The translations under genes and the position numbers were made by a program. From Lachnospiraceae bacterium (GTDB lineage: Bacteria > Bacillota_A > Clostridia > Lachnospirales > Lachnospiraceae), in the NCBI GenBank assembly GCA_017430765.1, contig JAFRMI010000060.1, positions 21,670-85,669 on the forward strand: a stretch of DNA of 64,000 nt. The letters run 5' to 3'. Positions 1 to 64,000 of this stretch are shown piece after piece; within the stretch, counting starts at the first letter, position 1; every line of letters starts with the position of its first letter. The notes beneath the pieces were generated by a model. It made no database searches. It was not told the DNA's origin and saw nothing but the letters and a program-made list of their open reading frames with translations.

Positions 1-66
1 CCGCATGAGCTCTTCCGCATCCGGTATATTTCCTCTTTCCTGTTCCTTTATCCGCTTTTCGTCCAC
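1..66 (-). CDS. Possible 5' end of a further gene, cut by the window edge
   Basis: After the stop of the large glycosyltransferase gene the minus strand stays open to the window edge. A GTG at 66-64, preceded by an AAAAGGA ribosome-binding-like stretch, would begin a polar, charged N terminus (VDEKRIKEQERG...). An in-frame ATG at 6-4, behind GGAAGAG, is an alternative start. Only about 22 residues are visible, so no function can be named. Context suggests another gene of the polysaccharide operon, since the spacing to the preceding stop is under 100 bases and no terminator lies between. Confidence 0.35.
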   Translation of the reverse strand, partial: MDEKRIKEQERGNIPDAEELMR

Positions 67-153
67 AGTTCTGTCCTTTTCCGCATGCTGCGCGCGTCGT
101 CCGGCCAGACCGGAACCCTGCCGCCGGAGTTTTCGCAGATCCGGCAGGGCGCC

Positions 154-3100
154 TTACGGCTTCAGTGAAAAATCCGGTCTCGCAAGTGTCAGATTCGAAT
201 TATAGAAGGGATCCCCGTTTTGCAGGATTTCCTTCCATCTTTCCCGGAAGCGCGCGATCTCCGATGCGAAGCGCTCCTTCTGCTCTTGGCTTACCTCGTA
301 CCCGCGCGAACGGGATTCATAGTGATAGAGAACAGCGCCGGGCTCGTAAAAGATCCGGTATCCCGCTTCTCTGATTTTGAGGCACAGGTCGATATCATTC
401 AGCGCGACCGCATAGGACGGGTCGAATCCCCCGGCCTCCTCGTACACGCTCTTTTTTACCATCATGCAGGCAGCTGTCACGGCGGAGAGCTCCATCTGGG
501 CGACGATCCGCTTCATGTACCCCTCCGCTCCCCGCATGGCGCCGGAGAAGCAGTGGCCGGCGAATCCGCCGTACCCGATGATGACCCCCGCGTGCTGCAC
601 CGTGTCATCCCCGAAATACATTCTGGCGCCGGCGGCGCCCGCGCCTTCCTGCATGCAGGCCGCGGCAAGCTTCCTGACGCTGCCCTCTTCAATCACTTCC
701 GTGTCGTTGTTGAGGAACAGCAGATATTCCCCCTTCGATTCCCTGACTCCCAGGTCATTGACCGCGGAGTAATTAAATGCCCCTTCATAGGTGATCACGC
801 GGACACAGGGGTATCGGCGGCTGAGCTCCCCGTAGGTACGGAACGTCTCTTCCTCCCGGCTGTTATTCTCGATGACGATAATCTCCAGATTCTTCCAGCC
901 GCCGAGCCGCATGACCGAATCCACCGCCGTCGTAAGATCCGCCGCGTGATCCTTGTTCGGGATCAGGACGGAGATGAGCGGCTCCCGGGGAACGTCGTAT
1001 TCCGTCCGCAGGATCCGGTACGCGGCGTCCTCACGCACCTGTGCCATGACGCCGCACCGCACGTAATGCGCGCGCAGATGGGCCGCGCAGACCTTTAGAT
1101 CAGACATCTCAAAAAGCCCGGGACCGCTGCGGGTCGACAGCACATGCGGAATATGGCCGAACCGGTCCGTGTGCTCCGCCAGATGCAGGAGCAGGTCGAA
1201 GAAATCCTCCGCATTTACAGGAGCCGGAACGCCGCTCTTTTGAAGAAGCTCCTTCCGGACCGCAAAACAGCTGCCGATATAACCTGCGGAGCGCAGATAT
1301 GACAGATTGAAATCCGGTTTGTAATACGGCTCAGAAGAACGGTCGTCCCACGTCTTCGGACCGTCATCCCAGTAGATGACATCCGTCTCCGGATTCTTTT
1401 TGAAAAATGCGGCCGCGTGTTCCCTCGCGCCTGCTTTCAGTGTATCCCACTCGCCCGTCACGACTGTGAACTGCTCCGAGAAAGCGGCCAGGTCTTCCTC
1501 CGTGACATCCGGGACCTGCAGAACCTCTTCCATCTGCGCCTTCTCATACGCGTCACGGGTAATGGCCGGGGTTCCGCGTCTGACAAGATCCGCCCTCTCC
1601 GCAGGATCCTCAGCGGTCCGCACCTCACAGCGGAAGATGCCCCTGAGGTTCTCGACCTCGAAAACATAGCGCCCGTCCGCTTTACCGTCAAGCGGAATAT
1701 CCACCGTAAAGCCCGCTGCCCTCAAAGGGCTGAGGCCGAACATATCCGTCACATCCGGCCGGGGAGTCCGCCTGACGGAGAAGGGAATCTCCTCCCCCGC
1801 CGCATTTCGCACACGGATCGTCTCCGCGGAAAACGCGCGGTCGAAACACCAGCCCCGGATCCTGTCGAAGGAAGCTCCCGCGCTGACCGCGTCGATCGTC
1901 ACGCACAGTCCCTCCGGGTCGCTTGCAAGAATGGGATGGAAAAGCGCGAACGGATCCTTCCTCCCCGCAAGGCGCATGGCTTTCCGCAAAATCTTCTCGG
2001 ATCTTTGCTCCCGGATCTCTCCCGCGAGAGCCAGCCGGTTCGCGAGGACGGCGTCCTTTCTTATGCAGGCGTCTCTCATGATGCGGATTTCGTCGCGGAG
2101 CGCCGCATTTCCAAGGGACATGCGGGACGGGTCCAGGCGGTCAAGGGAGGTCACCTTGAAAGAGATCTCGAGGAATCCCTCCGCGTTCTCCGGAAGGGGC
2201 ACTTCGATCTGCGGATCCGCATCCGTAAAGAAGAGACCGGATCCCTCCACGAGGACGCCGTCCGTCTTAAGCTCGCTCAGATCGATATTCTCTCCGCCGC
2301 AGACCGCTTTCAGATTCTCCACGAAGCAGGGGCTCTCGAGAGGATCGATGCGCACCTGCAGGACGCCCGGGACGGGGATGCGGAAAGAAACCTCCCCGTT
2401 CTCCGCGACCTTCGCCGTTACCCGCGTGTCCTCCGTGCAGCCTTCCCCGCCGTCAGGGTAAACGGATGCAATCCGCGTCCCTTCGTACCCGCGGACGAGG
2501 TTATATACGTCCGTTACGCCGTCTGAGACAGCGCCGTAGAGATCACGCCGGGGGACATAGTCCCCATTTACATAAGACTGGAAACATTTTTCCATCGCTT
2601 CATATGAAACTTCTTCCTCCTCCGTGATCCCGGCATGTTTCATATAGAGAGCTCTGTCAAGGCCGAGCCTTTTGGAGTTGCCCGTCAGATAATAATGGAG
2701 AATACGCCATTTAATGTACGGCAGGGGAACCGGGAAATCAAACGTCCATTCATAGTCAATGATAACCCACGTCTCTCCCGTAACTATAATGTTGTTGAGC
2801 ACCAGATCTATGTCGGAGACGGACATGGCCGGCAGCCCGGTTTGAACCCGCGCCTCCCCGAACACGGTCCGAAACTCTTCCGTCGCGCAGAATTCCGTGT
2901 CGCAAAGCGAAGAAAGAGCCTGAAAATACGCGTCAAACGCCGAAAGGAGCGCCTCGTCGCCGTCCGAAAGCAGGCCGTCAAACTGCTCCTCGAGCGTCGG
3001 CCCGTTCAGATATTCAAATTCAGCGGCGTCCCCTGAAAGACGGACGCGGTTCGGCACAAAGCGGCTGCCCTCTGTAAGACGCGCCAGATCCTCCCCATGC

Positions 3101-3243
3101 TGCACAAGCGCCCGGATATGGCCGCGCGCCTCTTCTGACTGAGGAAGCTTCCGGACAATGACGCTGCCGTCCTCCCCGGCGATCTCCGTGCGGATCCGAA
3201 GCGATCTCCGCCTCTCGTTGGAATACTTGGCAAACAGGATCAT
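154..3243 (-). CDS. Kinase-like domain / coiled coil / tandem GT2 glycosyltransferase protein
   Basis: A 1029-residue cytoplasmic protein with several modules. Residues 1-250 look like a protein-kinase fold: a candidate lysine K32, then DIDLVLNN (144-151), which aligns with HRDLKPEN and keeps D146 and N151, then IIDYEW (D163) in the DFG position. A beta-rich segment follows, then a short probable coiled coil (about 370-415). A degenerate glycosyltransferase-like segment (YWDDG near 621, later YIGSCFAVRKELL) precedes a complete GT2 domain: SVLIPNKDH near 756, LNNDTEV near 844, NDIDLCLKIREAGYR near 948. The ATG at 3243 is chosen because it overlaps the upstream stop (ATGA) and follows GGGGAGGGGGG; an in-frame start 12 codons earlier lies deep inside that gene. 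Inference: builds or caps the polysaccharide exported by the adjacent ABC transporter, perhaps like the kinase part of WbdD. Domain order is seen; the capping role is a guess. Confidence 0.85.
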   Translation of the reverse strand: MILFAKYSNERRRSLRIRTEIAGEDGSVIVRKLPQSEEARGHIRALVQHGEDLARLTEGSRFVPNRVRLSGDAAEFEYLNGPTLEEQFDGLLSDGDEALLSAFDAYFQALSSLCDTEFCATEEFRTVFGEARVQTGLPAMSVSDIDLVLNNIIVTGETWVIIDYEWTFDFPVPLPYIKWRILHYYLTGNSKRLGLDRALYMKHAGITEEEEVSYEAMEKCFQSYVNGDYVPRRDLYGAVSDGVTDVYNLVRGYEGTRIASVYPDGGEGCTEDTRVTAKVAENGEVSFRIPVPGVLQVRIDPLESPCFVENLKAVCGGENIDLSELKTDGVLVEGSGLFFTDADPQIEVPLPENAEGFLEISFKVTSLDRLDPSRMSLGNAALRDEIRIMRDACIRKDAVLANRLALAGEIREQRSEKILRKAMRLAGRKDPFALFHPILASDPEGLCVTIDAVSAGASFDRIRGWCFDRAFSAETIRVRNAAGEEIPFSVRRTPRPDVTDMFGLSPLRAAGFTVDIPLDGKADGRYVFEVENLRGIFRCEVRTAEDPAERADLVRRGTPAITRDAYEKAQMEEVLQVPDVTEEDLAAFSEQFTVVTGEWDTLKAGAREHAAAFFKKNPETDVIYWDDGPKTWDDRSSEPYYKPDFNLSYLRSAGYIGSCFAVRKELLQKSGVPAPVNAEDFFDLLLHLAEHTDRFGHIPHVLSTRSGPGLFEMSDLKVCAAHLRAHYVRCGVMAQVREDAAYRILRTEYDVPREPLISVLIPNKDHAADLTTAVDSVMRLGGWKNLEIIVIENNSREEETFRTYGELSRRYPCVRVITYEGAFNYSAVNDLGVRESKGEYLLFLNNDTEVIEEGSVRKLAAACMQEGAGAAGARMYFGDDTVQHAGVIIGYGGFAGHCFSGAMRGAEGYMKRIVAQMELSAVTAACMMVKKSVYEEAGGFDPSYAVALNDIDLCLKIREAGYRIFYEPGAVLYHYESRSRGYEVSQEQKERFASEIARFRERWKEILQNGDPFYNSNLTLARPDFSLKP

Positions 3244-4211
3244 TGCTCCGCACCCCCCTCCCCTGCGGAAGCGGGACACATCTCCCCGCCCCGTTTTCTG
3301 ACGGTCAGAAGGAATGAGTTTGAAAAAAGCGGAAAGAGGCCGTCCCGCAGAAGGGAATCGAAGGCTCTCGACTCATCGAAGAGCAGCATCCGGGACCGGT
3401 CAAAATTCTCGAGATTCTGCCGGAGATCCCCCGGTCTTGGGAGATACCGGTCAGAATATACCGCCATCGGAAACTTGTAGTCGGGATAGGGATAATAGAA
3501 CGCATAGTCCGTGCAGCCGCATTCCTCAAGGATCCGGATGAGCTCCGGTTTTGAGAAGGTGCGCACGGAGGTCTCCCGCCTGTACCCCTCGATGCCCTCG
3601 AAATAGACGCCCGTGTGATCCTCGCGGCATCCGGCGAAATATTTGAGTCCGAGCCGGTTCTCGATCGCAAGGAGCAGGACGCCGCCCTCCTTCAGGTGGC
3701 GCATGGCCTTTTGAAGGAAGGTGTGGTATGGCTTATTTCCCGAAATATATCCCCTGCCGTATTCGAAAACGCCGATCAGTGTCACGGCGTCGTAGTCGCA
3801 CGGCAGCTTCTCCTCGACCGTCTCAAAGTTGCCGAGCCGGATCTCTATATTGCCGCATTCGCGGTGCCGGTTCGCGTTGATGAGACTCCGCCGTCTGGAG
3901 AGTTCAATACAGGTGACGCTCCCCGCCGCGCGGGAGAGCGCCCCCGTGACGGCGCCGCAGCCGGATCCGATCTCGAGGACCCGGTCGGTCTTCGAAAAGG
4001 GGTACCAGGTGAGAATGTTCTCACGAAGCGGCGAAAAATGATACATCACCGCCCAGTCCTTTCTCTTCGCGATCACCTCGTCGTATGCCTCCGCGGGATA
4101 CGTCCGGGCGATCTCCAGAAGTTCGTCCTCGACCGCGCCGTCCGAGTAGAGATCCTCCCCGGGATAATCGTCTAAATTGATGACCACATTTCCAATGATT
4201 TCTCTGGGCAC
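3240..4211 (-). CDS. Class I SAM-dependent methyltransferase of the polysaccharide operon
   Basis: A 323-residue protein with a clear SAM-binding motif I, VLEIGSGCGAVTG (residues 78-90), an acidic strand end (CIELS) and a motif IV-like stretch (YDAVTLIGVFEY), so a Rossmann-fold methyltransferase. It has no signal peptide or membrane segment. The start is GTG at 4211, with AGGGG nine bases upstream inside the end of the ABC ATPase gene; its stop overlaps the next start by four bases, indicating translational coupling to the kinase-like/GT2 protein. The likely substrate is a sugar residue, possibly the non-reducing end of the exported chain, as in WbdD-type terminators. Methylating a nucleotide sugar is an alternative. 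Confidence 0.85.
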   Translation of the reverse strand: MPREIIGNVVINLDDYPGEDLYSDGAVEDELLEIARTYPAEAYDEVIAKRKDWAVMYHFSPLRENILTWYPFSKTDRVLEIGSGCGAVTGALSRAAGSVTCIELSRRRSLINANRHRECGNIEIRLGNFETVEEKLPCDYDAVTLIGVFEYGRGYISGNKPYHTFLQKAMRHLKEGGVLLLAIENRLGLKYFAGCREDHTGVYFEGIEGYRRETSVRTFSKPELIRILEECGCTDYAFYYPYPDYKFPMAVYSDRYLPRPGDLRQNLENFDRSRMLLFDESRAFDSLLRDGLFPLFSNSFLLTVRKRGGEMCPASAGEGGAEQ

Positions 4212-4216
4212 TTTTA

Positions 4217-5560
4217 TTACCCCTGCTTCCTTCGAACTATGGAGACTTCCGCCTCCATGTCATAAAAACCGACTGTATTCTTAGTCGATATGACCGTCAC
4301 ATTGAGGACATCGTAAAGCCGCTGGAAGACGCGGAACTCGCCCTCGTGGTACCCCGTACACCCGAAAGACAGAAGATACTCGCCGCCCTGCAGCGTCATC
4401 TTCTGCCGGAACGAAACCTTCACCTCGTCCCCCGCCTTCATGCTCCCGATCTCCTGCCCCTCGAAGAGCGTATTGGTGCCGGTAATCTCCGTCCCTTTCA
4501 GATCCTTAAAGGTGTACGCGCAGATCGGGTCCTCCACGTCCGCGTCAAAGTGAATGCCCGCCTCGATCGTGAAATACGCGCCTTTTTCAATGCTGCTCGT
4601 GACGCAGCCCGCGTCGTCGAAGACCGTGATCTTTGTAAAGCGGGCCTGGTGTTCGCCGTATTCCAGCATGTCCGGATTCATGGGGAGGATGCCCGTAAGT
4701 GAGTCGCTCTCCTCCTGTTTTCTCGCGAGGTCCTCCGCCTGCGGCCCCGCGTCCGGCCCCGCGGCGTCCTCTTCTTCTTCCGTCTCCGCGCTGTTTCCGT
4801 AGTCGACGAGGAGTTTTTTGTAGAGGTCCACGATCTCCTTGGGATTCCCCTCCGCCGTTTTCACGCCCTTGTTGAGCAGAACCACGCGGTCGCAGTACTT
4901 TGCCACAGAGCTCAAGTCGTGGCTGACGAACAGGATGGTTTTTCCGGCGTTCCGGAACTCCTCAAACTTGTGGTAGCACTTGGCCTGAAAAAATACGTCA
5001 CCGACCGAAAGCGCCTCGTCCACGATGAGGATCTCGGGGTCGATGTTGATGGACAGGGCGAAGGCCAGGCGGACGAACATGCCGCTCGAATAGGTCTTCA
5101 CGGGCTGATTGATAAAATCCCCGATATCGGCGAATTTAAGAATCGAATCGAGCCTTTCGTCGATCTCCGCCTCGGAGAACCCCATCATGGTGCCGTTGAG
5201 ATAGATATTCTCTATCCCCGTATACTCCATATTAAAACCGGCGCCGAGCTCCAGAAGGGCGGAGATTCTTCCGTCCGTCACAACGCGCCCCGAAGTGGGG
5301 GTCAGCACGCCGGTAATAATCTTCAGTATCGTCGACTTTCCGGAACCGTTCGTCCCGATGATGCCGACCGTCTCCCCCTTCCGGACATCGAAGGAGACGT
5401 CTTTGAGCGCATACAGCTCCCTGTAGCGCTTCTGTCTGGAAATGCCGAGCGCCTCAAGGAGGCGGTCCTTCGGCCGCTCATAAAGTTTATAGACTTTATT
5501 CAGATTCTCCACGCGGATCGCGATTCTGTCCGCCCCCGCAAACTCATTTCTGTCAGCCAT
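4217..5560 (-). CDS. Polysaccharide ABC exporter ATPase with C-terminal Wzt-like domain
   Basis: A 447-residue Wzt/TagH-type ATP-binding subunit. Walker A GTNGSGKST is at 69-77, the signature YSSGM at 157-161, Walker B ILIVDE at 177-182 and the switch histidine in FVSHD at 211-215. A TagH without extension ends near residue 260; this one continues through an acidic linker (EEEEDAAGPDAG) into a beta-rich domain (about 300-447) placed and sized like the Wzt C-terminal glycan-binding domain. The ATG at 5560 with GGAG four bases upstream is preferred over an in-frame TTG six codons earlier. With the permease at 5658-6455 it forms the exporter; the extra domain implies recognition of a particular chain or its cap. 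Confidence 0.93.
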   Translation of the reverse strand: MADRNEFAGADRIAIRVENLNKVYKLYERPKDRLLEALGISRQKRYRELYALKDVSFDVRKGETVGIIGTNGSGKSTILKIITGVLTPTSGRVVTDGRISALLELGAGFNMEYTGIENIYLNGTMMGFSEAEIDERLDSILKFADIGDFINQPVKTYSSGMFVRLAFALSINIDPEILIVDEALSVGDVFFQAKCYHKFEEFRNAGKTILFVSHDLSSVAKYCDRVVLLNKGVKTAEGNPKEIVDLYKKLLVDYGNSAETEEEEDAAGPDAGPQAEDLARKQEESDSLTGILPMNPDMLEYGEHQARFTKITVFDDAGCVTSSIEKGAYFTIEAGIHFDADVEDPICAYTFKDLKGTEITGTNTLFEGQEIGSMKAGDEVKVSFRQKMTLQGGEYLLSFGCTGYHEGEFRVFQRLYDVLNVTVISTKNTVGFYDMEAEVSIVRRKQG

Positions 5561-5591
5561 AGATCTCCGTTTCGTCAAATGACCCGCTCAT

Positions 5592-5623
5592 AAAAAGCAG
5601 ACATTCGCAATCCGCTTCGCACC
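5592..5623 (-). repeat. Dispersed 32-bp intergenic repeat, copy A
   Basis: This 32-bp block shares 27 of 32 positions with the block at 15521-15552 and 24 of 32 with the one at 43561-43592. The conserved core on the minus strand is GCGAAGCGGATTGCG. It sits between two genes of the same operon. Its function is unknown; it could be a small mobile repeat or a structured spacer in the mRNA. Confidence 0.6.
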
Positions 5624-5630
5624 CCTCTCA

Positions 5631-5655
5631 TCATCCGCTGCCGCAAAAGGCGGCC
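5631..5655 (-). repeat. Short GC-rich hairpin repeat shared with the gap upstream of the response regulator gene
   Basis: Nineteen bases at 5631-5649 (TCATCCGCTGCCGCAAAAG) recur exactly at 49352-49370. Here they continue into GCGGCC, giving a GCCGC-AAAAG-GCGGC type hairpin. A related GCGGC-AAAA-GCCGC hairpin lies upstream of glmM at 58082-58095. The role is unknown. Confidence 0.5.
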
Positions 5656-5657
5656 TC

Positions 5658-6455
5658 TTACAGGACGTCCGCAAAATGCACCATCAGTTTCCGGAAGATT
5701 CTGTTCCCTATGAAATAGACGGCCGCTGCCCAGATCCAGAAATACAGCGTCTCCCCGCCCCGCTCGAAGAACCATCTGCCTCCGTAGATGGCGTCGCGGT
5801 ATCCGGTCACGATATAATACATCGGATTGATCTTAAAGAGCCACGCGATATTCTCGAAACTGCGGATATCAAACATGATCGGGATCGACCAGACGCCGAA
5901 CTGAAGGCCGATATTCACGATCTGCGACATATCGCGGAAAAATATCACGATCGCGCTCGTCGCGTAAACAAGGCCGATAATAAAGATCATCATCGCGGGA
6001 TAATAGTACAGAAGCTGTACAAGATAGACAGAAGGATAGTACCCGTAAATCGCGGCAATCACACAGGCGACAAACACGAAGAACGCGTGTACAAAGAACG
6101 CGGACAGCACTTTGACGAACGGGAGAACGCGGATATTAAAGACCACCTTCTTCACGAGATAGCTGTACTCCAGAAGGGTGTTCGTTCCGCCGCTCATCAC
6201 CTCCTGACAGTAGAACCAGGGAACGATGCCTGCGACAAGGTAGACGAGGAACGGGACATCGAGAGACTGTCCCGACTTCAGCCCGTGGCCGAAGACGAGC
6301 CAGTAGATGCAGACCGTCACGATCGGCTGCACAAATGCCCAGACTGTACCCAAATAAGACCCGGCATAGCGGGTCTTAAAATCATTCTTTGCCAGTTTCC
6401 AGATGAGCCTCCGGTTTTCCGCGATCTGGAACGGCAGGGCCTCTCTTCCGGACAT
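5658..6455 (-). CDS. Polysaccharide ABC exporter permease (Wzm/TagG type)
   Basis: A 265-residue ABC-2-type membrane protein. The N terminus is cytoplasmic and carries the family signature KNDFKTRYAGSYLGTVWAFVQP, which leads into the first of about six membrane spans (YWLVFGHG..., VFVACVIAAIYG, MMIFIIGLVYATSAIVIFF, and a last span near YFWIWAAAVYFIGNRIF). The length matches Wzm, RfbA and TagG homologues. The ATG at 6455 lies three bases beyond the rfbC stop, with an overlapping AGAGGCGTAGGAG binding site, so translation is probably coupled to rfbC. It pairs with the ATPase at 4217-5560 to move lipid-linked polysaccharide across the membrane. Confidence 0.95.
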   Translation of the reverse strand: MSGREALPFQIAENRRLIWKLAKNDFKTRYAGSYLGTVWAFVQPIVTVCIYWLVFGHGLKSGQSLDVPFLVYLVAGIVPWFYCQEVMSGGTNTLLEYSYLVKKVVFNIRVLPFVKVLSAFFVHAFFVFVACVIAAIYGYYPSVYLVQLLYYYPAMMIFIIGLVYATSAIVIFFRDMSQIVNIGLQFGVWSIPIMFDIRSFENIAWLFKINPMYYIVTGYRDAIYGGRWFFERGGETLYFWIWAAAVYFIGNRIFRKLMVHFADVL

Positions 6456-6458
6456 CTC

Positions 6459-7028
6459 CTACGCCTCTTTTGCTCTTTGCGCCTGATATTCCGCAAAGCT
6501 GCCCCATTTAGTATCTTTTTCGGAGAGATTGAGGGGAACACCCTCAAGAAACGGCCACAAAATCCCGATCTCCGGATCGTCGTAGCGGAGTCCGCCCTCG
6601 TCATTGGGGTGGTAGAAATCGGTGCATTTGTAGCAGAATTCCGCCTCTTCGGAGAGCACGTAGAACCCGTGCGCAAACCCCTTCGGGATAAAGAACTGCT
6701 TTTTATTCTCCGCGGAGAGTGTCACACCGAACCACTTTCCGAAGGTCCGGCTTCCCTCGCGGAGATCCACCGCGACGTCAAACACCTCTCCGCGCACGAC
6801 GCGCACGAGCTTATCCTGCGGATAATGGATCTGAAAATGCAGCCCTCTGAGCACCCCTTTTGTGGAACTCGACTGGTTGTCCTGCACGAAGACGTGGTCT
6901 ATGCCGGCCGCTTTGAAGTCATTATAATTATAGGTCTCCATGAAATAGCCGCGGCGATCCCCGAAAACCTGCGGTGTGATCACTTTGAGGCCCTCGATTC
7001 CACATTCTTCGACCTGAATTTTTCCCAT
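6459..7028 (-). CDS. rfbC: dTDP-4-dehydrorhamnose 3,5-epimerase
   Basis: A 189-residue RmlC-family cupin. Family landmarks are visible: GDRRGYFMETY, QDNQSSSTKGVLRGLHFQ (the catalytic histidine lies in RGLHFQ), VRGEVFDVAVDLREGS and FIPKGFAHGF. It epimerises C3 and C5 of dTDP-4-keto-6-deoxyglucose, the third step of dTDP-L-rhamnose synthesis. The ATG at 7028 is preferred over a GTG three codons upstream because GGGGAG sits eight bases before it. It follows rfbA after a 72-base gap with no terminator. The final reductase RfbD is not present anywhere in the window. Confidence 0.95.
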   Translation of the reverse strand: MGKIQVEECGIEGLKVITPQVFGDRRGYFMETYNYNDFKAAGIDHVFVQDNQSSSTKGVLRGLHFQIHYPQDKLVRVVRGEVFDVAVDLREGSRTFGKWFGVTLSAENKKQFFIPKGFAHGFYVLSEEAEFCYKCTDFYHPNDEGGLRYDDPEIGILWPFLEGVPLNLSEKDTKWGSFAEYQAQRAKEA

Positions 7029-7100
7029 GTTCTCCACTCCCCTTTTCCTGACGAAGGATCGGAAGCCCCCTTCGCAGCTTCCCTTCCCCCGTTAATAGTC

Positions 7101-7970
7101 TTACAGTCCCTCGGCAATCTCCATCAGGTATTGGCCGTAGGCAGTCTTAAGCAGCGGCTGCGCAAGCGTAATCAGCTGGTCGCGGTCTATGAAGCACCGC
7201 TTGTAAGCGATCTCCTCGATGCAGGAGATATAGAGGCCCTGCCGTTTCTGGAACGCCGCCACGAAATCGGCGGCGTCAAGCAGCATGTCGTGGCTTCCCG
7301 TATCGAGCCAGGCGAATCCGCGTCCGAGCGTCTCCACGTAGAGATCCCCTCTCTTCAGGTACTCGTTGTTGACGGTCGTGATCTCCAGTTCCCCTCTGGC
7401 GGACGGCTTCACGTTCTTGGCGATCTCGATGACATCGTTGTCATAAAAATACAGCCCGGGGACAGCATACTTCGACTTCGGATGCTCCGGCTTCTCCTCG
7501 ATGGATACGGCCCGGCCCTGTTCGTCGAACTCGACGACGCCGTACTGCCTCGGATCCTTTACGTAGTACCCGAAGATCGTGGCGCCCTTCTCCCTCTTCG
7601 CCGCTTCCGCAAGCACGCGGGAGAAACTCTGCCCGTAGAAGATGTTGTCGCCCAGAACCAGCGCGACCCGGTCACTGCCGACGAATTCCTTGCCGATAAT
7701 AAACGCTTCCGCAAGCCCGTTCGGATGTTCCTGTACTTTATAGGAGAATTCCATCCCCAGCTGGGAGCCGTCCCCGAACAGTTCCTCGAATACGGGGAGG
7801 TCGCGCGGCGTGGAGATAATCAGGATCTCCCGGATTCCGGCGAGCATCAGCGTGGACAGCGGGTAATAGATCATCGGTTTGTCGTACACCGGCATGATCT
7901 GCTTGCTGACAGCCTTCGTCAGCGGATAAAGCCTTGTGCCGGAACCACCGGCAAGAATAATCCCTTTCAT
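7101..7970 (-). CDS. rfbA: Glucose-1-phosphate thymidylyltransferase
   Basis: A 289-residue nucleotidyltransferase with the diagnostic N terminus [28 protein letters not shown], the uridyl/thymidyl-binding [10 protein letters not shown] segment, EKPEHPKS and [11 protein letters not shown]. It makes dTDP-glucose from glucose-1-phosphate and dTTP, the first committed step to dTDP-rhamnose. The length is typical. GGAGG stands seven bases before the ATG. It lies between rfbB and rfbC in the same direction. Confidence 0.97.
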
Positions 7971-8066
7971 GATAGTCCTCCATCCGGATCAGGGGCATGT
8001 CCCCCGGTCTGTCTTATGTGAAGACTTGACAGACTCTTTATTGTATGTTCTCTCTGCTTCGTTAAT

Positions 8067-9149
8067 TCAGCGCTTTCCGTACATGGAATCGTAATACTTC
8101 TGGTAGTCGCCGGATGTGACGTTCTTCATCCACTCTCCGTGTTCGAAGTACCACGCGATGGTCTTCCGGATCCCCTCCTCAAAACAGGTCTCCGGATACC
8201 AGCCCACTTCCGCTTTGATCTTATCGGGTGCGATCGCGTACCGCAGATCGTGCCCCTTCCGGTCCGCAACATAGGTAATCAGGTCCTCGGAGATCTTCTC
8301 CTTCCGCGGATCGTCATCCGGAAGCATATCGCGGAGGGTGCTGATAATCGTGCGGACGATCTGGATGTTCTCCCGCTCGTTGTGGCCTCCGATATTGTAA
8401 GTCTCAAACAGCCGTCCCTTTTCCTGCACAAGGTCGATGCCCTTGCAGTGGTCCTCGACGAAGAGCCAGTCGCGGATATTCTTACCGTTCCCATAGACCG
8501 GAAGCGCTTTTCCCTGCAATGCGTTATTGATCATCAGCGGGATCAGTTTCTCAGGGAACTGGTACGGGCCGTAATTATTGCTGCAATTGGTAATATTAGC
8601 CGGGAACCCGTAGGTATCCATGTAGGACTTCACAAGAAAATCCGAGGACGCCTTGGATGCGGAGTACGGACTGTGCGGATCATATTTCGTCGTCTCATAG
8701 AAATAGGTATCTCCAAGTTCCAGGGATCCGTAGACCTCATCCGTCGAGACGTGCAGGAACTTGTGATCCGGCAGAAAGCCCCCGTCCGGCAGCTCCCACG
8801 CCGCCTTGGCGGCATTGAGAAGAACAAGCGTCCCAAGCACATTCGTCCGCACAAATACCTCCGGATTCCGGATGCTCCGGTCCACATGGCTCTCCGCGGC
8901 GAAGTGCACCACGCGCGAGATATCCTCCTCCTCGAAGAGGCGGGCGATCGTCTCGCTGTCACAGATGTCCGACTTGACGAAGCGGTAGTTCTCCTTCGTC
9001 TCCACATCGCGGAGATTCTCCAGATTGCCTGCATAGGTCAGCTTGTCCACATTGACGATCCGGATCTCGTCTCCATACTTTCTGAACATATAATGGATGT
9101 AATTTGACCCGATAAATCCGGCTCCTCCTGTTACAAGATAAGTACGCAT
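8067..9149 (-). CDS. rfbB: dTDP-glucose 4,6-dehydratase
   Basis: A 360-residue short-chain dehydrogenase-type enzyme. The NAD-binding motif GGAGFIGSN is at residues 7-15, HFAAESHVDRS follows, the active-site YSASKASSD supplies the YxxxK pair, and NNYGPYQFPEKLIP is typical of RmlB. It converts dTDP-glucose to dTDP-4-keto-6-deoxyglucose. It is the first gene of the leftward operon; AAGGAAG precedes its ATG and a promoter lies about 55-85 bases upstream. Confidence 0.97.
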   Translation of the reverse strand: MRTYLVTGGAGFIGSNYIHYMFRKYGDEIRIVNVDKLTYAGNLENLRDVETKENYRFVKSDICDSETIARLFEEEDISRVVHFAAESHVDRSIRNPEVFVRTNVLGTLVLLNAAKAAWELPDGGFLPDHKFLHVSTDEVYGSLELGDTYFYETTKYDPHSPYSASKASSDFLVKSYMDTYGFPANITNCSNNYGPYQFPEKLIPLMINNALQGKALPVYGNGKNIRDWLFVEDHCKGIDLVQEKGRLFETYNIGGHNERENIQIVRTIISTLRDMLPDDDPRKEKISEDLITYVADRKGHDLRYAIAPDKIKAEVGWYPETCFEEGIRKTIAWYFEHGEWMKNVTSGDYQKYYDSMYGKR

Positions 9150-9202
9150 TGCTTCTTCCTTTCACAATTCGGTCCGTGCCGTATTTTTTAATGGAGTATA
9201 AT

Positions 9203-9232
9203 ATTTTACCATGAAATGACAGTGCATTGCAA
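9203..9232 (-). promoter_or_regulatory. Probable sigma-A promoter for the rfbB operon
   Basis: Reading leftward, TTGCAA (9232-9227) and TAAAAT (9208-9203) are separated by 18 bases, a fair match to the housekeeping consensus. It lies 53 bases upstream of the rfbB start, in the divergent gap shared with the YfhO gene. Confidence 0.5.
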
Positions 9233-9270
9233 CCGCGACCCCTTGCGCGGACGCGGGTACGCCCGCGCGC

Positions 9271-9300
9271 TTGACACCCTTCCTTTGAAGGACGTATGAT
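9271..9300 (+). promoter_or_regulatory. Strong sigma-A-type promoter for the YfhO-family gene
   Basis: TTGACA (9271-9276) and TATGAT (9295-9300) are 18 bases apart, giving a near-consensus promoter 45 bases before the start codon at 9346. A GGAGG site (9334-9338) follows seven bases before the ATG. It is divergent from the rfbB promoter. Confidence 0.75.
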
Positions 9301-9345
9301 GAGGAAGTATAATTTTAAGACACGCATCTCTCCGGAGGTTTCCAT

Positions 9346-12309
9346 ATGAAACGTAAAAAACTGACAGCCGCACCGCTTTTCGTCATCCTGCTGTCCGGGC
9401 TGGTATTTCTTGCGCTCTACCGCCGGTTCCTGTTCGGGGATACGATCTACCTCTTCTCCGACACGGGCTCCGACTCCCTTGCCGCGAGTTACCCCATCCT
9501 GCGGATGGTGAATTATCTCTTTCAGAGCAGGACCTTTTCATCTTATACAATGTTCTCGGGTCTTGGGCAGGACACAACGGCTGTATTTCTCCAGTTCCTG
9601 AATCCCCTGAAAGTTTTCATGCTCTTTTTTGATGAAAATGCCCTGACCGACGCCATCATCATCCAGCTCTTTGCCCAGACGGTGATCTCATCTCTGTGCT
9701 TTTACTACTATGTGCGCCGGCATCTCAAAACAGATGCAGCGGCCGTTCTTTCGTCCGCGGTCTGGGCGTTTTCGAGCTTTACGGTACTTTGGAGCCAGAA
9801 TCTCTCCTACGGCACAGCGGTGTGCATGTTCATGATCTCCCTGCTGCTCATCGAGAACCTCCTGGACTCCGGCTCCCTCCCCGCATTTCTTCTGCTCTCT
9901 TTGGTGCTCGCGTTCTTTGTCTGCTCCAATTACTATTTCTGCTATATGACCGCGGTGTTTACGATTCTCTACATTCCGCTCCGCGCCATATTCCTGAGAA
10001 AACCTGTAAAAGAGACGTTTCTCGGCTTTTTCAAAACCGGGTTTTCCGCCGCTTTTGCCGTCTTTCTGTCTGCCGCGGCTGTGGCCGCCATCGCGCAGGG
10101 CTTTCTCTACTCCGCGCGCACAGAGGATGTTCACTCGATTACCTATTACAAGTGGAGTATCAATCCGAAGTTTCTGCTTGGCTGCCTTGCCCGCCTCTTC
10201 TCGGAAAATATGCTCGGCATTGAGAGCGCGTACAAAGGCCCGACGAACTACTATGAAATCGGTGCCATCTTTACGAGCGCGCTCTTTCTCTTCGCGTTCT
10301 TCTATCTTCTGCAGAAGAGAAAAACCTGGTTTAAGCTCCTGTTTGTATCGGTTCTGTGCTTTCTTGCACTCATGATTCCGGCACTGCGTTACATCCTCGA
10401 CCTGAGCTCTCTGTGCATGCGTTTTTCGTTCATGATCTGCCTCCTTGAAGCGATTGCCGCGGCTGTATTTTTCGACATGCTTTTCACGGAACCCGACAGA
10501 AGGGCGCTGCTTGTATCCGTGATCCTGACGCTGCTCTTCACGGCGGCGTCTTATGTGGTCCTGTTCCTGATCGGACCGGCTTATGACATCGCAATTTATC
10601 CGAGAACCATTCTCTTCTCCGCAGCGACCACTCTTCTGGCAGCGGGTCTTCTCCTCATCATCCGGACCGGCAAAGTCCCGTCCCGCGCCGTGCCATTCGC
10701 GCTGGCGCTGTTTATCGCAGGCGAAGCGGTTGTCATGCACCACGACTCGCTCTACCTGCGCCTCTACCTTACCCGGGACAGCTTTTCGACTTCCTTCTTC
10801 CAGTCGGGGACGGAGGAGGCCGTCCGCGCGATTGAAGCCAGGGACAGCAGTCTTTACAGAATCTCATCGACGGAAGATATGGATCTCTCCAATGAGGGAC
10901 AGGTGGAGCATTTCAATGGGACGACCCTTCGGAATAATACAAATTCCCGGAGCCTCATGACGCTTGAAGACGCCCACGGGACGAATGAGCGTTACGGTCC
11001 CTACTTCCTGTCGGGTTATCCGCAGTATTACCAGTTTACGCTTCTTTCCGGAAAGTATATCATCCGGACCGAGACCGACTCCCATAAGGACTTCACCGAG
11101 ACATCGCTTTTCAGGAAGGTTCTGGAAACCCCGGGGCGCGCTCCCGGAACGAAGAAAGCGGTCTATGAGAACGAGAACGCGCTTCCGTTCGGTTATCTCT
11201 ATACGGAGCAGGTCCCGCGCGATGCATACGACTCCCTGGATCTGATGGACAAGATGCATCTGCTTACAGAAGCCTGGTTCTATATAGACGCGGCGGATGA
11301 AGAAAGCGGCGCTGCCCCGGAGGGCACAGTCCGGTCATCCGCGGATCCTGCTGCAGCAGACGGCACGGTCAGATCTTCCGCGGATCTGTCCGCACCGGGC
11401 GCCGCGGCTGCAGGTGACGGCTCCGCAACGAATGCTGCGGCTGCAGACAGCTCCAATGATAATGCCGCGGCTCCTGCTATAGACGGCTCCATTGATAAAG
11501 CCGCGGCTGGGGATGATATCCGGCGGAACCTCATCACAGATGCGCGCTGGGAGAACCCGCACAACATGGAAATTGAGCAAAAAGGGGACGGCCTTCTGCT
11601 CCGTTCCACCGGCATCGACCCATATATCTTCGTCTATATGGACAATATTAACGAAGATCCGGAAGTATCCAACTATCTCCTCATCCGCGCCGACCGGAAG
11701 AAGGCTGAGATGTTTGATCTCGAGCTCTTCTACCTGGCTGATGAAGGAGCGGATCCGAATCCCGCATGGCGCACGCAGCTCTACTTTGACGGTTCATATC
11801 CGGAATGCCTGCTGCTGCTCCCGGAGGGCGTCCGCGGCTTCCGTTTCGATTTCGACGACGACACGGATTCCGCCCTGCTCGATTCCATGGAACTCATCAC
11901 CTGCAGGGAACCGCTTTCGCACTTTGAGAAGCTGAAAAGTACGGATATCCGCGACATCTCTTTCGACAAGGATCTCTACAGTGCCCACGTCACATCGGAG
12001 AACGGCGGCATGCTTTGCGTCCCGATCCTCTATTCACCGAACTGGAGCGCGACCGTGAACGGAGAAAAGACGGCGCTTTGCAACATCAACGGAGGTTTCC
12101 TCGGTCTGCCGCTCAAGGCGGGAGAGGCGGATGTAAAGATCCGCTACACGCTTCCCCTTTTCAAGCCCGGAGTTTTTGTCTCCGCGCTCTCCCTGCTCGC
12201 CTATATCGGACTGTGGATTGTCGCTCTCCTGAGAAAGCTGAAGAAAAAAGAACCGGAATATGAGCTGGAATCTGAGAACCAGAAATATGAAGGTCTCACA
12301 GAGGTGTAA
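9346..12309 (+). CDS. YfhO-family polytopic membrane protein, possible GT-C glycosyltransferase
   Basis: A 987-residue protein with about 11-13 membrane spans in the first 470 residues, a large extracytoplasmic part and a final span near the C terminus (VFVSALSLLAYIGLWIVALL) followed by a Lys/Glu tail. The early motif SDTGSDSLAASYPILRMV and the late SPNWSATVNGEKTA / NINGGFLGLPLKAGEADV are typical of YfhO proteins. Family members are thought to use polyprenyl-phosphate sugars to glycosylate wall polymers outside the membrane. A GtrB-like enzyme that could supply such a donor is at 15572. Residues about 655-722 are an Ala/Ser/Asp-rich insertion built from repeats. It is the only clear plus-strand gene and has its own promoter. 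The glycosyltransferase role is inferred. Confidence 0.9.
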   Translation: MKRKKLTAAPLFVILLSGLVFLALYRRFLFGDTIYLFSDTGSDSLAASYPILRMVNYLFQSRTFSSYTMFSGLGQDTTAVFLQFLNPLKVFMLFFDENALTDAIIIQLFAQTVISSLCFYYYVRRHLKTDAAAVLSSAVWAFSSFTVLWSQNLSYGTAVCMFMISLLLIENLLDSGSLPAFLLLSLVLAFFVCSNYYFCYMTAVFTILYIPLRAIFLRKPVKETFLGFFKTGFSAAFAVFLSAAAVAAIAQGFLYSARTEDVHSITYYKWSINPKFLLGCLARLFSENMLGIESAYKGPTNYYEIGAIFTSALFLFAFFYLLQKRKTWFKLLFVSVLCFLALMIPALRYILDLSSLCMRFSFMICLLEAIAAAVFFDMLFTEPDRRALLVSVILTLLFTAASYVVLFLIGPAYDIAIYPRTILFSAATTLLAAGLLLIIRTGKVPSRAVPFALALFIAGEAVVMHHDSLYLRLYLTRDSFSTSFFQSGTEEAVRAIEARDSSLYRISSTEDMDLSNEGQVEHFNGTTLRNNTNSRSLMTLEDAHGTNERYGPYFLSGYPQYYQFTLLSGKYIIRTETDSHKDFTETSLFRKVLETPGRAPGTKKAVYENENALPFGYLYTEQVPRDAYDSLDLMDKMHLLTEAWFYIDAADEESGAAPEGTVRSSADPAAADGTVRSSADLSAPGAAAAGDGSATNAAAADSSNDNAAAPAIDGSIDKAAAGDDIRRNLITDARWENPHNMEIEQKGDGLLLRSTGIDPYIFVYMDNINEDPEVSNYLLIRADRKKAEMFDLELFYLADEGADPNPAWRTQLYFDGSYPECLLLLPEGVRGFRFDFDDDTDSALLDSMELITCREPLSHFEKLKSTDIRDISFDKDLYSAHVTSENGGMLCVPILYSPNWSATVNGEKTALCNINGGFLGLPLKAGEADVKIRYTLPLFKPGVFVSALSLLAYIGLWIVALLRKLKKKEPEYELESENQKYEGLTEV
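11323..11520 (+). repeat. Degenerate in-frame tandem repeats inside the YfhO gene
   Basis: Two adjacent 39-base units (11323-11361 and 11362-11400) both encode GTVRSSAD followed by an Ala/Ser-rich tail. Several 30-36-base units follow, each starting with a GCNGCGGCT core. All preserve the reading frame. They encode a low-complexity linker in the extracytoplasmic part of the protein. Confidence 0.7.
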
Positions 12310-12318
12310 CTCCCAGCG

Positions 12319-12345
12319 AAAAGGAGGACGATTACTCGTCCTCCT
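12319..12345 (-). terminator. Hairpin terminator overlapping the stop codon of the carrier-protein gene
   Basis: AGGAGGACGA and TCGTCCTCCT form a perfect 10-bp stem around a four-base loop, followed on the minus strand by a short T run. The stem begins inside the last codons of the carrier protein and its stop codon overlaps the loop. It ends the leftward operon and may also face the convergent YfhO transcript, although the plus side lacks a good T tract. Confidence 0.6.
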
Positions 12346-12565
12346 CCTTAAGAGCCATGATCAGTTCGTAGATTGCCTCCGCCGAGTTGAAATTCTCCGG
12401 CAGAAGGTCATCCGCATTGATCTCCACATCGTAGGCGTCATTGACCTCCCCGACAATTGAGATGATATCGAACGAATCCAGGATCTGGTCGTCGATCAGC
12501 GTTGTCGCCGTCTCAAAGTCCACATCCGGTCTCGTCTCCTCCAGAATCTCCATTAATCTTTCCAT
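12332..12565 (-). CDS. Acyl carrier protein (DltC-like)
   Basis: A 77-residue acidic carrier protein. The phosphopantetheine attachment serine is S31 in ILDSFDIISIV, a DSF variant of the usual DSL, followed by the expected helices (EINADDLLPENFNSAEAIYELI). Size and charge fit DltC and other stand-alone carriers. It is the last gene of the leftward operon, 29 bases after the MBOAT gene. GGAGGAGG lies 12 bases before the ATG, a slightly long spacing. In the Dlt system such a carrier hands an activated acyl group to an MBOAT; here no DltA is adjacent, but two CapK-like adenylating enzymes are in the same operon. Confidence 0.9.
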   Translation of the reverse strand: MERLMEILEETRPDVDFETATTLIDDQILDSFDIISIVGEVNDAYDVEINADDLLPENFNSAEAIYELIMALKEEDE

Positions 12566-12594
12566 AAAGCTTATCAGCCTCCTCCATTATTCCG

Positions 12595-14202
12595 TTAAAT
12601 TCCCTGATAAATAAATGACGCCGCGTTGTACCCCGGTCCATAGCTCCCGAAAATCAGGATCATGAAAATTGCCAGAAGATAGAACGCATAGCGGAACACG
12701 ATTCCCTGCTTTGCCGCAATCTCGCGCACAACGATGCCCCGCTCATTGAGGATATCGATCACGAGAAGAACCACGATGGTATACATAGTAAAACGGAAAT
12801 CTTTTTCCGTCAATCCCAGCTTGTAAAAAGTACCGTTCAGAAATACCTGCGGATTGAACGATGTAAATGTGGCCTTAAACAGCCGGAACGACACTTTGAG
12901 CCCGTCCGTACAGTCAAAATACCGGCCCATGGTGATGAGGAACAGTGTCCGCGCCATCTGGAAGAGTCTCCACCCGAGGGATTCTCCGTCAATGTGCAAA
13001 AAGGCCCGCGTATCCGCCGAGACCTTCTCAAGCAGTGAATCGAGCGAGGTCAGGGTCGCGTGGAACACGCCGAACGCGACATACCGCCAGGCCGCCCCGT
13101 GCCAGATACCCACGATCACGAACACGATAAACGAGGCGATCGTCGACGGAAGGATCTTGCCGTAATAGGATCCGATCCTCTTCTTCGCTTTCTTTGTAAA
13201 GCGGGAAAACGGCTTCGACAGGGCGATCGGGTAAAAGAGATAGTCCTTCATCCATCTGCCCAGTGACATATGCCATCTCTGCCAGAATTCCGAGACGGTC
13301 CTGGACATATACGGCGCTTTGAAATTCTCCGTAAGTGTGATGCCGAAAAGCCCGGATATGCCGAGGACAATATCGATTCCGCCGGAAAAGTCCGCGTACA
13401 TCTGGAACCCGTAGAACAGAAGCCCGACAAAAACCGTAAAGCCCTTATAGTTGTTGACCTCAAAATTGGAGATGACCTCTGTGGCGATAATGGCTGCATT
13501 TTCCGCAATCACCATCTTTTTAAAATATCCCCAGAGCATGCGCAGGACGGACGTCCGAAACGTCATCTCATCAAATTCGTGCTCCCCGAAAAGCTGGCCC
13601 GCCAGCTCCTGGTGCTTGGAGATCGGCCCCTGTATGATCTGCGGAAAGTAAGAGGCGAACAGCGCGTACTGGAAGAGATTTCGGTCCGCCTTCTCACGTC
13701 CCTTGCTGACGTCCATCAGATAGCCGGTCATCTGGAAGGTGTAGAAGGAGATTCCCAGCGGCAAAATGAGGCCAAGCGGCGCAAACTGCCGGCCGGACCC
13801 CGTAAGACGGAGAAGGCCGTTGATGTTGAGAAGCGTGAAATTGGCGTATTTTAAAACGGCGAGAATTCCGAAGTTAAAGACCATCGTGAGCACGAAGACG
13901 CGCTTTCTTCGTTTCGCGTATGTGTCCTTGATTCTGTTTTTCTCCTCTTTTGAAAGCGGTTCGCCGCCGCCTTTAAGTGCGGTCTTCTGCTCTTCTGTCA
14001 AACGCTCGAGATACAGCGCCGCATAATAGGTCGTCAGAATTGTGACCGTAATAAACAGGCCGGCTTTTACCCCGCCCGCCGCGTAATAAAATACGATGCT
14101 CATGATCAGGAGCACGACCCACTGAAAGCGTTTCGGAATCGCATAAAAGAGGATCAGCCCGCATACAATCAGTATTAGAAATGGAACAGAAAACAAAGTC
14201 AT
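12595..14202 (-). CDS. MBOAT-family membrane O-acyltransferase (DltB/AlgI-like)
   Basis: A 535-residue polytopic membrane protein. The MBOAT core is clear: FWQRWHMSLGRWMKDYLFYP, then GIWHGAAWRYVAFGVFHA with the conserved WHG histidine near residue 367. About 11 hydrophobic spans are visible, from FLILIVCGLILFYAIP to the C-terminal YAFYLLAIFMILIFGSYG. The length is closer to AlgI than to a minimal DltB. The ATG at 14202 is chosen because the next residues begin the first membrane span; an in-frame GTG 16 codons upstream would add an unusual polar leader. It sits between an SGNH-like gene and a carrier-protein gene, the usual company of export-side acylation systems. Confidence 0.93.
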   Translation of the reverse strand: MTLFSVPFLILIVCGLILFYAIPKRFQWVVLLIMSIVFYYAAGGVKAGLFITVTILTTYYAALYLERLTEEQKTALKGGGEPLSKEEKNRIKDTYAKRRKRVFVLTMVFNFGILAVLKYANFTLLNINGLLRLTGSGRQFAPLGLILPLGISFYTFQMTGYLMDVSKGREKADRNLFQYALFASYFPQIIQGPISKHQELAGQLFGEHEFDEMTFRTSVLRMLWGYFKKMVIAENAAIIATEVISNFEVNNYKGFTVFVGLLFYGFQMYADFSGGIDIVLGISGLFGITLTENFKAPYMSRTVSEFWQRWHMSLGRWMKDYLFYPIALSKPFSRFTKKAKKRIGSYYGKILPSTIASFIVFVIVGIWHGAAWRYVAFGVFHATLTSLDSLLEKVSADTRAFLHIDGESLGWRLFQMARTLFLITMGRYFDCTDGLKVSFRLFKATFTSFNPQVFLNGTFYKLGLTEKDFRFTMYTIVVLLVIDILNERGIVVREIAAKQGIVFRYAFYLLAIFMILIFGSYGPGYNAASFIYQGI

Positions 14203-14276
14203 AGAAAAACCCCATTCTGCCGTCAAAGCGGCCTGAAGCAGCGGCCGCACACTATCTTACAGAGATCTCATCGCCG

Positions 14277-15470
14277 TCAGGAAGCCTTCCTGCTGGCCTT
14301 TTTTATCGTCTTTTTCCATTTTTTTACGGCGCGGTGCCATTTCCTGAGATCGGCGTTCCATCTCTCATAGGCCGGATCCTCCCTGTGGTCGGGCAGGTTG
14401 TAAGCCGATGCGAGATACGGCGCCATCCAGGCCGTGATCTTCTTCGCTCCGTACACATTGAAATGGCCGTTATTCCAGAAATCGAGCTTCACGTCGAGAT
14501 CATACTCCTCGAAATGATCCTCACAGTCGAGGAAGGAAAACCCGCGCTCCCTGACCCGCCGCTCGATGTAGTTGACCCGCTCGAGCGCATTCGGATAGAG
14601 AGGTGAGAGGGCGTAAGGATAGTACAGGAAAAGCACGTCCATATCCAGTTTTTCCGCCTCGTCCAGCAGTTCATCGAGTTTCGCGTCCCAGAATTCCCCG
14701 ATCGGCATCTCCTCGTCCGTCTGCACAGGCAGATTGATCTCGTCACCCCAGCCAAGGAAATTGTATCCTCTGTACAGAAACGGATACTGCCCGTTCCAGT
14801 TTTCCAGGTTCAGCGGCTCCTTGTGGTATTTTGCAATGTCGAAAATATAATTCAGAATACGGATATTGTGCGGAAGATTCTGCCAGATGTAGCGCACCCG
14901 GTCCGGGGAATACTTGTAGCCGTCCGTGTTGAACCGGATATTGGCGTTGCCCTCGTCCTCCCTTGACAGAAGATACATGGAGTTTTCCACTATAAAAGGA
15001 CGCACATCCAGAACCAGAAGCCGGGGCTTCTGCGTCTTTAGCATCTCATGAATCGCGAACAGCATTCCTTCCACCTGCATCTCGTTGGTGCAGAGGTTGT
15101 AGGAGGTGAATCCATATTCTTCAAATGCGTCCATCGGCATAAACGAGGACATGGTTCCGCTCGTCCCGATAAAGACGACGTCGAGAGAATCCTTCTCCTC
15201 GGCGTAAAAGCCGCTGACATTGTTCCGAGAATGCGCCAGTTCCGGCCTTTTCGCGTAGGAGACATGCACAAAAAGCCATCCGAAGAGAACAGCAAACAAA
15301 GTGAGCCTGACAAAGAAGGAGACGCGGTCATTCACCCGTTTCTTCGGATCAGCCGTTTCCGGGAGATCGGCTGCCGGAGCCTTTGTTCCCGCGGTTTTCC
15401 GCTTTGTCTCCGGCACTGTCCCCGCCGCGGTTTCAATTTTCTTATCTTTGTTTATGGCAGATGATTCCAT
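14277..15470 (-). CDS. Membrane-anchored SGNH/AlgJ-DltD-like protein partner of the MBOAT
   Basis: A 397-residue protein with a charged N-terminal tail (1-48), one membrane span (51-71) and an extracytoplasmic domain. DVVFIGTSGTMSSF places a candidate nucleophile at S104 in a GxS block I, and LDFWNNGHFNVYGAKK near the end supplies D330 and H336 in the DxxH-type block. This arrangement is typical of SGNH-hydrolase-like partners of MBOAT proteins (DltD, AlgJ/AlgX, PatB). The GAGG before the ATG is well placed. The likely role is transferring an acyl group to the polymer outside the cell. The acyl group and acceptor cannot be read from the sequence. Confidence 0.8.
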   Translation of the reverse strand: MESSAINKDKKIETAAGTVPETKRKTAGTKAPAADLPETADPKKRVNDRVSFFVRLTLFAVLFGWLFVHVSYAKRPELAHSRNNVSGFYAEEKDSLDVVFIGTSGTMSSFMPMDAFEEYGFTSYNLCTNEMQVEGMLFAIHEMLKTQKPRLLVLDVRPFIVENSMYLLSREDEGNANIRFNTDGYKYSPDRVRYIWQNLPHNIRILNYIFDIAKYHKEPLNLENWNGQYPFLYRGYNFLGWGDEINLPVQTDEEMPIGEFWDAKLDELLDEAEKLDMDVLFLYYPYALSPLYPNALERVNYIERRVRERGFSFLDCEDHFEEYDLDVKLDFWNNGHFNVYGAKKITAWMAPYLASAYNLPDHREDPAYERWNADLRKWHRAVKKWKKTIKKASRKAS

Positions 15471-15520
15471 AGTTCCTCTCTTGCTGCAAAACCTGCCCTC
15501 TCATTCCGGGGCATATCCTC

Positions 15521-15552
15521 GTAAAGCGGACATCCGCAATCCGCTTCGCTCC
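15521..15552 (-). repeat. Dispersed 32-bp intergenic repeat, copy B
   Basis: Matches copy A (5592-5623) at 27 of 32 positions and copy C (43561-43592) at 27 of 32. This copy contains the perfect small inverted repeat GCGGA-CA-TCCGC. It fills much of the 101-base gap between two genes of one operon. Confidence 0.6.
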
Positions 15553-15571
15553 TTACAGACGCATGATCCGC

Positions 15572-16537
15572 TCACTCATTGACAAGCGTATCGTCCTCGA
15601 ACCCAATCCGCTCCTCCTCCACGACGAGCGGCCGGTCCAGAACCCTCTGGTTAATCGACAGGATGTATTCCCCCATGAGGCCGATAAAGAAAAGCTGCAC
15701 GCCTCCCAGAATAAATACGCCGATCACAAGCGGCGCGATTCCGGCGCGGAACCAGTCCCACCTGAGAAGCTTCAGGATAAAGTACACAATTGCCACGAGA
15801 AAGCTCATGCCGCCTATAAAGAAGCCCGCAAACGTCGCAAACCGCAGCATCACCTTCGAGTAGGACGTGATGCCCACCATCGCCACGTCGTAAAGGCTGT
15901 AGAAATTATTCTTGCTTTTTCCCGCGCGCCGTTTCGGCCTCTCATAAAACACGGTCTTATAATCATACCCAAGTTCCGCGATCATCCCGCGGAGGTACGG
16001 CACGGGGTCATGAATTCCGCGGACAACATCGACAAATGCCTTGTCATACAGTCCGAACCCGGTAAAGTTCTCAATGTGCCCGATATCCGTGATCTTCCGG
16101 AGAAGCTTGTAATACCGTCTGCGGAGGAACGCCATGATCACGCCTTCATCCGTCTTCTCCTTGATTCCGATCACGATCCGGTTTCCCGCTTCCCACTCCG
16201 CGACAAGCGTCGGAATCATCTCCGGCGGATCCTGGAAATCCGCGTTGAGGCGGACGACGCAGTCGCCGTAAGCCTGTTTAAGACCGTGCACCGGCGAGCG
16301 GAGCTGGCCGAAATTCCTGGCGTTGAAAATTGCCTTCACGTGCGAGTGCTCCGCGCACAGCTTTCTTAACAGAACGCGCGTATTGTCTTTGGAGTGGTTA
16401 TCAATAAAGATTATTTCGTAGTCATACTTCGGAAGCTGCTCCTCGAAAATACGGCACAGCGTCTCCGTCATCGGAACTACGTTATCCTGTTCATTATAAG
16501 TCGGTATGACTACCGATATCAGCTTTCGTTTTTCCAT
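15572..16537 (-). CDS. GtrB/DPM1-like polyprenyl-phosphate glycosyltransferase
   Basis: A 321-residue GT2 enzyme: SVVIPTYNEQDNV near the N terminus, IIFIDNHSKDNT, ARNFGQLRSPVHGLKQAYGD, then VRLNADFQDPPEMI with the DxQD metal-binding signature of the DPM1/GtrB group. Two strong membrane spans follow (FATFAGFFIGGMSFLVAIVYFILKLL and PLVIGVFILGGVQLFFIGLMGEY). Such enzymes load a sugar onto undecaprenyl phosphate on the cytoplasmic side; after flipping, a GT-C enzyme uses it outside. The YfhO protein nearby is a candidate user. The ATG at 16537 has GGAG six bases upstream; an ATG four codons earlier lacks one. Confidence 0.93.
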   Translation of the reverse strand: MEKRKLISVVIPTYNEQDNVVPMTETLCRIFEEQLPKYDYEIIFIDNHSKDNTRVLLRKLCAEHSHVKAIFNARNFGQLRSPVHGLKQAYGDCVVRLNADFQDPPEMIPTLVAEWEAGNRIVIGIKEKTDEGVIMAFLRRRYYKLLRKITDIGHIENFTGFGLYDKAFVDVVRGIHDPVPYLRGMIAELGYDYKTVFYERPKRRAGKSKNNFYSLYDVAMVGITSYSKVMLRFATFAGFFIGGMSFLVAIVYFILKLLRWDWFRAGIAPLVIGVFILGGVQLFFIGLMGEYILSINQRVLDRPLVVEEERIGFEDDTLVNE

Positions 16538-16587
16538 TCCTGTCTCCATGTTGCCGGCGGTCCGGCGCAGAACATCTCCTGCGCGGC

Positions 16588-18432
16588 TTACACCATGGCC
16601 TCCCCTTCCGTCAGGGGAATCTCCAAATTCGCGGCGAGTTCTTCCCTTGAAAGAAACGGCGCCATATCTTCAAGCGGCGATGAGACCATCGTCCCGTCCG
16701 GGAGCCTTCTTGAGGAAGGCTTGGGCTCCGTCTTCTGGAGCGGCGAAACGCGGACCTCAATCAGTGCCGGCAGCGGCAGGGCCATTGCCTCCCGCATACG
16801 CGCTTCGATGGTCGGGTTATCCGGGATGCACCCGTAATGCAGTCCGAAGCAGGCTGCCAGTTTTTCCGGTTCCGGAAAATCCAGATCCCCGCTCTCCGGT
16901 CCCACGCCGATCAGCGGCTTCCCGAAATACGCATTCTGTGTCTGCCGGATCGAATGATAGCCCCCGTTGCAGATCAGGAAGACCCGCACGGGAATCCGGT
17001 TCGTCACGATGGTCTGCAGTTCCTGCAGATTCATCATGAGGCTCCCCTCCCCTGTCACGGCGGTGATCTCCTTTCCCGTTCCCCGGGCAAGTCCGATCGC
17101 GGCCGGCAGGCCGTATCCCATCGACGCGGTTGCGGTGTTGGAGTAGAACCGCGTCCCCTCTTTGAGCCGGAGCATCTGGATTCCCGCGACGCGCGACGTC
17201 CCGCAGCTCGCGATCACATCCGCCCCCTGCGGAAGCTGCTTCGAGAGTTCATCGTAGAACCGGTAGATATTGGACAGCCCGTCCGGCTGCGGGGCGCACT
17301 CCGCCTCCGTGAGTGTCGGAAAGCGGAACAGGCGCTCTCTTGCGCGGGCCGTCCATCCCGCTGCTTTTGCGCAGTACGGATGCTCTTTCGAGGCACCGCG
17401 GGTTTTAAGTGTCGAAATCAGGCGGTCCATCAGTTCCTTCGCGTCACAGATGACGGGGAGATCACAGCGGACGTTGGGCTTTTTCAGCTCATTTTCATCG
17501 AGTTCGTTGAGGATTGTATACGCCTCGCGCCCCCACTCCGGATAATTGAATCCGGTCTGGAGAAAGCTCTGCCTGCTGCCGATGGAGAGGAAGAGGTCGC
17601 TTCCCGCCATCGTAAGATTGCCGGAGCGGTTTCCGGTCATGCCGGTTCTGCCTGCGTAGTACGGGTGCGTTTCGGGCAGAAGATCGATGCTGGACATTCC
17701 GGTCAGCACCGGGATTCCGAGAAGGTCCGAAAGATCGCGGAACGACGCGATGCCCCCGGAAGCCCGGACGCCGAATCCGCCGAAGAGGACCGGCCTCTCT
17801 GCCGCGAGCAGGCGGTCCGCAATCTCCTCGACGAGGCCTGCGGACGGAGCGGGAGGATCTTTATACCCCTCTGCTGCCGGCTCGAAAGAACGAAGCGCCG
17901 CGGGATCGATCTCCGCTGCCTGCACATCGAGAGGAATATCGAGCCAGACAGGCCCCCTCCGTCCGTGCATCATGAGATACAGCGCCTTCTCCAGCGCATA
18001 GCGGACGTCCTCCTTCTTCTCCGTCATAACCGCGTATTTTGTCATCGGAGATGCGGAGAGCGTCACGTCGAACTCCTGGATCCCGCTCGTGCGGAGCGGA
18101 AGCCCCGTTCCCCGCACCGTCGTCGCGAAACGGGCCTGTCCGGACAGCACAAGCATGGGAATCGACTCCATATACGCGCACAGAACACCTGTCAGCGCGT
18201 TGGTGGCACCGGGACCCGTCGTCACGAGCACGCATGCGGGGCGGTTGTCCACCCGCGCATAAGCCTCCGCCGCCATGGCACAGGCCTGCTCATTGTGATG
18301 AAACGTGCAGCGAAGTTTCTCCGAGTGCCCGAACGAATCGTCGAGGTGCATCGCCCCGCCGCCCGTCACAAGGAACACATCCTGTATTCCCGTCTCTATA
18401 CATCTTTCCGCAATATAGTCCGATACTTTCAT
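16588..18432 (-). CDS. Acetolactate-synthase-like TPP enzyme, candidate branched-sugar (YerE-type) enzyme
   Basis: A 614-residue thiamine-diphosphate enzyme with three domains. The N-terminal catalytic glutamate is E48 in FHHNEQA, the central FAD-type domain spans roughly 190-350, and the C-terminal cofactor site near residue 460 reads TGEGSLMMNLQEL...ICN, with GEG where acetolactate synthases have GDG. It lies in a CDP-sugar operon with no ilv genes near, which argues against amino-acid synthesis. In Yersinia the related YerE adds a two-carbon unit from pyruvate to a CDP-3,6-dideoxy-4-keto sugar to make yersiniose. That role is inferred here from the rfbF/G/H neighbours. A generic TPP decarboligase is the alternative. 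Confidence 0.85.
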   Translation of the reverse strand: MKVSDYIAERCIETGIQDVFLVTGGGAMHLDDSFGHSEKLRCTFHHNEQACAMAAEAYARVDNRPACVLVTTGPGATNALTGVLCAYMESIPMLVLSGQARFATTVRGTGLPLRTSGIQEFDVTLSASPMTKYAVMTEKKEDVRYALEKALYLMMHGRRGPVWLDIPLDVQAAEIDPAALRSFEPAAEGYKDPPAPSAGLVEEIADRLLAAERPVLFGGFGVRASGGIASFRDLSDLLGIPVLTGMSSIDLLPETHPYYAGRTGMTGNRSGNLTMAGSDLFLSIGSRQSFLQTGFNYPEWGREAYTILNELDENELKKPNVRCDLPVICDAKELMDRLISTLKTRGASKEHPYCAKAAGWTARARERLFRFPTLTEAECAPQPDGLSNIYRFYDELSKQLPQGADVIASCGTSRVAGIQMLRLKEGTRFYSNTATASMGYGLPAAIGLARGTGKEITAVTGEGSLMMNLQELQTIVTNRIPVRVFLICNGGYHSIRQTQNAYFGKPLIGVGPESGDLDFPEPEKLAACFGLHYGCIPDNPTIEARMREAMALPLPALIEVRVSPLQKTEPKPSSRRLPDGTMVSSPLEDMAPFLSREELAANLEIPLTEGEAMV

Positions 18433-18569
18433 AATCGAATTCCCTGTGTTTTCGTAACTGTTCAGTACTCCTCATTGCCGGGGATGCCCCGTGTCCCCCG
18501 CTGCGGGCGGTCAAAGGCACCCTTTCACATCCTGAGACGGACGGCAGAGGAATACCGCATGTACCTTCT

Positions 18570-19901
18570 TTACCGGAGATACTTCTCACACCTCTGCTCA
18601 CAGACCATAGTCTTCCCCGACTGCTCGATCGGAAGGCCGTCCACATATTCCACGCGGATCACTGCATCTTCCCCGAGATACTTCCGGTAGGCCGCAATGA
18701 CCTCCTCTCCGGAAAGATGCGCTCCCATCTCGGCATTCAGCTTCAGAAGATATTCTTTCTCCCCTGTCTGGATGCATTTTGCCTGACGAAGCCGCCCCTC
18801 GAAATTCAGCAGATTATTCATGAATACATGCGTCGACAGCGGCTCCCCTTTCGTGTTGTAGATGAGCGCGCCGCGGCGTCCGTAGATCTCCGTAAAGATC
18901 TGCCGCACACGCCCCTCCTCATCGGGAAGCGTCCGCAGAATTCCGGTATCCCCCGTGTCGTAGCGGATCATGGGGAACGCGCGGTTGTAATAATCCGTGA
19001 CGACAATTCTCCCAAGCTCCCCTTCTTCCGCCGGTTCGTCGGCATCCAGCTTCAGGATTTCAACATAAAAGTTATAGAGGTCAATCGTGTACACATCTTC
19101 CCCGGGAAGGCTCACGGCAATAAACCCGTTCTCATTATTGCCGTAGGAGAGAACCGGCGTAATGCCGAAGAGCTCCTTCGCTTTCTTCCTTGTGGAGGCA
19201 GGAAGCGCCTCCCCCATTGTGAAGATCATCTCGACCGCCCATCCCGTAACATCCAGGCTGCTCCGCTCCGCGTAATCGGTAAGCGCCGTGATGGCGCTTG
19301 AGTACGCGACCAGCACCTGGATCCGCTCCTCAAAGATCCGGTCAAAGATCGCACGGATGTTTCCGTCCCCCATATTGGAGATGTCAATCATCAGCAGGTT
19401 GTTGGTGAATGAGCGCAGGCCCGAGATCGTGTTCTTCCCCTCGATCCAGGCGCGGAACTCCCCCCTCTTCATTCCGAGCCGGAACCCGTTGAGCTCCATC
19501 ACGGACATAAAGTTCATTCCGACGCGATTGTACTTTTCGTCATCCGCGAGCACCGTAAAAGGCGTCCCCGTTGACCCGCTCGTCGAAAAGCGGTGAAGTT
19601 TATCCCGCTTCTCCCGGTAGAGATCGCTCAGAATTCCTTCGTAGTTCCCGATAAAATCCCGCTTCAGCAGAACCGGAAAATCTGACAGCGACTGACAGGT
19701 TCCAAGTTTCCTGTAAAACGGACACGTGAGCGAGGCGTGCCGCAGAAGCGCAGCAAGCCTTCTTTCCCGGTAAGCAGGCGTCACGCCGTTCACAATCTCC
19801 CGCTTATTGGCATTTAAGATCTTCTGTTTTTTTCCGCCTTTAAGATCATCGAGCGACTGCCAGGCCGCTCTGCGGATCCACTCTCCAGGTTGAATGGCCA
19901 T
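18570..19901 (-). CDS. CapK/PaaK-like adenylate-forming enzyme (second copy)
   Basis: A 443-residue protein of the phenylacetate-CoA-ligase-like CapK family. The ANL-type phosphate-binding loop is FSTSGSTGTPF, and the C-terminal adenylation motif is MIRYDTGDTGI. N-terminal helices with RHASLTCPFYRKL are typical of CapK. No membrane span or signal is seen. It starts directly after the flippase stop (TAAATG). Its substrate is unknown. Context suggests it activates a carboxylic acid for transfer to a sugar amine or to the carrier protein at 12332. A paralogue lies on the other side of the flippase. Confidence 0.88.
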   Translation of the reverse strand: MAIQPGEWIRRAAWQSLDDLKGGKKQKILNANKREIVNGVTPAYRERRLAALLRHASLTCPFYRKLGTCQSLSDFPVLLKRDFIGNYEGILSDLYREKRDKLHRFSTSGSTGTPFTVLADDEKYNRVGMNFMSVMELNGFRLGMKRGEFRAWIEGKNTISGLRSFTNNLLMIDISNMGDGNIRAIFDRIFEERIQVLVAYSSAITALTDYAERSSLDVTGWAVEMIFTMGEALPASTRKKAKELFGITPVLSYGNNENGFIAVSLPGEDVYTIDLYNFYVEILKLDADEPAEEGELGRIVVTDYYNRAFPMIRYDTGDTGILRTLPDEEGRVRQIFTEIYGRRGALIYNTKGEPLSTHVFMNNLLNFEGRLRQAKCIQTGEKEYLLKLNAEMGAHLSGEEVIAAYRKYLGEDAVIRVEYVDGLPIEQSGKTMVCEQRCEKYLR

Positions 19902-21101
19902 TTATGTTCCCCTTCCCGCTTTGATAAAACCAAGTGTCAGAACCAGCAGAATCCGGATGGTATTCGCGATCAGAACTCCTGCCGAAAAACCGGGAAGACC
20001 GCCTCCCGGTGTCATCCGCGTAATCAGCAGCAGAAGGATCACCAGATGCAGAAGCTGCAGGGCAAGCTGCCACTTCGCGCCCGTAAATGTCAGAACCACA
20101 ATAAACAGGTACGCGGACAGCATCGCCAGAATCTGTGTGAGCGTCACCACCGGAATGAGGGACGCGGTTTCGCTGACAAGCTGCGGGTAAACCAGCCGGA
20201 TGAACACCGGCGTCACGATCATGCAGCCCGCGAAAAATACGGCCGCTGCCAGGACCCCCGCCGCAGCGAACACAAGAAACCGCCTGCGCGTCACCTTCTC
20301 CTCGTCCTTCGTGAGATAGGATATGACAATCGTATTCACGGGGGCAATGAAGAGAACCAGCGTCTTCCCGATCAGAGACACCACATAATAAACGGCGACA
20401 GCCTCTTCGCCGAGCGCTCCCTTCAAGAAAAGGCGGTCCATATTGAGGGTCAGATTCGTGACAAAATAGGACAGGACGAGCAGTCCGCCACGTCTCATCA
20501 CCATCGGGAAGTACGGCGTCCGGACAGTGACATTCCGGAAAATGCAGCCGGCAGCTGCGACGTAGCACAGTGCCGCCGCCTCGCCTGTAAGGAAGATCAG
20601 CTGCCAGATCCCGGTGGCTCTCCCGATCAGGTACCCCAGCGCATATCCGGCTCCGCAGATCGTATAATAGAAAAAATAGCGCCGATAATCAAGTGACAGT
20701 CTGTATTCCACATCCCCGTAGTACCGGAAATCGGTCAGGAGAATGAGCAGGGCAAGCAGCAGGACCGCACCTCCGCCGCCCAGAGAGTCCCTCGCGTAAA
20801 TGATCGAGCAGAGAATACCTATAAGGCTCATGAGGAGAACTGCCGCAAAGTAATCCCCGTTGTTAACGGCGTAATCCCGCCGCATGACAAGCCGACTGTT
20901 GTTGAGAGCCTGCCCGATGGAAGGTCCGAGAATATTCACGAGCGCCATGATATAGAGAAGACCGCCGTATGCGGCGGTTCCCATAGACGACGCCGCCCGC
21001 GGATAAACGAAAAGCTGGAGCACACCGTTCAGAACGAGTGCCCCTGCAATCGTATAGACCGTATTCGCCGCAATCGCTTTTTTACGCCTTACTTCCGCCA
21101 T
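19902..21101 (-). CDS. Wzx-like polysaccharide flippase (MOP superfamily)
   Basis: A 399-residue membrane protein with about 12 hydrophobic spans, from AIAANTVYTIAGALVLNGVLQLFVYP to the C-terminal LIANTIRILLVLTLGFI. The first span and the AAYGGLLYIMALVNILG loop are typical of oligosaccharide flippases; an arginine-rich short loop (YLTKDEEKVTRRRF) separates the two halves. It has fewer residues than many Wzx proteins. It probably flips a lipid-linked sugar or repeat unit. It overlaps the upstream CapK-like gene by 13 bases and abuts the downstream one. Confidence 0.85.
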   Translation of the reverse strand: MAEVRRKKAIAANTVYTIAGALVLNGVLQLFVYPRAASSMGTAAYGGLLYIMALVNILGPSIGQALNNSRLVMRRDYAVNNGDYFAAVLLMSLIGILCSIIYARDSLGGGGAVLLLALLILLTDFRYYGDVEYRLSLDYRRYFFYYTICGAGYALGYLIGRATGIWQLIFLTGEAAALCYVAAAGCIFRNVTVRTPYFPMVMRRGGLLVLSYFVTNLTLNMDRLFLKGALGEEAVAVYYVVSLIGKTLVLFIAPVNTIVISYLTKDEEKVTRRRFLVFAAAGVLAAAVFFAGCMIVTPVFIRLVYPQLVSETASLIPVVTLTQILAMLSAYLFIVVLTFTGAKWQLALQLLHLVILLLLITRMTPGGGLPGFSAGVLIANTIRILLVLTLGFIKAGRGT

Positions 21102-22399
21102 AGGTTCACAATGTATTTCCGTTTCCCGGACGCAAGCACCGGGATCTCGTCCACGTAGGTTACGCGAATCAACGCATCCTCACCCAGGGCGGGACGGATG
21201 CGCCCCAGCATATTTTCCACATCCATCACCCCACGGTCCCCGTTGAGGCGCAGTTCGTACTCCTTTGCTCCGGTCTGCAGGAACTGGTACTGCCGCACGC
21301 CCTCCACGTCCCAGAGATTATTGGTCACGACATACGGTGTCACCGCAGCCCCGGACGTATCGTAGAGCATATCGCTCCTTCTTCCGTAGAGGTTCTCAAG
21401 CGTGAGACGGTACCTGTCCCCCCGGACCGTCTTTTTTGCGGAGGCGGAATCGCCGTTGTCGTAACGGATGACGGGAAACGCATAATTCGTCAGATCCGTA
21501 ATTACAATTCTGCCGACTGTTCCGTCCGGAGCCGGCTCATCCGACTCCATGCGGAGGATCTCGTAGTGATAGCTCTCTGAGTTAATGTAATAGCTCTCAT
21601 CATGGCGGTTCTCAATCCCCATGATGCCGTTTTCCTCGTTGGAATAATAGGACCGCACGGGGCAGCCGAACTGACGGGACAGCTGTTCCCGTACCGGAGA
21701 GGGCATCGACTCAGAGATCGGAAGGATCGCCTGCACACGAAAGCCGGAGAGATCCATGCCGGTTCTGTCAATATACCGGCTGATCTCCCCAAGCGCGGAG
21801 GCGTAGCCCGTTATTACCCGGACCCCTTTTTTGCGGATGACATCCAGCATACCGCGGATGGCTTCATCCGACAGGGATGAACTCTCCATCATGATGCTGT
21901 TTTCCATAAACAGCTGCAGACGGCTCTTCTTCACGTTGTCGACCCACACCCGGATAAACGCAATCCTGTCACCAATCCGGTACCCTCCCAGAGCGCTCAG
22001 GAATATGCTGTCCGCCGTATTGCAGACCGCCTTATGCGCGTCCTGGATCATCGTAAACGGGGTTCCGGTTGAGCCACTCGTCGTCATAAGCCGCATGCCG
22101 GGCGTGCCGTCCGGATACGCGGAGGAGCGAAACTCCTCATAATGTGCGCGCCACGTGTCCTTATTAACGATGGGCCATGTCTCAAGCGGGGCTTCCGGAT
22201 CACAGTTTCTGTAGAAAACCGTCGTCTCCGCCGCGTGGCGGAGAAGCGCCCGGATCCGGTCCTCCTCATCCTTTACAGACGTCCCGTGTTTCCATGCATA
22301 TAAATCCTTCTCACAGCGCGTTCTGACCGCCCCTCCACGGATCCGGTCAAGGGCAAAGTAACCCGACCAGCGCGCCTTCTCGCCGATTTCCTTTATCAT
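21089..22399 (-). CDS. CapK/PaaK-like adenylate-forming enzyme (first copy)
   Basis: A 436-residue CapK-family enzyme with the loop MTTSGSTGTPFTMI and the C-terminal motif VIRYDNGDSASA, where the DTGD of the paralogue becomes DNGD. It is divergent from the copy at 18570 but colinear along its length, so the two are likely paralogues with different substrates rather than a recent duplication. It overlaps rfbH by four bases (ATGA). Role inferred as acyl or aminoacyl activation in the polysaccharide pathway. Confidence 0.88.
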   Translation of the reverse strand: MIKEIGEKARWSGYFALDRIRGGAVRTRCEKDLYAWKHGTSVKDEEDRIRALLRHAAETTVFYRNCDPEAPLETWPIVNKDTWRAHYEEFRSSAYPDGTPGMRLMTTSGSTGTPFTMIQDAHKAVCNTADSIFLSALGGYRIGDRIAFIRVWVDNVKKSRLQLFMENSIMMESSSLSDEAIRGMLDVIRKKGVRVITGYASALGEISRYIDRTGMDLSGFRVQAILPISESMPSPVREQLSRQFGCPVRSYYSNEENGIMGIENRHDESYYINSESYHYEILRMESDEPAPDGTVGRIVITDLTNYAFPVIRYDNGDSASAKKTVRGDRYRLTLENLYGRRSDMLYDTSGAAVTPYVVTNNLWDVEGVRQYQFLQTGAKEYELRLNGDRGVMDVENMLGRIRPALGEDALIRVTYVDEIPVLASGKRKYIVNLWRK

Positions 22400-23736
22400 A
22401 GTGCGGCCGCCTCTTTCAGCATCTTTGCCATGTAAGAGAGCTTTTCTTCTGTCATGCCGGGATACACGCCGATCCAGAAGGAATCCTTCATAATGCGGTC
22501 GGTATTGTCAAGTGTCCCGACGACGCGGTATTTGTCACCCAGAGCCGGATCATCCGACAGACACGGGTGCTTTGTGAGATTGCCCGCAAAAAGCATCCTC
22601 GTCTGTACGCCGTGGTTTTCGAGATGGGCGACCACATCGCTTCTGTTCACGCCATCCCGCACCGTGATAAAGAATCCGAACCAGCAGGGATCCGAGTTCG
22701 GGTTGGCCTCGGGAAGGATATAGGCGTCTTCCGTCCCCGCAAGCGCCTCCTTCAGATACGTGAAATTCTCTCTTCTCCGTTTTGCGAACGTCGGAAACTT
22801 TTCAAGCTGCGCCACACCGACTGCGGCCTGCATATCCGTCGCCTTCAGATTATATCCGAAATGGCTGTATACATATTTGTGGTCATAGCCAAGAGGCAGT
22901 TCCCCGTACCGGCGGTCAAAGCGGTGTCCGCAGAAATTGTCCTGTCCCGGAGGACACACGCAGTCCCTTCCCCAGTCGCGGAGAGAGCGGACGATCCGGT
23001 GAAGAAGCGGATGATCCGTGTACACGGCGCCTCCCTCACCCATGGTCATGTGATGGGGCGGATAAAAGCTGGAGGTTCCGATATCGCCGAACGTCCCTGT
23101 CAGCTTTGTCTCTCCGTTCAGCGTGTACAAGCTGCCGAGCGCGTCGCAGTTGTCCTCCACAAGCCACAGACCGTGTCTGTCGCAGAAAGCCTTTACGGTC
23201 TCCAGATCAAACGGATTGCCGAGTGTGTGCGCCATCATCACCGCTTTCGTGCGCGGTGAAAGAGCCTCCTCCAGCATGCTCACATCCACGTCAGCTCCCG
23301 GGAGCTTCACGTCCAGAAAGACAGGAACAGCCCCGTACTGTACGATCGGGGAGACCGTCGTCGGAAAGCCGGCGGCCACCGTAATGACCTCGTCTCCCGG
23401 AAGGACGCGCCGCTCCTTAAGAAGCGGGGAGGTAAGGGCCATGAATGCCAGCAGGTTCGCGCTGGATCCGGAATTCACCAGCGACACGTAACGGATTCCC
23501 AGGTATTCCGCGAACTTCTCCTCAAACTCCCGTGAAAAGCGTCCGGCTGTCAGCCAGAATTCCAGCGCTGAATCCACAAGGTTCATCATCTCCGCACTGT
23601 CATAGACGCGCGAAGCGTAGGGAATCCTGTCCCCCTCGCGGAAAGGAGCCGTCCGGTTGTGATATGTCTCGCAATACTCCCGGACAGCGTCCAGAATGTA
23701 AGTTCTCGCCTCTTCTTTCGTTTTCCCCTCAAACAT
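22396..23736 (-). CDS. rfbH: CDP-4-dehydro-6-deoxyglucose 3-dehydratase (E1)
   Basis: A 446-residue PLP-type enzyme of the E1/RfbH group. The usual Schiff-base lysine is replaced by histidine in FYPPHHMTMGEGG (228-229), the hallmark of 3-deoxygenation enzymes that use PMP. The [2Fe-2S] cysteines are visible as C197, C259, C261 and C269, with the same 2- and 8-residue spacings as Yersinia E1. It removes the C3 hydroxyl of CDP-4-keto-6-deoxyglucose. The ATG at 23736 with GGGGAG nine bases upstream is chosen over an in-frame GTG seven codons earlier; it overlaps rfbG by eight bases. No E3 reductase gene is in the window. Confidence 0.95.
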   Translation of the reverse strand: MFEGKTKEEARTYILDAVREYCETYHNRTAPFREGDRIPYASRVYDSAEMMNLVDSALEFWLTAGRFSREFEEKFAEYLGIRYVSLVNSGSSANLLAFMALTSPLLKERRVLPGDEVITVAAGFPTTVSPIVQYGAVPVFLDVKLPGADVDVSMLEEALSPRTKAVMMAHTLGNPFDLETVKAFCDRHGLWLVEDNCDALGSLYTLNGETKLTGTFGDIGTSSFYPPHHMTMGEGGAVYTDHPLLHRIVRSLRDWGRDCVCPPGQDNFCGHRFDRRYGELPLGYDHKYVYSHFGYNLKATDMQAAVGVAQLEKFPTFAKRRRENFTYLKEALAGTEDAYILPEANPNSDPCWFGFFITVRDGVNRSDVVAHLENHGVQTRMLFAGNLTKHPCLSDDPALGDKYRVVGTLDNTDRIMKDSFWIGVYPGMTEEKLSYMAKMLKEAAAL

Positions 23737-24778
23737 GAAAATACTCCCCGATTTCACTTCTGGTGAACTGTCTCATATCCTTCCCGTCCGCATATGCCTT
23801 CGACCACGCCGCCGTCCGCTTCACAGCCTCGCGGATATCCCAGACCGGCTTCCAGCCTACCCTCGTCCGGATCTTCGTGCTGTCGAGCATGAGCAGCTTC
23901 GCCTCATGCGGCCCTCCGTCAGGACGGACGGTCTTTGTCACGCCCCCGCCCCACGCTTCTATGAATAGATCGGCGATCTCACCCGCCGTGATCGCATCTG
24001 ACGGGCCAGGTCCGACATTATAGGCACCTGCCAAAGTCCGGTCCTCAAACTGCCGCTTCGCGAGAAGCAGGTATGCGGCAAGGGGTTCGAATACATGCTG
24101 GAACGGCCGCACCGACGCCGGGTTCCGCAGCACGATCGGTTCTCCCCGGACAGCCGCGCGCACGCAGTCCGGCACGATCCGGTCCGGAGCGAAATCGCCC
24201 CCGCCGATCACGTTGCCGGCACGGGCTGTCGACACAGCTGCCCCGTGATCTCTGAAAAATGAATTCCAGTAGCTGTGCGTCACAAGATCCGAGCAGGACT
24301 TGCTGTTTGAATACGGATCATAGCCGTCCAGCGGATCTTCCTCAAGGTATCCCCGGTCCTTCTCGATATTGAGATAGACCTTATCCGTCGTGACGTTGAC
24401 AATACTGTCCGCGCAGTCCGCTTTCCGGAGCGCCTCAAGAAGGTTCACGGTTCCCATGATATTCGTCTCGAACGTCTCGCGGGGAATCCGGTAAGACTCG
24501 CGGACGATCGGCTGTGCCGCGAGGTGGAATACAACCGCAGGCCGCACGTCAGACACCGCTTTGTCAAGGGCGTCGTAATCCCGCACGTCTCCGCGGATAT
24601 CCCGGATCTCCTCTCCGAGGCGCAGCAGGTCAAACAGGGAAGGATCTGTCGGAGGATCCAGAGAAAAGCCGGTCACATCCGCTCCGGCCATTAACAGAAT
24701 TTCGGCAAGACAGGCGCCTTTAAAGCCCGTATGTCCGGTTATCAGAACCCGTTTGCCGCGGTACCAGTCCATCATCAT
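23729..24778 (-). CDS. rfbG: CDP-glucose 4,6-dehydratase
   Basis: A 349-residue SDR-family enzyme. The N terminus DWYRGKRVLITGHTGFKGACL is characteristic of CDP-glucose dehydratases, with the GHTGFKG nucleotide-binding loop. HLAAQPIVRESYR, the YSNSKSCSDLVT YxxxK site and ARAGNVIGGGDFAPDRIVPD follow. It makes CDP-4-keto-6-deoxyglucose from CDP-glucose. It starts immediately after the rfbF stop (TAAATG), and AAGGA precedes its first of three consecutive ATGs. Confidence 0.96.
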   Translation of the reverse strand: MMMDWYRGKRVLITGHTGFKGACLAEILLMAGADVTGFSLDPPTDPSLFDLLRLGEEIRDIRGDVRDYDALDKAVSDVRPAVVFHLAAQPIVRESYRIPRETFETNIMGTVNLLEALRKADCADSIVNVTTDKVYLNIEKDRGYLEEDPLDGYDPYSNSKSCSDLVTHSYWNSFFRDHGAAVSTARAGNVIGGGDFAPDRIVPDCVRAAVRGEPIVLRNPASVRPFQHVFEPLAAYLLLAKRQFEDRTLAGAYNVGPGPSDAITAGEIADLFIEAWGGGVTKTVRPDGGPHEAKLLMLDSTKIRTRVGWKPVWDIREAVKRTAAWSKAYADGKDMRQFTRSEIGEYFHV

Positions 24779-25561
24779 TTATTCCTTCCACACTTTCCAC
24801 GGGGCGTCTCCCTTCTTCCAGAGCGCCTCCAGCATTTCCTTTTCACGCAGCGTATCCATGCACTGCCAGAACCCGTCGTGGCGGTATGCGCGAAGTTTTC
24901 CGTCCGCTGCGATCTGCTCGATCGGTCCCTTCTCAAATATGGTGGTGTCGTCCTCAAGATAGGAGAGAACTCCCGGCTCCGCCACCATGAACCCGGCGTT
25001 GATCCAGCCGGCATCCTCCGCCCTCTTCTCCCGGAAGCTCTGTACGACGCCGTCCTCCGTCATGTCCAGATTGCCGTAGCGGCTGTTCGGGTGAATGCAG
25101 CTCATGGTGAGCAGCCCGCCGGAGGCCCTGTGAAACGCGTAGAGGCGGTCAATCGGGATGTCGGACACACCGTCTCCGTATGTCAGGAAAAACGGTTCGT
25201 CATCAAGATAGTGGGCGATCCTTCGAATTCTTCCGCCCGTCATCGTATCGAGACCGGTGTCCACAAGAGAGACCTTCCAAAGCTCGGAGTGATCCCTGTG
25301 CACGATCATCTCATTCTGACCGTTTGTAAAATCGAAGGTGATATCACTGTTATGCAGAAAATAATTGGCAAAATATTCCTTGATCACATGCTGCATATAG
25401 CCGCAGCAGATAATAAAATCATTGAAGCCGTAATGATAATACTGCTTCATAATATGCCAGAGAATCGGTTTTCCTCCGATCTCCACCATCGGTTTCGGGC
25501 GAAGATGGCTCTCCTCGCTGATCCGGGTTCCGTATCCTCCCGCCAGAATGACCGTCTTCAT
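24779..25561 (-). CDS. rfbF: Glucose-1-phosphate cytidylyltransferase
   Basis: A 260-residue nucleotidyltransferase. LAGGYGTRISEES at the N terminus, RPKPMVEIGGKPILWHIMK, FIICCGY and YGDGVSDI are diagnostic of RfbF. It makes CDP-glucose from glucose-1-phosphate and CTP, the entry step to CDP-dideoxyhexoses. It begins two bases after the dacF stop, and its ribosome-binding site (AAAGGAG) is inside the last codons of dacF, so the polysaccharide genes are probably co-transcribed with dacF. Confidence 0.96.
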   Translation of the reverse strand: MKTVILAGGYGTRISEESHLRPKPMVEIGGKPILWHIMKQYYHYGFNDFIICCGYMQHVIKEYFANYFLHNSDITFDFTNGQNEMIVHRDHSELWKVSLVDTGLDTMTGGRIRRIAHYLDDEPFFLTYGDGVSDIPIDRLYAFHRASGGLLTMSCIHPNSRYGNLDMTEDGVVQSFREKRAEDAGWINAGFMVAEPGVLSYLEDDTTIFEKGPIEQIAADGKLRAYRHDGFWQCMDTLREKEMLEALWKKGDAPWKVWKE

Positions 25562-25563
25562 AG

Positions 25564-27015
25564 CTACTCCTTTCTCCGTTTCCCGCTGAACAGAATCGAC
25601 AGTATGATCAGAATGAGTCCGAACAGAACCGAAATGGCAAGGCCGGTGATAAAAAGTACAGACGACCGGCTCATGGTCCGGCCCAGAAAACGGGTTTTCC
25701 CGGCTCCGGCGGTCTTGCCTGCATTCCCGGCATCCATCTCCCCGGCCGCATCCGAAACCGCTGCCGGGGAGGAGGCGGCTGCTTCCGCGCTTTCCTTCGC
25801 GGCGGCCTCGGCGGCCTTTTTCGCCTCCTCCGCCTTCCGAGCCTCCTCTTCTCTTTCTGCCTCCTCCGCTTTCCGGGCTTCCTCGGCTTTCTTTTCAACG
25901 ACTGCCTTGTCTCTTACAGCCTCCCCAACGTAACGGCCGCCCAGATAATACCTGGTGACCAGCAGCTCTTTTCCGTCCGCGTCCGTCTCTTCCGTCTCCT
26001 CTGTTTCGAGTGAAGCGGGATCTGTCCCCTGCGGAACTGTCAGCGTGCCGCCGGAGAGAAGTTCGTCCTCCGGCACAGGAGCGGCTGCATTTTCAAAATT
26101 CGAAAAACCGAAATCCAGGATCTGCTTCGTCGACGTCCGCTCATGGATGATGTCGATGTCGTGCATAACAACGGCGATCAGTGTCCTTCCGTCCCTCTTC
26201 ACGCAGGTGATGAGACAGTTGCGGGCAAGATCCGTGTATCCGCTCTTTCCGCCGATTGTTCCCTTATATTTCCAGTCCGGATCCATCAGGAAGGGCTGGT
26301 GGTTTTCCACCGTCCTCTGCTCCGTGAACTCGGTCGCGGGTATGACGTATTTTTTGGTCTTTATGATCTTCCGGAAGCGCTTGCTCTTTAATGCCTCCCG
26401 CATGATCAAAGCCATATCGTGAGCCGTACTTTTGTGACCCTCCGCAGGCATTCCGCAGGCATTGACAAACGTGGTCCCCGTGCATCCCAGCTCTTTTGCC
26501 CGCTCATTCATCATCGACACAAAGACAGACAGGTCCCCTCCGCCGATGTATTCACCCACCTGCGTGGCCATGTCGTTCGCGGATTTCAGCATCACCCCGT
26601 AGAGCATGTCTTTGAGCTGAAATGTCTCCCCCACCTGGGTAAACAGATTGGCGCTCCCCGAAACGGCATATTCCACGCCGGTACCCGTCATCGTCACATA
26701 GGCCTCGGGATCTCCCTTCTCGATCGCGAGAAGCGTCGTCATCACCTTCGTGAGAGAAGCGGGAGGTGTCGGCGTATCCATCCCCTTTTCCAGCAGAATG
26801 ACGCCGGTATCCTTATCCATCAGGCAGACGTAATCCGCTGACATATTCATGGATTTCGGCCAGCCTTCCACACCGTTCGTCGGTATGATATCTGATGGAG
26901 GCGGTTCAGGCGCTGCGCTCTCCGTCTCCGCGCCAGCGGCCGGAAGCGGGAAGATATATACAGACAGCACCAGAAGAAGCACCGTCAGAACGCTGAAAAA
27001 GCGGGGTTTACTCAT
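25564..27015 (-). CDS. dacF: D-alanyl-D-alanine carboxypeptidase (DacF/PBP5-like)
   Basis: A 483-residue low-molecular-weight penicillin-binding protein. A signal peptide (about 1-29) precedes the catalytic domain with SLTK (S87-K90), SAN (145-147) and KSG (257-259). A long Lys/Glu/Ala heptad-like helix follows around residues 370-420, then a C-terminal membrane span (VLFITGLAISVLFGLILIILSILF) and a basic tail. It trims the terminal D-Ala of peptidoglycan stem peptides. The ATG at 27015 overlaps the end of the HPr-like gene; a TTG three codons upstream is less likely. The helical stalk before a true membrane anchor is longer than in classic PBP5. Confidence 0.93.
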   Translation of the reverse strand: MSKPRFFSVLTVLLLVLSVYIFPLPAAGAETESAAPEPPPSDIIPTNGVEGWPKSMNMSADYVCLMDKDTGVILLEKGMDTPTPPASLTKVMTTLLAIEKGDPEAYVTMTGTGVEYAVSGSANLFTQVGETFQLKDMLYGVMLKSANDMATQVGEYIGGGDLSVFVSMMNERAKELGCTGTTFVNACGMPAEGHKSTAHDMALIMREALKSKRFRKIIKTKKYVIPATEFTEQRTVENHQPFLMDPDWKYKGTIGGKSGYTDLARNCLITCVKRDGRTLIAVVMHDIDIIHERTSTKQILDFGFSNFENAAAPVPEDELLSGGTLTVPQGTDPASLETEETEETDADGKELLVTRYYLGGRYVGEAVRDKAVVEKKAEEARKAEEAEREEEARKAEEAKKAAEAAAKESAEAAASSPAAVSDAAGEMDAGNAGKTAGAGKTRFLGRTMSRSSVLFITGLAISVLFGLILIILSILFSGKRRKE

Positions 27016-27277
27016 CGCTCCCAAGTCCTCTCTTAATCACAAGGAGGAGATGTGACAGAGCTTCCTCCTCATCGGGGCCGTTGCAGACGATTTCTATCTC
27101 GTCCCCGCACTTGACGCAGGAACCGAGTATCGACAGAACACTTTTGGCGTTCGCGGTTGTATTGCCGAACGTAAATGTCACAGTGGATCTGAATTTCTGA
27201 GATTCCTGCGACAGTCTCGCGGCAGGCTTCAGGTGAAGTCCCGTCGGATCGATGATTACTGCTGTTGCGCTTACCAT
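27008..27277 (-). CDS. HPr-family phosphocarrier protein
   Basis: An 89-residue HPr-fold protein. The phospho-acceptor His15 is present in PTGLHLKPAA, but the usual HAR is HLK, so the conserved Arg17 is Lys. Ser46, the HPr kinase target, is present in NAKSVLSIL at exactly the expected position. A PTS or catabolite-regulatory role is therefore possible. It could be the main ptsH or a second HPr-like regulator. AAGGAGAAGG precedes the ATG. It is eight bases overlapped with dacF and sits downstream of cdaR. Confidence 0.9.
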   Translation of the reverse strand: MVSATAVIIDPTGLHLKPAARLSQESQKFRSTVTFTFGNTTANAKSVLSILGSCVKCGDEIEIVCNGPDEEEALSHLLLVIKRGLGSDE

Positions 27278-27355
27278 AACCTTCTCCTTTTTGATGCTGT
27301 TTTAAAAGTACAGCACATTTTATAGACTGTTCGGACAGACCGACGCCATCCGGGT

Positions 27356-28687
27356 TTATTCGTTTCCTGCAGGAATTGCCACTTCGTCGGCCTCAGGTGC
27401 AGGTTGGGTCTCGGTCTTTGTTATCGTCACCTTCGTCTCAACCGGTTCCGCGAGCGACAGGCCTTCGGGGAGCGTGATCGTCACCGGCACGGTCGCCTCC
27501 CCCGGTTTCAGGTCCTTAAGATCCACAGACGCCTTGATCATCTCCGCTGTAAGAGATTCCAGCGCCTCATCGGATCCCTGTACCCGGACATCGATAAATC
27601 CTTCCTCAAAAACGGCGTTGAGGTCCTCCCCGATCCCGTTCCTTGTAATTTCCTTTGTCTGAATCTCAACGGAACGGGTGTTCACCTTGAGGATCTTGAC
27701 TCTGACAAGAACCGTGTCGCTGAATCCCTCCGCGATGCGGATCCCGTCTCCCAGGTAATCCGGCAGATTGACCTGGATTTCGACGTCCTCAGACGCACCG
27801 CTGATATCCACGGCCTTGGAAGCCTCGTTGATCAGAATCTGGCCGTTATTCCGAAACGCCTCCAGTGCTTTTTCGGTTCCCGCAAGAGAGATCACCTGCG
27901 GTGTGACGGAGATATCCCCCACCTGGTATCCTTCGAGAGGTGTGCCGTAGGTCTCCGCAGCGATCGGGATATCCGTCACAACTGCCAGCAGCTGAACCTT
28001 TACACGGATGGAATTCTCACTGATGTTGGTTGTAAGGTACTTCATCCGGTTTTCTGTAAGGACATCGCCGTTCTTATCATAGATCAGGATCGTCGGCGTA
28101 AGGGATGTGTCGCTGTCCAGTCCCGTGACATCGACCTCTGCCTGCACGCGGTCAATTCTCTCGATCAGGGATTTCGGCCCGCGGATCGTCAGTCTCTCCG
28201 GATTGGTGGACATCTTCCCGACCTCATACCCCCTCGCGGGCGATGTACCGCCGACGGAGGCATTGAGAAGGAAGTCTCCGCTGTCCATATCCTCAAGAAC
28301 AATCTGGATATTCTGCGGGTATGTATCAATCGACTCCAGCGAAATCCCCGGAACAGGGGATGCTGTGACCGGAACCATAACGGGATTGGACGTCATGTCC
28401 ACGATCTGGGTGAGATCCGCGCCGACATTAAAGCTTCCGGCATTCAGTCTTTCTACGACACGCCGATTGCCCCGCACCGTGACGCTGATCGTATCAAAAC
28501 CGTCCGCGATGCGGTAAGAAAGATTCTGGCTCTCTATATAAGAGGCATTGGAAATATTCACCGGGACATTCGCTATCGTTCTGACCGTCACCGGGTTGCT
28601 GACATTCATGATCAGAAACCATACGACATAAGCTACAAGAAGCGAAACCACCTTAAGGCCCGGATTTCGGAAGATAGTATTCTTCAT
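27356..28687 (-). CDS. cdaR: CdaR, YbbR-domain regulator of diadenylate cyclase
   Basis: A 443-residue protein with an N-terminal membrane span (VVSLLVAYVVWFLIMNVSN) and about four YbbR-type beta repeats outside the membrane, each marked by phrases such as VTVRGNRRVVERL, LTIRGPKSLIERI, ISLAGTEKALEAF and VRVQGSDEALESL. The Pro/Thr-rich tail lacks an anchor. CdaR binds and modulates CdaA. The start lies directly after the cdaA stop, the standard gene order. GlmM, often the third gene, is 29 kb away. Confidence 0.95.
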   Translation of the reverse strand: MKNTIFRNPGLKVVSLLVAYVVWFLIMNVSNPVTVRTIANVPVNISNASYIESQNLSYRIADGFDTISVTVRGNRRVVERLNAGSFNVGADLTQIVDMTSNPVMVPVTASPVPGISLESIDTYPQNIQIVLEDMDSGDFLLNASVGGTSPARGYEVGKMSTNPERLTIRGPKSLIERIDRVQAEVDVTGLDSDTSLTPTILIYDKNGDVLTENRMKYLTTNISENSIRVKVQLLAVVTDIPIAAETYGTPLEGYQVGDISVTPQVISLAGTEKALEAFRNNGQILINEASKAVDISGASEDVEIQVNLPDYLGDGIRIAEGFSDTVLVRVKILKVNTRSVEIQTKEITRNGIGEDLNAVFEEGFIDVRVQGSDEALESLTAEMIKASVDLKDLKPGEATVPVTITLPEGLSLAEPVETKVTITKTETQPAPEADEVAIPAGNE

Positions 28688-29557
28688 TTACGATTTCCGT
28701 CCTTTCCGGAAACGAAGCCTGCGGTCGCCCGTCTCCCTGACTACTTTTTTCTGGATCTGGTGCAGCTCCTCCCGAAGCCCGCTCGGGGTCACCCCTGTCA
28801 TCAGGACGCCGCGGTACGCGTAGGATACTCTTCCGGTTTCCTCGGAGACAATGATGGTGAAAGAGTCGCTGACTTCACTGATCCCAAGACCCGCCCTGTG
28901 GCGCGTCCCATACCGTTTATTGATTCTCGCATTCTCGGAGAGGGGCAGATAGCAGGTCGCTGACGCGATCCTGTCTCCCCGTATGACCACCGCACCGTCA
29001 TGGAGAGGTGTATTGTGCTCAAAAATATTGATCAGAAGCTGGCTGGTAACCTCCGCATCAAGGATAATGCCCGTATTGATAAAGTCCGTAAGAAGTATAT
29101 TCTGTTCGATCACAATCAGGGCTCCTGTGCGTACTTCGCTCATCTCATTGACAGCGCGGACGATCTCGGTAATGGTGCGGTCCGAAAAGCGCTGTCCCTT
29201 GTCCGCACTCTGGTCAAAGGGGAGAATGGAAGAAATAATATTCCGGTTACCCAGAGACTCCAGCGCCTTTCGAAGCTCCGGGTGGAATATAATTACGAGA
29301 GCTGTCAAAGCATACGGCGCCAGATTTCTGAAAATCCACAGAATCGCAGTCATGCGGAGAAGCGCTGCGGCGCCGACGAAGGCCATCAGCATGATAAAGC
29401 CCTTCAGGAGAGTATAGGCGCGGGTTCTCTGAATCCACACCATACAAATATAGATAAACAGCGCAATCAGAAGGATCTGTACTACGTCAATCACCTGCAT
29501 CTTCGGAAGATACAGTTCATTGAGGTACGCCCGGAGAACACGCAAAACAGCAGACAT
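28688..29557 (-). CDS. cdaA: CdaA, membrane diadenylate cyclase
   Basis: A 289-residue c-di-AMP synthase. Three N-terminal membrane spans (about 24-42, 50-67, 73-92) precede the DAC domain with both catalytic signatures: DGA at 187-189 (TPLHDGAVVIRG) and RHR at 219-221 (YGTRHRAGLG). It condenses two ATP into c-di-AMP, which controls osmotic and wall homeostasis. GGAGG precedes the ATG with an 11-base spacer. It follows two uncharacterised membrane-protein genes. Confidence 0.97.
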   Translation of the reverse strand: MSAVLRVLRAYLNELYLPKMQVIDVVQILLIALFIYICMVWIQRTRAYTLLKGFIMLMAFVGAAALLRMTAILWIFRNLAPYALTALVIIFHPELRKALESLGNRNIISSILPFDQSADKGQRFSDRTITEIVRAVNEMSEVRTGALIVIEQNILLTDFINTGIILDAEVTSQLLINIFEHNTPLHDGAVVIRGDRIASATCYLPLSENARINKRYGTRHRAGLGISEVSDSFTIIVSEETGRVSYAYRGVLMTGVTPSGLREELHQIQKKVVRETGDRRLRFRKGRKS

Positions 29558-29573
29558 GAACGGTCAGTCCTCC

Positions 29574-30494
29574 TTAATGATTATCGTCCTCGCTGTCCTC
29601 TTCTGTCTCCCCGCCGGAAATCTTCGGAACAGCCTTGACATAATAGTAATAATCGTCATCTTCAAAGCGGAGAAGCTCGCTTCTCCGGAAATCAAGCGGC
29701 AGCATGATGAGAAGGAAAAGAAGCAGTGCCGCGCAGGATGCCAGCGTGCCGATCAGCGAAAGGAGAAAACCGAACTCCGTATTGAGAACCGCATCCCCCA
29801 CCATGAGCAGGACGAAGAATACCGCCCCGCCCACCGCTGCCGCGCCGTAGAACGCATAGTCAAAACTCATCGTGCGTACGGTGCAGGTGATGATCACGCA
29901 GGCCGCGCACGCCGCGGCGGCAATGACCAGATCCGGCCCGAACACGGCGCCGGCAAACCTCCGGATCCGCTCCGCGATATCCTCGGCAGAAAGTCCTGCC
30001 GCCAGTTCCTCCGATGTGACGACCGCCCGGAGAAGATAAAAGAAAACCACACCTGGAATCACAGAGAGCACCGAGGAGGGTTTTTTCCGGATTCCGGCAT
30101 AGACAGGAACAAGTGCGGCAAATCCGAAGTACATGAAAACCGGCAGAAACCCAGCAAGCGCCATATCCTCAGGGACAAAGCGCAGCATGAGAAGGACCAT
30201 AACTAATATGACGGCCAAAGTCACAGCCCCCGCATAGAGACTGGTCTGAAATGCCGCTGCGGTCAGCATGATCATCATGAACACCGTGACCGCCCCGATC
30301 CCGAACGCCGCCACCAGCACGGCCATTACCAGCAGAACCGGGGTTCTGAACAGTGCGCCCTCCGCATGAAGGACGCCCCGCAGCCAGAAAAAGATCAGAA
30401 GAGACGTCACAAAACGGGCCGCCAGATCAATATAGAGCGACCACATTCCGTATACACGCTTCAGTTTTTCTCCAAGTTCCGCAAAAATCGACAT
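29574..30494 (-). CDS. Uncharacterised polytopic membrane protein upstream of cdaA
   Basis: A 306-residue protein with about seven to eight hydrophobic spans (for example FVTSLLIFFWLRGVL, LVMAVLVAAFGIGAVTVFMMIM, LLSLIGTLASCAALLLFLLIMLP) and a cytoplasmic tail carrying the striking EDDDYYYYVKAVPK motif followed by acidic residues. I do not recognise an enzymatic family. The Asp/Tyr motif may be a binding or modification site. Its gene is coupled to the small membrane-protein gene before it (ATGTAGATG) and sits 16 bases before cdaA, so a link to c-di-AMP or wall homeostasis is suggested by context only. Confidence 0.85.
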   Translation of the reverse strand: MSIFAELGEKLKRVYGMWSLYIDLAARFVTSLLIFFWLRGVLHAEGALFRTPVLLVMAVLVAAFGIGAVTVFMMIMLTAAAFQTSLYAGAVTLAVILVMVLLMLRFVPEDMALAGFLPVFMYFGFAALVPVYAGIRKKPSSVLSVIPGVVFFYLLRAVVTSEELAAGLSAEDIAERIRRFAGAVFGPDLVIAAAACAACVIITCTVRTMSFDYAFYGAAAVGGAVFFVLLMVGDAVLNTEFGFLLSLIGTLASCAALLLFLLIMLPLDFRRSELLRFEDDDYYYYVKAVPKISGGETEEDSEDDNH

Positions 30495-30875
30495 CTACAT
30501 AAGCTCCTTCAGGCGTTCCAGATGACGGATGTATTCTTCCCTCTTCCGTTCCTCTCTCTGCAGTTTCCCGGACGCGAAAACGAGAGTCAGGATAATCGTC
30601 ACAGCCATCAGAAGGATATAGCACGCCGCAAGATCCGTAATTGCGATCCGGTAGTTCATTTCGACTGCTTCTTCCAGCAGTTTCTCCGCGTGGGAGACAA
30701 TATAAAGACCGACAAGCAGGCAATAGGCCGCTGTCGTGCAGAGGACAGTCCGAAGAAGCTGCAGCGCGAGATAATCCGAACGAAAGTATCCCGCCGACCT
30801 CAGCTTCTTACCACGGCTCCCCGTCTCAAGTCTCGCGAGAGCAATCATCTCCGCAAGCTTTTTCCGATCCGGCAT
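30495..30875 (-). CDS. Small two-span membrane protein of the cdaA operon
   Basis: A 126-residue protein with two membrane spans (LLRTVLCTTAAYCLLVGLYIV and LAACYILLMAVTIILTLVFAS) between basic ends. The C-terminal helix KLQREERKREEYIRHLERLKEL is highly charged and likely coiled. No family is recognised. The ATG at 30875 has AGGAG five bases upstream; an in-frame ATG eight codons earlier has none. Its stop overlaps the start region of the next membrane-protein gene, so the two products may interact. Confidence 0.8.
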   Translation of the reverse strand: MPDRKKLAEMIALARLETGSRGKKLRSAGYFRSDYLALQLLRTVLCTTAAYCLLVGLYIVSHAEKLLEEAVEMNYRIAITDLAACYILLMAVTIILTLVFASGKLQREERKREEYIRHLERLKELM

Positions 30876-30943
30876 CACGTCTCCTATTCCATTTCTCACT
30901 GCTTAAAGCATTTCCGGCCTCCCTGAAAGGGCGGTCAGAGACG

Positions 30944-31672
30944 CTAGTATCTTACCATAAATCCGGAGCCAATGCAAACCGTGAGGAAGTCCACGCGCCG
31001 CGCTCCTCTCTCCTTCAGAGCGTGCGCCGCGGCATCCACCGTATTTCCTGTCGTATAAATATCATCCACAAGCAGGACCCTCTCCGGCACCTCCTCCCCG
31101 TCCGGCACAAGAAATGCGCCGCGAAGGTTTCCGGTCCTCTCCCCCGCGCTGAGTTTCTTCATGGCGCCGGTCTCCTGAACGCGCCAGAGGAGCCGGGGCT
31201 CAACCGCAATTTGTGCCATAAGTCCGAAAGAGGCGGCGATCTCCTCCGCCTGATTGAAGGTCCGTTTCGCCAGACGGTGCGGATGCAGCGGCACCGGCAC
31301 AATTACGTCCGGCCGTCTCCCGCTTATAAACTGCCCGGACACCTCGAAAAGCAGAACTCCCAGGGTACGGCAGTATTCCCTGCGGCCTCTGTACTTACAG
31401 TCGGAGATTATCTCCCGCATCACATCATCATATAAAAATGCAGCAAACCCGCAGTCATACGCGTGGTCTTTCCCCCTGCAGTCGTCGCATAGCAGGACCC
31501 CGTCCTCTACCGGCTTGCTGCATTTTACACAGCGCGGTCCCTCGATCCGGGGCAGTTTTTCCCTGCACGCCGGACAGACCCGCTCTCCCTTTGCAGCAAT
31601 TCCCCCGCAGACCGGGCACCGCGGGGGATACAGGAGATCCAATATCTGATTTCCTAACTGTCCTGTCCGCAT
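30944..31672 (-). CDS. comF: ComF-family phosphoribosyltransferase-like protein
   Basis: A 242-residue ComF protein. The N-terminal zinc-ribbon pairs are PPRCPVCG, RVCPACR, RCVKC and LLCDDC. The C-terminal phosphoribosyltransferase signature is VLLVDDIYTTGNTVDAAA. ComF is needed for transformation in several bacteria, where it helps process incoming single-stranded DNA. The gene overlaps recD2 by 19 bases. The first ATG has a weak binding site; a TTG about ten codons in, just before DLLYPPRCP, is an alternative. Confidence 0.93.
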   Translation of the reverse strand: MRTGQLGNQILDLLYPPRCPVCGGIAAKGERVCPACREKLPRIEGPRCVKCSKPVEDGVLLCDDCRGKDHAYDCGFAAFLYDDVMREIISDCKYRGRREYCRTLGVLLFEVSGQFISGRRPDVIVPVPLHPHRLAKRTFNQAEEIAASFGLMAQIAVEPRLLWRVQETGAMKKLSAGERTGNLRGAFLVPDGEEVPERVLLVDDIYTTGNTVDAAAHALKERGARRVDFLTVCIGSGFMVRY

Positions 31673-33882
31673 AATTCCAATATCCGCAGATCAAGTGACG
31701 TAAAGCGCCTGTCATCCCTGACGTTGTCGATCATCCGGCGGAAAGCGGTTTCACTTCCGAGAAGAACGACGCAGGAACGGGCGCGTGTCACCGCCGTGTA
31801 AAGAAGATTCCGTGTGAGCAGCATGCCGGGTCCGGAAAGAAGCGGAATAATCACGGCCGGATACTCGCTTCCCTGGGACTTATGGATTGTCACCGCATAG
31901 GCAAGTTCCAGGTCCTCCGTCTCCTGGAAAGGATATTCCACGCACCTTCCCTCATCGAACTCCACTGTCATGACGCGGCTCAGCTCATCGATCGCCCGCA
32001 CGATGCCCATGTCGCCGTTGAAGATCCCGCTCCCCGAATCAACGGGGATTCCGTACCGGCCCCGAATCTCCCACTCGATCTGATAATTGTTTTTTGTCTG
32101 CATCACTTTGTCACCGACGCGGAAGATCCGGTCGCCGAACGCCTTCTCCCTCTTCCCCCGCGAAGGCGGATTCAGATACTGCTGGAGAATCTGATTTAAG
32201 CGGACGACGCCCATACTGCCTTTCCGCATCGGGGTCAGAACCTGGATGTCAAACGGCTTCGCATCCACATACGGGGGCAGCTTGTCCCTCACAAGTTCGA
32301 TGACGTTGCTGATGATAAGATTCGGGTCGTCCCTTTTCAGGAAGAAGAACTCCCGGCTCTTGATCCCCAGCTCAATCTGCTCACCGCTGTTGATCTTGTG
32401 CGCATTCACAATAATATCCGAGGATGCGGCCTGCCGGAAGATCCGGGAGAGGCGGACTTTGGGAAATACATCCGCTTTCAGAATATCCCGCAGCACAGCC
32501 CCCGGCCCGACGGAAGGAAGCTGGTCCACATCCCCCACAAGGATCAGACGCGTACCTCTCGCCACCGCGCACAGAAGGGCGTGGAACAGCGCGATGTCCA
32601 CCATGGACATCTCATCAATGATCACGGCATCCGCATTTAGGGGGTTCTCCGCGCACCGCGCAAAGCGGACCTCTGTCATCTCGTCGTCCGTGGTGCTTGA
32701 GATCTCAAGAAGGCGGTGGATCGTCGACGCCTCGTACCCGGTCGCTTCCGTCATTCTCTTCGCGGCGCGTCCGGTCGGAGCAGCGAGCAGCACTTTCATA
32801 CGCCGGCCTCGGAAATAGCGGATCATCTCGTTGATGGTCGTCGTCTTTCCGGTGCCCGGGCCGCCCGTAAGAATCATGAGCCCGTTCATCGATGAGAGCA
32901 CGACAGCCTGCAGCTGTTCATCCTCCAGTGTCACACCGTGGGCGCGTGACATCTCCAGTACCTCCGCCCTCACAAGTTCCGGATTCTCTCCGAAATCGAC
33001 GCTCAGATCCAGCAGCATTCTGGCAGAGTTGAGTTCCATATAGTAAAAAGCGCCGGAATATACCGCCCGGCCGCCGTCCATCTGCCTCGCGATCACCCTG
33101 CGCTCCATGAGAAGCCCGTCCAGAGCGTAGCGGACCGCCTCCTCATCCGCCTGCAGAAGCTCTGCCGCCCTCGCGACAAGTTCCCTCTCCGGAAGGTACA
33201 CGCTGCCTTCCCCGGAGGCCAGCAGGAGGACATAAAGCAGACCGCTCCTTATGCGGTACTCGGAATCCTGCGGTATCCCGATCTCGCGGGCGATCCGGTC
33301 CGCTGTGAGAAAGCCCACTCCCTTGATGTCCTCTGCAAGGCGATAAGGATTTTCTTTCAGCACCGCATAAAGATCCTCCCCGTACTCCTTGTAGATCTTG
33401 ACCCGCAGAGGAAGGGATATCCCGTAGCTGTCCAAAAACATCATGGCTTTTCGCATCCCCGCCTGCTCCGCGGCTGCCTCTCCGATCTCGCGGGCTTTCC
33501 GGACGCTGATCCCCTTCACTTCCGCCAGACGCTCCGGCTCCTCCTCGAGGATCCGGATCGCTTCCTCATGAAACAGATCCACGATCCGCTTCGCCAGGGT
33601 CTTCCCGATTCCTTTCACCGCGCCGGAGCCGAGATACGCCTCAATGGCATCCGTATCTTCCGGCGCGTGATACTCATAGTGATCGACCTTGAACTGGAGG
33701 CCGTAGGAGATATGCTCGGTGTGCCTGCCGAACGCGCGAATGGTGAGTCCCTCCGAAAGTTCGGCAAAAAAGCCGACGCAGGTTTCCTCGTCGGCACCGC
33801 ACCGCATCGAAAAGACCGTGTATCCATTCTCTTCGTTGCGGAATATGATATGTTCCACTACACCGGTTATGCTCTCTTCCAT
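31654..33882 (-). CDS. recD2: RecD2-type DNA helicase
   Basis: A 742-residue SF1B helicase. An N-terminal OB-like region and helix-hairpin-helix repeats (GSGAVKGIGKTLAKRIV) precede Walker A GGPGTGKTTTINEM, the DEMSMVD motif II, LVGDVDQLPSVGPG and a C-terminal UvrD-like segment (LAYAVTIHKSQGSEYPAV, LLYTAVTRAR). RecD2 lacks RecBC partners and works in 5'-3' unwinding and repair. The ATG at 33882 overlaps the mreB stop by one base (TGATG). Confidence 0.96.
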   Translation of the reverse strand: MEESITGVVEHIIFRNEENGYTVFSMRCGADEETCVGFFAELSEGLTIRAFGRHTEHISYGLQFKVDHYEYHAPEDTDAIEAYLGSGAVKGIGKTLAKRIVDLFHEEAIRILEEEPERLAEVKGISVRKAREIGEAAAEQAGMRKAMMFLDSYGISLPLRVKIYKEYGEDLYAVLKENPYRLAEDIKGVGFLTADRIAREIGIPQDSEYRIRSGLLYVLLLASGEGSVYLPERELVARAAELLQADEEAVRYALDGLLMERRVIARQMDGGRAVYSGAFYYMELNSARMLLDLSVDFGENPELVRAEVLEMSRAHGVTLEDEQLQAVVLSSMNGLMILTGGPGTGKTTTINEMIRYFRGRRMKVLLAAPTGRAAKRMTEATGYEASTIHRLLEISSTTDDEMTEVRFARCAENPLNADAVIIDEMSMVDIALFHALLCAVARGTRLILVGDVDQLPSVGPGAVLRDILKADVFPKVRLSRIFRQAASSDIIVNAHKINSGEQIELGIKSREFFFLKRDDPNLIISNVIELVRDKLPPYVDAKPFDIQVLTPMRKGSMGVVRLNQILQQYLNPPSRGKREKAFGDRIFRVGDKVMQTKNNYQIEWEIRGRYGIPVDSGSGIFNGDMGIVRAIDELSRVMTVEFDEGRCVEYPFQETEDLELAYAVTIHKSQGSEYPAVIIPLLSGPGMLLTRNLLYTAVTRARSCVVLLGSETAFRRMIDNVRDDRRFTSLDLRILELCGQDS

Positions 33883-34880
33883 CAATAATCCATCCGTCCG
33901 AGGCTGTCCATCAGTTCCAGATACATGCCTGTCCCGATCGCGACGCAGTCCGCCGGATTCTCCGCGACCATCGTATTAATTCCGGTCTTCTCCTCGAGAA
34001 GTTCCGTCAGGCCGTCCAGCAGGGCGCCGCCGCCCGTGAGAACAATCCCGCGCACGGTAATGTCCGCCGCCAGTTCCGGAGGTGTCTTCTCCAGAACGCC
34101 GTGGACGGCGTCCGCGATGCGTGAGGTGGAACCGGACAGCGCCTCCCGCACCTCTTCGGAGGTCACGGTGACTGTTTTGGGGAGACCTGTCAGGACATTG
34201 CGCCCGGAAACCTGCATCACTTCACTCTTCTTGCGCTTGCATGCCGTCCCGATCCGGATCTTGATCTCCTCCACCTGCGTGTTATCGATAAACAGGCTGT
34301 GGTCGCGCCGGATCGCCCGGAGGATCATCTCGTTGAAATTCTCGCCCCCGATCTTCAGGGAGTCCTGTACGACAGGCGAGCCCAGAGAGATCACCGCGAT
34401 GTCCGTCGTTCCCCCGCCGATATCGACAATGAGATTGCCGACGGGCTTCGTGATGTCTATGCCCGATCCGATCGCGGCCGCGACCGTCTCCTGCACAATC
34501 GTCACATCCCGGGCGCCGGACTGGTACGCGGCTTCGATGACCGCCCGTCTCTCCACTTCCGTGATGCCGCTCGGAACGCAGATGCTCACATAGGGTTTCC
34601 GGAACATATGACGGCCCATCGCAACCTGGATGTAGTGCCGCATCAGTTTTTCCGTCACGGAATAGTCCGAAATCGTGCCGGATTTGAACGGCCGGATCGC
34701 GACGACGTCGCCCTGCGTGCGGAGGACCAGCTGGCGGGCATCCTCGCCGTACGCGATGATTTTGTCGTTCGCCTTATCGTACGCGACCATGGACGGCTCG
34801 TGGATGATGACGCCTCTTCCCTTGTACCAGACGACAATGTTGGTCGTGCCCAGGTCGATCCCGATGTCTGTATACGCCAT
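33882..34880 (-). CDS. mreB: MreB/Mbl-type actin homologue
   Basis: A 332-residue cytoskeletal ATPase. GIDLGTTNIVVW forms phosphate loop 1, LIVDIGGGTTDIAV phosphate loop 2, and GIVLTGGGALLDGL the adenosine loop. It organises wall synthesis under the membrane. No mreC or mreD follows, as is usual for the Mbl or solitary MreB copies of Firmicutes. GAGGAAACAGATAT leads into the ATG. It is coupled to recD2 downstream. Confidence 0.95.
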   Translation of the reverse strand: MAYTDIGIDLGTTNIVVWYKGRGVIIHEPSMVAYDKANDKIIAYGEDARQLVLRTQGDVVAIRPFKSGTISDYSVTEKLMRHYIQVAMGRHMFRKPYVSICVPSGITEVERRAVIEAAYQSGARDVTIVQETVAAAIGSGIDITKPVGNLIVDIGGGTTDIAVISLGSPVVQDSLKIGGENFNEMILRAIRRDHSLFIDNTQVEEIKIRIGTACKRKKSEVMQVSGRNVLTGLPKTVTVTSEEVREALSGSTSRIADAVHGVLEKTPPELAADITVRGIVLTGGGALLDGLTELLEEKTGINTMVAENPADCVAIGTGMYLELMDSLGRMDY

Positions 34881-34973
34881 ATATCTGTTTCCTCTTCCTC
34901 TCGTTTATGCTGTCTCTCCATGGCCGCGCCCATATGGGCAGCCGGTCATGAAATCCGCCCGAATAACGCTGTG

Positions 34974-37826
34974 TTAAGACATACTCCCGTCACGGGCTTT
35001 CCCCAGATACTTTCTGAGATACTGACCGGTGTAGGAGGCGGGGTTTTCCGAAACCTCCTCGGGGGTGCCGCGGGCAATGACGGTACCGCCGCGGTCGCCG
35101 CCCTCCGGTCCCAGATCGATGATATAATCGGCTGTTTTGATGACGTCCAGGTTGTGCTCGATGACAACGAGCGTATTGCCCTGATCCGTCAGGCGGCCGA
35201 TAATGTCGATCAGTTTATGAACATCGGCAAAGTGAAGGCCCGTTGTCGGCTCATCCAGGATATAGATCGTCCTGCCGGTGGACCGCCTCGAGAGCTCCGC
35301 GGCCAGTTTGATCCGCTGCGCCTCGCCCCCGGAGAGCTCCGTGGACGGCTGGCCGAGACGGATGTAGCCAAGTCCCACATCGAAGAGCGTCTGGATCTTG
35401 CTCCTGATGCGCGGCACCTTCTCAAAGAAGGCGAGCGCCTCCTCCACTGTCATATTGAGAACATCGTAGATGCTTTTCCCCCGGTACCTCACCTCAAGTG
35501 TTTCACGATTGTATCTCTTACCGTGGCAGACCTCGCAAGGGACATACACATCCGGCAGAAAATGCATCTCAATCTTAATAATACCATCTCCCGCACAGGC
35601 TTCACAACGTCCGCCTTTCACATTGAAGGAAAAACGTCCCTTTTTATACCCCCTCATCTTTGCGTCCGTCGTGGAGGCAAAGAGGTCGCGGATCAGGTCG
35701 AAGACACCTGTATAGGTCGCGGGATTGGAGCGGGGTGTTCTCCCGATCGGGGACTGGTCGATATTGATGACCTTGTCCAGCTGGTCAATCCCCAGGATTT
35801 CCCTGTGCTTTCCGGGCACCTCAAAGGCGCGGTTCAGTTCCCGCGCAAGCTTTTTATAAAGAATTTCATTCACGAGGGAGCTTTTCCCGGAACCGGATAC
35901 GCCGGTGACGCAGGTAAAGATCCCCGTCGGTATGTCCACATCGATATTCTTCAGGTTGTTGGCCATGGCGCCGCGGACCCGCAGCCACCCGGCCGGCTTT
36001 CTTCTGGCCTCCGGAACCGGAATGGTCAGCGCGCCGCGGAGATACTGTCCCGTAATCGACTCCCTGCAGGCCATGATCGCCTCCGCGTCCCCCTGCGCCA
36101 CAAGGCGGCCGCCGTGTTCCCCGGCCCCCGGACCGATATCTACGACGAAGTCGGCGGCGCGGATGGTGTCCTCATCGTGTTCGACGACGATCACCGAGTT
36201 TCCGAGATCCCGGAGATTCTTCAGCGTCGCGAGCAGTTTGTCGTTGTCCCTTTGATGGAGGCCGATGCTCGGTTCATCCAGTATGTAGGCGACGCCGACA
36301 AGCCCCGACCCGATCTGCGTCGCGAGACGGATCCTCTGGGCCTCTCCGCCCGAAAGTGTCGCGGTCGCCCTGGACAGGGTGAGATAATCAAGCCCCACAT
36401 CGTTGAGAAAGCTGACCCGGGACCGGATCTCCTTCAGGATCTGGGCACCGATCTGCATCTGATACTCCGAGAGCGTCAGTTCATCCAGAAAGTGCAGCAG
36501 CTTCTTCACGGATTCATCCGTCATCTCCATAATATTTCTTCCGCCGACTGTCACAGCGAGCGAGGCGGCCTTGAGACGCCTCCCTCCGCATGTCGGGCAG
36601 GGCGTTATGCACATGTACTTTTCATATTCCGCCTTGCTGGATTCCGAATAGGTCTCCCGGTACCGGCGCTCGACATTCCGGATCAGTCCCTCGAACTCGA
36701 TATCGTAGACGCCGACCCCTCTCTGCCCTTTATAGTGCACTTTTACAGGCCGGCTGCCCTTTCCGTACAGAAACATATTCCGGATATCTTCCGGAAGGTC
36801 ACGGAAGGGCGTCTTAAGGTCAAAGCCGTATTCTTCCGCCAATGCGGTGAGGATGGCGTGGGTGAAGCTGGTGCTGTCCGTCGCGCTCTGCCAGCCCTGC
36901 ACGACGATGCAGCCGTCCGCAATCGAGACCGACGGATCCGGAATCATCAGGTCGGCGTCGAATTCCATTCTGTACCCAAGTCCCGCACAGTCCGGGCAGG
37001 CCCCGAAGGGGTTGTTGAAGGAGAAGCTTCTGGGCTCGATCTCATCGATGCTCACCCCGCAGTCCGGACAGGCAAAACTGGACGAGAGATTGAGATATGT
37101 GCCGTCCATCCGGTCCACAAGCAGCAGGCCGCCAGTTAAAGAAAGCACCGTCTCTATGGAATCCGTCAGCCTTTTTTCAATTCCCGGTTTTATGACCAGA
37201 CGGTCCACGATAATTTCTATATTATGTTTCTGGTTTTTATCGAGAAGGATCTGCTCCGAGAGGTCATACTGGGAACCGTCGACCATGACACGCACATACC
37301 CGCTTTTTTTCGCCTGCTCGAGCACCTTCTCATGGCGTCCCTTCCTGCCGCGGACGACCGGTGCGAGGAGCTGGATCCTGGACTTCTCAGGCAGCGTCAT
37401 CACCTGATCCACCATCTGGTCAACCGTCTGCCGGGAGATCTCCCGCCCGCAGTTCGGGCAGTGCGGAATGCCGATCCTCGCGTATAAAAGCCGGAAATAG
37501 TCATAGATCTCCGTCACGGTTCCCACCGTTGACCTCGGGTTCCGGTTGGTCGTCTTCTGATCGATCGAGATCGCCGGGGGCAGTCCCTCGATACTCTCGA
37601 CATCCGGCTTTTCCATCTGCCCCAGAAACTGTCTCGCGTAAGAGGACAGAGACTCCATATACCGTCTCTGCCCCTCCGCATAAATCGTATCAAACGCAAG
37701 TGAACTCTTGCCCGAGCCCGACAGCCCGGTCAGGACCACCAGCTGGCCCCGCGGGATATCCACGCTGAGCGATTTCAGATTATTCTCATTTGCGCCTCTG
37801 ATTTTGATATATTTCTGTCTGTCCAT
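34974..37826 (-). CDS. uvrA: Excinuclease ABC subunit A
   Basis: A 950-residue UvrA with both ABC modules: Walker [14 protein letters not shown] early and [13 protein letters not shown] late, signatures [12 protein letters not shown] and [12 protein letters not shown], and zinc-binding cysteine sets ([10 protein letters not shown]...CPDCAG and CEACAG...CEVCHGKR). It recognises bulky DNA lesions with UvrB. The ATG at 37826 has GAAGG four bases upstream; an in-frame TTG seven codons earlier is less likely. uvrB is not adjacent. Confidence 0.97.
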
Positions 37827-37883
37827 AGACCTTCGCTTACTTATCAATACTATATTAAAATCAAGTCCTTACCGAAACAGCCA

Positions 37884-38786
37884 TCATCGGAGCATGCTTT
37901 CAATGCCCTCCGCAAATGAAAGGCGGGGCTCCCAGCCAAGTTCCCTGCGCGTCGCAGAAATATCCGCCGTCAGATGCATGACCTGCCTGTCCGCATAGGG
38001 TTTTTCTCCGAATCCGATGTCTGCTCCGGGGGAGACAATATCGCGGATCTCCTCCACATACTCCCGCAGCGTTCTTTCCTCCCCGCGGGCAATGAGATAG
38101 ACCGCGCCGTCACGCCCCTTCTCTCCTGCCAGAACCAGGGCTCTGGCCGCATCCTCCGCCGCCAGGTAATCCCAGACCTGCTCTCCCGCCGTAAGGGATG
38201 GACGGATTCCGTTCTTAAAGCAGTCGATGAGATACGTGATCAGGGTTTTCTCCCCGTCATTCCTCCCGTAAACAGAAAGAATTCTGGTCCAGACGTGCCG
38301 CATTTTCAGCATATGTGCCTTCTCACGCGTCATAAACCCCGCCGCGAGCTTTCCGATCCCGTACGCGTTCTCCGGAAAAGCTGCCGTATCCGGCGCCAGG
38401 CGCCCGCATGTCCTCCCGTATTCCGCCTGGGAACCGGCGCCGACAAAGCAGGTGCAGCCGAACCGTTTTGCCATCGCAACCGCGTCAAGGGCGTACCGGA
38501 CATTCGCCGTGTGAATATCCGGGTCAAAACGGGCCGCCCCTTTTGTCCCTGTCCATCCGAGATGGAAATACACATCGTACCTGAGTCCCTCCGGATTCTT
38601 CAGGTCCCGCAGATGCTCCACACTGCACTCGATCTTCCTGACCGACGGATGATCCGGGATGCGCGCGTTGTGCGGCGAGCCTTCGCGAAGAAGCAGAAGG
38701 ACCTCCGTTCCCTGCCGGAGAAGTTCCGCGACCAGCGCACTCCCGACGACGCCTGTGGCGCCGCTTACTATTGCACGATCTATCAT
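37884..38786 (-). CDS. NAD-dependent epimerase/reductase, candidate deoxysugar ketoreductase
   Basis: A 300-residue extended-SDR enzyme. SGATGVVGSALVAELL is the nucleotide-binding loop, FVGAGSQAEYG and AYGIGKLAAG supply the YxxxK catalytic pair, and the C terminus resembles sugar-nucleotide reductases (QVWDYLAAEDAARAL). The family type is common beside rfbF/G/H genes. Here it stands alone between hemW and uvrA, 12 kb from rfbF. It could be the missing last-step reductase for the CDP-sugar or the dTDP-sugar pathway; this is inference. GGAG stands eight bases before the ATG. Confidence 0.85.
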   Translation of the reverse strand: MIDRAIVSGATGVVGSALVAELLRQGTEVLLLLREGSPHNARIPDHPSVRKIECSVEHLRDLKNPEGLRYDVYFHLGWTGTKGAARFDPDIHTANVRYALDAVAMAKRFGCTCFVGAGSQAEYGRTCGRLAPDTAAFPENAYGIGKLAAGFMTREKAHMLKMRHVWTRILSVYGRNDGEKTLITYLIDCFKNGIRPSLTAGEQVWDYLAAEDAARALVLAGEKGRDGAVYLIARGEERTLREYVEEIRDIVSPGADIGFGEKPYADRQVMHLTADISATRRELGWEPRLSFAEGIESMLR

Positions 38787-38804
38787 AATTCCGTCTCCTT
38801 CTCC

Positions 38805-39983
38805 TTAAGATCTGTCAAAGGCAGCGTCCCCCGCTTCCTGAAGGGGAGGGTCGAGATAATCCGCCAGGATGACATTGCTCACCTCCGCCCCCCGGCGTGT
38901 AAGCCGGAACCGCCCTTCCCCGTCGGACAGAAGGAAGCCCTCCTGCTCATGCCGCGAAAGAACCGGGCCGTAGACATCGCTGAGGGATACCCCGAACGAA
39001 TGCTGAAAATCCCCGTCAAGGATTCCTTCTGTCATACGGAGGCCGAGAAACATAAATTCTTCCATCGCCTCCCTGCGGCCGATCTTCTTCACATCCTCCC
39101 GAATCCTTTGAGGGTCCGCCGCTCCGTCCCGATATTTCACCATGTCGCGCGTATTCGTCCACCGGGTATTCTGGCAGAAAGAAGCCGCCCCCACCCCGAA
39201 TCCGAGATATTCTCCCCTCTTCCAGTAGCGGATGTTATGCCGGCACTCACAGCCGGGTTTCGCGTAATTTGAGAACTCGTACTGCCGGTAACCTGCCGAA
39301 GAAAGCAGTTCCTCCGCCGTCTCCGCCATAAGCCGCTCCTCATCCTCGTCGGGAAGCGGCAGCAAACCTTCCCGGTACGCCTGCATAAACGGCGTCCCCT
39401 CCTCCAAAATGAGACTGTAACAGCTGATATGGGAAGGGGCAAGGTCGATTGCTTTTCCGAGCGTCTCCCGGAAGGACTGTACGCTCTGGCAGGGAATGCC
39501 GCTCATAAGATCAAGATTCAGATTCCGTATCCCGGCTTCTTTAAGCATCCGCACCGCATCGCGGGCCTCCTCAAACGTATGGATCCGGCCAAGTGCCTCC
39601 AGTTCCCGCGGCACGGCCGACTGAACGCCGAGGCTGACCCGGTTGATATGGGGAGCCGCGCATGCGAGCAGTTCCTCCCGGATCGTCCCGGGATTCATCT
39701 CCATCGTCACTTCCGCATCTTCTGCGACGCGGAACGATTCTTCCAGCGCGCCGAAAATCTCTTTGAGCGCACCGGGCGGCAGAAGGGACGGCGTCCCGCC
39801 CCCAAAGTAGATGCTTTTCACCTCATATGACGCGCCCTGCTGCGCACAGCTCCTGATTTCCCTGACTAACGAAGCGCTGTACGCGAGGATCCCGTCCTCT
39901 TTGGCAGGGGCGGACAGGAAGTCGCAGTAGGCGCATTTTCTGACGCAGAACGGGATGTGAAGATACAGTCCGAGATCCTGCAT
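38805..39983 (-). CDS. hemW: HemW-type radical SAM haem chaperone
   Basis: A 392-residue radical SAM protein. The cluster cysteines are C13, C17 and C20 in IPFCVRKCAYCDF. YFGGGTPSLLP, NLDLMSGIPCQS and the C-terminal HemN-like domain follow. In this family the members next to lepA are HemW, involved in haem insertion rather than coproporphyrinogen oxidation. The gene begins two bases past the lepA stop, the classic lepA-hemW pair. Confidence 0.94.
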   Translation of the reverse strand: MQDLGLYLHIPFCVRKCAYCDFLSAPAKEDGILAYSASLVREIRSCAQQGASYEVKSIYFGGGTPSLLPPGALKEIFGALEESFRVAEDAEVTMEMNPGTIREELLACAAPHINRVSLGVQSAVPRELEALGRIHTFEEARDAVRMLKEAGIRNLNLDLMSGIPCQSVQSFRETLGKAIDLAPSHISCYSLILEEGTPFMQAYREGLLPLPDEDEERLMAETAEELLSSAGYRQYEFSNYAKPGCECRHNIRYWKRGEYLGFGVGAASFCQNTRWTNTRDMVKYRDGAADPQRIREDVKKIGRREAMEEFMFLGLRMTEGILDGDFQHSFGVSLSDVYGPVLSRHEQEGFLLSDGEGRFRLTRRGAEVSNVILADYLDPPLQEAGDAAFDRS

Positions 39984-39985
39984 TC

Positions 39986-41791
39986 TTACTCCTCGTTCAG
40001 CTTCAGAACATTGAGGAACGCATCTTTCGGAACCTCGACATTGCCGATCTGGCGCATCTTCTTCTTGCCCTCCTTCTGCTTCTCAAGCAGCTTCCGTTTC
40101 CGGGAGATATCACCCCCGTAGCACTTGGCAAGGACGTCCTTCCGCAGCTGGCGGACCGTCTCACGCGCAATGATCTTGGAGCCGATCGCCGCCTGGATCG
40201 GAATATCGAAAAGCTGTCTGGGAATCTCCTTCTTCAGCCGCTCACACATCTGGGATCCCCGCTTATATGCGTTCGGGGCGTAGACGATGAAAGACAGCGC
40301 GTCCACAGGCTCGTGATTGACCAGAATGTCCATGCGCACAAGCTCGCTTCTCTCGTATCCGGAGAACTCATAGTCAAAAGAGGCATAGCCCCTCGAGCGG
40401 CTCTTCAGAGCGTCGAAAAAGTCATAGATAATCTCATTGAGGGGCATTCTGTACTTGAGAACGGCCCTTGTTGTCTCCAGATACTCCGTTCCCTCATAGA
40501 CTCCCCTGCGTTCCTGGCAAAGTGTCATGATCGGTCCGATATATTCGGTCGTGAGCATGATCTCCGCCTTGACCATCGGTTCCTCCATATACTCGATCTC
40601 CGAGGGATCCGGCATATTGGTCGGATTCGTGAGGTCGATCACTTCCCCGTTCGTCTTATAGATCTTATAGATCACGCTGGGGGCTGTCGTGATGAGATCC
40701 AGATCGTACTCTCTTTCCAGGCGCTGCGTGACGACATCCAGGTGCAGAAGTCCCAGAAATCCGCAGCGGAAACCAAAGCCGAGGGCCTGGGACGTCTCCG
40801 GCTCATACTGGAGGGCGGCGTCGTTGAGCTGCAGCTTCTCGAGCGCATCGCGGAGATCCGGGTACCGGGGTGTCTCGGCGGGATAGATGCCGCAGTAAAC
40901 CATCGGCTGCGGCTCCTTATAGCCGGGAAGCGCTTCCTCACAGGGGCTGCCGGCTTCCGTCACCGTATCTCCCACGCGCGTCTGCTTCATATCTTTGATG
41001 CTCGCCTCGAGATAGCCGACCATGCCGGCGCTCAGTTCTTCCTCCGGGAGAAACTTTCCGGCGCCGAAAATGCCAACTTCTGTGACTTCCGCCTCCGCGC
41101 CCGTCGCCATCATGCGGATCTTCGTGCCTCTTCTGACGCACCCGTCAAATACACGCATAAAGACAATGACCCCGCGGTAGCTGTCATAAAGGGAGTCGAA
41201 GATAAGCGCCTTCAGCGGCTTCCCCGAGTCACCTGTCGGAGACGGGAGACTGCTGACGATGGCCTCGAGTACCTCGTGGACATTCTCTCCGGTCTTGGCG
41301 GAGATGCGGGGCGCCGTCAGCGCTTCAATCCCGATCACGTCCTCCACCTCCTGGGCCACTTCATCCGGCTGCGCGCTCGGGAGATCAATCTTGTTGATCA
41401 CAGGAAGGATCTCCAGATCATGATCCAGAGCAAGATACACATTCCCAAGCGTCTGCGCCTCCACGCCCTGTGTCGCGTCCACGACCAGAATCGCCCCGTC
41501 GCACGCAGCAAGAGATCTCGATACCTCATAGTTGAAGTCGACGTGGCCGGGAGTATCGATCAGATTAAAGATATACTCCTCCCCGTTGTCCGCCCTGTAG
41601 ATCGTGCGGACTGTCTGGGCCTTGATCGTTATGCCTCTCTCCCGCTCAAGATCCATATTGTCAAGGACCTGCTCCTGCATCTCCCGCTCCGTAAGCAGAC
41701 CGGTCATCTCGATGATCCGGTCGGCGAGCGTGCTCTTGCCGTGGTCAATATGCGCTATGATGCAAAAATTTCGGATATGTTTCTGATCCAT
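39986..41791 (-). CDS. lepA: Elongation factor 4 (LepA)
   Basis: A 601-residue translational GTPase of normal length. G1 is [10 protein letters not shown]3 DTPGHVDF, G4 NKIDLP; the C-terminal domain ends with the LepA-specific [24 protein letters not shown]. It back-translocates or remodels ribosomes under stress. The start codon is preceded only by a weak AGAAGACGG site. A promoter and a small palindrome lie about 130-180 bases upstream. Confidence 0.97.
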
Positions 41792-41918
41792 ACCGTCTTC
41801 TTATACCTCGTATTCTAGTGCGCAGCCATTCATTCTGTTCGTTCGTCCGTGTAGAACGGGCTGACTCTATGTGTTCCGACTGACGCTGCGGAAAAATGCA
41901 GCAAAGTACTGTCTGATT

Positions 41919-41947
41919 ACTGTACCACAAGTCAGGCCTCTTTGCAA
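41919..41947 (-). promoter_or_regulatory. Probable sigma-A promoter of lepA-hemW
   Basis: Leftward, TTGCAA (41947-41942) and TACAGT (41924-41919) are 17 bases apart. Just upstream is the palindrome TTCACT-CAA-AGTGAA (41955-41969), which could be an operator. Confidence 0.6.
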
Positions 41948-42012
41948 ACATATGTTCACTCAAAGTGAAAGCGTTCTTTCTCTTAGGTGCCCGTGCTGAT
42001 CCTGCCGGAGGC

Positions 42013-42058
42013 TTTTTGTCGGATAGGGAATTCCGAGGAATTTCCTATCCGACAAAAA
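42013..42058. repeat. 46-base palindrome with a 22-bp stem beside the rpsT terminator
   Basis: Bases 42013-42034 pair with 42037-42058 across a two-base centre, with a single G-T wobble. The arms read outward from GAATTCC to GTCGGATAGG and a run of five A/T pairs. The T run of the rpsT terminator overlaps its outer end. It lacks a T tract of its own on either side. Confidence 0.8.
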
Positions 42059-42079
42059 AGCACCCCCTTCCGGGAGTGC
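42054..42079 (-). terminator. Intrinsic terminator of rpsT
   Basis: On the minus strand GCACTCCC-GGAA-GGGGGTGC forms an 8-bp stem with one T-G pair, followed directly by six T residues (42059-42054). It begins 18 bases after the rpsT stop codon. Confidence 0.85.
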
Positions 42080-42096
42080 CGATCTGTTGGATTCCA

Positions 42097-42360
42097 TTAC
42101 GCCATCTTATCGACAGCTTTAGACATACGGGAAATCTTTCTCGCGTTGGTATTCTTCTTGTAGATTCCCTTCGCGGTCGCTCTGCCCATAACGCCCTGCA
42201 GATTCGTAAGAGCCGCCTTAGCCGCGTTCTTATCGCCGGCTTCAATCGCTGCAGTGACCTTCTTGACAGAAGTCTTGACCTCGGATTTCGCCGCCTTATT
42301 TCTGGCGGCTCTCTTTGCACTTGTCAGAATTCTCTTCTTCGCTGATTTGACGTTCGCCAA
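42097..42360 (-). CDS. rpsT: 30S ribosomal protein S20
   Basis: An 87-residue highly basic protein, ANVKSAKKRILTSAKRAARNKA at the N terminus and AKGIYKKNTNARKISRM near the C terminus, clearly S20. The start codon is TTG at 42360, with GGAGG nine bases upstream; no in-frame ATG or GTG is close. S20 also starts with UUG in E. coli, where initiation is autogenously controlled. The gene has its own strong promoter, a roughly 95-base leader and its own terminator. Confidence 0.97.
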   Translation of the reverse strand: MANVKSAKKRILTSAKRAARNKAAKSEVKTSVKKVTAAIEAGDKNAAKAALTNLQGVMGRATAKGIYKKNTNARKISRMSKAVDKMA

Positions 42361-42460
42361 AATATACTTCCTCCGTAATCAAATATCTCAATATGCTCTA
42401 AAAGTTCCTCCTTTAGCCATAGAGACACGAATTGCGGCATGGGCGGAACAGACATAGTGC

Positions 42461-42489
42461 ATTTTATGACAATCCGGGTTGCGTGTCAA
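42461..42489 (-). promoter_or_regulatory. Strong promoter of rpsT
   Basis: TTGACA (42489-42484) and TAAAAT (42466-42461) are 17 bases apart, close to consensus. The predicted start point gives a leader of about 95 bases, containing a 10-codon open frame (ATG GCT AAA GGA GGA...) upstream of the S20 start. Confidence 0.85.
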
Positions 42490-42540
42490 GCCTTTTATTC
42501 AGTATTTTTCAGCTATTTTTGAAGCTTTTGCAAAGCGCTC

Positions 42541-43539
42541 TCACTGCCCTTCCGGAGCGCGCTGCCCGGACAGTTTCATGATGACCAGTTCCACGGAGAG
42601 ACGGTCCGAAAGAGTCCCGTTTTTCACCGCCTCGTCTGCTGCCGCACACTCCGCCAGGCATCCGATCAGCTGCTCATTTGTATACTTCTCCGCAATCCGC
42701 CGGCTCTTCCGTACGGCGAACGGAGGCATGCCCGCTTTTTCAGCGATCTGGCTGTCGCTGAACCCCTCCCCCGACAATTCCCTGACCTTGACGAGACGGC
42801 GGAATTCACCCCCAATCAGGGCGAGAATCCGCATGGGAGGTTCCTTGATGGCCAGAAGGTCCGTGTAGAGATCCAGCGCTTCCTTCTGCCTGTGATTCGT
42901 AATTGCGGCAATCATATCGAAGATGCGGTTTTCTGTCCGGTTCGTCGTAACAGCGAGAATATCCTCCATCGTCACGCTGTCCCTGCCGGCACAGTAGTGG
43001 ATCAGCTTATCCGTCTCGGTCCGGATATGGCTCATATCCTCTCCGCATTTTTCGAGAAATGCTTCCATCTCCGTCTTCCGGATCTTAAGCCCCTCATCCC
43101 CCAGCATGCGAAGCACCCATGTGGAGAGCGTCCGTGCATCCTGCGGGCGGAACTCCACACATCTTCCGGCGCTTTTTACAGCCTTGAACATGCGGCTTCT
43201 CTTATCGACAGCTCTCTCGGTAAAAACGAGCACCAGATAATCCGGTATGTCCTTCAGATAATCGGGAAGATGTTCGGGGGAAGACACAAAAAAGCCGGTA
43301 TCATCCAGTCTGATCACACGGCGCTCGGCAAAAAAGGGGAGCGTCTCGGCGATATCCATGATCTCACTTTCACTGATCCGGTCCCCGCTCAAACTGTTCC
43401 GGTTCATGCCGCCGCCGTCGGGCTGAAGCGCCTGCAGCAGCCGGTCGCGGTACTGCAGGCGGAGATACCCCTCTTCACCGTACAGAAGATACACCTGTTT
43501 GAAATTGCCGGTTTTTATATCATTAATCAGATCTTTCAT
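42541..43539 (-). CDS. holA: DNA polymerase III delta subunit
   Basis: A 332-residue clamp-loader subunit. The N-terminal VYLLYGEEGYLRLQYRDRLLQAL, the DMSHIRTETDKLIHY segment and the C-terminal helical domain (IAEKAGMPPFAVRKSRRIAEKY) are typical of HolA. It opens the beta clamp at the fork. It lies between comEC and rpsT, a common Firmicutes neighbourhood. GGGGGA precedes the ATG. Confidence 0.95.
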   Translation of the reverse strand: MKDLINDIKTGNFKQVYLLYGEEGYLRLQYRDRLLQALQPDGGGMNRNSLSGDRISESEIMDIAETLPFFAERRVIRLDDTGFFVSSPEHLPDYLKDIPDYLVLVFTERAVDKRSRMFKAVKSAGRCVEFRPQDARTLSTWVLRMLGDEGLKIRKTEMEAFLEKCGEDMSHIRTETDKLIHYCAGRDSVTMEDILAVTTNRTENRIFDMIAAITNHRQKEALDLYTDLLAIKEPPMRILALIGGEFRRLVKVRELSGEGFSDSQIAEKAGMPPFAVRKSRRIAEKYTNEQLIGCLAECAAADEAVKNGTLSDRLSVELVIMKLSGQRAPEGQ

Positions 43540-43560
43540 GGATCCCCCGGACTTTCCTCA

Positions 43561-43592
43561 GTAAAGCGGTCATTCGCATTACGCTACGCTCC
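43561..43592 (-). repeat. Dispersed 32-bp intergenic repeat, copy C
   Basis: Shares 27 of 32 positions with copy B (15521-15552) and 24 of 32 with copy A (5592-5623). It lies in the 292-base gap between comEC and holA. The rest of that gap is GC-rich and carries open frames without a convincing ribosome-binding site or family, so I see no gene in it. Confidence 0.6.
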
Positions 43593-43831
43593 GTGCCCAT
43601 GAACCGCGGCCGCAGGCGGCGTCCTCCCGGCAGACGCTTTAAACTCCTGCCAATACAGCAGCTCTCCTTCACCCCGTCTGCGCCTCTGCGGCCCGGAGAC
43701 GGGGGACTGTTCACGCAGTTCATATACCGGATGCCAGAAGATGTTACCATGACATTGTAGCATATTCCCGGGCAGATACAACCTTCATACCCTGCCGGCA
43801 TGAGAAGAACGACGCAAAGAGGATGTGTATC

Positions 43832-46246
43832 TTATTTCTCCGGATGATACTCTCTCACCTCATATGCATAGCCGTCGGTTGTCACCGTCACCGCCCCGAC
43901 GGTATCCGTCCTCTCAATCCTCATGCCTTCCCCGGCAAGACGGTGCAGCAGTTCTTTATGCGGATGGCCGTACCGGTTTCCCCGTCCGGAAGAGACGATG
44001 GCGACCTCCGCGCGGATCAGCTGCAGAAGTTCCTCCGGAGTCGAAAAGCGGGACCCGTGGTGGGCCACCTTCAGCACCTCATAATCAGAGGAAGACACCT
44101 CCGCCGATGCCGAACCCGGGAGGCTTCCCTCCGGCAGTGCCGGCTCAGAGCACCTCTCCTCCGTCTGTGTTCCGTCGGACGGTATTCCCTTAAAGCTCTC
44201 CTCCCGTATCCTTCCGATCATCTGCTCCTCCCCGGGTCCGCTCACATCTCCGCAGAGCAGGGCATCAAACTGCCTGTAATGAAGCGCAAGGACAACACAC
44301 TGCCCGTTTGCGTCGGGCGGATCCGTCTCGAGCGAGGGATCCGGATTCAGCACGTTAAGAAGAACCCCGCTGCCGGCGCCGGCATCTCCCTGCTCCCCCT
44401 CCCTGCAGCCAAAGAGAAACAGATCTCCGGCAGCTGCCTTTATGACACGTATGTTTAAATACTCCGCCCACTTCACAACCTCAAGATACCGCTCATCCGG
44501 GTTTTGGAGGTACGGAAGAACCAGCGTGCGGATGGAGAGCGGCGTCTCCTTCCGGGCCATCAGCATGAGGATTTCAAGAATCCCGTTCACATGGTCCTCA
44601 TCCGAATGTGTCACAACGACATAATCCAGCTTCCCGAGGCCCTCATAGCGCAGATACGGCAGAATCCGGTTCTCGCCGGGATTGCTCACCGTGGTCGAGC
44701 CCCCGTCAACAAGAACGGTCTGTCCGTCCGGCATTTCCAGAACCGTCGCATCGCCCTGGCCGACACTCAGCGCCGTCATCCTGAGCGGAGAAGGAATCCC
44801 CACAAGATGCAGCAGGGCGGCAGGCGCGTTTCTCGCTGTCAGAAGAAGCAGGACCGGCACAAGGAGCAGCAGGAAAAAGCGCCTTTTATACATTCTCCAT
44901 TTGTATGTCCGGACCGTAAAAAAAACAAGAAGCGCCCCATAGAGGAATATCTGATAACCATGCGGCCGTCCCATAATCAGCACTGTGTGCGGCACGCCCG
45001 CTGTCACTTTCAGTAGCGCGCCGACCGCCCGCAGAATCCAGATCGCAGGGCGGGCCGTCCACCGGGCGCCCGGCAGCAGCATGGCCGCAATCCCGCTGGC
45101 CATCACGACAGGCAGCAAAGGAACCACGAGCAGATTGGCCGGCACCGAAAGAAGCGGCACCTCAAAAAACCAGAACAGGGTAAGCGGGAGCATCCAGAGC
45201 TGGACGAGGAGCAGTGTCATCAGCTTCCCCCTGTTTCGGAACAGGAAAAATGCAGCCGCCGCAAGGAATGACAGCTGAAAACTCCCCGCCGCAAGATACA
45301 GCGGATTCTCAAGGAGAAGCAGAAGCGCGGCAAAGGAGATGGCCGTCGGGGGATCATAGGTCCTCCCGGTCATCTTTCCCGCCGCGAGGAGCGAGAACAT
45401 CAGAAATGCCCGGACCGCCGAGACGCTCATTCCCGTCAGAACAGTGTATAAACCGATGATGCATATGGATCCCGTCCCCGCCGCACAGAGCGGTACCCTG
45501 CCGGTCCCCGGGCGTATTCCGAAGCATCGCCGGATCAGCCGTTCCGCCGTCTCCTCCAGAGGCGCCAGATAAAATAGACGCCGGAGAGCGGCAAAGCAGC
45601 ACATGCCGACCCCGGCAATATGAAGGCCCGATATAGCCAGTATATGCAAAATACCGCCATTCCTGAACAGCGACCGCTCCGAGGAGGTGAGCTCCCCCCG
45701 TTCTCCGAGCAGCATGGCCTCCATGATGCCCGCGCAGTCTTCCGGAAACGCCTTCGCGATCCTCGCGCGCAGCCGCTCTTTGATACAGGCGGTTTTCTCC
45801 CGCAGGACGTCCGTATCCGCCCGAACCACTTCAAGGGCCGGCTCATACATCCGGAAGTATCGGCGGTATAAGTTCCCGTAGGAAGCCGCATCATACTGCC
45901 CGGGGTTATCCGCCCCGGAAATCCTCGAAAGAGACCCTCTGGCCGCAAGAAACCAGCCGGCGGGATACCTTGTCCCCGCCGGAAGCCGGATCTCAATATT
46001 GCAGATGGGAATTGCCGCTCCGCGGTCAAGCAGGTAAGAATTCCGAAGGATACAGACCGCATGTGATCCTCTTTGCACGGTCTGTTCCACGGTGCCCTCC
46101 ACGCAGGCATCTGAAAGGTACGCAGGCAGGCGTCTCAACGGCTCCGGCACTGCCCCGTCAAAGCTGAGAGTACCGAAAGCCGCCTCTCCGATCAGAAGCA
46201 GAGCGATCCATATAAGACACAGGAGACATAAAGGGCGTCGCCTCAT
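43832..46246 (-). CDS. comEC: ComEC/Rec2 competence DNA channel
   Basis: An 804-residue protein: N-terminal spans and an extracytoplasmic segment, a central Competence domain with about eight spans (GILHILAISGLHIAGVGM is the family hallmark), and a C-terminal metallo-beta-lactamase domain with THSDEDHVNG and VAHHGSRFS. A Glu/Ser/Pro-rich insertion lies between the last two motifs. It carries single-stranded DNA across the membrane. AAGGAG lies nine bases before the ATG. Confidence 0.95.
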   Translation of the reverse strand: MRRRPLCLLCLIWIALLLIGEAAFGTLSFDGAVPEPLRRLPAYLSDACVEGTVEQTVQRGSHAVCILRNSYLLDRGAAIPICNIEIRLPAGTRYPAGWFLAARGSLSRISGADNPGQYDAASYGNLYRRYFRMYEPALEVVRADTDVLREKTACIKERLRARIAKAFPEDCAGIMEAMLLGERGELTSSERSLFRNGGILHILAISGLHIAGVGMCCFAALRRLFYLAPLEETAERLIRRCFGIRPGTGRVPLCAAGTGSICIIGLYTVLTGMSVSAVRAFLMFSLLAAGKMTGRTYDPPTAISFAALLLLLENPLYLAAGSFQLSFLAAAAFFLFRNRGKLMTLLLVQLWMLPLTLFWFFEVPLLSVPANLLVVPLLPVVMASGIAAMLLPGARWTARPAIWILRAVGALLKVTAGVPHTVLIMGRPHGYQIFLYGALLVFFTVRTYKWRMYKRRFFLLLLVPVLLLLTARNAPAALLHLVGIPSPLRMTALSVGQGDATVLEMPDGQTVLVDGGSTTVSNPGENRILPYLRYEGLGKLDYVVVTHSDEDHVNGILEILMLMARKETPLSIRTLVLPYLQNPDERYLEVVKWAEYLNIRVIKAAAGDLFLFGCREGEQGDAGAGSGVLLNVLNPDPSLETDPPDANGQCVVLALHYRQFDALLCGDVSGPGEEQMIGRIREESFKGIPSDGTQTEERCSEPALPEGSLPGSASAEVSSSDYEVLKVAHHGSRFSTPEELLQLIRAEVAIVSSGRGNRYGHPHKELLHRLAGEGMRIERTDTVGAVTVTTDGYAYEVREYHPEK

Positions 46247-46262
46247 TCCCCTAAACTCCTTA

Positions 46263-47198
46263 TCAGGATTCTTTGTCCTCTACCAGCAGGAAGTTCTCTT
46301 TGAAAGGCTCCCGGAGGCTGATCTTACCCTGATAATCGCGGTCGCTTTCCCCTTCGATGGAGATCTGTACGGCCTCGATGCCCTCGCACCTCGCAAGAAG
46401 GGAATTCACAATGGAGTAGATCGGGATCTCGGGAGAGAGGTTCGTAAGCGCATTCGATTCAAAGGTCTGCGTCAGATTGACATAGCAGATCCCATTCGCG
46501 CTCGATACATTGATGATCTGGGTCGTTGTCGGAACAGTCGGATAGTTCCCCGACTCCTTCGGCCCTGCGATGACGCGCTCCACGATCGCCCACTCGAGGG
46601 GCTTGCTGGCAGAATAGTAGATGGATCTGCCTTCCGCGTGAAGAGCCTTTCCCGCTTCGTTGGCATAGTAGAGATTGATTGTCGTATTCTGAATAGTATT
46701 GATCTGTTTACCGGCGTCCTCAACGAAAGAGTTTGCGTTCATGATCCCGAGCGCCACTCCGTCCGGCGACACCGCGTCTTCCCCTTCGACCGTAAAGCGC
46801 ACCCGCTCCACGGTGTCGGCCTGTACCATCGTGCGCACAATGCCGGCCCGCGCCAGCACCTCCCGCACGCTGTCCATCTTCTCGTACGCGGGAGAAAAGT
46901 CCAGGGTCAGAAGCCCGTTCCCTACCGTGTACCCGTTGATGGATACACCCTCAGGCAGAAGGGCATATCCGTCCGTGATGTCATCCGCATTCACAAAACA
47001 GTGCAGGTACTCCTCGATCAGCTCTTCCCCCTCCGCGCCGCCGGTATAAGGTTTGCGCACGAACCCGTCTTCCGCCTCATTGAGGTAGAAGATGATCGAT
47101 CCCTCTGCCGTATCCTGTGTCTCTCCGCGGTTTCCGCACCCCGCGAGCGCGAAGAGCAGAACCCATACCGCGAAGATTCCGTTCCACTTATGCTTCAA
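46263..47198 (-). CDS. GerMN-domain lipoprotein
   Basis: A 311-residue exported protein. The lipobox LAGC at residues 18-21 marks a lipoprotein. Two GerMN modules follow: IIFYLNEAEDGFV with NGYTVGNGLLTLDFSPAYE, and INLYYANEAGKAL with ANGICYVNLTQTFE. GerM proteins work at the sporulating or dividing cell surface. The start is TTG at 47198 with AAGGAG seven bases upstream. It follows the kinase gene by 11 bases and precedes comEC. Confidence 0.9.
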   Translation of the reverse strand: MKHKWNGIFAVWVLLFALAGCGNRGETQDTAEGSIIFYLNEAEDGFVRKPYTGGAEGEELIEEYLHCFVNADDITDGYALLPEGVSINGYTVGNGLLTLDFSPAYEKMDSVREVLARAGIVRTMVQADTVERVRFTVEGEDAVSPDGVALGIMNANSFVEDAGKQINTIQNTTINLYYANEAGKALHAEGRSIYYSASKPLEWAIVERVIAGPKESGNYPTVPTTTQIINVSSANGICYVNLTQTFESNALTNLSPEIPIYSIVNSLLARCEGIEAVQISIEGESDRDYQGKISLREPFKENFLLVEDKES

Positions 47199-47209
47199 GC
47201 TGCGTCTCC

Positions 47210-48655
47210 TTATACCTCCGGGTGAAGCGGAAGACGGACCATAAAGGTCGTTCCTTCGCCCACCTTGCTCTCCACCTTGACGATTCCCCTGTGCAGCGCG
47301 ATCACGCTCTTCGTGATGGCAAGCCCCAGGCCGGTGCCCTCGATGGCTGTCGAATGTGACTTATCGCCTCTGTAAAATCTTTCGAATACTCTTTCCAGTT
47401 CCTCCTCCGGTATTCCAAGCCCGGAATCGGCGACATTCACATAGTAGTATTTATGGTCAGACTTCAGTGTCACCCGGACCCATCCGTCGTCGACGTTGTA
47501 CTTAATTCCGTTCTCAATCAGGTTGGTAAATGCGAGCTGGATCTTCGTCACATCCACCTCCGCCTCCACCGGCCGCGCCATGTCGAAGACCAGTTCTATC
47601 CCCCGCGCGTCCGCGATTGGCTTCAGCCTCTTGATGACCTCCGCTATCAGTTCTCCGATCTCGCGGGTTTCCATGCTGAGCTTCGCGGCTTTCCTGTCCA
47701 GGCGGACCATGCTGAGAAGGTCCGTGATAATGGCGCTCTCCCTGTCAATTTCCTGCGTGATATCGCTCATGAATTCCCTGTATATCTCGACCGGAACATC
47801 ATCCATGCCGTTAAGGGAATCCGCGAGCACCTTCATCGACGTCAGCGGCGTCTTCAATTCATGTGAGACGTTGGAGACAAACTCCGACCGCGAGCGGTCA
47901 AGGGCTCTGACGCGGGAGAGCATTCTGTTAAATGCATCCGTAATCTGCTCCGTCTCAATATACACCGGAACCGAGATCGCTTCGTCTTCGATCCCGTCCG
48001 TGACGTCTTCTATAGCCCGCGTGACATCCGTGAACGGCTTTACGAGGGCTTTGGCCAGGAAAAAGCCGATAAAGAGAACGACAAGAGACACGATCACCGC
48101 GACCAGAAGGACCCGGTTCTCGAGATATTCGACATTCTGTACAATTTCATTGGTGGAAACAGACGCGACCAGCACACCGCGCACAACGCGGCTTCCCGCC
48201 CTGGCAATCGGCGTCACGATCTCGATATAGGCGTTGGCATCGTTATATTCCACGGTGTTCGCGCCGTTCTTGAAACAGTTGATCACTTCCTCTGAGACCG
48301 ACGTTTTGCCCGAATCCAGGTCAAATGTGTCCCGGATCACCTGATAATCGGAGTTGACAATGAGAAGGCGCCCGTTGTACACATTGCTGAGTGTCATGAG
48401 CTCCCTGTCTATGGTTTCTGCCCCGGACGGATTATCCAGATAGCCGCTTTGAAGGATGGAATTGCAAAGCATCTCGCACTGGTTTTTGACACTGCTCGTG
48501 CGCAGTGCCACCGCGCGGCTTTTATAGCCCCGGACCACCATGGACGCCGCGATGATGGTCGGCACAATTCCGATCAGAAGCATCATCAGCGTAAACCAGA
48601 ACCGGAGGCTCCGAAAGATTGACAGTCTTGATTTCAGTTCTTCAAACAGTCTCAT
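47210..48655 (-). CDS. WalK-like membrane histidine kinase
   Basis: A 481-residue kinase: membrane span near 20-42, an extracytoplasmic sensor domain, a second span near 170-190, a HAMP linker, the phospho-acceptor histidine near 261 in SHELKTPLTSMK, then NLIENGIKYN, DSGLGIPEEEL and GTGLGLAITKSVIALHRG. It lacks the PAS domain of classic WalK. The ATG at 48655 overlaps the response regulator stop (TGATG). It probably senses envelope state, given its neighbours. Confidence 0.94.
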   Translation of the reverse strand: MRLFEELKSRLSIFRSLRFWFTLMMLLIGIVPTIIAASMVVRGYKSRAVALRTSSVKNQCEMLCNSILQSGYLDNPSGAETIDRELMTLSNVYNGRLLIVNSDYQVIRDTFDLDSGKTSVSEEVINCFKNGANTVEYNDANAYIEIVTPIARAGSRVVRGVLVASVSTNEIVQNVEYLENRVLLVAVIVSLVVLFIGFFLAKALVKPFTDVTRAIEDVTDGIEDEAISVPVYIETEQITDAFNRMLSRVRALDRSRSEFVSNVSHELKTPLTSMKVLADSLNGMDDVPVEIYREFMSDITQEIDRESAIITDLLSMVRLDRKAAKLSMETREIGELIAEVIKRLKPIADARGIELVFDMARPVEAEVDVTKIQLAFTNLIENGIKYNVDDGWVRVTLKSDHKYYYVNVADSGLGIPEEELERVFERFYRGDKSHSTAIEGTGLGLAITKSVIALHRGIVKVESKVGEGTTFMVRLPLHPEV

Positions 48656-49341
48656 CAGCTCTGAAAGTAATAACCAACGCCCCACTTCGTGTGGACAAAT
48701 CTCGGTTCGCTCGGATTCTTCTCGATCTTCTCGCGAAGACGCCGGATGTGCACATCCACGGTGCGGACGTCACCCGGATACTCATAGCCCCAGATAATAT
48801 TGAGCAGGTTCTCCCTGCTGTACACTTTATTCGGATTGAAGACAAGCAGCTCCAGCAGGTCAAATTCCTTCGCCGTCAGGTTGATCTCCTTATCACTCAC
48901 GAAGACTCGCCTGCTGTCGCAGTCCACCTTGAGGCCCTCCGTCTCGAAGACCTTGGGCTCTTCCGCCTTCTCCGGCTTCTGGGAGCGGCGGAGAATGGCC
49001 TTGATTCTGGCTTTAACCTCCAGAATATTGAAGGGCTTGGTAATATAGTCGTCAGCTCCGTACTCAAGACCGAGAATCTTATCCATATCCTCGCCCTTGG
49101 CCGTCAACATGATGATCGGAACATTGGAAAATCCCCGGATCTGCTGGCACACGTCAAGACCGGTAATTTTGGGAAGCATCAGGTCAAGAAGGATAATATC
49201 ATACTCTGTCTCCTTCGCTTTCTCCAGAGCCTCCTCGCCGTCATAGGCGCAGGTCACCTCGAATCCGTCCTGCTCAAGAGAAAAGCGGATTCCCTTCACA
49301 ATCAATTTCTCATCGTCAACTACCAGTACCTTCTTCGCCAT
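48655..49341 (-). CDS. OmpR-family response regulator (WalR-like)
   Basis: A 228-residue regulator. The receiver has the acidic pair DD (9-10), the phospho-acceptor D53 in IILLDLMLPKITG, the conserved T in IIMLTAKGE and K in YITKPF. The winged-helix domain ends with the typical VDVHIRRLREKIEKNPSEPRFVHTKWGVGYYF. GAGGAGAGAGG precedes the ATG. It is co-transcribed with the kinase gene. Confidence 0.96.
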   Translation of the reverse strand: MAKKVLVVDDEKLIVKGIRFSLEQDGFEVTCAYDGEEALEKAKETEYDIILLDLMLPKITGLDVCQQIRGFSNVPIIMLTAKGEDMDKILGLEYGADDYITKPFNILEVKARIKAILRRSQKPEKAEEPKVFETEGLKVDCDSRRVFVSDKEINLTAKEFDLLELLVFNPNKVYSRENLLNIIWGYEYPGDVRTVDVHIRRLREKIEKNPSEPRFVHTKWGVGYYFQS

Positions 49342-49351
49342 GCCTCTCTCC

Positions 49352-49374
49352 TCATCCGCTGCCGCAAAAGCAGC
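49352..49374 (-). repeat. Short GC-rich hairpin repeat, second copy
   Basis: The first 19 bases are identical to 5631-5649. It fills the small gap between the response regulator start and the comEA stop. Confidence 0.5.
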
Positions 49375-49380
49375 ATTCCA

Positions 49381-50175
49381 TTATCCGCTTCCAACCGTAA
49401 TGTGGTCCTTAATTTTCGCGTAAAGACCTTCCCCTATTCCGCTGACCTTCATGATCTCCTCCGCCGAGGAAAAGGATCCGTTGGTCTCCCGGTATTCAAT
49501 GATCGCCGCCGCTTTGGCTTCCCCGATTCCGTTGAGGCTCATCAGCTGCGGAACGTCGGCAGTATTGAGATTCACCGGTGTCTCTTTGGCACCGCCTCCG
49601 TTTTCGTTCCCGGACCCGTATGCAGCCCCCGGACCCGCGCAGGTGTCTGCACCCTTAAGCGGCAGGGAAGCGGCTTCCTCTTTCGTAAGCACCGTGATCT
49701 GTTCCCCGTCTGTGAGAAACGCCGCCAGATTGAGGGAAACAGCTTCCGCATCCTCCGCAAAACCTCCGGCCGCCGCAACCGCCTCACAGACTCTTCCGCC
49801 TTCCGGGAAGGTATATACACCGGGATACTTTACTGCACCGCATATATAGACAACAATCGTCTTTATATCCTGAACGTTCCCTCTAATGGGCTGCTCCTCT
49901 GCATTCCCTTCTGTGCGGGAAACCCCTTCATCCGATGTCTGCGCGCCGTCCTCCGGCAAAACGCCGGAAGTCCCGGATCCGCCAGTCTCTTCTTGGCCGG
50001 ACGCCGTTTCGGCTTTTTCTGCCTCTTCCCGGCCCGCCGCTTCCATGGGTACTGCCCGGTATGCCACCTTCTCGTACATACCGGAGCCGCAGCCGCCGGT
50101 AAACAAAACTGCTGCCATAACGTACAGCAAAACCATAGCAGCCTGTGCCATGGTTTTGCGGATAGTTTTCTTCAT
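49381..50175 (-). CDS. comEA: ComEA-like DNA-binding lipoprotein
   Basis: A 264-residue protein. The ATG at 50175 has GGAGGTG upstream and gives a lipoprotein signal ending LFTGGC. An acidic linker leads to an SLBB domain (VVYICGAVKYPGVYTFPEGGRV) and a C-terminal double helix-hairpin-helix (VNLNTADVPQLMSLNGIGEAKAAAII, ...ISGIGEGLYAKI-like). ComEA binds incoming DNA at the surface. An open frame extends 40 codons upstream but without a binding site. Confidence 0.93.
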   Translation of the reverse strand: MKKTIRKTMAQAAMVLLYVMAAVLFTGGCGSGMYEKVAYRAVPMEAAGREEAEKAETASGQEETGGSGTSGVLPEDGAQTSDEGVSRTEGNAEEQPIRGNVQDIKTIVVYICGAVKYPGVYTFPEGGRVCEAVAAAGGFAEDAEAVSLNLAAFLTDGEQITVLTKEEAASLPLKGADTCAGPGAAYGSGNENGGGAKETPVNLNTADVPQLMSLNGIGEAKAAAIIEYRETNGSFSSAEEIMKVSGIGEGLYAKIKDHITVGSG

Positions 50176-50310
50176 AACACACCTCCGTCTTAAAGATATC
50201 CGCAAACATGCCTGTGATACCCGCGAAGTTGTGTGTGAGTTTATTGTATCGAATCCTCCGGTGATTCTCAAGTCCCAAATGCTGTCTGTTCCCAAATCTT
50301 TTGCGGCTGC

Positions 50311-51516
50311 TTACTCCCCTTTTTCGTACGACTGCAGAATGCCGTCCAGGATTTCCACCGCTTCATCGATCTCTTCCTCGGTTATGATGAGAGGCGGCAG
50401 GAATCGCAGCACATTGCCGCCCGCCGTAATAATGAGGAGTCCCCGTAAAAGGGCGCCTGACGCGATATCTCCCGCCTTGCAGGCAGGATCCAGCATGAGA
50501 CCGCGCATAAGGCCCATACCCCGGTGCTCCTTAATGACGGGGTGGGAAGCGGCCAGCTTATCAAGCTTTGCGGAAAGATACTGCCCCATTTTCGCCGCGC
50601 GTTCCGGAATCGCATCCTTCTCAAAGATCTCCAGGACCTTCGCGGCCGCCGCCGTGACAAAAGGATTACCCCCGTAAGTCGTCCCGTGGTCACCGGGGAC
50701 GAGCGACGCGCCGGCCAGTTTTTCATTCAGGACAAATGCACCCACCGGAACCCCGCACCCCAGCGCCTTTGCGCAGGTGAGAATATCCGGCATAATTCCA
50801 TACTGTTCGAAGGCCCACATTGTACCGGTGCGTCCCATTCCGCACTGAATCTCATCCAGAATCAGAACGATGTCCCGCTCATCCGCGATGCGCCGGATTT
50901 CCTTCAGGAAGTCCGGATCCGCCGGATAGATCCCCCCTTCTCCCTGGAGTGTCTCAAGGAGAATGGCGCAGGTTTTATCGGAGAGGCACTCCTTCACCGT
51001 CTCGATCTGGTTGAATTTCGCAAAACGGACGCCTCCCATCAGAGGACGGAAGGGTTCCTGATAGTGCTCATTTCCCGTAACAGAGAGCGCTCCGACGGTT
51101 CTTCCGTGGAAAGAATCCTCCATGGCAATCACTTCGTATGCGTCGCGTCCGCACGTCCGGGCATACTTCCTGGCACTCTTGATCGCACCTTCGATGGCTT
51201 CCGCGCCGCTGTTGGTGAAGAATACTTTTGAGAGACCCGTCGCCTTTACGAGACGCTTGGAGGCATCCATGAGCGGCTCGCTGTAGTAGAGGTTGGACGT
51301 ATGAATGACCTTTCCGATCTGTGCGATCAGCGCTTCGTCATATCCCGGATAATGATATCCCAGGGCATACACGCCGATCCCGGACATAAAGTCCAGATAC
51401 TCCCGTCCGTCGGCATCGCGCACACGGACGCCCTCTCCCCTCTCAATTGAAATCGGAAAACGGTTGTATGTGTGCAGAACGTACTGTTCTGTGGTTTCCA
51501 TAATCTGGCTGTTCAT
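50311..51516 (-). CDS. argD: Acetylornithine aminotransferase
   Basis: A 401-residue class III PLP aminotransferase: FFTNSGAEAIEGAIKSARKY, ILDEIQCGMGRTGTMWAFEQYG and TCAKALGCGVPVGAF with the PLP lysine. It converts N-acetylglutamate semialdehyde to N-acetylornithine in arginine synthesis. It starts three bases past the argB stop with GGGGAG. It is the last gene of the argG-J-B-D operon. Confidence 0.96.
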   Translation of the reverse strand: MNSQIMETTEQYVLHTYNRFPISIERGEGVRVRDADGREYLDFMSGIGVYALGYHYPGYDEALIAQIGKVIHTSNLYYSEPLMDASKRLVKATGLSKVFFTNSGAEAIEGAIKSARKYARTCGRDAYEVIAMEDSFHGRTVGALSVTGNEHYQEPFRPLMGGVRFAKFNQIETVKECLSDKTCAILLETLQGEGGIYPADPDFLKEIRRIADERDIVLILDEIQCGMGRTGTMWAFEQYGIMPDILTCAKALGCGVPVGAFVLNEKLAGASLVPGDHGTTYGGNPFVTAAAAKVLEIFEKDAIPERAAKMGQYLSAKLDKLAASHPVIKEHRGMGLMRGLMLDPACKAGDIASGALLRGLLIITAGGNVLRFLPPLIITEEEIDEAVEILDGILQSYEKGE

Positions 51517-51519
51517 AGA

Positions 51520-52443
51520 TCACTTCTCCCCATGATAATAGCGCGAGGCCTCGTCGCCGATGATGGCGGTTCCGATGCCCTTGTTGGTGAATATCTCCAG
51601 CAGCATGCAGTGCATGATCCTCCCGTCGAGAATGTGCACGCGGTTTACGCCGCTCTCAATCGCGTGGATACAGTTCTGCAGTTTCGGGAGCATGCCGCCG
51701 CCCGCATTTCCTTCTGCGATGAACTGCTTCGCTTCTTTAACCGTCAGTTCCGAAATCAGAGTCGTGGGATCCAGCGGGTTTCTGTATACCCCTTCTATAT
51801 CGCTTAAGAAAACCAGTTTCTCCGCCTTTACGGCCTCGGCGACCGCACACGCCGCGTCATCGGCATTGACATTGTAGGATTTGAAATCCCCGCCAAGTCC
51901 AATCGGGCAGATAACGGGGACAAAGTCCTTGTCTATCAGCGTATCGATGAGAGACGTGTCGACTGATGTGACCTCCCCCACATACCCGAGATCGATCCCG
52001 GACTCGAGTATCCTCTTCCGGACGATCATGGAGCCTCCGTCCTTGCCGGAGATTCCGCAGGCTTTCACGCCGTTTTCCTCCATGTACTGAACGAGGCCTT
52101 TATTGACCCGGTTCAGCACCATCTCGGCGATCTCCATTGTATCCGCATCCGTCACGCGGAGACCGTTCACAAACTCCGGCGTTTTTCCGGAGAGCTTAAC
52201 CCAGCGGCTGATCTCCTTCCCGCCTCCGTGCACGATGATCGGTTTCATGCCGACCAGCTTAAGAAGCGCGACGTCCGTGATCACACTCTTCTTAAGGCGG
52301 GAGTCTTTCATGGCTGACCCGCCGTACTTTACAACAATCTTTTTTCCTGAGAATTCACGGATATACGGGAGGGCTTCGATGAGCACATCCGCCTTGTGAA
52401 TCCACATATCCATACCGGTTTCCACTGCCATACCGGTCTCCAT
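51520..52443 (-). CDS. argB: Acetylglutamate kinase
   Basis: A 307-residue amino-acid kinase: [11 protein letters not shown] near the N terminus, [11 protein letters not shown], and [12 protein letters not shown] before [12 protein letters not shown]. It phosphorylates N-acetylglutamate. The N terminus carries a small repeat ([14 protein letters not shown]); the first ATG, behind GAGGTGA, is taken as the start. A 111-base gap with no gene separates it from argJ. Confidence 0.96.
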
Positions 52444-52554
52444 AAGCCGTCACCTCAAATCTGTTATTCGCAGCCGTCTGCCGTGCCTGAAATCTGTTAT
52501 ATAACCGGGCAAAAGTGTCCTTCCTCAAAAGAGTCTTGTGAAAGCCCGGCCTGA

Positions 52555-53808
52555 TCAGGAGCGATAATCCGCATTAATGCTCACATATTCATGCGTCAGG
52601 TCGCATCCCCACGCCACTGCGGTGCCGCTGCCCGCATGAAGATCCACGGTCGCAATGATTTCGTCTCCGGACAGAATTTCCGTCGCCTTCTCCTCGGAGA
52701 AGCCGACAGTCACGCCGTCTTTCGCGATCACGATCGATCCCGCCTGACTCTCGAACGTAAGATCCACCTTCTCCGGATCAAACTCCGCCCCTGCATAGCC
52801 GAGCGCACAGAGGATCCGTCCCCAGTTGGCGTCGTGCCCGGCAACCGCTGCCTTCACAAGCGACGAGGACACGACAGACCTGGCCAGAAGCTTCGCGTCC
52901 GCGTCTGATGCCGCTCCGTATACCCTGCACTCGAAAAGGCACGTCGCCCCTTCTCCGTCCTTCGCCATCATCTTTGCGAGGGCTGTCGCAACCAGAAGCA
53001 GCGCCTCACAGAATGTATCATAGTCCTCATTCTCCGCAGTAATCTCAGGATTTCCCGCCAGTCCGTCCGCGAGAAGCAGACAGGTATCATTGGTGGACGT
53101 GTCCCCGTCGACGGAAACCATGTTGAATGTCTCCGGCACCACTTTGCGCAGAGCTTTCTGCAGCAGTTCTCCGGTGATGGACAGATCCGTTGTGATATAG
53201 CAGAGCATGGTGCACATATTCGGATGAATCATTCCCGCGCCCTTGCAGCATCCCCCGACAGTTACTTCCGTTCCGTCCGAGAGGGAAAAGACCGCAGCGG
53301 CTTCTTTCATCACCGTGTCCGTCGTCATGATCGCGCGTGCCGCGTTCTGCCCCGCCTCGGTACCCGGCATCAGTTTCTCCGCAAGAAGCGGAATTCCGGC
53401 ACAGATCTTATCGATCGGGATCTGTACGCCGATCACGCCCGTAGAACCGATCAGGACCATCTCTTTGGTGATATCCGCATACTTCGGATCCGCCGCCCGC
53501 AGGCAGGACGCGGCTTCTTCTGCCGTCCGGGCGCACAGGGCGAGTCCTTCCTGTCCGGTCGCCGCGTTGGCTATACCCGCATTGACAACGACCGCCTGTG
53601 CCTTACCGCCCGCCGTGACGATCTCACGGTCCCAGATTACCGGCGCCGCTTTCACAACATTCGTCGTAAATGTCCCGGCAGCGCGGCACGGCACATCACA
53701 GCAGATCATTGCCATGTCAGGCGCGCCGTTCTTCTTGATGCCCGCACTGATTCCGGCTGCCCGGAATCCTTTGGCGGCAGTGACGCCGCCACCTGTCATC
53801 TTTATCAT
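52555..53808 (-). CDS. argJ: Bifunctional ornithine acetyltransferase/N-acetylglutamate synthase
   Basis: A 417-residue Ntn-type enzyme that cleaves itself before a catalytic threonine. The cleavage region is MIHPNMCTMLCYITTD, so the usual ATML is CTML here, but the threonine is present. NAGIANAATGQEG and TNDTCLLLADG are typical. It recycles the acetyl group in arginine synthesis. AGAGG precedes the ATG. Confidence 0.95.
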   Translation of the reverse strand: MIKMTGGGVTAAKGFRAAGISAGIKKNGAPDMAMICCDVPCRAAGTFTTNVVKAAPVIWDREIVTAGGKAQAVVVNAGIANAATGQEGLALCARTAEEAASCLRAADPKYADITKEMVLIGSTGVIGVQIPIDKICAGIPLLAEKLMPGTEAGQNAARAIMTTDTVMKEAAAVFSLSDGTEVTVGGCCKGAGMIHPNMCTMLCYITTDLSITGELLQKALRKVVPETFNMVSVDGDTSTNDTCLLLADGLAGNPEITAENEDYDTFCEALLLVATALAKMMAKDGEGATCLFECRVYGAASDADAKLLARSVVSSSLVKAAVAGHDANWGRILCALGYAGAEFDPEKVDLTFESQAGSIVIAKDGVTVGFSEEKATEILSGDEIIATVDLHAGSGTAVAWGCDLTHEYVSINADYRS

Positions 53809-53843
53809 ATATTCTGCCTCTTAATCTGCATATCCTTCTCTTT

Positions 53844-55082
53844 TTATCCTTCGTACGGGTTTTTATATCCGCCTTCTGCCATCTTCATGGCGCGGACTTT
53901 CAGCGGAAGGCCGAACAGGGTGATAAACCCGTCCGCGTCGTGATGGTCGTAGAGGTCGCCGGTCGTGAAGGAAGCGAGGCTCTCGCTGTAAATGCTGTAA
54001 GGAGAAGTCTCCCCGGCTTTGATAATATTGCCCTTATAAAGCTTGAACTTCACTTCACCTGTCACATACTCCTGCGTCACGTCGACAAATGCTTTGATCG
54101 CGTCGCAAAGCGGTGTAAACCATTTGCCCTCATATACGACCTGCGCGAGTTTTTCACCGAGAATCTTTTTCTCCTCCAGTGTGGCGCGGTCAAGAACAAG
54201 CTCCTCGAGCTGGTCATGTGCTTCCATAAGGATTGTTCCGCCGGGGGTCTCGTAGACGCCGCGGCTCTTCATTCCGACGACGCGGTTCTCAACGATATCG
54301 ACGATTCCGATTCCGTTCTCTCCGCCGAGCCGGTTCAGTTCACGAATAATGTCGGCAACTTTCATGTTCTTCCCGTTCACCGACGTCGGAACGCCCTTCT
54401 CGAAGGTCATCGTCACTTCCGTAACCTCATCGGGCGCTTTCTGCGGCGTGACACTTAAAACCAGCATGTGATCATAGTTCGGCTCCAAAGAAGGATCCTC
54501 CAGCTCCAGACCCTCATGGCTGATATGCCACAGATTCCTGTCGCGGCTGTAGCTGTGGGAGTGATCAAACGGCAGATGAATGCCCTTGCTCTTGCAGTAC
54601 TCGATCTCATCTTCACGGGACTGGAACTTCCAGATATCGGTCATGCGCCACGGCGCAATGATCTTAAGATCCGGCGCCAGCGCCTTGATGCCGAGTTCAA
54701 AGCGAATCTGGTCATTGCCCTTGCCGGTCGCGCCGTGGCAGATCGCGGTCGCATTTTCCGCTCTGGCGATCTCTACGAGCTTCTTCGCGATGGCGGGGCG
54801 GGCCATGGATGTGCCGAGAAGATACTTGTTCTCATACACGGCCCCGGCCTTCACGCACGGCATGATATAGTTTTCAGCGAAATCATCGTTGATATCCTCT
54901 ATATAAAGCTTTGAGGCGCCTGAAAGTCTCGCTCTCTCCTCAAGACCGTCCAGTTCATTGCCCTGCCCGCAGTCAACGCAGACACAGATCACTTCATACC
55001 CGAAATTCTCTTTCAGCCAGGGAATGATCGCCGTCGTGTCAAGACCGCCCGAATATGCCAGAACCACCTTCTCATTACTCAT
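53844..55082 (-). CDS. argG: Argininosuccinate synthase
   Basis: A 412-residue ATP-grasp-type PP-loop enzyme: [16 protein letters not shown] at the N terminus, [17 protein letters not shown] and [15 protein letters not shown]. It joins citrulline and aspartate. AAGGAGG stands eight bases before the ATG. It is the first gene of the operon and has a clear promoter with an ArgR-like operator. argH and argF are not next to it. Confidence 0.97.
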
Positions 55083-55116
55083 TGTACTTGCCTCCTTAAA
55101 ACTGTTTCGTTCCTAA

Positions 55117-55145
55117 AATATACACTATATGCATTATTTATGCAA
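55117..55145 (-). promoter_or_regulatory. argG promoter with overlapping ArgR-like operator
   Basis: Leftward, TTGCAT (55145-55140) and TATATT (55122-55117) are 17 bases apart. The palindrome TGCAT-N5-ATGCA (55130-55144) covers the -35 and spacer, where an ARG-box repressor site would block transcription. More ATGCAT-like half-sites lie upstream at 55166-55170, 55182-55187 and 55203-55207. Confidence 0.65.
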
Positions 55146-55310
55146 CACAATTCCCATTTATTCGCTGCATTTGTGATTTATATGCATTATTCTTCTATAT
55201 TTATGCACCGCATTGTCCACATTTCCCTGTCCGCTCCGGATTCTTGATTCCTGCTGACCTTGCCCTCACCCATCAAAAAACGCCTCAATGAAAAGCCTGT
55301 CACGCAAGAA
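55146..55310. other. AT-rich upstream argG region with further ATGCAT half-sites
   Basis: No gene is visible here. The left part holds repeated TGCAT/ATGCAT half-sites that may be distal ArgR boxes. The right part (about 55208-55310) shows nothing recognisable before the inverted-repeat element. Confidence 0.5.
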
Positions 55311-55499
55311 GATCCGGCAAACTTCCACTTCTGAAACGTTTGGAGGCGGTTTTAGGAAGGATGAGACAGAGCCTTAGCAAGGCTTATGAGCGAAGGGGCT
55401 CGCCGGCATGAGGCGAGACCCGAAAGCGAATTAGCCGCGCTTAGGCTCTGGCTCATCCTTCCGTTGCCGGAGTTTCAGAAGTGGAAGTTTGACCGGATC
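55311..55499. mobile_element. MITE-like structured element with 27-bp terminal inverted repeats
   Basis: The ends (55311-55337 and 55472-55499) are inverted copies differing by one inserted base, with the core AAACTTCCACTTCTGAAAC. A second inverted pair lies inside (55355-55383 with 55434-55462, 25 of 29 matching), and the centre has a CTCGCC-GGCATGA-GGCGAG hairpin (55399-55417). There is no coding frame of note. It could be a non-autonomous mobile element or a structured RNA. Confidence 0.6.
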
Positions 55500-55636
55500 A
55501 ACAACATACCAACCAAATAAAAGCGCATACCGACCGGATCAACAACATACCAGCCATTCAAAAGTGCATGCCGCGGGATCGACAACACACCGACCATTCA
55601 AAAGTGCATGCCGACCGGACGGACAGACCGCATACC
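55491..55636. repeat. Tandem array of about 3.5 copies of a 41-bp unit
   Basis: Units at 55491-55531, 55532-55572, 55573-55612 and a partial 55613-55636. Each begins with a GACCGGATC-like block; the second and third then contain CCATTCAAAAGTGCATGCC. The first unit overlaps the right end of the inverted-repeat element. Confidence 0.75.
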
Positions 55637-55641
55637 CGCGA

Positions 55642-56706
55642 TTACTTCGACGACAGGAACTCATACTCCCGAAGCCCCGCCTCATCCGCCGGGTACTTCG
55701 TCACATATTCCGCCGCCTTCCTCGTAGCCTGCGTCCAGTCATGCAGATGTTCATATACGACGATTTCATTGTACAGAAGGCCCTGTACAGACGCCGGATC
55801 CTCCGCTGCCAGTCCCGCCTCTATATGCTGGAGGGCCGATTCATAATCCTCCTCCTCGATATCGCAAAGAGCGAGTCCGTTGTGTGCCGCGGCCGCGGTC
55901 TTCTCATTATCGACGCTGCCTGTATACACAGCTCTCGCGTTCGCGAGATCGCCGGTTTCCAGATAAATCTTGCCAAGCAGAAAGACCGATTTCCCGTCGT
56001 CCGGTGAGCGCCGCATCGACTCGATGAGCATCTCCCTCGCCTCGTCATAGTTCTGGAGATAGTAATTCACAAGCCCGCGGCTGTAATAATCCTCCGTGTT
56101 CCGGCTCACCTCGGTGAGCGCCTCCTCGAGGTAGCGGGATCCGTCGCCGCTCTTGTCAACATCCGCATACAGCTCATAGATATTGATAAAGAGGTCATAG
56201 CCGGGCTCCAGAGTGACCGCCTGGTCAAAGTCGAGCGCCGCCGCGTGTTCATCCTCCGCGCGAAGGCTCAGGCGGCCGCGCAGAAAAAGCGTCTCCGCAT
56301 CCGGCGACTTCATGATGATTTCATTGTAGATGTTCATGGCTTTTTCTGTCTGTCCCTGCCGCTCACGGCAATAGGCCAGATACAGATTCACATCCCTCTG
56401 AAACGCATCATCCTGGCTCTCCACATGATAGAGGCTCTTCTCAAACGCAACAGCGGCGTCCGGAAGGTTGCCGGCGGAAAGATACGTCAGGCCAAGGCCC
56501 CGATATGCCTCCGGCAAAAACATCCCGGTCTCAATCACCGTGCTGAAGTACTCCGCCGCCTGATCCATATCACCCGCCTCGAGTGCCTCGCACCCGCGGA
56601 TATACACGGCCTTGACGTCCTCCTTCGCGCACCCCGGCAGAAGGAGCGTCAGCACAAAAACAAGCAGTAAAGCTGCGGTTTTACCCTTCAACAGCAAGGC
56701 CCTCAT
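55642..56706 (-). CDS. TPR-repeat lipoprotein
   Basis: A 354-residue protein with a lipoprotein signal (LLLVFVLTLLLPGC) and about eight tetratricopeptide repeats, for example AEYFSTVIETGMFLPEAYRGLGLTYLSAGNLPDAAVAFEKSL. It is a surface-anchored scaffold; no partner can be named. The ATG at 56706 overlaps glmM by 26 bases without a good binding site. A TTG at 56691, eight bases after GAGGG, would give MKGKTAALLL and is a strong alternative start. Confidence 0.88.
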   Translation of the reverse strand: MRALLLKGKTAALLLVFVLTLLLPGCAKEDVKAVYIRGCEALEAGDMDQAAEYFSTVIETGMFLPEAYRGLGLTYLSAGNLPDAAVAFEKSLYHVESQDDAFQRDVNLYLAYCRERQGQTEKAMNIYNEIIMKSPDAETLFLRGRLSLRAEDEHAAALDFDQAVTLEPGYDLFINIYELYADVDKSGDGSRYLEEALTEVSRNTEDYYSRGLVNYYLQNYDEAREMLIESMRRSPDDGKSVFLLGKIYLETGDLANARAVYTGSVDNEKTAAAAHNGLALCDIEEEDYESALQHIEAGLAAEDPASVQGLLYNEIVVYEHLHDWTQATRKAAEYVTKYPADEAGLREYEFLSSK

Positions 56707-58039
56707 CGCGAATCACCTTCACTACAGAATCTACATACTGTTCACACAGTTCGTTCGTCTTCGCTTCCACCATCACGCGGATCTTCGGCTCCGTGCCGCT
56801 CTCACGGACAAGAATCCTTCCGTCGCTCCCCAGCGCTTCCGCGACCGCTTTCACGGCCTCCTGCACCTTCGGGTTGGCCTGGGCTTCCGCCTTGTTGTGA
56901 ACGACCACATTCTTCAGGACCTGCGGGAACATCTTCATCTCACCCGCCAGCATGGAGAGCGGCAGCTTCTTCTCGATCATCGTCTGCATCACCATAAGGG
57001 AAGTGAGGATGCCGTCACCAGTCGTTGCGTATTTGCTGAAGATGATATGACCGGACTGCTCGCCGCCGATGGCGTATCCGTTCTCCATCATGTTCTCGGC
57101 CACGTATTTGTCGCCGACCGCTGTCTGCTGGTACTTCATCCCGTTCGCCTCGAGCGCCTTATAGAGGCCGAGATTGGACATGACCGTCGTCACGACCATA
57201 TCGTCATCGAGCTGGCCGCACTCACGGAGATACTTGCCGCACATAAACATGATGTGGTCGCCGTTTACAATATTGCCCTTCTCATCAATGGCCAGGCAGC
57301 GGTCCGCGTCGCCGTCATAGGCGAATCCGACATCCAGGCCGTTCTCCACGACATAATTCTGAAGTCCCTCGATGTGCGTGGAGCCGCATCCGCGGTTGAT
57401 GTTGAGGCCGTCCGGAGAATTGTTGATGACAAATGTCTTCGCTCCGAGCGCCTCGAATACGCTTTTGGCGATTGCGGAGGAACTGCCGTTCGCGCAGTCC
57501 AGACCCACTCTCTTGCCCTTAAACGCACGGGTCGGAATCGTCATCAGATACCCGATGTAGCGGTTTCTGCCCGCGGAGAAATCAATCGTACTGCCGATGT
57601 TATCCCGCTTCGCATACGGAAGTTCCGGAGTAATTCCGTCAATATAGTCCTCGATCTTCTCCTCGATCTCCGGCTCGATCTTCTGTCCGTTCGCGCGCAT
57701 GATCTTGATGCCGTTGTCATAATACGGATTGTGACTGGCGGAGATCATGATTCCGCAGTCGAAATCATTCGTGCGCACCGCGTAAGACACCGAAGGTGTC
57801 GTCGTCACATGAAGGAGATAGGCATCGGCGCCGGACGCCGTAAGGCCGGCGCAAAGAGCGTCCTCCAGCATGTAGCTGGAACGTCTCGTATCTTTGCCGA
57901 TTGCGACGGACGCATGCCCGTCCTCGTGAAGCGTCCCGTAATACCACCCGAGATATCTGCCCACCTTAAACGCCTTCTCGGCTGTCAGTGCGACATTCGC
58001 CTCTCCCCGAAATCCGTCCGTTCCGAAATACCTTCCCAT
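56681..58039 (-). CDS. glmM: Phosphoglucosamine mutase
   Basis: A 452-residue phosphohexomutase. The phosphoserine S102 is in MISASHNPYYDNGIK, the metal loop is DGDADRC, and the C terminus has RESGTEPKIRVMVEA. It makes glucosamine-1-phosphate for UDP-GlcNAc and therefore wall synthesis. AGGAGG is six bases before the ATG. Although many Firmicutes place it after cdaR, here it is 29 kb away. Confidence 0.97.
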   Translation of the reverse strand: MGRYFGTDGFRGEANVALTAEKAFKVGRYLGWYYGTLHEDGHASVAIGKDTRRSSYMLEDALCAGLTASGADAYLLHVTTTPSVSYAVRTNDFDCGIMISASHNPYYDNGIKIMRANGQKIEPEIEEKIEDYIDGITPELPYAKRDNIGSTIDFSAGRNRYIGYLMTIPTRAFKGKRVGLDCANGSSSAIAKSVFEALGAKTFVINNSPDGLNINRGCGSTHIEGLQNYVVENGLDVGFAYDGDADRCLAIDEKGNIVNGDHIMFMCGKYLRECGQLDDDMVVTTVMSNLGLYKALEANGMKYQQTAVGDKYVAENMMENGYAIGGEQSGHIIFSKYATTGDGILTSLMVMQTMIEKKLPLSMLAGEMKMFPQVLKNVVVHNKAEAQANPKVQEAVKAVAEALGSDGRILVRESGTEPKIRVMVEAKTNELCEQYVDSVVKVIRDEGLAVEG

Positions 58040-58081
58040 TTTGAACCTCCTTCTTGTAATGCCAGGTATTCAATACCGCAC

Positions 58082-58144
58082 GCGGCAAAAGCCGCCTGCT
58101 TTTGCACCGGGCGCATACTGCAGCACATTAAATTTCATACGCCC
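58082..58144 (-). promoter_or_regulatory. glmM leader with competing hairpins
   Basis: On the minus strand GCAAAAGC-AGGCG-GCTTTTGC (58105-58085, 8-bp stem) and GCGGC-TTTT-GCCGC (58095-58082) share bases and exclude each other. A GGGCGTAT/ATGCGCCC stem (58144-58109) precedes them. No T tract follows. An attenuator or simple leader structure is possible. Confidence 0.35.
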
Positions 58145-58265
58145 TGTGCATCAGATCGTGAGCGCCGGATACTGACCGGCAGTCACAATATAAACAAATC
58201 CTTTGACGATTATCCGCAGGCACCGCTTCCGGTCCCTGCCGCCATGGCCGCAAGTGCGGTCCGAC

Positions 58266-59348
58266 TTATGGAGTTCCTCCTGCGCCCCCGCGCTCAAGCC
58301 GCTCCGCGCGGTCTGCCCGCACAAGTGCGTCAATCACTTCATCCAGATCACCGTCCATGATTCCGTCAATCCTGTGCGTTGTCAGATGGATCCTGTGATC
58401 CGTCACCCTCGACTGGGGAAAATTATACGTCCGGATCTTCTCAGACCGGTCGCCCGTCCCCACCTGGCTTCTCCGGAGGTCCGCCCGCTCATTCGCGAGC
58501 CGCTCCCTTTCCAGGGCATAGAGCCTTGTACGCAGCACTTTGAGGGCCTTTGCCTTATTCTTAATCTGGGATTTCTCATCCTGGCACGACACCACGATCC
58601 CCGTCGGAAGGTGGGTCAGCCGCACGGCGGAATCCGTCGTATTGACACACTGTCCTCCGTTTCCGGAAGCCCGGAACACGTCGAACTTCAGATCCTTCTC
58701 CTCGATCACGACGTCCACTTCCTCCGCCTCCGGCATGATCGCCACCGTAGCAGTGGACGTATGGATTCTTCCCCCGCTCTCTGTCTCCGGCACCCGCTGC
58801 ACGCGGTGCGTCCCGCTCTCAAACTTAAGTCGCGAGAATACACCCTTTCCAAACACGCGGAACGTGCACTCCTTCATGCCGCCGATTCCGTTTTCACTGA
58901 CTGAGATCATCTCGGTTCTCCACCCGCAGCGGTCGGAGTAGCGGGAATACATGCGGTAAAGATCCGCCGCGAAAAGCGCGGCTTCGTCTCCTCCCGCCCC
59001 CGCCCGGATCTCGACGATACAGTTGCGGTCGTCATCCGGGTCTTTCGGAAGCATGAGGTAACGAAGCTTCTCAAAAAGCTCCTCCTTCCTCGCCGCCGCC
59101 TCTTTCCCTTCGGAGGAAAGGAGTTCCCGCATCTCGGGATCAGACTCCTCCCGGAGCATCTCCTCTGCCTCCTCCGCGTCGCTTACCGCCTTCTTATATT
59201 CCCTGTATGTCTCCGTGATCGGGGAGAGTTCCGCCTGCTCCTTCATGAGCGCACTCATCATGGCAGCGTCGCCCGATGCCTCTTTCGAGGACATCAGGGT
59301 GAGAATCTCCTGCTCCCGGTATAGAATGGCATCCAGTTTATCAACCAT
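58266..59348 (-). CDS. prfA: Peptide chain release factor 1
   Basis: A 360-residue class I release factor. The codon-recognition tripeptide is PET (187-189), the RF1-type PxT, and the catalytic GGQ is at 231-233 (here GGQCVN). It ends translation at UAA and UAG. GGAG is seven bases before the ATG, which overlaps the prmC stop. prmC, its modifying enzyme, is directly upstream. Confidence 0.97.
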
Positions 59349-60198
59349 GTTTTACTCCGCCGGCGACCCTTGGGCGGCCGCCTAAATCACACGTGATTCG
59401 AACCTCAGTAAATCCGTTTTCCGTAAGAAGCGCACCTACCGCTTCCGCTTCATCATATCCGATTTCAAGTGCGAGGTATCCCCCCTCACGAAGGTGTCCC
59501 GGCGCCTTCCTGCAGATCACGCGGTAGAAATCCAGTCCGTCTTCTCCCCCGTCGAGAGCCGTCCGCGGTTCATATTCCGCGACCTCCGCGTCCAGCCGGT
59601 CCACCTCATCCCTCCTGATATAGGGCGGATTCGAGCATATTATATCATAAGAATCCGGGATCGCACTGAACAAATCGCTTTTGACAAATGCAGCCGCGCT
59701 GTGCTTCCCGCGGATTTCCTCCGCGAACATCCGTCCGTTCTCACAGGCGGCGGAAAGCGCTTCCGGATACAGATCACTCCCGACCCCCGTAAGACCGGGC
59801 GGGCCTTCAAGTAAAAGTGTCAGCAGAATACACCCGCTGCCGGTACAAAGATCCAGAATTCTTTTTCCCGTCGAAAGACGCGGAAGAACCTCCTCTATCA
59901 GAGTTTCAGTGTCAAACCTGGGAATCAGGACTCCCTCACGGACAGCAAAATCACGCCCGTAAAACGGGGCCATTCCCGTAATATATTGGAGAGGTTCTCC
60001 CGTGGCGCGGCGTCCGGCGGCGCTTCGGTACCGCTCTTCCGTATCCTGAAGAACCGGCTCATTTTCATGAAGAAGATACCCGGCGAGGTCCACACCAAGG
60101 ATGCGCAGCATCAGTTCCCTCGCCTCGTATTCCGCCGCGGGAATTCCCGCATCCGCAAGTCTGCGTGTTCCCTCGCGGACCAACGCACCGGCTGTCAT
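59341..60198 (-). CDS. prmC: Release-factor glutamine methyltransferase
   Basis: A 285-residue SAM enzyme with [17 protein letters not shown] (motif I) and [10 protein letters not shown], the NPPY active site that methylates the GGQ glutamine of release factors. The ATG at 60198 overlaps the yqhQ stop (ATGA) and is preferred over a GTG four codons earlier that sits too close to GGAGGGA. It forms a pair with prfA. Confidence 0.95.
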
Positions 60199-61133
60199 TG
60201 TTTCTGCCACTCCCTCCAGTCAAAGACCTCCTCTATGGCGGTGATGGCCACCTCGCACATCTTCTCATCTGGCTCGCGTGTCACGAGACGCTGCAGCGCA
60301 AGTCCGGGTTTGACGAGCAGATCGACAACAGGACCCTCGTGGCACCCGCAGAACCGGAGAAGCTCGAAGGAGACACCGGCAATCACGGGAATCAGTACGA
60401 GACGCATGAGGAAGCGCATCCAACCGCGACGGATCCCGAACAGTCCGAGAATCAGGAAGGCGACAATCGAGATACTGATCACGATGAGGAGGAAGCTCGT
60501 ACCGCACCGCTTGTGCTGGCGGGAGCTTTTCATCACATTCTCAACGCTTAATGGAAGGCCGTGTTCTATGCAGTTGATGCATTTGTGTTCCGCCCCGTGG
60601 TAGGAAAACACGCGCTGGATATCTTCCATACGGGAGATCAGAAGCATGTACCCGAGAAAGATCACAAGACGCAGCACCGCCTCCGTGAGGTTGATCACCA
60701 CGTCACTTGCGCCGAATCTCCTCAAAAATCCCGCCAGCCAGAACGGGAGCAGCATAAAGAGGACGACGGAGAATCCGACGGCGAATATGACCGTGCCGGT
60801 CAGAATCCACTTAAAAGAGCGGTCCTCCTTCTCTTTCTCCTCCTTCGTCTTCTGCGTCCCGGTCTCCCGGTCCGTCTCCTCGTCCTCCCCCGCAAACTCC
60901 GCGGACCACATCAAGGAGGAGACGCCGACAACCATGGAATCGATAAATGAAACGGCTCCGCGCAGGATCGGGATCTTCATGATCCCTTTAATGGGACAGA
61001 TACTTTTATACGGCCGGATCACGGATTCGATCCCGCCGTCGGGTCTGCGGACGGCGATGGAGTATTTCTCCCCGTTCCGCATCATAATTCCTTCCATAAT
61101 GGCCTGCCCGCCAATACCGGAGTTCTTCTGCAT
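60195..61133 (-). CDS. yqhQ: YqhQ/DUF1385 membrane protein
   Basis: A 312-residue protein with the hallmark GIGGQAIMEGIMMRNGEKYSIAVR at the N terminus, two to three central spans (FAVGFSVVLFMLLPFWLAGFL, LRLVIFLGYMLLIS, LLIVISISIVAFLILGLFGI) and the VFSYHGAEHKCINCIE motif with His and Cys residues. Molecular role unknown. The ATG at 61133 has AGGAG seven bases upstream; an open frame extends 44 codons further but without a site. It precedes prmC-prfA, as in many Clostridia. Confidence 0.92.
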   Translation of the reverse strand: MQKNSGIGGQAIMEGIMMRNGEKYSIAVRRPDGGIESVIRPYKSICPIKGIMKIPILRGAVSFIDSMVVGVSSLMWSAEFAGEDEETDRETGTQKTKEEKEKEDRSFKWILTGTVIFAVGFSVVLFMLLPFWLAGFLRRFGASDVVINLTEAVLRLVIFLGYMLLISRMEDIQRVFSYHGAEHKCINCIEHGLPLSVENVMKSSRQHKRCGTSFLLIVISISIVAFLILGLFGIRRGWMRFLMRLVLIPVIAGVSFELLRFCGCHEGPVVDLLVKPGLALQRLVTREPDEKMCEVAITAIEEVFDWREWQKQ

Positions 61134-61278
61134 AATGTCTCCTACGTGAATTGAATCTTTGCGGCGCAACACCGCGTTTTGCAGCTTGCCGTGCCGCATG
61201 GCAGCTTCCCTCTGCAGCGGGACAGCGTGCTGAACAGTGAGCGGCTGCCATCTGCCGGCGTTCACTGTAAGAACAGAT

Positions 61279-61302
61279 AAAGGGACGAGCTAAGCCCGTC
61301 CC
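61279..61302 (-). terminator. Probable terminator of rpmE
   Basis: GGGACGGGC-TTA-GCTCGTCCC forms a nine-pair stem with one mismatch on the minus strand, followed by TTTATC. It lies 24 bases after the rpmE stop. The T run is short, so read-through into yqhQ is possible. Confidence 0.6.
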
Positions 61303-61325
61303 CGAATCGTATGCATAATAAATGA

Positions 61326-61538
61326 TCAGCCCTGCGCAGTCCGGACGCCGTACTTCTTGTTGAACGCTTCGATACGGCCGCGCGCCTGTGCCGCCTTCTG
61401 CTGGCCCGTATAGAACGGATGGCACTTGGAACAGATTTCAACGTGGATCTCTTTCTTTGTGGAGCCGACTGTAAATGTGTTGCCACAGTTGCAGGTAACG
61501 ACCGCCTGATTATAATTCGGATGGATTCCTTCCTTCAT
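61326..61538 (-). CDS. rpmE: 50S ribosomal protein L31 (zinc-binding form)
   Basis: A 70-residue protein with zinc ligands C16, C18, C36 and C39 (VVTCNCGN and [11 protein letters not shown]), the C-plus form. The ATG at 61538 has AGAGAGG eight bases upstream; a GTG three codons earlier overlaps that site. It has its own promoter. Confidence 0.96.
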
Positions 61539-61593
61539 CTTCCTCACCTCTCTATATATAAAAATACATTATTATCGTCAAACAGCAAAAAAC

Positions 61594-61622
61594 ATTCTAA
61601 CATAGGAGTTCGGTGAATGCAA
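61594..61622 (-). promoter_or_regulatory. Promoter of rpmE with overlapping palindrome
   Basis: Leftward, TTGCAT (61622-61617) and TAGAAT (61599-61594) are 17 bases apart. The -35 is one arm of the perfect palindrome AATGCAA-N7-TTGCATT (61616-61636), which may be an operator or the end of the rho transcript. Confidence 0.7.
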
Positions 61623-61657
61623 TAACAATTTGCATTAATTCCGAAGCACTTCCGGCA

Positions 61658-63526
61658 TCACCATTTCTGAAGGATGGCGTTCACAACCTGCTCATTCGTG
61701 GGGTAGTACGAGAAGGCCTGAAGAATCTGCTCGATCACTTCCTCCGTCTTCTGTCCTCCCAGGCGTCTCCGCATCAGGTCGACCGCCTTCTTCTCACGCT
61801 CCGTCAGAAGCAGATCCTCCCGCCTCGTTCCGGATTTCACGATGTCGATCGCCGGGAAAACGCGCCGCTCCTGCAGCTTCCGGTCAAGGATCAGTTCCAT
61901 ATTGCCGGTTCCCTTGAACTCCTCGTAGACGACGTCGTCCATCTTGCTCCCCGTGTCCACAAGCGCTGTGGCGAGAATGGTAAGGCTCCCTCCCTCGCGC
62001 ATGTTGCGGGCGGCTCCGAAGAACCGCTTCGGCATGTAGAGCGCCGTCGGATCCAGTCCGCCGGAGAGCGTGCGCCCGCTCTGCGGCACCAGAATATTGT
62101 AAGCACGTGTGAGCCTTGTGATGGAATCGAGAAGAATGATCACATCCTCATGATGTTCCACGAGCCTTTTTGCGCGCTCGATCACCATCTCGGCCACCCT
62201 TCTGTGGTGCTCCGGCAGTTCGTCGAAAGTGGAATAGATAATCTCCACATTCTTGCCGTGAACCGATTCCTTCATATCGGTCACTTCCTCCGGGCGCTCA
62301 TCGATCAGCAGGATAATGAGATTCGCATCCGGATCGAGCGTCAGGATCGACTTGGCGACGTCCTTCAGAAGGGTTGTCTTGCCCGCCTTCGGCGGAGAGA
62401 CAATCATACCTCTCTGCCCCTTTCCGATCGGGCTGATAAGATCCACGATTCTCGTCGCCCGCGACCCGTCGGGCCGCTCAAGGCGGATCCGTTCATTCGG
62501 GAAGATCGGCGTCATCTTTTCAAACTGGGCGCGTCGCCTGGCCTCATCGGCCGGATACTCATTGACCTTTGAAACATAGAGCAGAGCGCCGTACTTTTCG
62601 CCCTGCGCCCTCTCCCGCTTGTTCCCGGTGATCATATCCCCCGTCTTAAGGTTAAACCGGCGGATCTGGGAAGGCGAGACATATATATCGTCCTCCCCCG
62701 GAAGGAAGTTGTCGCTTCGAAGAAATCCGAAACCATCCTGCATGACCTCCAGGATGCCCCGCACCGCATGCCCGTTTCCGTAAAAGGATGTCTGCGGAGC
62801 CGTCTCCGGCATCTCCGCGGCAGCCTGTGTCTCCTCAGTCACAGGAGCCTCTGCGGCCGCTCTCTCCGGAATGACTTCCTCTGCCGGTGAGACTGCCTCC
62901 GCGATTTCAGGAGCTGCCTCCTCCGCGGACGTCTTCCCCTCTTTCTCTTTCACGCCGCGCTCCTTCAGCCGCCCGCGCCTTGTGCCGCCCGCTGTTTTGC
63001 CGCTTCTTGTTCCTTCGGAAGAAGAGGATGTCCAGCGTCTGTCCGGTCTTCCGGCCGCTCCGGCACTCTTCCCGCTCTCCGGAGCCGCAAAGTCGCCATC
63101 CCGCGAAACCTCCTCACTTCCCGCGGAAGATGAAGTATCGCCCTCAGTACCTGAAAAGGGCAGATCTCCGCTTATCCCGGCAGCAGATGCAGGCGTTTCC
63201 AAAGCCGTTTCAGCGGCGGGTGCAGGTGCCTTGACCGCGGCGTCTGCGGCCGCGGCGGATGGTTCCGAATCCTTCTTCACGGCCGGTTTTCTTCCGCGCT
63301 TTCCTGAAGAAGCGGCTTTCCTCCCGGCTTTTTTCGTCTCTCCCGCGCTGTCTGCGGCCTCTGTCCCGACCGCTGCAGCTGCTCCGCTTTCCTCCCTGGC
63401 GTCAAGCTCCAGCATGGCGTCAATCAACTCATTTTTCTTCATGGAAGAAGTTCTCCGGATGCCTCTTGACTTGGCAAGTTCCCGGAGATTATTAACCTGA
63501 ATGGTCTGGTACTGTTCTCTTGTCAT
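61658..63526 (-). CDS. rho: Transcription termination factor Rho with long N-terminal insertion
   Basis: A 622-residue Rho, about 200 residues longer than the typical 420. An N-terminal SAP-like helical pair ([13 protein letters not shown]...[11 protein letters not shown]) is followed by a low-complexity Ala/Glu/Ser/Lys-rich insertion (about 47-244), then the cold-shock-like RNA-binding domain ([28 protein letters not shown]), Walker [14 protein letters not shown] near 380, [14 protein letters not shown], the Q-loop region and [21 protein letters not shown]. It is a hexameric RNA helicase. GGGAAAG precedes the ATG. Confidence 0.96.
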
Positions 63527-63563
63527 AAATCTTTCCCTGATCTATTGAAAATTTTTCTATGAA

Positions 63564-63592
63564 AATATATCCAAATGATAAGAAATTGTGAA
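63564..63592 (-). promoter_or_regulatory. Promoter of rho
   Basis: Leftward, TTCACA (63592-63587) and TATATT (63569-63564) are 17 bases apart, 38 bases before the start codon. It lies just after the tRNA-Leu gene. Confidence 0.6.
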
Positions 63593-63616
63593 TATGTATC
63601 CGAATGGACCAGAATA

Positions 63617-63697
63617 TGCGGTTAACAGGACTCGAACCTGCACGTCAGGGACAATGGAACCTAAATCCATCGCGTCTGCCAATTCCGCCATAACCGC
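63617..63697 (-). tRNA. tRNA-Leu (anticodon TAG)
   Basis: The acceptor arm GCGGTTA pairs with TAACCGC, the anticodon loop TTTAGGT gives TAG, and the T arm contains GGTTCGAGTCC. Discriminator A; CCA is not encoded. 81 bases. Confidence 0.93.
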
Positions 63698-63731
63698 TGA
63701 TTGTAATAAAGTGGGATAAAAAAAGAAAAAA

Positions 63732-63804
63732 TGAAGCATCGGGGACTCGAACCCCGGACAACTTGATTAAAAGTCAAGTGCTCTACCACCTGAGCTAATG
63801 CTCC
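63732..63804 (-). tRNA. tRNA-Lys (anticodon TTT)
   Basis: GGAGCAT pairs with ATGCTTC in the acceptor stem (one G-T), the anticodon arm CTTGACTTTTAATCAAG gives TTT, and GGGGTTCGAGTCCCC forms the T arm. CCA is not encoded. 73 bases. Confidence 0.96.
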
Positions 63805-63833
63805 ATACGCAGGCTTACGAATCAGGCCGCAAA

Positions 63834-63905
63834 CTGGGCTAGTTGGATTCGAACCAACGAATGCAGCAGTCAAAGTGCTGTGCCTTGCCGCTTGGCGATA
63901 GCCCA
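63834..63905 (-). tRNA. tRNA-Gln (anticodon TTG)
   Basis: TGGGCTA pairs with TAGCCCA, the anticodon arm CAGCACTTTGACTGCTG gives TTG, and GTTGGTTCGAATCCAAC is the T arm. Discriminator G. 72 bases. Confidence 0.95.
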
Positions 63906-63943
63906 TTAAAAGCAGCATTGCTGCAACTTACATTAACTGCGAG

Positions 63944-64000
63944 GGTGAATGGTGGGACTCGAACCCACGATCTCCAGAGCCACAATCTGGCGCGCTAACC
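63944..64000 (-). tRNA. tRNA-His (anticodon GTG), 5' end beyond the window
   Basis: The anticodon arm CCAGATTGTGGCTCTGG gives GTG, the T arm GTGGGTTCGAGTCCCAC is complete, and the 3' acceptor strand CATTCAC is followed by discriminator C. The 5' acceptor strand is outside the window. Confidence 0.9.

What the first reader, a model, noticed from the sequence alone, without database searches (positions are those of the whole stretch)
12332..25561. CDP-dideoxysugar genes joined to a TPP enzyme, two CapK enzymes and an ACP/MBOAT/SGNH module in one Clostridial operon
The sequence shows rfbF, rfbG, rfbH, CapK-like, flippase, CapK-like, acetolactate-synthase-like, GtrB-like, SGNH-like, MBOAT and carrier-protein genes in one close-packed leftward series. 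RfbF/G/H chemistry leads to a CDP-3,6-dideoxy-4-keto sugar, and a YerE-type TPP enzyme can add a two-carbon branch as in yersiniose. The rest looks like an acylation and export module. The inferred product is a branched, acylated deoxysugar decoration, known mainly from Gram-negative O antigens.
Basis: partly seen in the sequence, partly recalled or inferred. Interest (0 to 1): 0.72.

Follow-up and report, generated by a model that had tools for sequence, protein, structure and literature searches.

The report
Gut-bacterial branched-sugar wall decoration cluster
This stretch of DNA, from a relative of Lachnospiraceae gut bacteria, looks like a gene cluster that builds a rare carbon-branched deoxysugar, loads it on a membrane lipid, flips it outside and hangs it on the cell wall; the sugar type is best known from Gram-negative O antigens, yet relatives of the key enzyme are common in this family.

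Summary
In detail: eleven leftward genes of the named families at 12332-25561. RfbF, RfbG and RfbH pass curated cut-offs. The TPP enzyme's best solved relative is JanthE, a YerE-like enzyme (371 bits; acetolactate synthase 190); a clade with relatives' IlvB is rejected. Added here: (1) the recurring unit is CapK-flippase-CapK-TPP-GT2, often with RfbFGH beside it. SGNH-MBOAT-ACP is a Dlt-like module absent from 20 of 20 CapK-bearing loci, though its near relatives were found only in genomes with this unit (4 of 26). (2) The GtrB-like GT2 tracks the TPP enzyme: 79 of its 85 genomes have it. With a WzxE-like flippase and a YfhO GT-C this suggests a three-component transmembrane glycosylation system fed by a CDP-branched sugar. 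(3) A candidate branch reductase lies in the window, 12 kb away. (4) The CapK pair marks one TPP subclade, 24 of 26 of whose rows read GEG instead of GDG. Open: what CapK does, the acyl group, the acceptor (perhaps the neighbouring rhamnan), RfbH's electron donor. No product has been seen. New variant of a known kind.

The parts
24779..25561 (-). rfbF, glucose-1-phosphate cytidylyltransferase
   Evidence: TIGR02623 383.9 bits, cut-off 300.25
23729..24778 (-). rfbG, CDP-glucose 4,6-dehydratase
   Evidence: TIGR02622 418 bits, cut-off 278.45
22396..23757 (-). rfbH, CDP-4-keto-6-deoxyglucose 3-dehydrase (E1 type)
   Evidence: PRK15407 700 bits, cut-off 423; 3bcx/3bb8 516/512 bits with HHxTMGEGG kept; C-x-C-x7-C present
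21089..22399 (-). CapK2, PaaK-like adenylate-forming enzyme
   Evidence: AMP-binding, below cut-off; TSGSTG, YDxGD, GRR and SGK motifs; orthologues 54-71% identical, against 35% between CapK1 and CapK2
19902..21101 (-). Wzx/MOP-type flippase
   Evidence: no Pfam hit; model mean pLDDT 86.6; Foldseek WzxE 9g9n TM 0.78, also MATE and MurJ
18570..19901 (-). CapK1, PaaK-like adenylate-forming enzyme
   Evidence: orthologues in 9 of 299 genomes, 8 of them with CapK1 beside the TPP gene
16588..18432 (-). YerE/JanthE-like TPP carboligase, GEG in place of GDG
   Evidence: JanthE 8rph 371 bits, 5ahk 197, E. coli AHAS I 190; trees; motif
15572..16549 (-). GtrB/ArnC-like GT2, predicted undecaprenyl-phosphate glycosyltransferase
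   Evidence: GtrB sll0501 162.5 bits, ArnC 112.6; 79 of its 85 genomes have the TPP enzyme
14277..15470 (-). SGNH protein of the Dlt-like acylation module
   Evidence: model and fold search; Ser/Asp/His invariant in 33 of 33
12595..14250 (-). MBOAT O-acyltransferase, DltB-like
   Evidence: PF03062 68.5 bits; DltB TIGR04091 146.5 bits against cut-off 375; DltB structures 96 bits
12332..12565 (-). acyl carrier protein with DSFD site
   Evidence: PF00550 22.8 bits, cut-off 20.8; sequence
9346..12309 (+). YfhO-type GT-C glycosyltransferase, convergent with the operon
   Evidence: PF09586 176.7 bits; in 7 of 20 CapK-bearing loci
37884..38786 (-). SDR protein, candidate for reducing the branch ketone
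   Evidence: 303 bits to the SDR protein found near TPP and GT2 in other loci; YGIGK; 61% identical gene between uvrA and hemN in L221 and L226, and beside mreB and lepA in L227
8067..9149 (-). rmlB of the neighbouring rhamnose locus (possible acceptor polymer)
   Evidence: TIGR01181 481 bits, cut-off 365
7101..7970 (-). rmlA of the neighbouring rhamnose locus
   Evidence: TIGR01207 490 bits, cut-off 361
4217..6455 (-). Wzt (with Wzt_C) and Wzm, ABC exporter of the neighbouring polysaccharide locus
   Evidence: PF14524 132 bits, PF00005 84 bits, PF01061 55 bits

Best explanation
The core operon makes and delivers a 4-C-branched 3,6-dideoxyhexose. RfbF and RfbG make CDP-4-keto-6-deoxyglucose and RfbH removes the 3-OH (families shown; reactions inferred from them). 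The YerE/JanthE-like TPP enzyme decarboxylates a 2-keto acid and adds the acyl anion to C4 (inferred from family). An SDR protein encoded elsewhere in the window reduces the branch ketone (inferred). The GtrB-like GT2 moves the sugar from CDP to undecaprenyl phosphate, the WzxE-like flippase turns it out, and a YfhO-type GT-C hangs it on a wall polymer, perhaps the rhamnan of the neighbouring Rml-Wzm-Wzt locus (inferred from families, linkage and position). The two CapK enzymes activate a carboxylic acid that modifies this sugar or its carrier (inferred; weakest step of the core). SGNH-MBOAT-ACP is a Dlt-like O-acylation module that goes with this system in part of the group and works outside the membrane on the same surface; its usual ligase is not in the window.
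For: RfbFGH over curated cut-offs, RfbH with the E1 histidine and cysteine pattern. TPP: JanthE 371 bits against AHAS 190; 12 separate IlvB over cut-off in 10 of 11 relatives; grouping with JanthE (SH-aLRT 87; 83/73); clade with IlvB rejected, p-AU 5.5e-05; JanthE Lys567 kept in 102 of 103 TPP rows, the window among them, Met in 11 of 12 IlvB. YerE-like enzymes branch CDP-3,6-dideoxy-4-keto-glucose (PMC12247030, passages). GT2 and TPP: 79 of 85 genomes with this GT2 have TPP, 20 of 214 without; GT2 on the same strand within 6 kb downstream in 59 of 80 loci; distances correlate at r 0.76 over 65 loci. Flippase: WzxE. YfhO with GtrB-type partners is a known system (PMC8035078, passages). L001 repeats the order cdaA-ybbR-HPr-dac-block-YfhO-RmlB-RmlA-Wzm-Wzt without RfbFGH; L008 has cdaA-ybbR-HPr-RfbFGH-block-YfhO and RmlB; L023 RfbFGH-block-YfhO-RmlB-RmlA-Wzm.
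Against: No product is known. Seven of eight JanthE positions looked at differ in the window and the Mg-binding motif is GEG. Grouping with JanthE has only moderate support, and 5ahk falls outside. No RfbI/E3-type gene in the operon; in 9 relatives no protein with N-terminal Fer2 fused to FAD_binding_6 was seen, one with C-terminal Fer2 was. In 5 of 11 CapK-type genomes RfbH lies on another contig than the TPP gene. I know of no GT2 of this kind that uses a CDP sugar. 15 of 80 TPP loci, some of them short, show no such GT2. YfhO is in only 7 of 20 CapK-bearing loci; 8 others have a weakly GT87-like protein instead. The SDR homologue was not found in 2 of 12 relatives.
Confidence: 0.6

Rival explanations
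1. The TPP enzyme is an acetolactate synthase (anabolic or catabolic) that merely sits among sugar genes.
For: Its best NCBIfam hit is TIGR00118, the biosynthetic acetolactate synthase.
Against: 279.7 bits against a cut-off of 538; a catabolic-type structure, 9zgl, scores 114 bits against 371 for JanthE; 12 IlvB over cut-off in 10 of 11 relatives; clade with IlvB rejected. Catabolic enzymes could not be put in the tree: none at E 1e-180 in 81 genomes of the phylum.
Confidence: 0.05
2. One integrated pathway, as first read: the acyl group set by ACP, MBOAT and SGNH goes onto the branched sugar itself, with a CapK enzyme loading the ACP.
For: All in one direction with small gaps. In G092 and G005 it is on the TPP contig, about 6 and 8 kb from GT2. 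All four belong to the window's own TPP subclade (rows L003, L005, L006, L141). No DltA-like ligase lies in the 64 kb, so a CapK could stand in.
Against: In 20 of 20 CapK-bearing loci CapK lies without MBOAT, SGNH or ACP nearby. In 10 of 10 ACP-bearing modules seen outside the window, the four near relatives included, a ligase of the usual AMP-forming kind is close, so CapK is not needed as loader there. The window's genome is not held, so its ligase may lie elsewhere.
Confidence: 0.3
3. The CDP-branched sugar is used by an ordinary cytoplasmic glycosyltransferase inside a repeat unit, and the GT2 carries another sugar (UDP-glucose or UDP-GlcNAc).
For: Known GtrB/ArnC relatives use UDP-sugars (recalled); the three-component systems in Table 1 of PMC8035078 (passages) add Glc, Gal, GlcNAc or unknown sugars; some loci carry other GTs nearby.
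Against: The GT2 linked to TPP is a distinct group (324 to 623 bits; 124 and 143 in two loci that lack it), present in 79 of 99 TPP genomes and 6 of 200 others.
Confidence: 0.25

Closest known systems
Yersiniose A pathway (RfbF/G/H-type enzymes plus YerE), Yersinia pseudotuberculosis and other Gram-negatives
   Same: CDP-4-keto-3,6-dideoxyglucose enzymes and a YerE-like TPP enzyme together
   Different: relatives are Gram-positive (Lachnospiraceae and kin); no E3 reductase gene beside RfbH; CapK pair; polyprenyl-phosphate-type GT2 and flippase in the operon; distant TPP sequence
JanthE, Janthinobacterium sp. HH01 (PDB 8rph-8rpj)
   Same: nearest solved relative of the TPP enzyme by sequence; also an unusual cofactor motif (CDG there, GEG here); Lys567 kept
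   Different: seven of eight positions discussed for JanthE differ; GEG changes the Asp, CDG the first Gly
Multi-component transmembrane glycosylation systems (CsbB-GtcA-YfhO, GacI-GacK-GacL)
   Same: GtrB-type GT, Wzx- or GtrA-type flippase, GT-C (YfhO) and, in the Gac system, a rhamnan acceptor
   Different: the donor is predicted to be a CDP-activated branched deoxysugar made by the same operon
Dlt D-alanylation operon
   Same: MBOAT, SGNH and small carrier protein; the near relatives also have an AMP-forming ligase
   Different: MBOAT scores 146 against the DltB cut-off 375; no DltA-like gene in the window; SGNH has no NCBIfam hit

Membership tests
CDP-3,6-dideoxyhexose pathway (RfbF, RfbG, RfbH) | three enzymes over curated family cut-offs | tested here: met
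CDP-3,6-dideoxyhexose pathway (RfbF, RfbG, RfbH) | E1-type RfbH with His at the PLP-lysine place and [2Fe-2S] cysteine pattern | tested here: met
   HHMTMGEGG, C204 and C266-x-C268-x7-C276 kept; that these are the defining residues is recalled
CDP-3,6-dideoxyhexose pathway (RfbF, RfbG, RfbH) | E3 (RfbI/AscD) reductase partner | tested here: not met
   none among the eleven genes; 9 relatives: 9 FAD_binding_6 hits in 7 genomes, none with N-terminal Fer2 fusion; one with C-terminal Fer2, the rest read as pyr and asr neighbours from their sequences (recalled names). The window's own genome could not be searched
YerE-like carboligases | groups with YerE-like enzymes apart from AHAS | tested here: met
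   with JanthE at moderate support, clade with IlvB rejected; 5ahk (PpYerE, identity recalled) placed outside
YerE-like carboligases | lies with genes for a deoxy-keto sugar | tested here: met
   in the window; RfbH in 43 of 80 loci (11 of 20 and 32 of 60) and in 11 of 11 CapK-type genomes asked, on the same contig as TPP in 6
YerE-like carboligases | transfers an acyl anion to a ketone | not testable with these tools
   needs an enzyme assay
Acetolactate synthase (TIGR00118, TIGR02418) | score over the curated cut-off | tested here: not met
   279.7 against 538 for TIGR00118; TIGR02418 not among the best 25 families listed
Three-component transmembrane glycosylation system | GtrB-type GT, flippase and GT-C together | tested here: met
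   YfhO is convergent, not in the operon
Three-component transmembrane glycosylation system | sugar carried on undecaprenyl phosphate | not testable with these tools
   needs biochemistry
Dlt operon | DltB over cut-off and DltA present | tested here: not met
   146 against 375; no ligase of that type in the window

The most novel reading that the evidence does not exclude
A Gram-positive transmembrane glycosylation system built around a CDP-activated, C-branched dideoxysugar: a GtrB-like transferase group dedicated to a CDP sugar, a CapK pair that acylates the sugar, and a GEG-type branching carboligase, decorating wall rhamnan in Lachnospiraceae of gut and rumen.
Probability: 0.35. Interest if true: 0.75.

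Novelty: new variant of a known kind. Interest (0 to 1): 0.56.

Why it matters
C-branched sugars are rare antigenic sugars, and YerE-like enzymes are sought as catalysts for tertiary alcohols. If the reading holds, a third of the genomes asked in this family (99 of 299 at E 1e-100; 5 of these score under 400 bits and may be other enzymes) carry a relative of this enzyme, so gut commensals would display a class of branched sugar best known from Gram-negative LPS, and a group of lipid-carrier glycosyltransferases would have a new kind of donor. It also makes the function of CapK-type ligases testable, since in this subclade they are tied to one sugar pathway.

Tried and rejected
Catabolic acetolactate synthases could not be placed in the tree: none at E 1e-180 in 81 genomes of the phylum (the control search found them in Bacillus subtilis and Lactococcus lactis). 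The idea that the branch stays unreduced because no reductase lies between TPP and GT2 was dropped when a homologue was found at 37884-38786 and in 10 of 12 relatives (not in G006 and G011). The idea that GEG marks all clostridial relatives was dropped: 5 of 77 other TPP rows have it against 24 of 26 CapK-type rows. Promoter and terminator scans gave 12 and 21 sites against 8.6 and 14.6 in shuffles and were not used. A literature search on CapK gave one unrelated listing. Branched sugars in polysaccharides of Eubacterium saburreum were looked for on recollection; the listings gave no support, and the one paper looked into (PMC8707391, passages) names xylulose only, so this is not claimed. Rows dropped before the tree: 138 loci gave an open frame of 480-760 aa; 11 repeats, one other and 8 identical rows were left out, giving 122 rows with the window and three PDB chains.


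Full report
What is there. The window (64 kb, GC 52-60%) has no whole genome held. Eleven genes run leftward from 25561 to 12332 with gaps of -29 to +137 bp. RfbF, RfbG and RfbH are certain by curated cut-offs. RfbH matches the solved CDP-4-keto-6-deoxyglucose 3-dehydrases 3bcx and 3bb8 at 516 and 512 bits, ahead of ColD-type chains at 181-184, and keeps the HHxTMGEGG stretch and a C-x-C-x7-C pattern. No E3-type reductase is among the eleven genes. In nine relatives there were nine FAD_binding_6 hits in seven genomes: eight I read from their sequences as pyr or asr neighbours (names recalled), one has NAD_binding_1 and a C-terminal Fer2 domain. The electron donor of RfbH is open.

The TPP enzyme. 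NCBIfam's nearest model is acetolactate synthase, at half its cut-off (279.7 of 538). Among solved proteins the best is 8rph, 371 bits, then 5ahk, 197, then E. coli AHAS I, 190. 8rph is JanthE (PMC12188165, passages); JanthE is described as a YerE-like enzyme with a CDG motif (PMC12247030, passages). That 5ahk is the YerE-like PpYerE is recalled. Eleven genomes holding relatives were searched for TIGR00118: 10 of 11 have an IlvB over the cut-off, 12 in all, besides the YerE-like gene. In a tree of 122 rows the window protein and 102 relatives join JanthE (SH-aLRT 87) apart from IlvB. In a careful tree of 35 chosen rows the same join has 83/73, and a clade of TPP rows with IlvB is rejected at p-AU 5.5e-05. 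JanthE and 5ahk are long branches, so the exact place is unsure. Of eight JanthE positions named in PMC12188165, the window keeps K567 and has I, T, L, F, Q, A and T at V121, Y268, P293, Y297, H494, S498 and F564 (numbering taken as chain index minus one).

Conservation. By tblastn 20 of 80 carry CapK and all 20 have the GT2; several are cut short by contig ends. Of the 10 with at least 7 kb upstream, 10 have CapK2 and the flippase, 9 RfbG and RfbH, 5 RfbF too. RfbH is present in 11 of 11 CapK-type genomes asked, but on the TPP contig in only 6; in L001 and G092 it is clearly elsewhere. In G092 CapK2 and the flippase face away from CapK1-TPP-GT2. MBOAT, SGNH and ACP are in 0 of the 20, 15 of which hold at least 8 kb downstream, and in 1 of the 60 others, L021. 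In the 60 loci without CapK, RfbH is in 32, GT2 in 45 and an SDR gene in 48. The CapK-type TPP rows form one clade of 26 (SH-aLRT 98), and 24 of these read GEG against 5 of 77 others. Across 299 genomes of the family, CapK1 orthologues occur in 9, 8 with CapK1 beside the TPP gene; the ninth, G249, has its TPP hit on another contig and the GT2 near CapK1.

Delivery. The GT2 is nearest to GtrB sll0501 (162 bits) and then ArnC. Across the same 299 genomes TPP is in 99 (E 1e-100; 5 of these under 400 bits) and this GT2 in 85 (E 1e-80); 79 have both, 6 the GT2 only, 20 the TPP only, 194 neither (Fisher p 2e-45, not corrected for kinship). TPP and GT2 distances correlate at r 0.76 over 65 loci, and at 0.56 after allowing for RfbH over 36 loci; shared descent alone can give this. 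The flippase model is of the MOP fold; WzxE has the best TM (0.78) and is second by E-value to a MATE transporter. YfhO proteins are GT-C enzymes in systems with GtrB-type and GtrA-type partners, and GacI-GacK-GacL does the like on a rhamnan with a Wzx-type flippase; the sugars in Table 1 of PMC8035078 (passages seen) are Gal, Glc, GlcNAc or unknown, and no word beginning with CDP occurs in its text. The neighbours of the block in the window, cdaA-ybbR-HPr-dac on one side and YfhO, RmlB, RmlA, Wzm and Wzt on the other, recur in L001, and in part in L008 (cdaA-ybbR-HPr; YfhO, RmlB) and L023 (YfhO, RmlB, RmlA, Wzm). Hence the reading of a three-component system with a branched CDP sugar, perhaps on rhamnan. 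That the GT2 takes a CDP sugar is inference from linkage.

The reductase. In 58 of 80 loci an SDR gene lies in the locus (10 of 20 with CapK, 48 of 60 without). The window has none between TPP and GT2 but has a homologue at 37884-38786, 303 bits, with a YxxxK motif. In L221 and L226 the same gene, 61% identical, lies between uvrA and hemN as in the window, and in L227 beside mreB and lepA. PMC4753412 (passages) says that the ketoreduction step of yersiniose was uncharacterised when it was written; nothing here tests that this SDR does it.

CapK and the acylation module. CapK1 and CapK2 are 35% identical, each with its own orthologues in 13 of 13 loci looked at, and keep the adenylation motifs. 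Their substrate is unknown. The MBOAT is DltB-like, the SGNH protein has the triad and, by weak fold matches, the fold; the ACP has DSFD. The broad SGNH family is in 127 of 299 genomes at E 1e-10, with TPP in 50 of them, against 49 of 172 without (p 0.03). Its near relatives tell more: among 26 CapK-type genomes, 4 (G003, G004, G005, G092) have an SGNH 42-50% identical, each with MBOAT, ACP and an AMP-forming ligase close by; at E 1e-90 the 299-genome draw has only G092. In G005 and G092 the module is on the TPP contig, about 8 and 6 kb from GT2. So the module is linked to part of this group, but outside the CapK-TPP block. In 18 neighbourhoods of more distant SGNH homologues (of 30 given as loci) 5 have an ACP, all 5 with a ligase; with L021 and the four above, 10 of 10 ACP-bearing modules seen outside the window have a ligase. 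The window has none in 64 kb. Either it lies elsewhere or a CapK serves.

Literature. Searches for YerE with yersiniose, JanthE, YerE-like enzymes, yersiniose, branched sugars in Gram-positive wall polymers and related names gave no listing that I recognised as a C-branched sugar or a YerE-like operon in Clostridia. [quoted passage not shown] 2024, which is not held, so clostridial members may already be listed there. Gram-positive antibiotics with C4-branched octoses are known, made with other enzymes (PMC4753412, passages).

Verdict. New variant of a known kind.

Noticed in passing
L031, L043, L047, L061, L067, L068, L072: TPP loci of other subclades carry a protein related to 4-hydroxy-2-oxovalerate aldolase (HMGL-like), and some a HAD hydrolase or an AroB-like sugar phosphate phospholyase (TIGR04425); these might supply longer keto acids as branch donors, as for ErwE (one representative of each was scanned).
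   Followed up: no
L043, L059: TPP enzymes of Treponema MAGs lie inside the clostridial clade, which suggests transfer between phyla or misbinned contigs.
   Followed up: no
L041, L063: Two MAGs named Paenibacillaceae have TPP enzymes almost identical to that of Lacrimispora defluvii (L044), probably a naming or binning error.
   Followed up: no
L222, L173: MBOAT-SGNH pairs without a detected ACP lie about 2 kb from RfbF (G092, another contig) and next to RfbH (G014), so acylation genes and RfbFGH meet more than once.
   Followed up: partly
P0285: A 593-aa protein is listed with CapK domains and a TPP_enzyme_N domain, perhaps a natural fusion of CapK1 with the start of the TPP enzyme or a frame artefact.
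   Followed up: no
window 25564-29557: The operon begins 3 bp after a D,D-carboxypeptidase gene in the series cdaA-ybbR-HPr-dac; L001 has HPr, dac and then CapK2 at this place, so RfbFGH looks inserted or lost here.
   Followed up: partly
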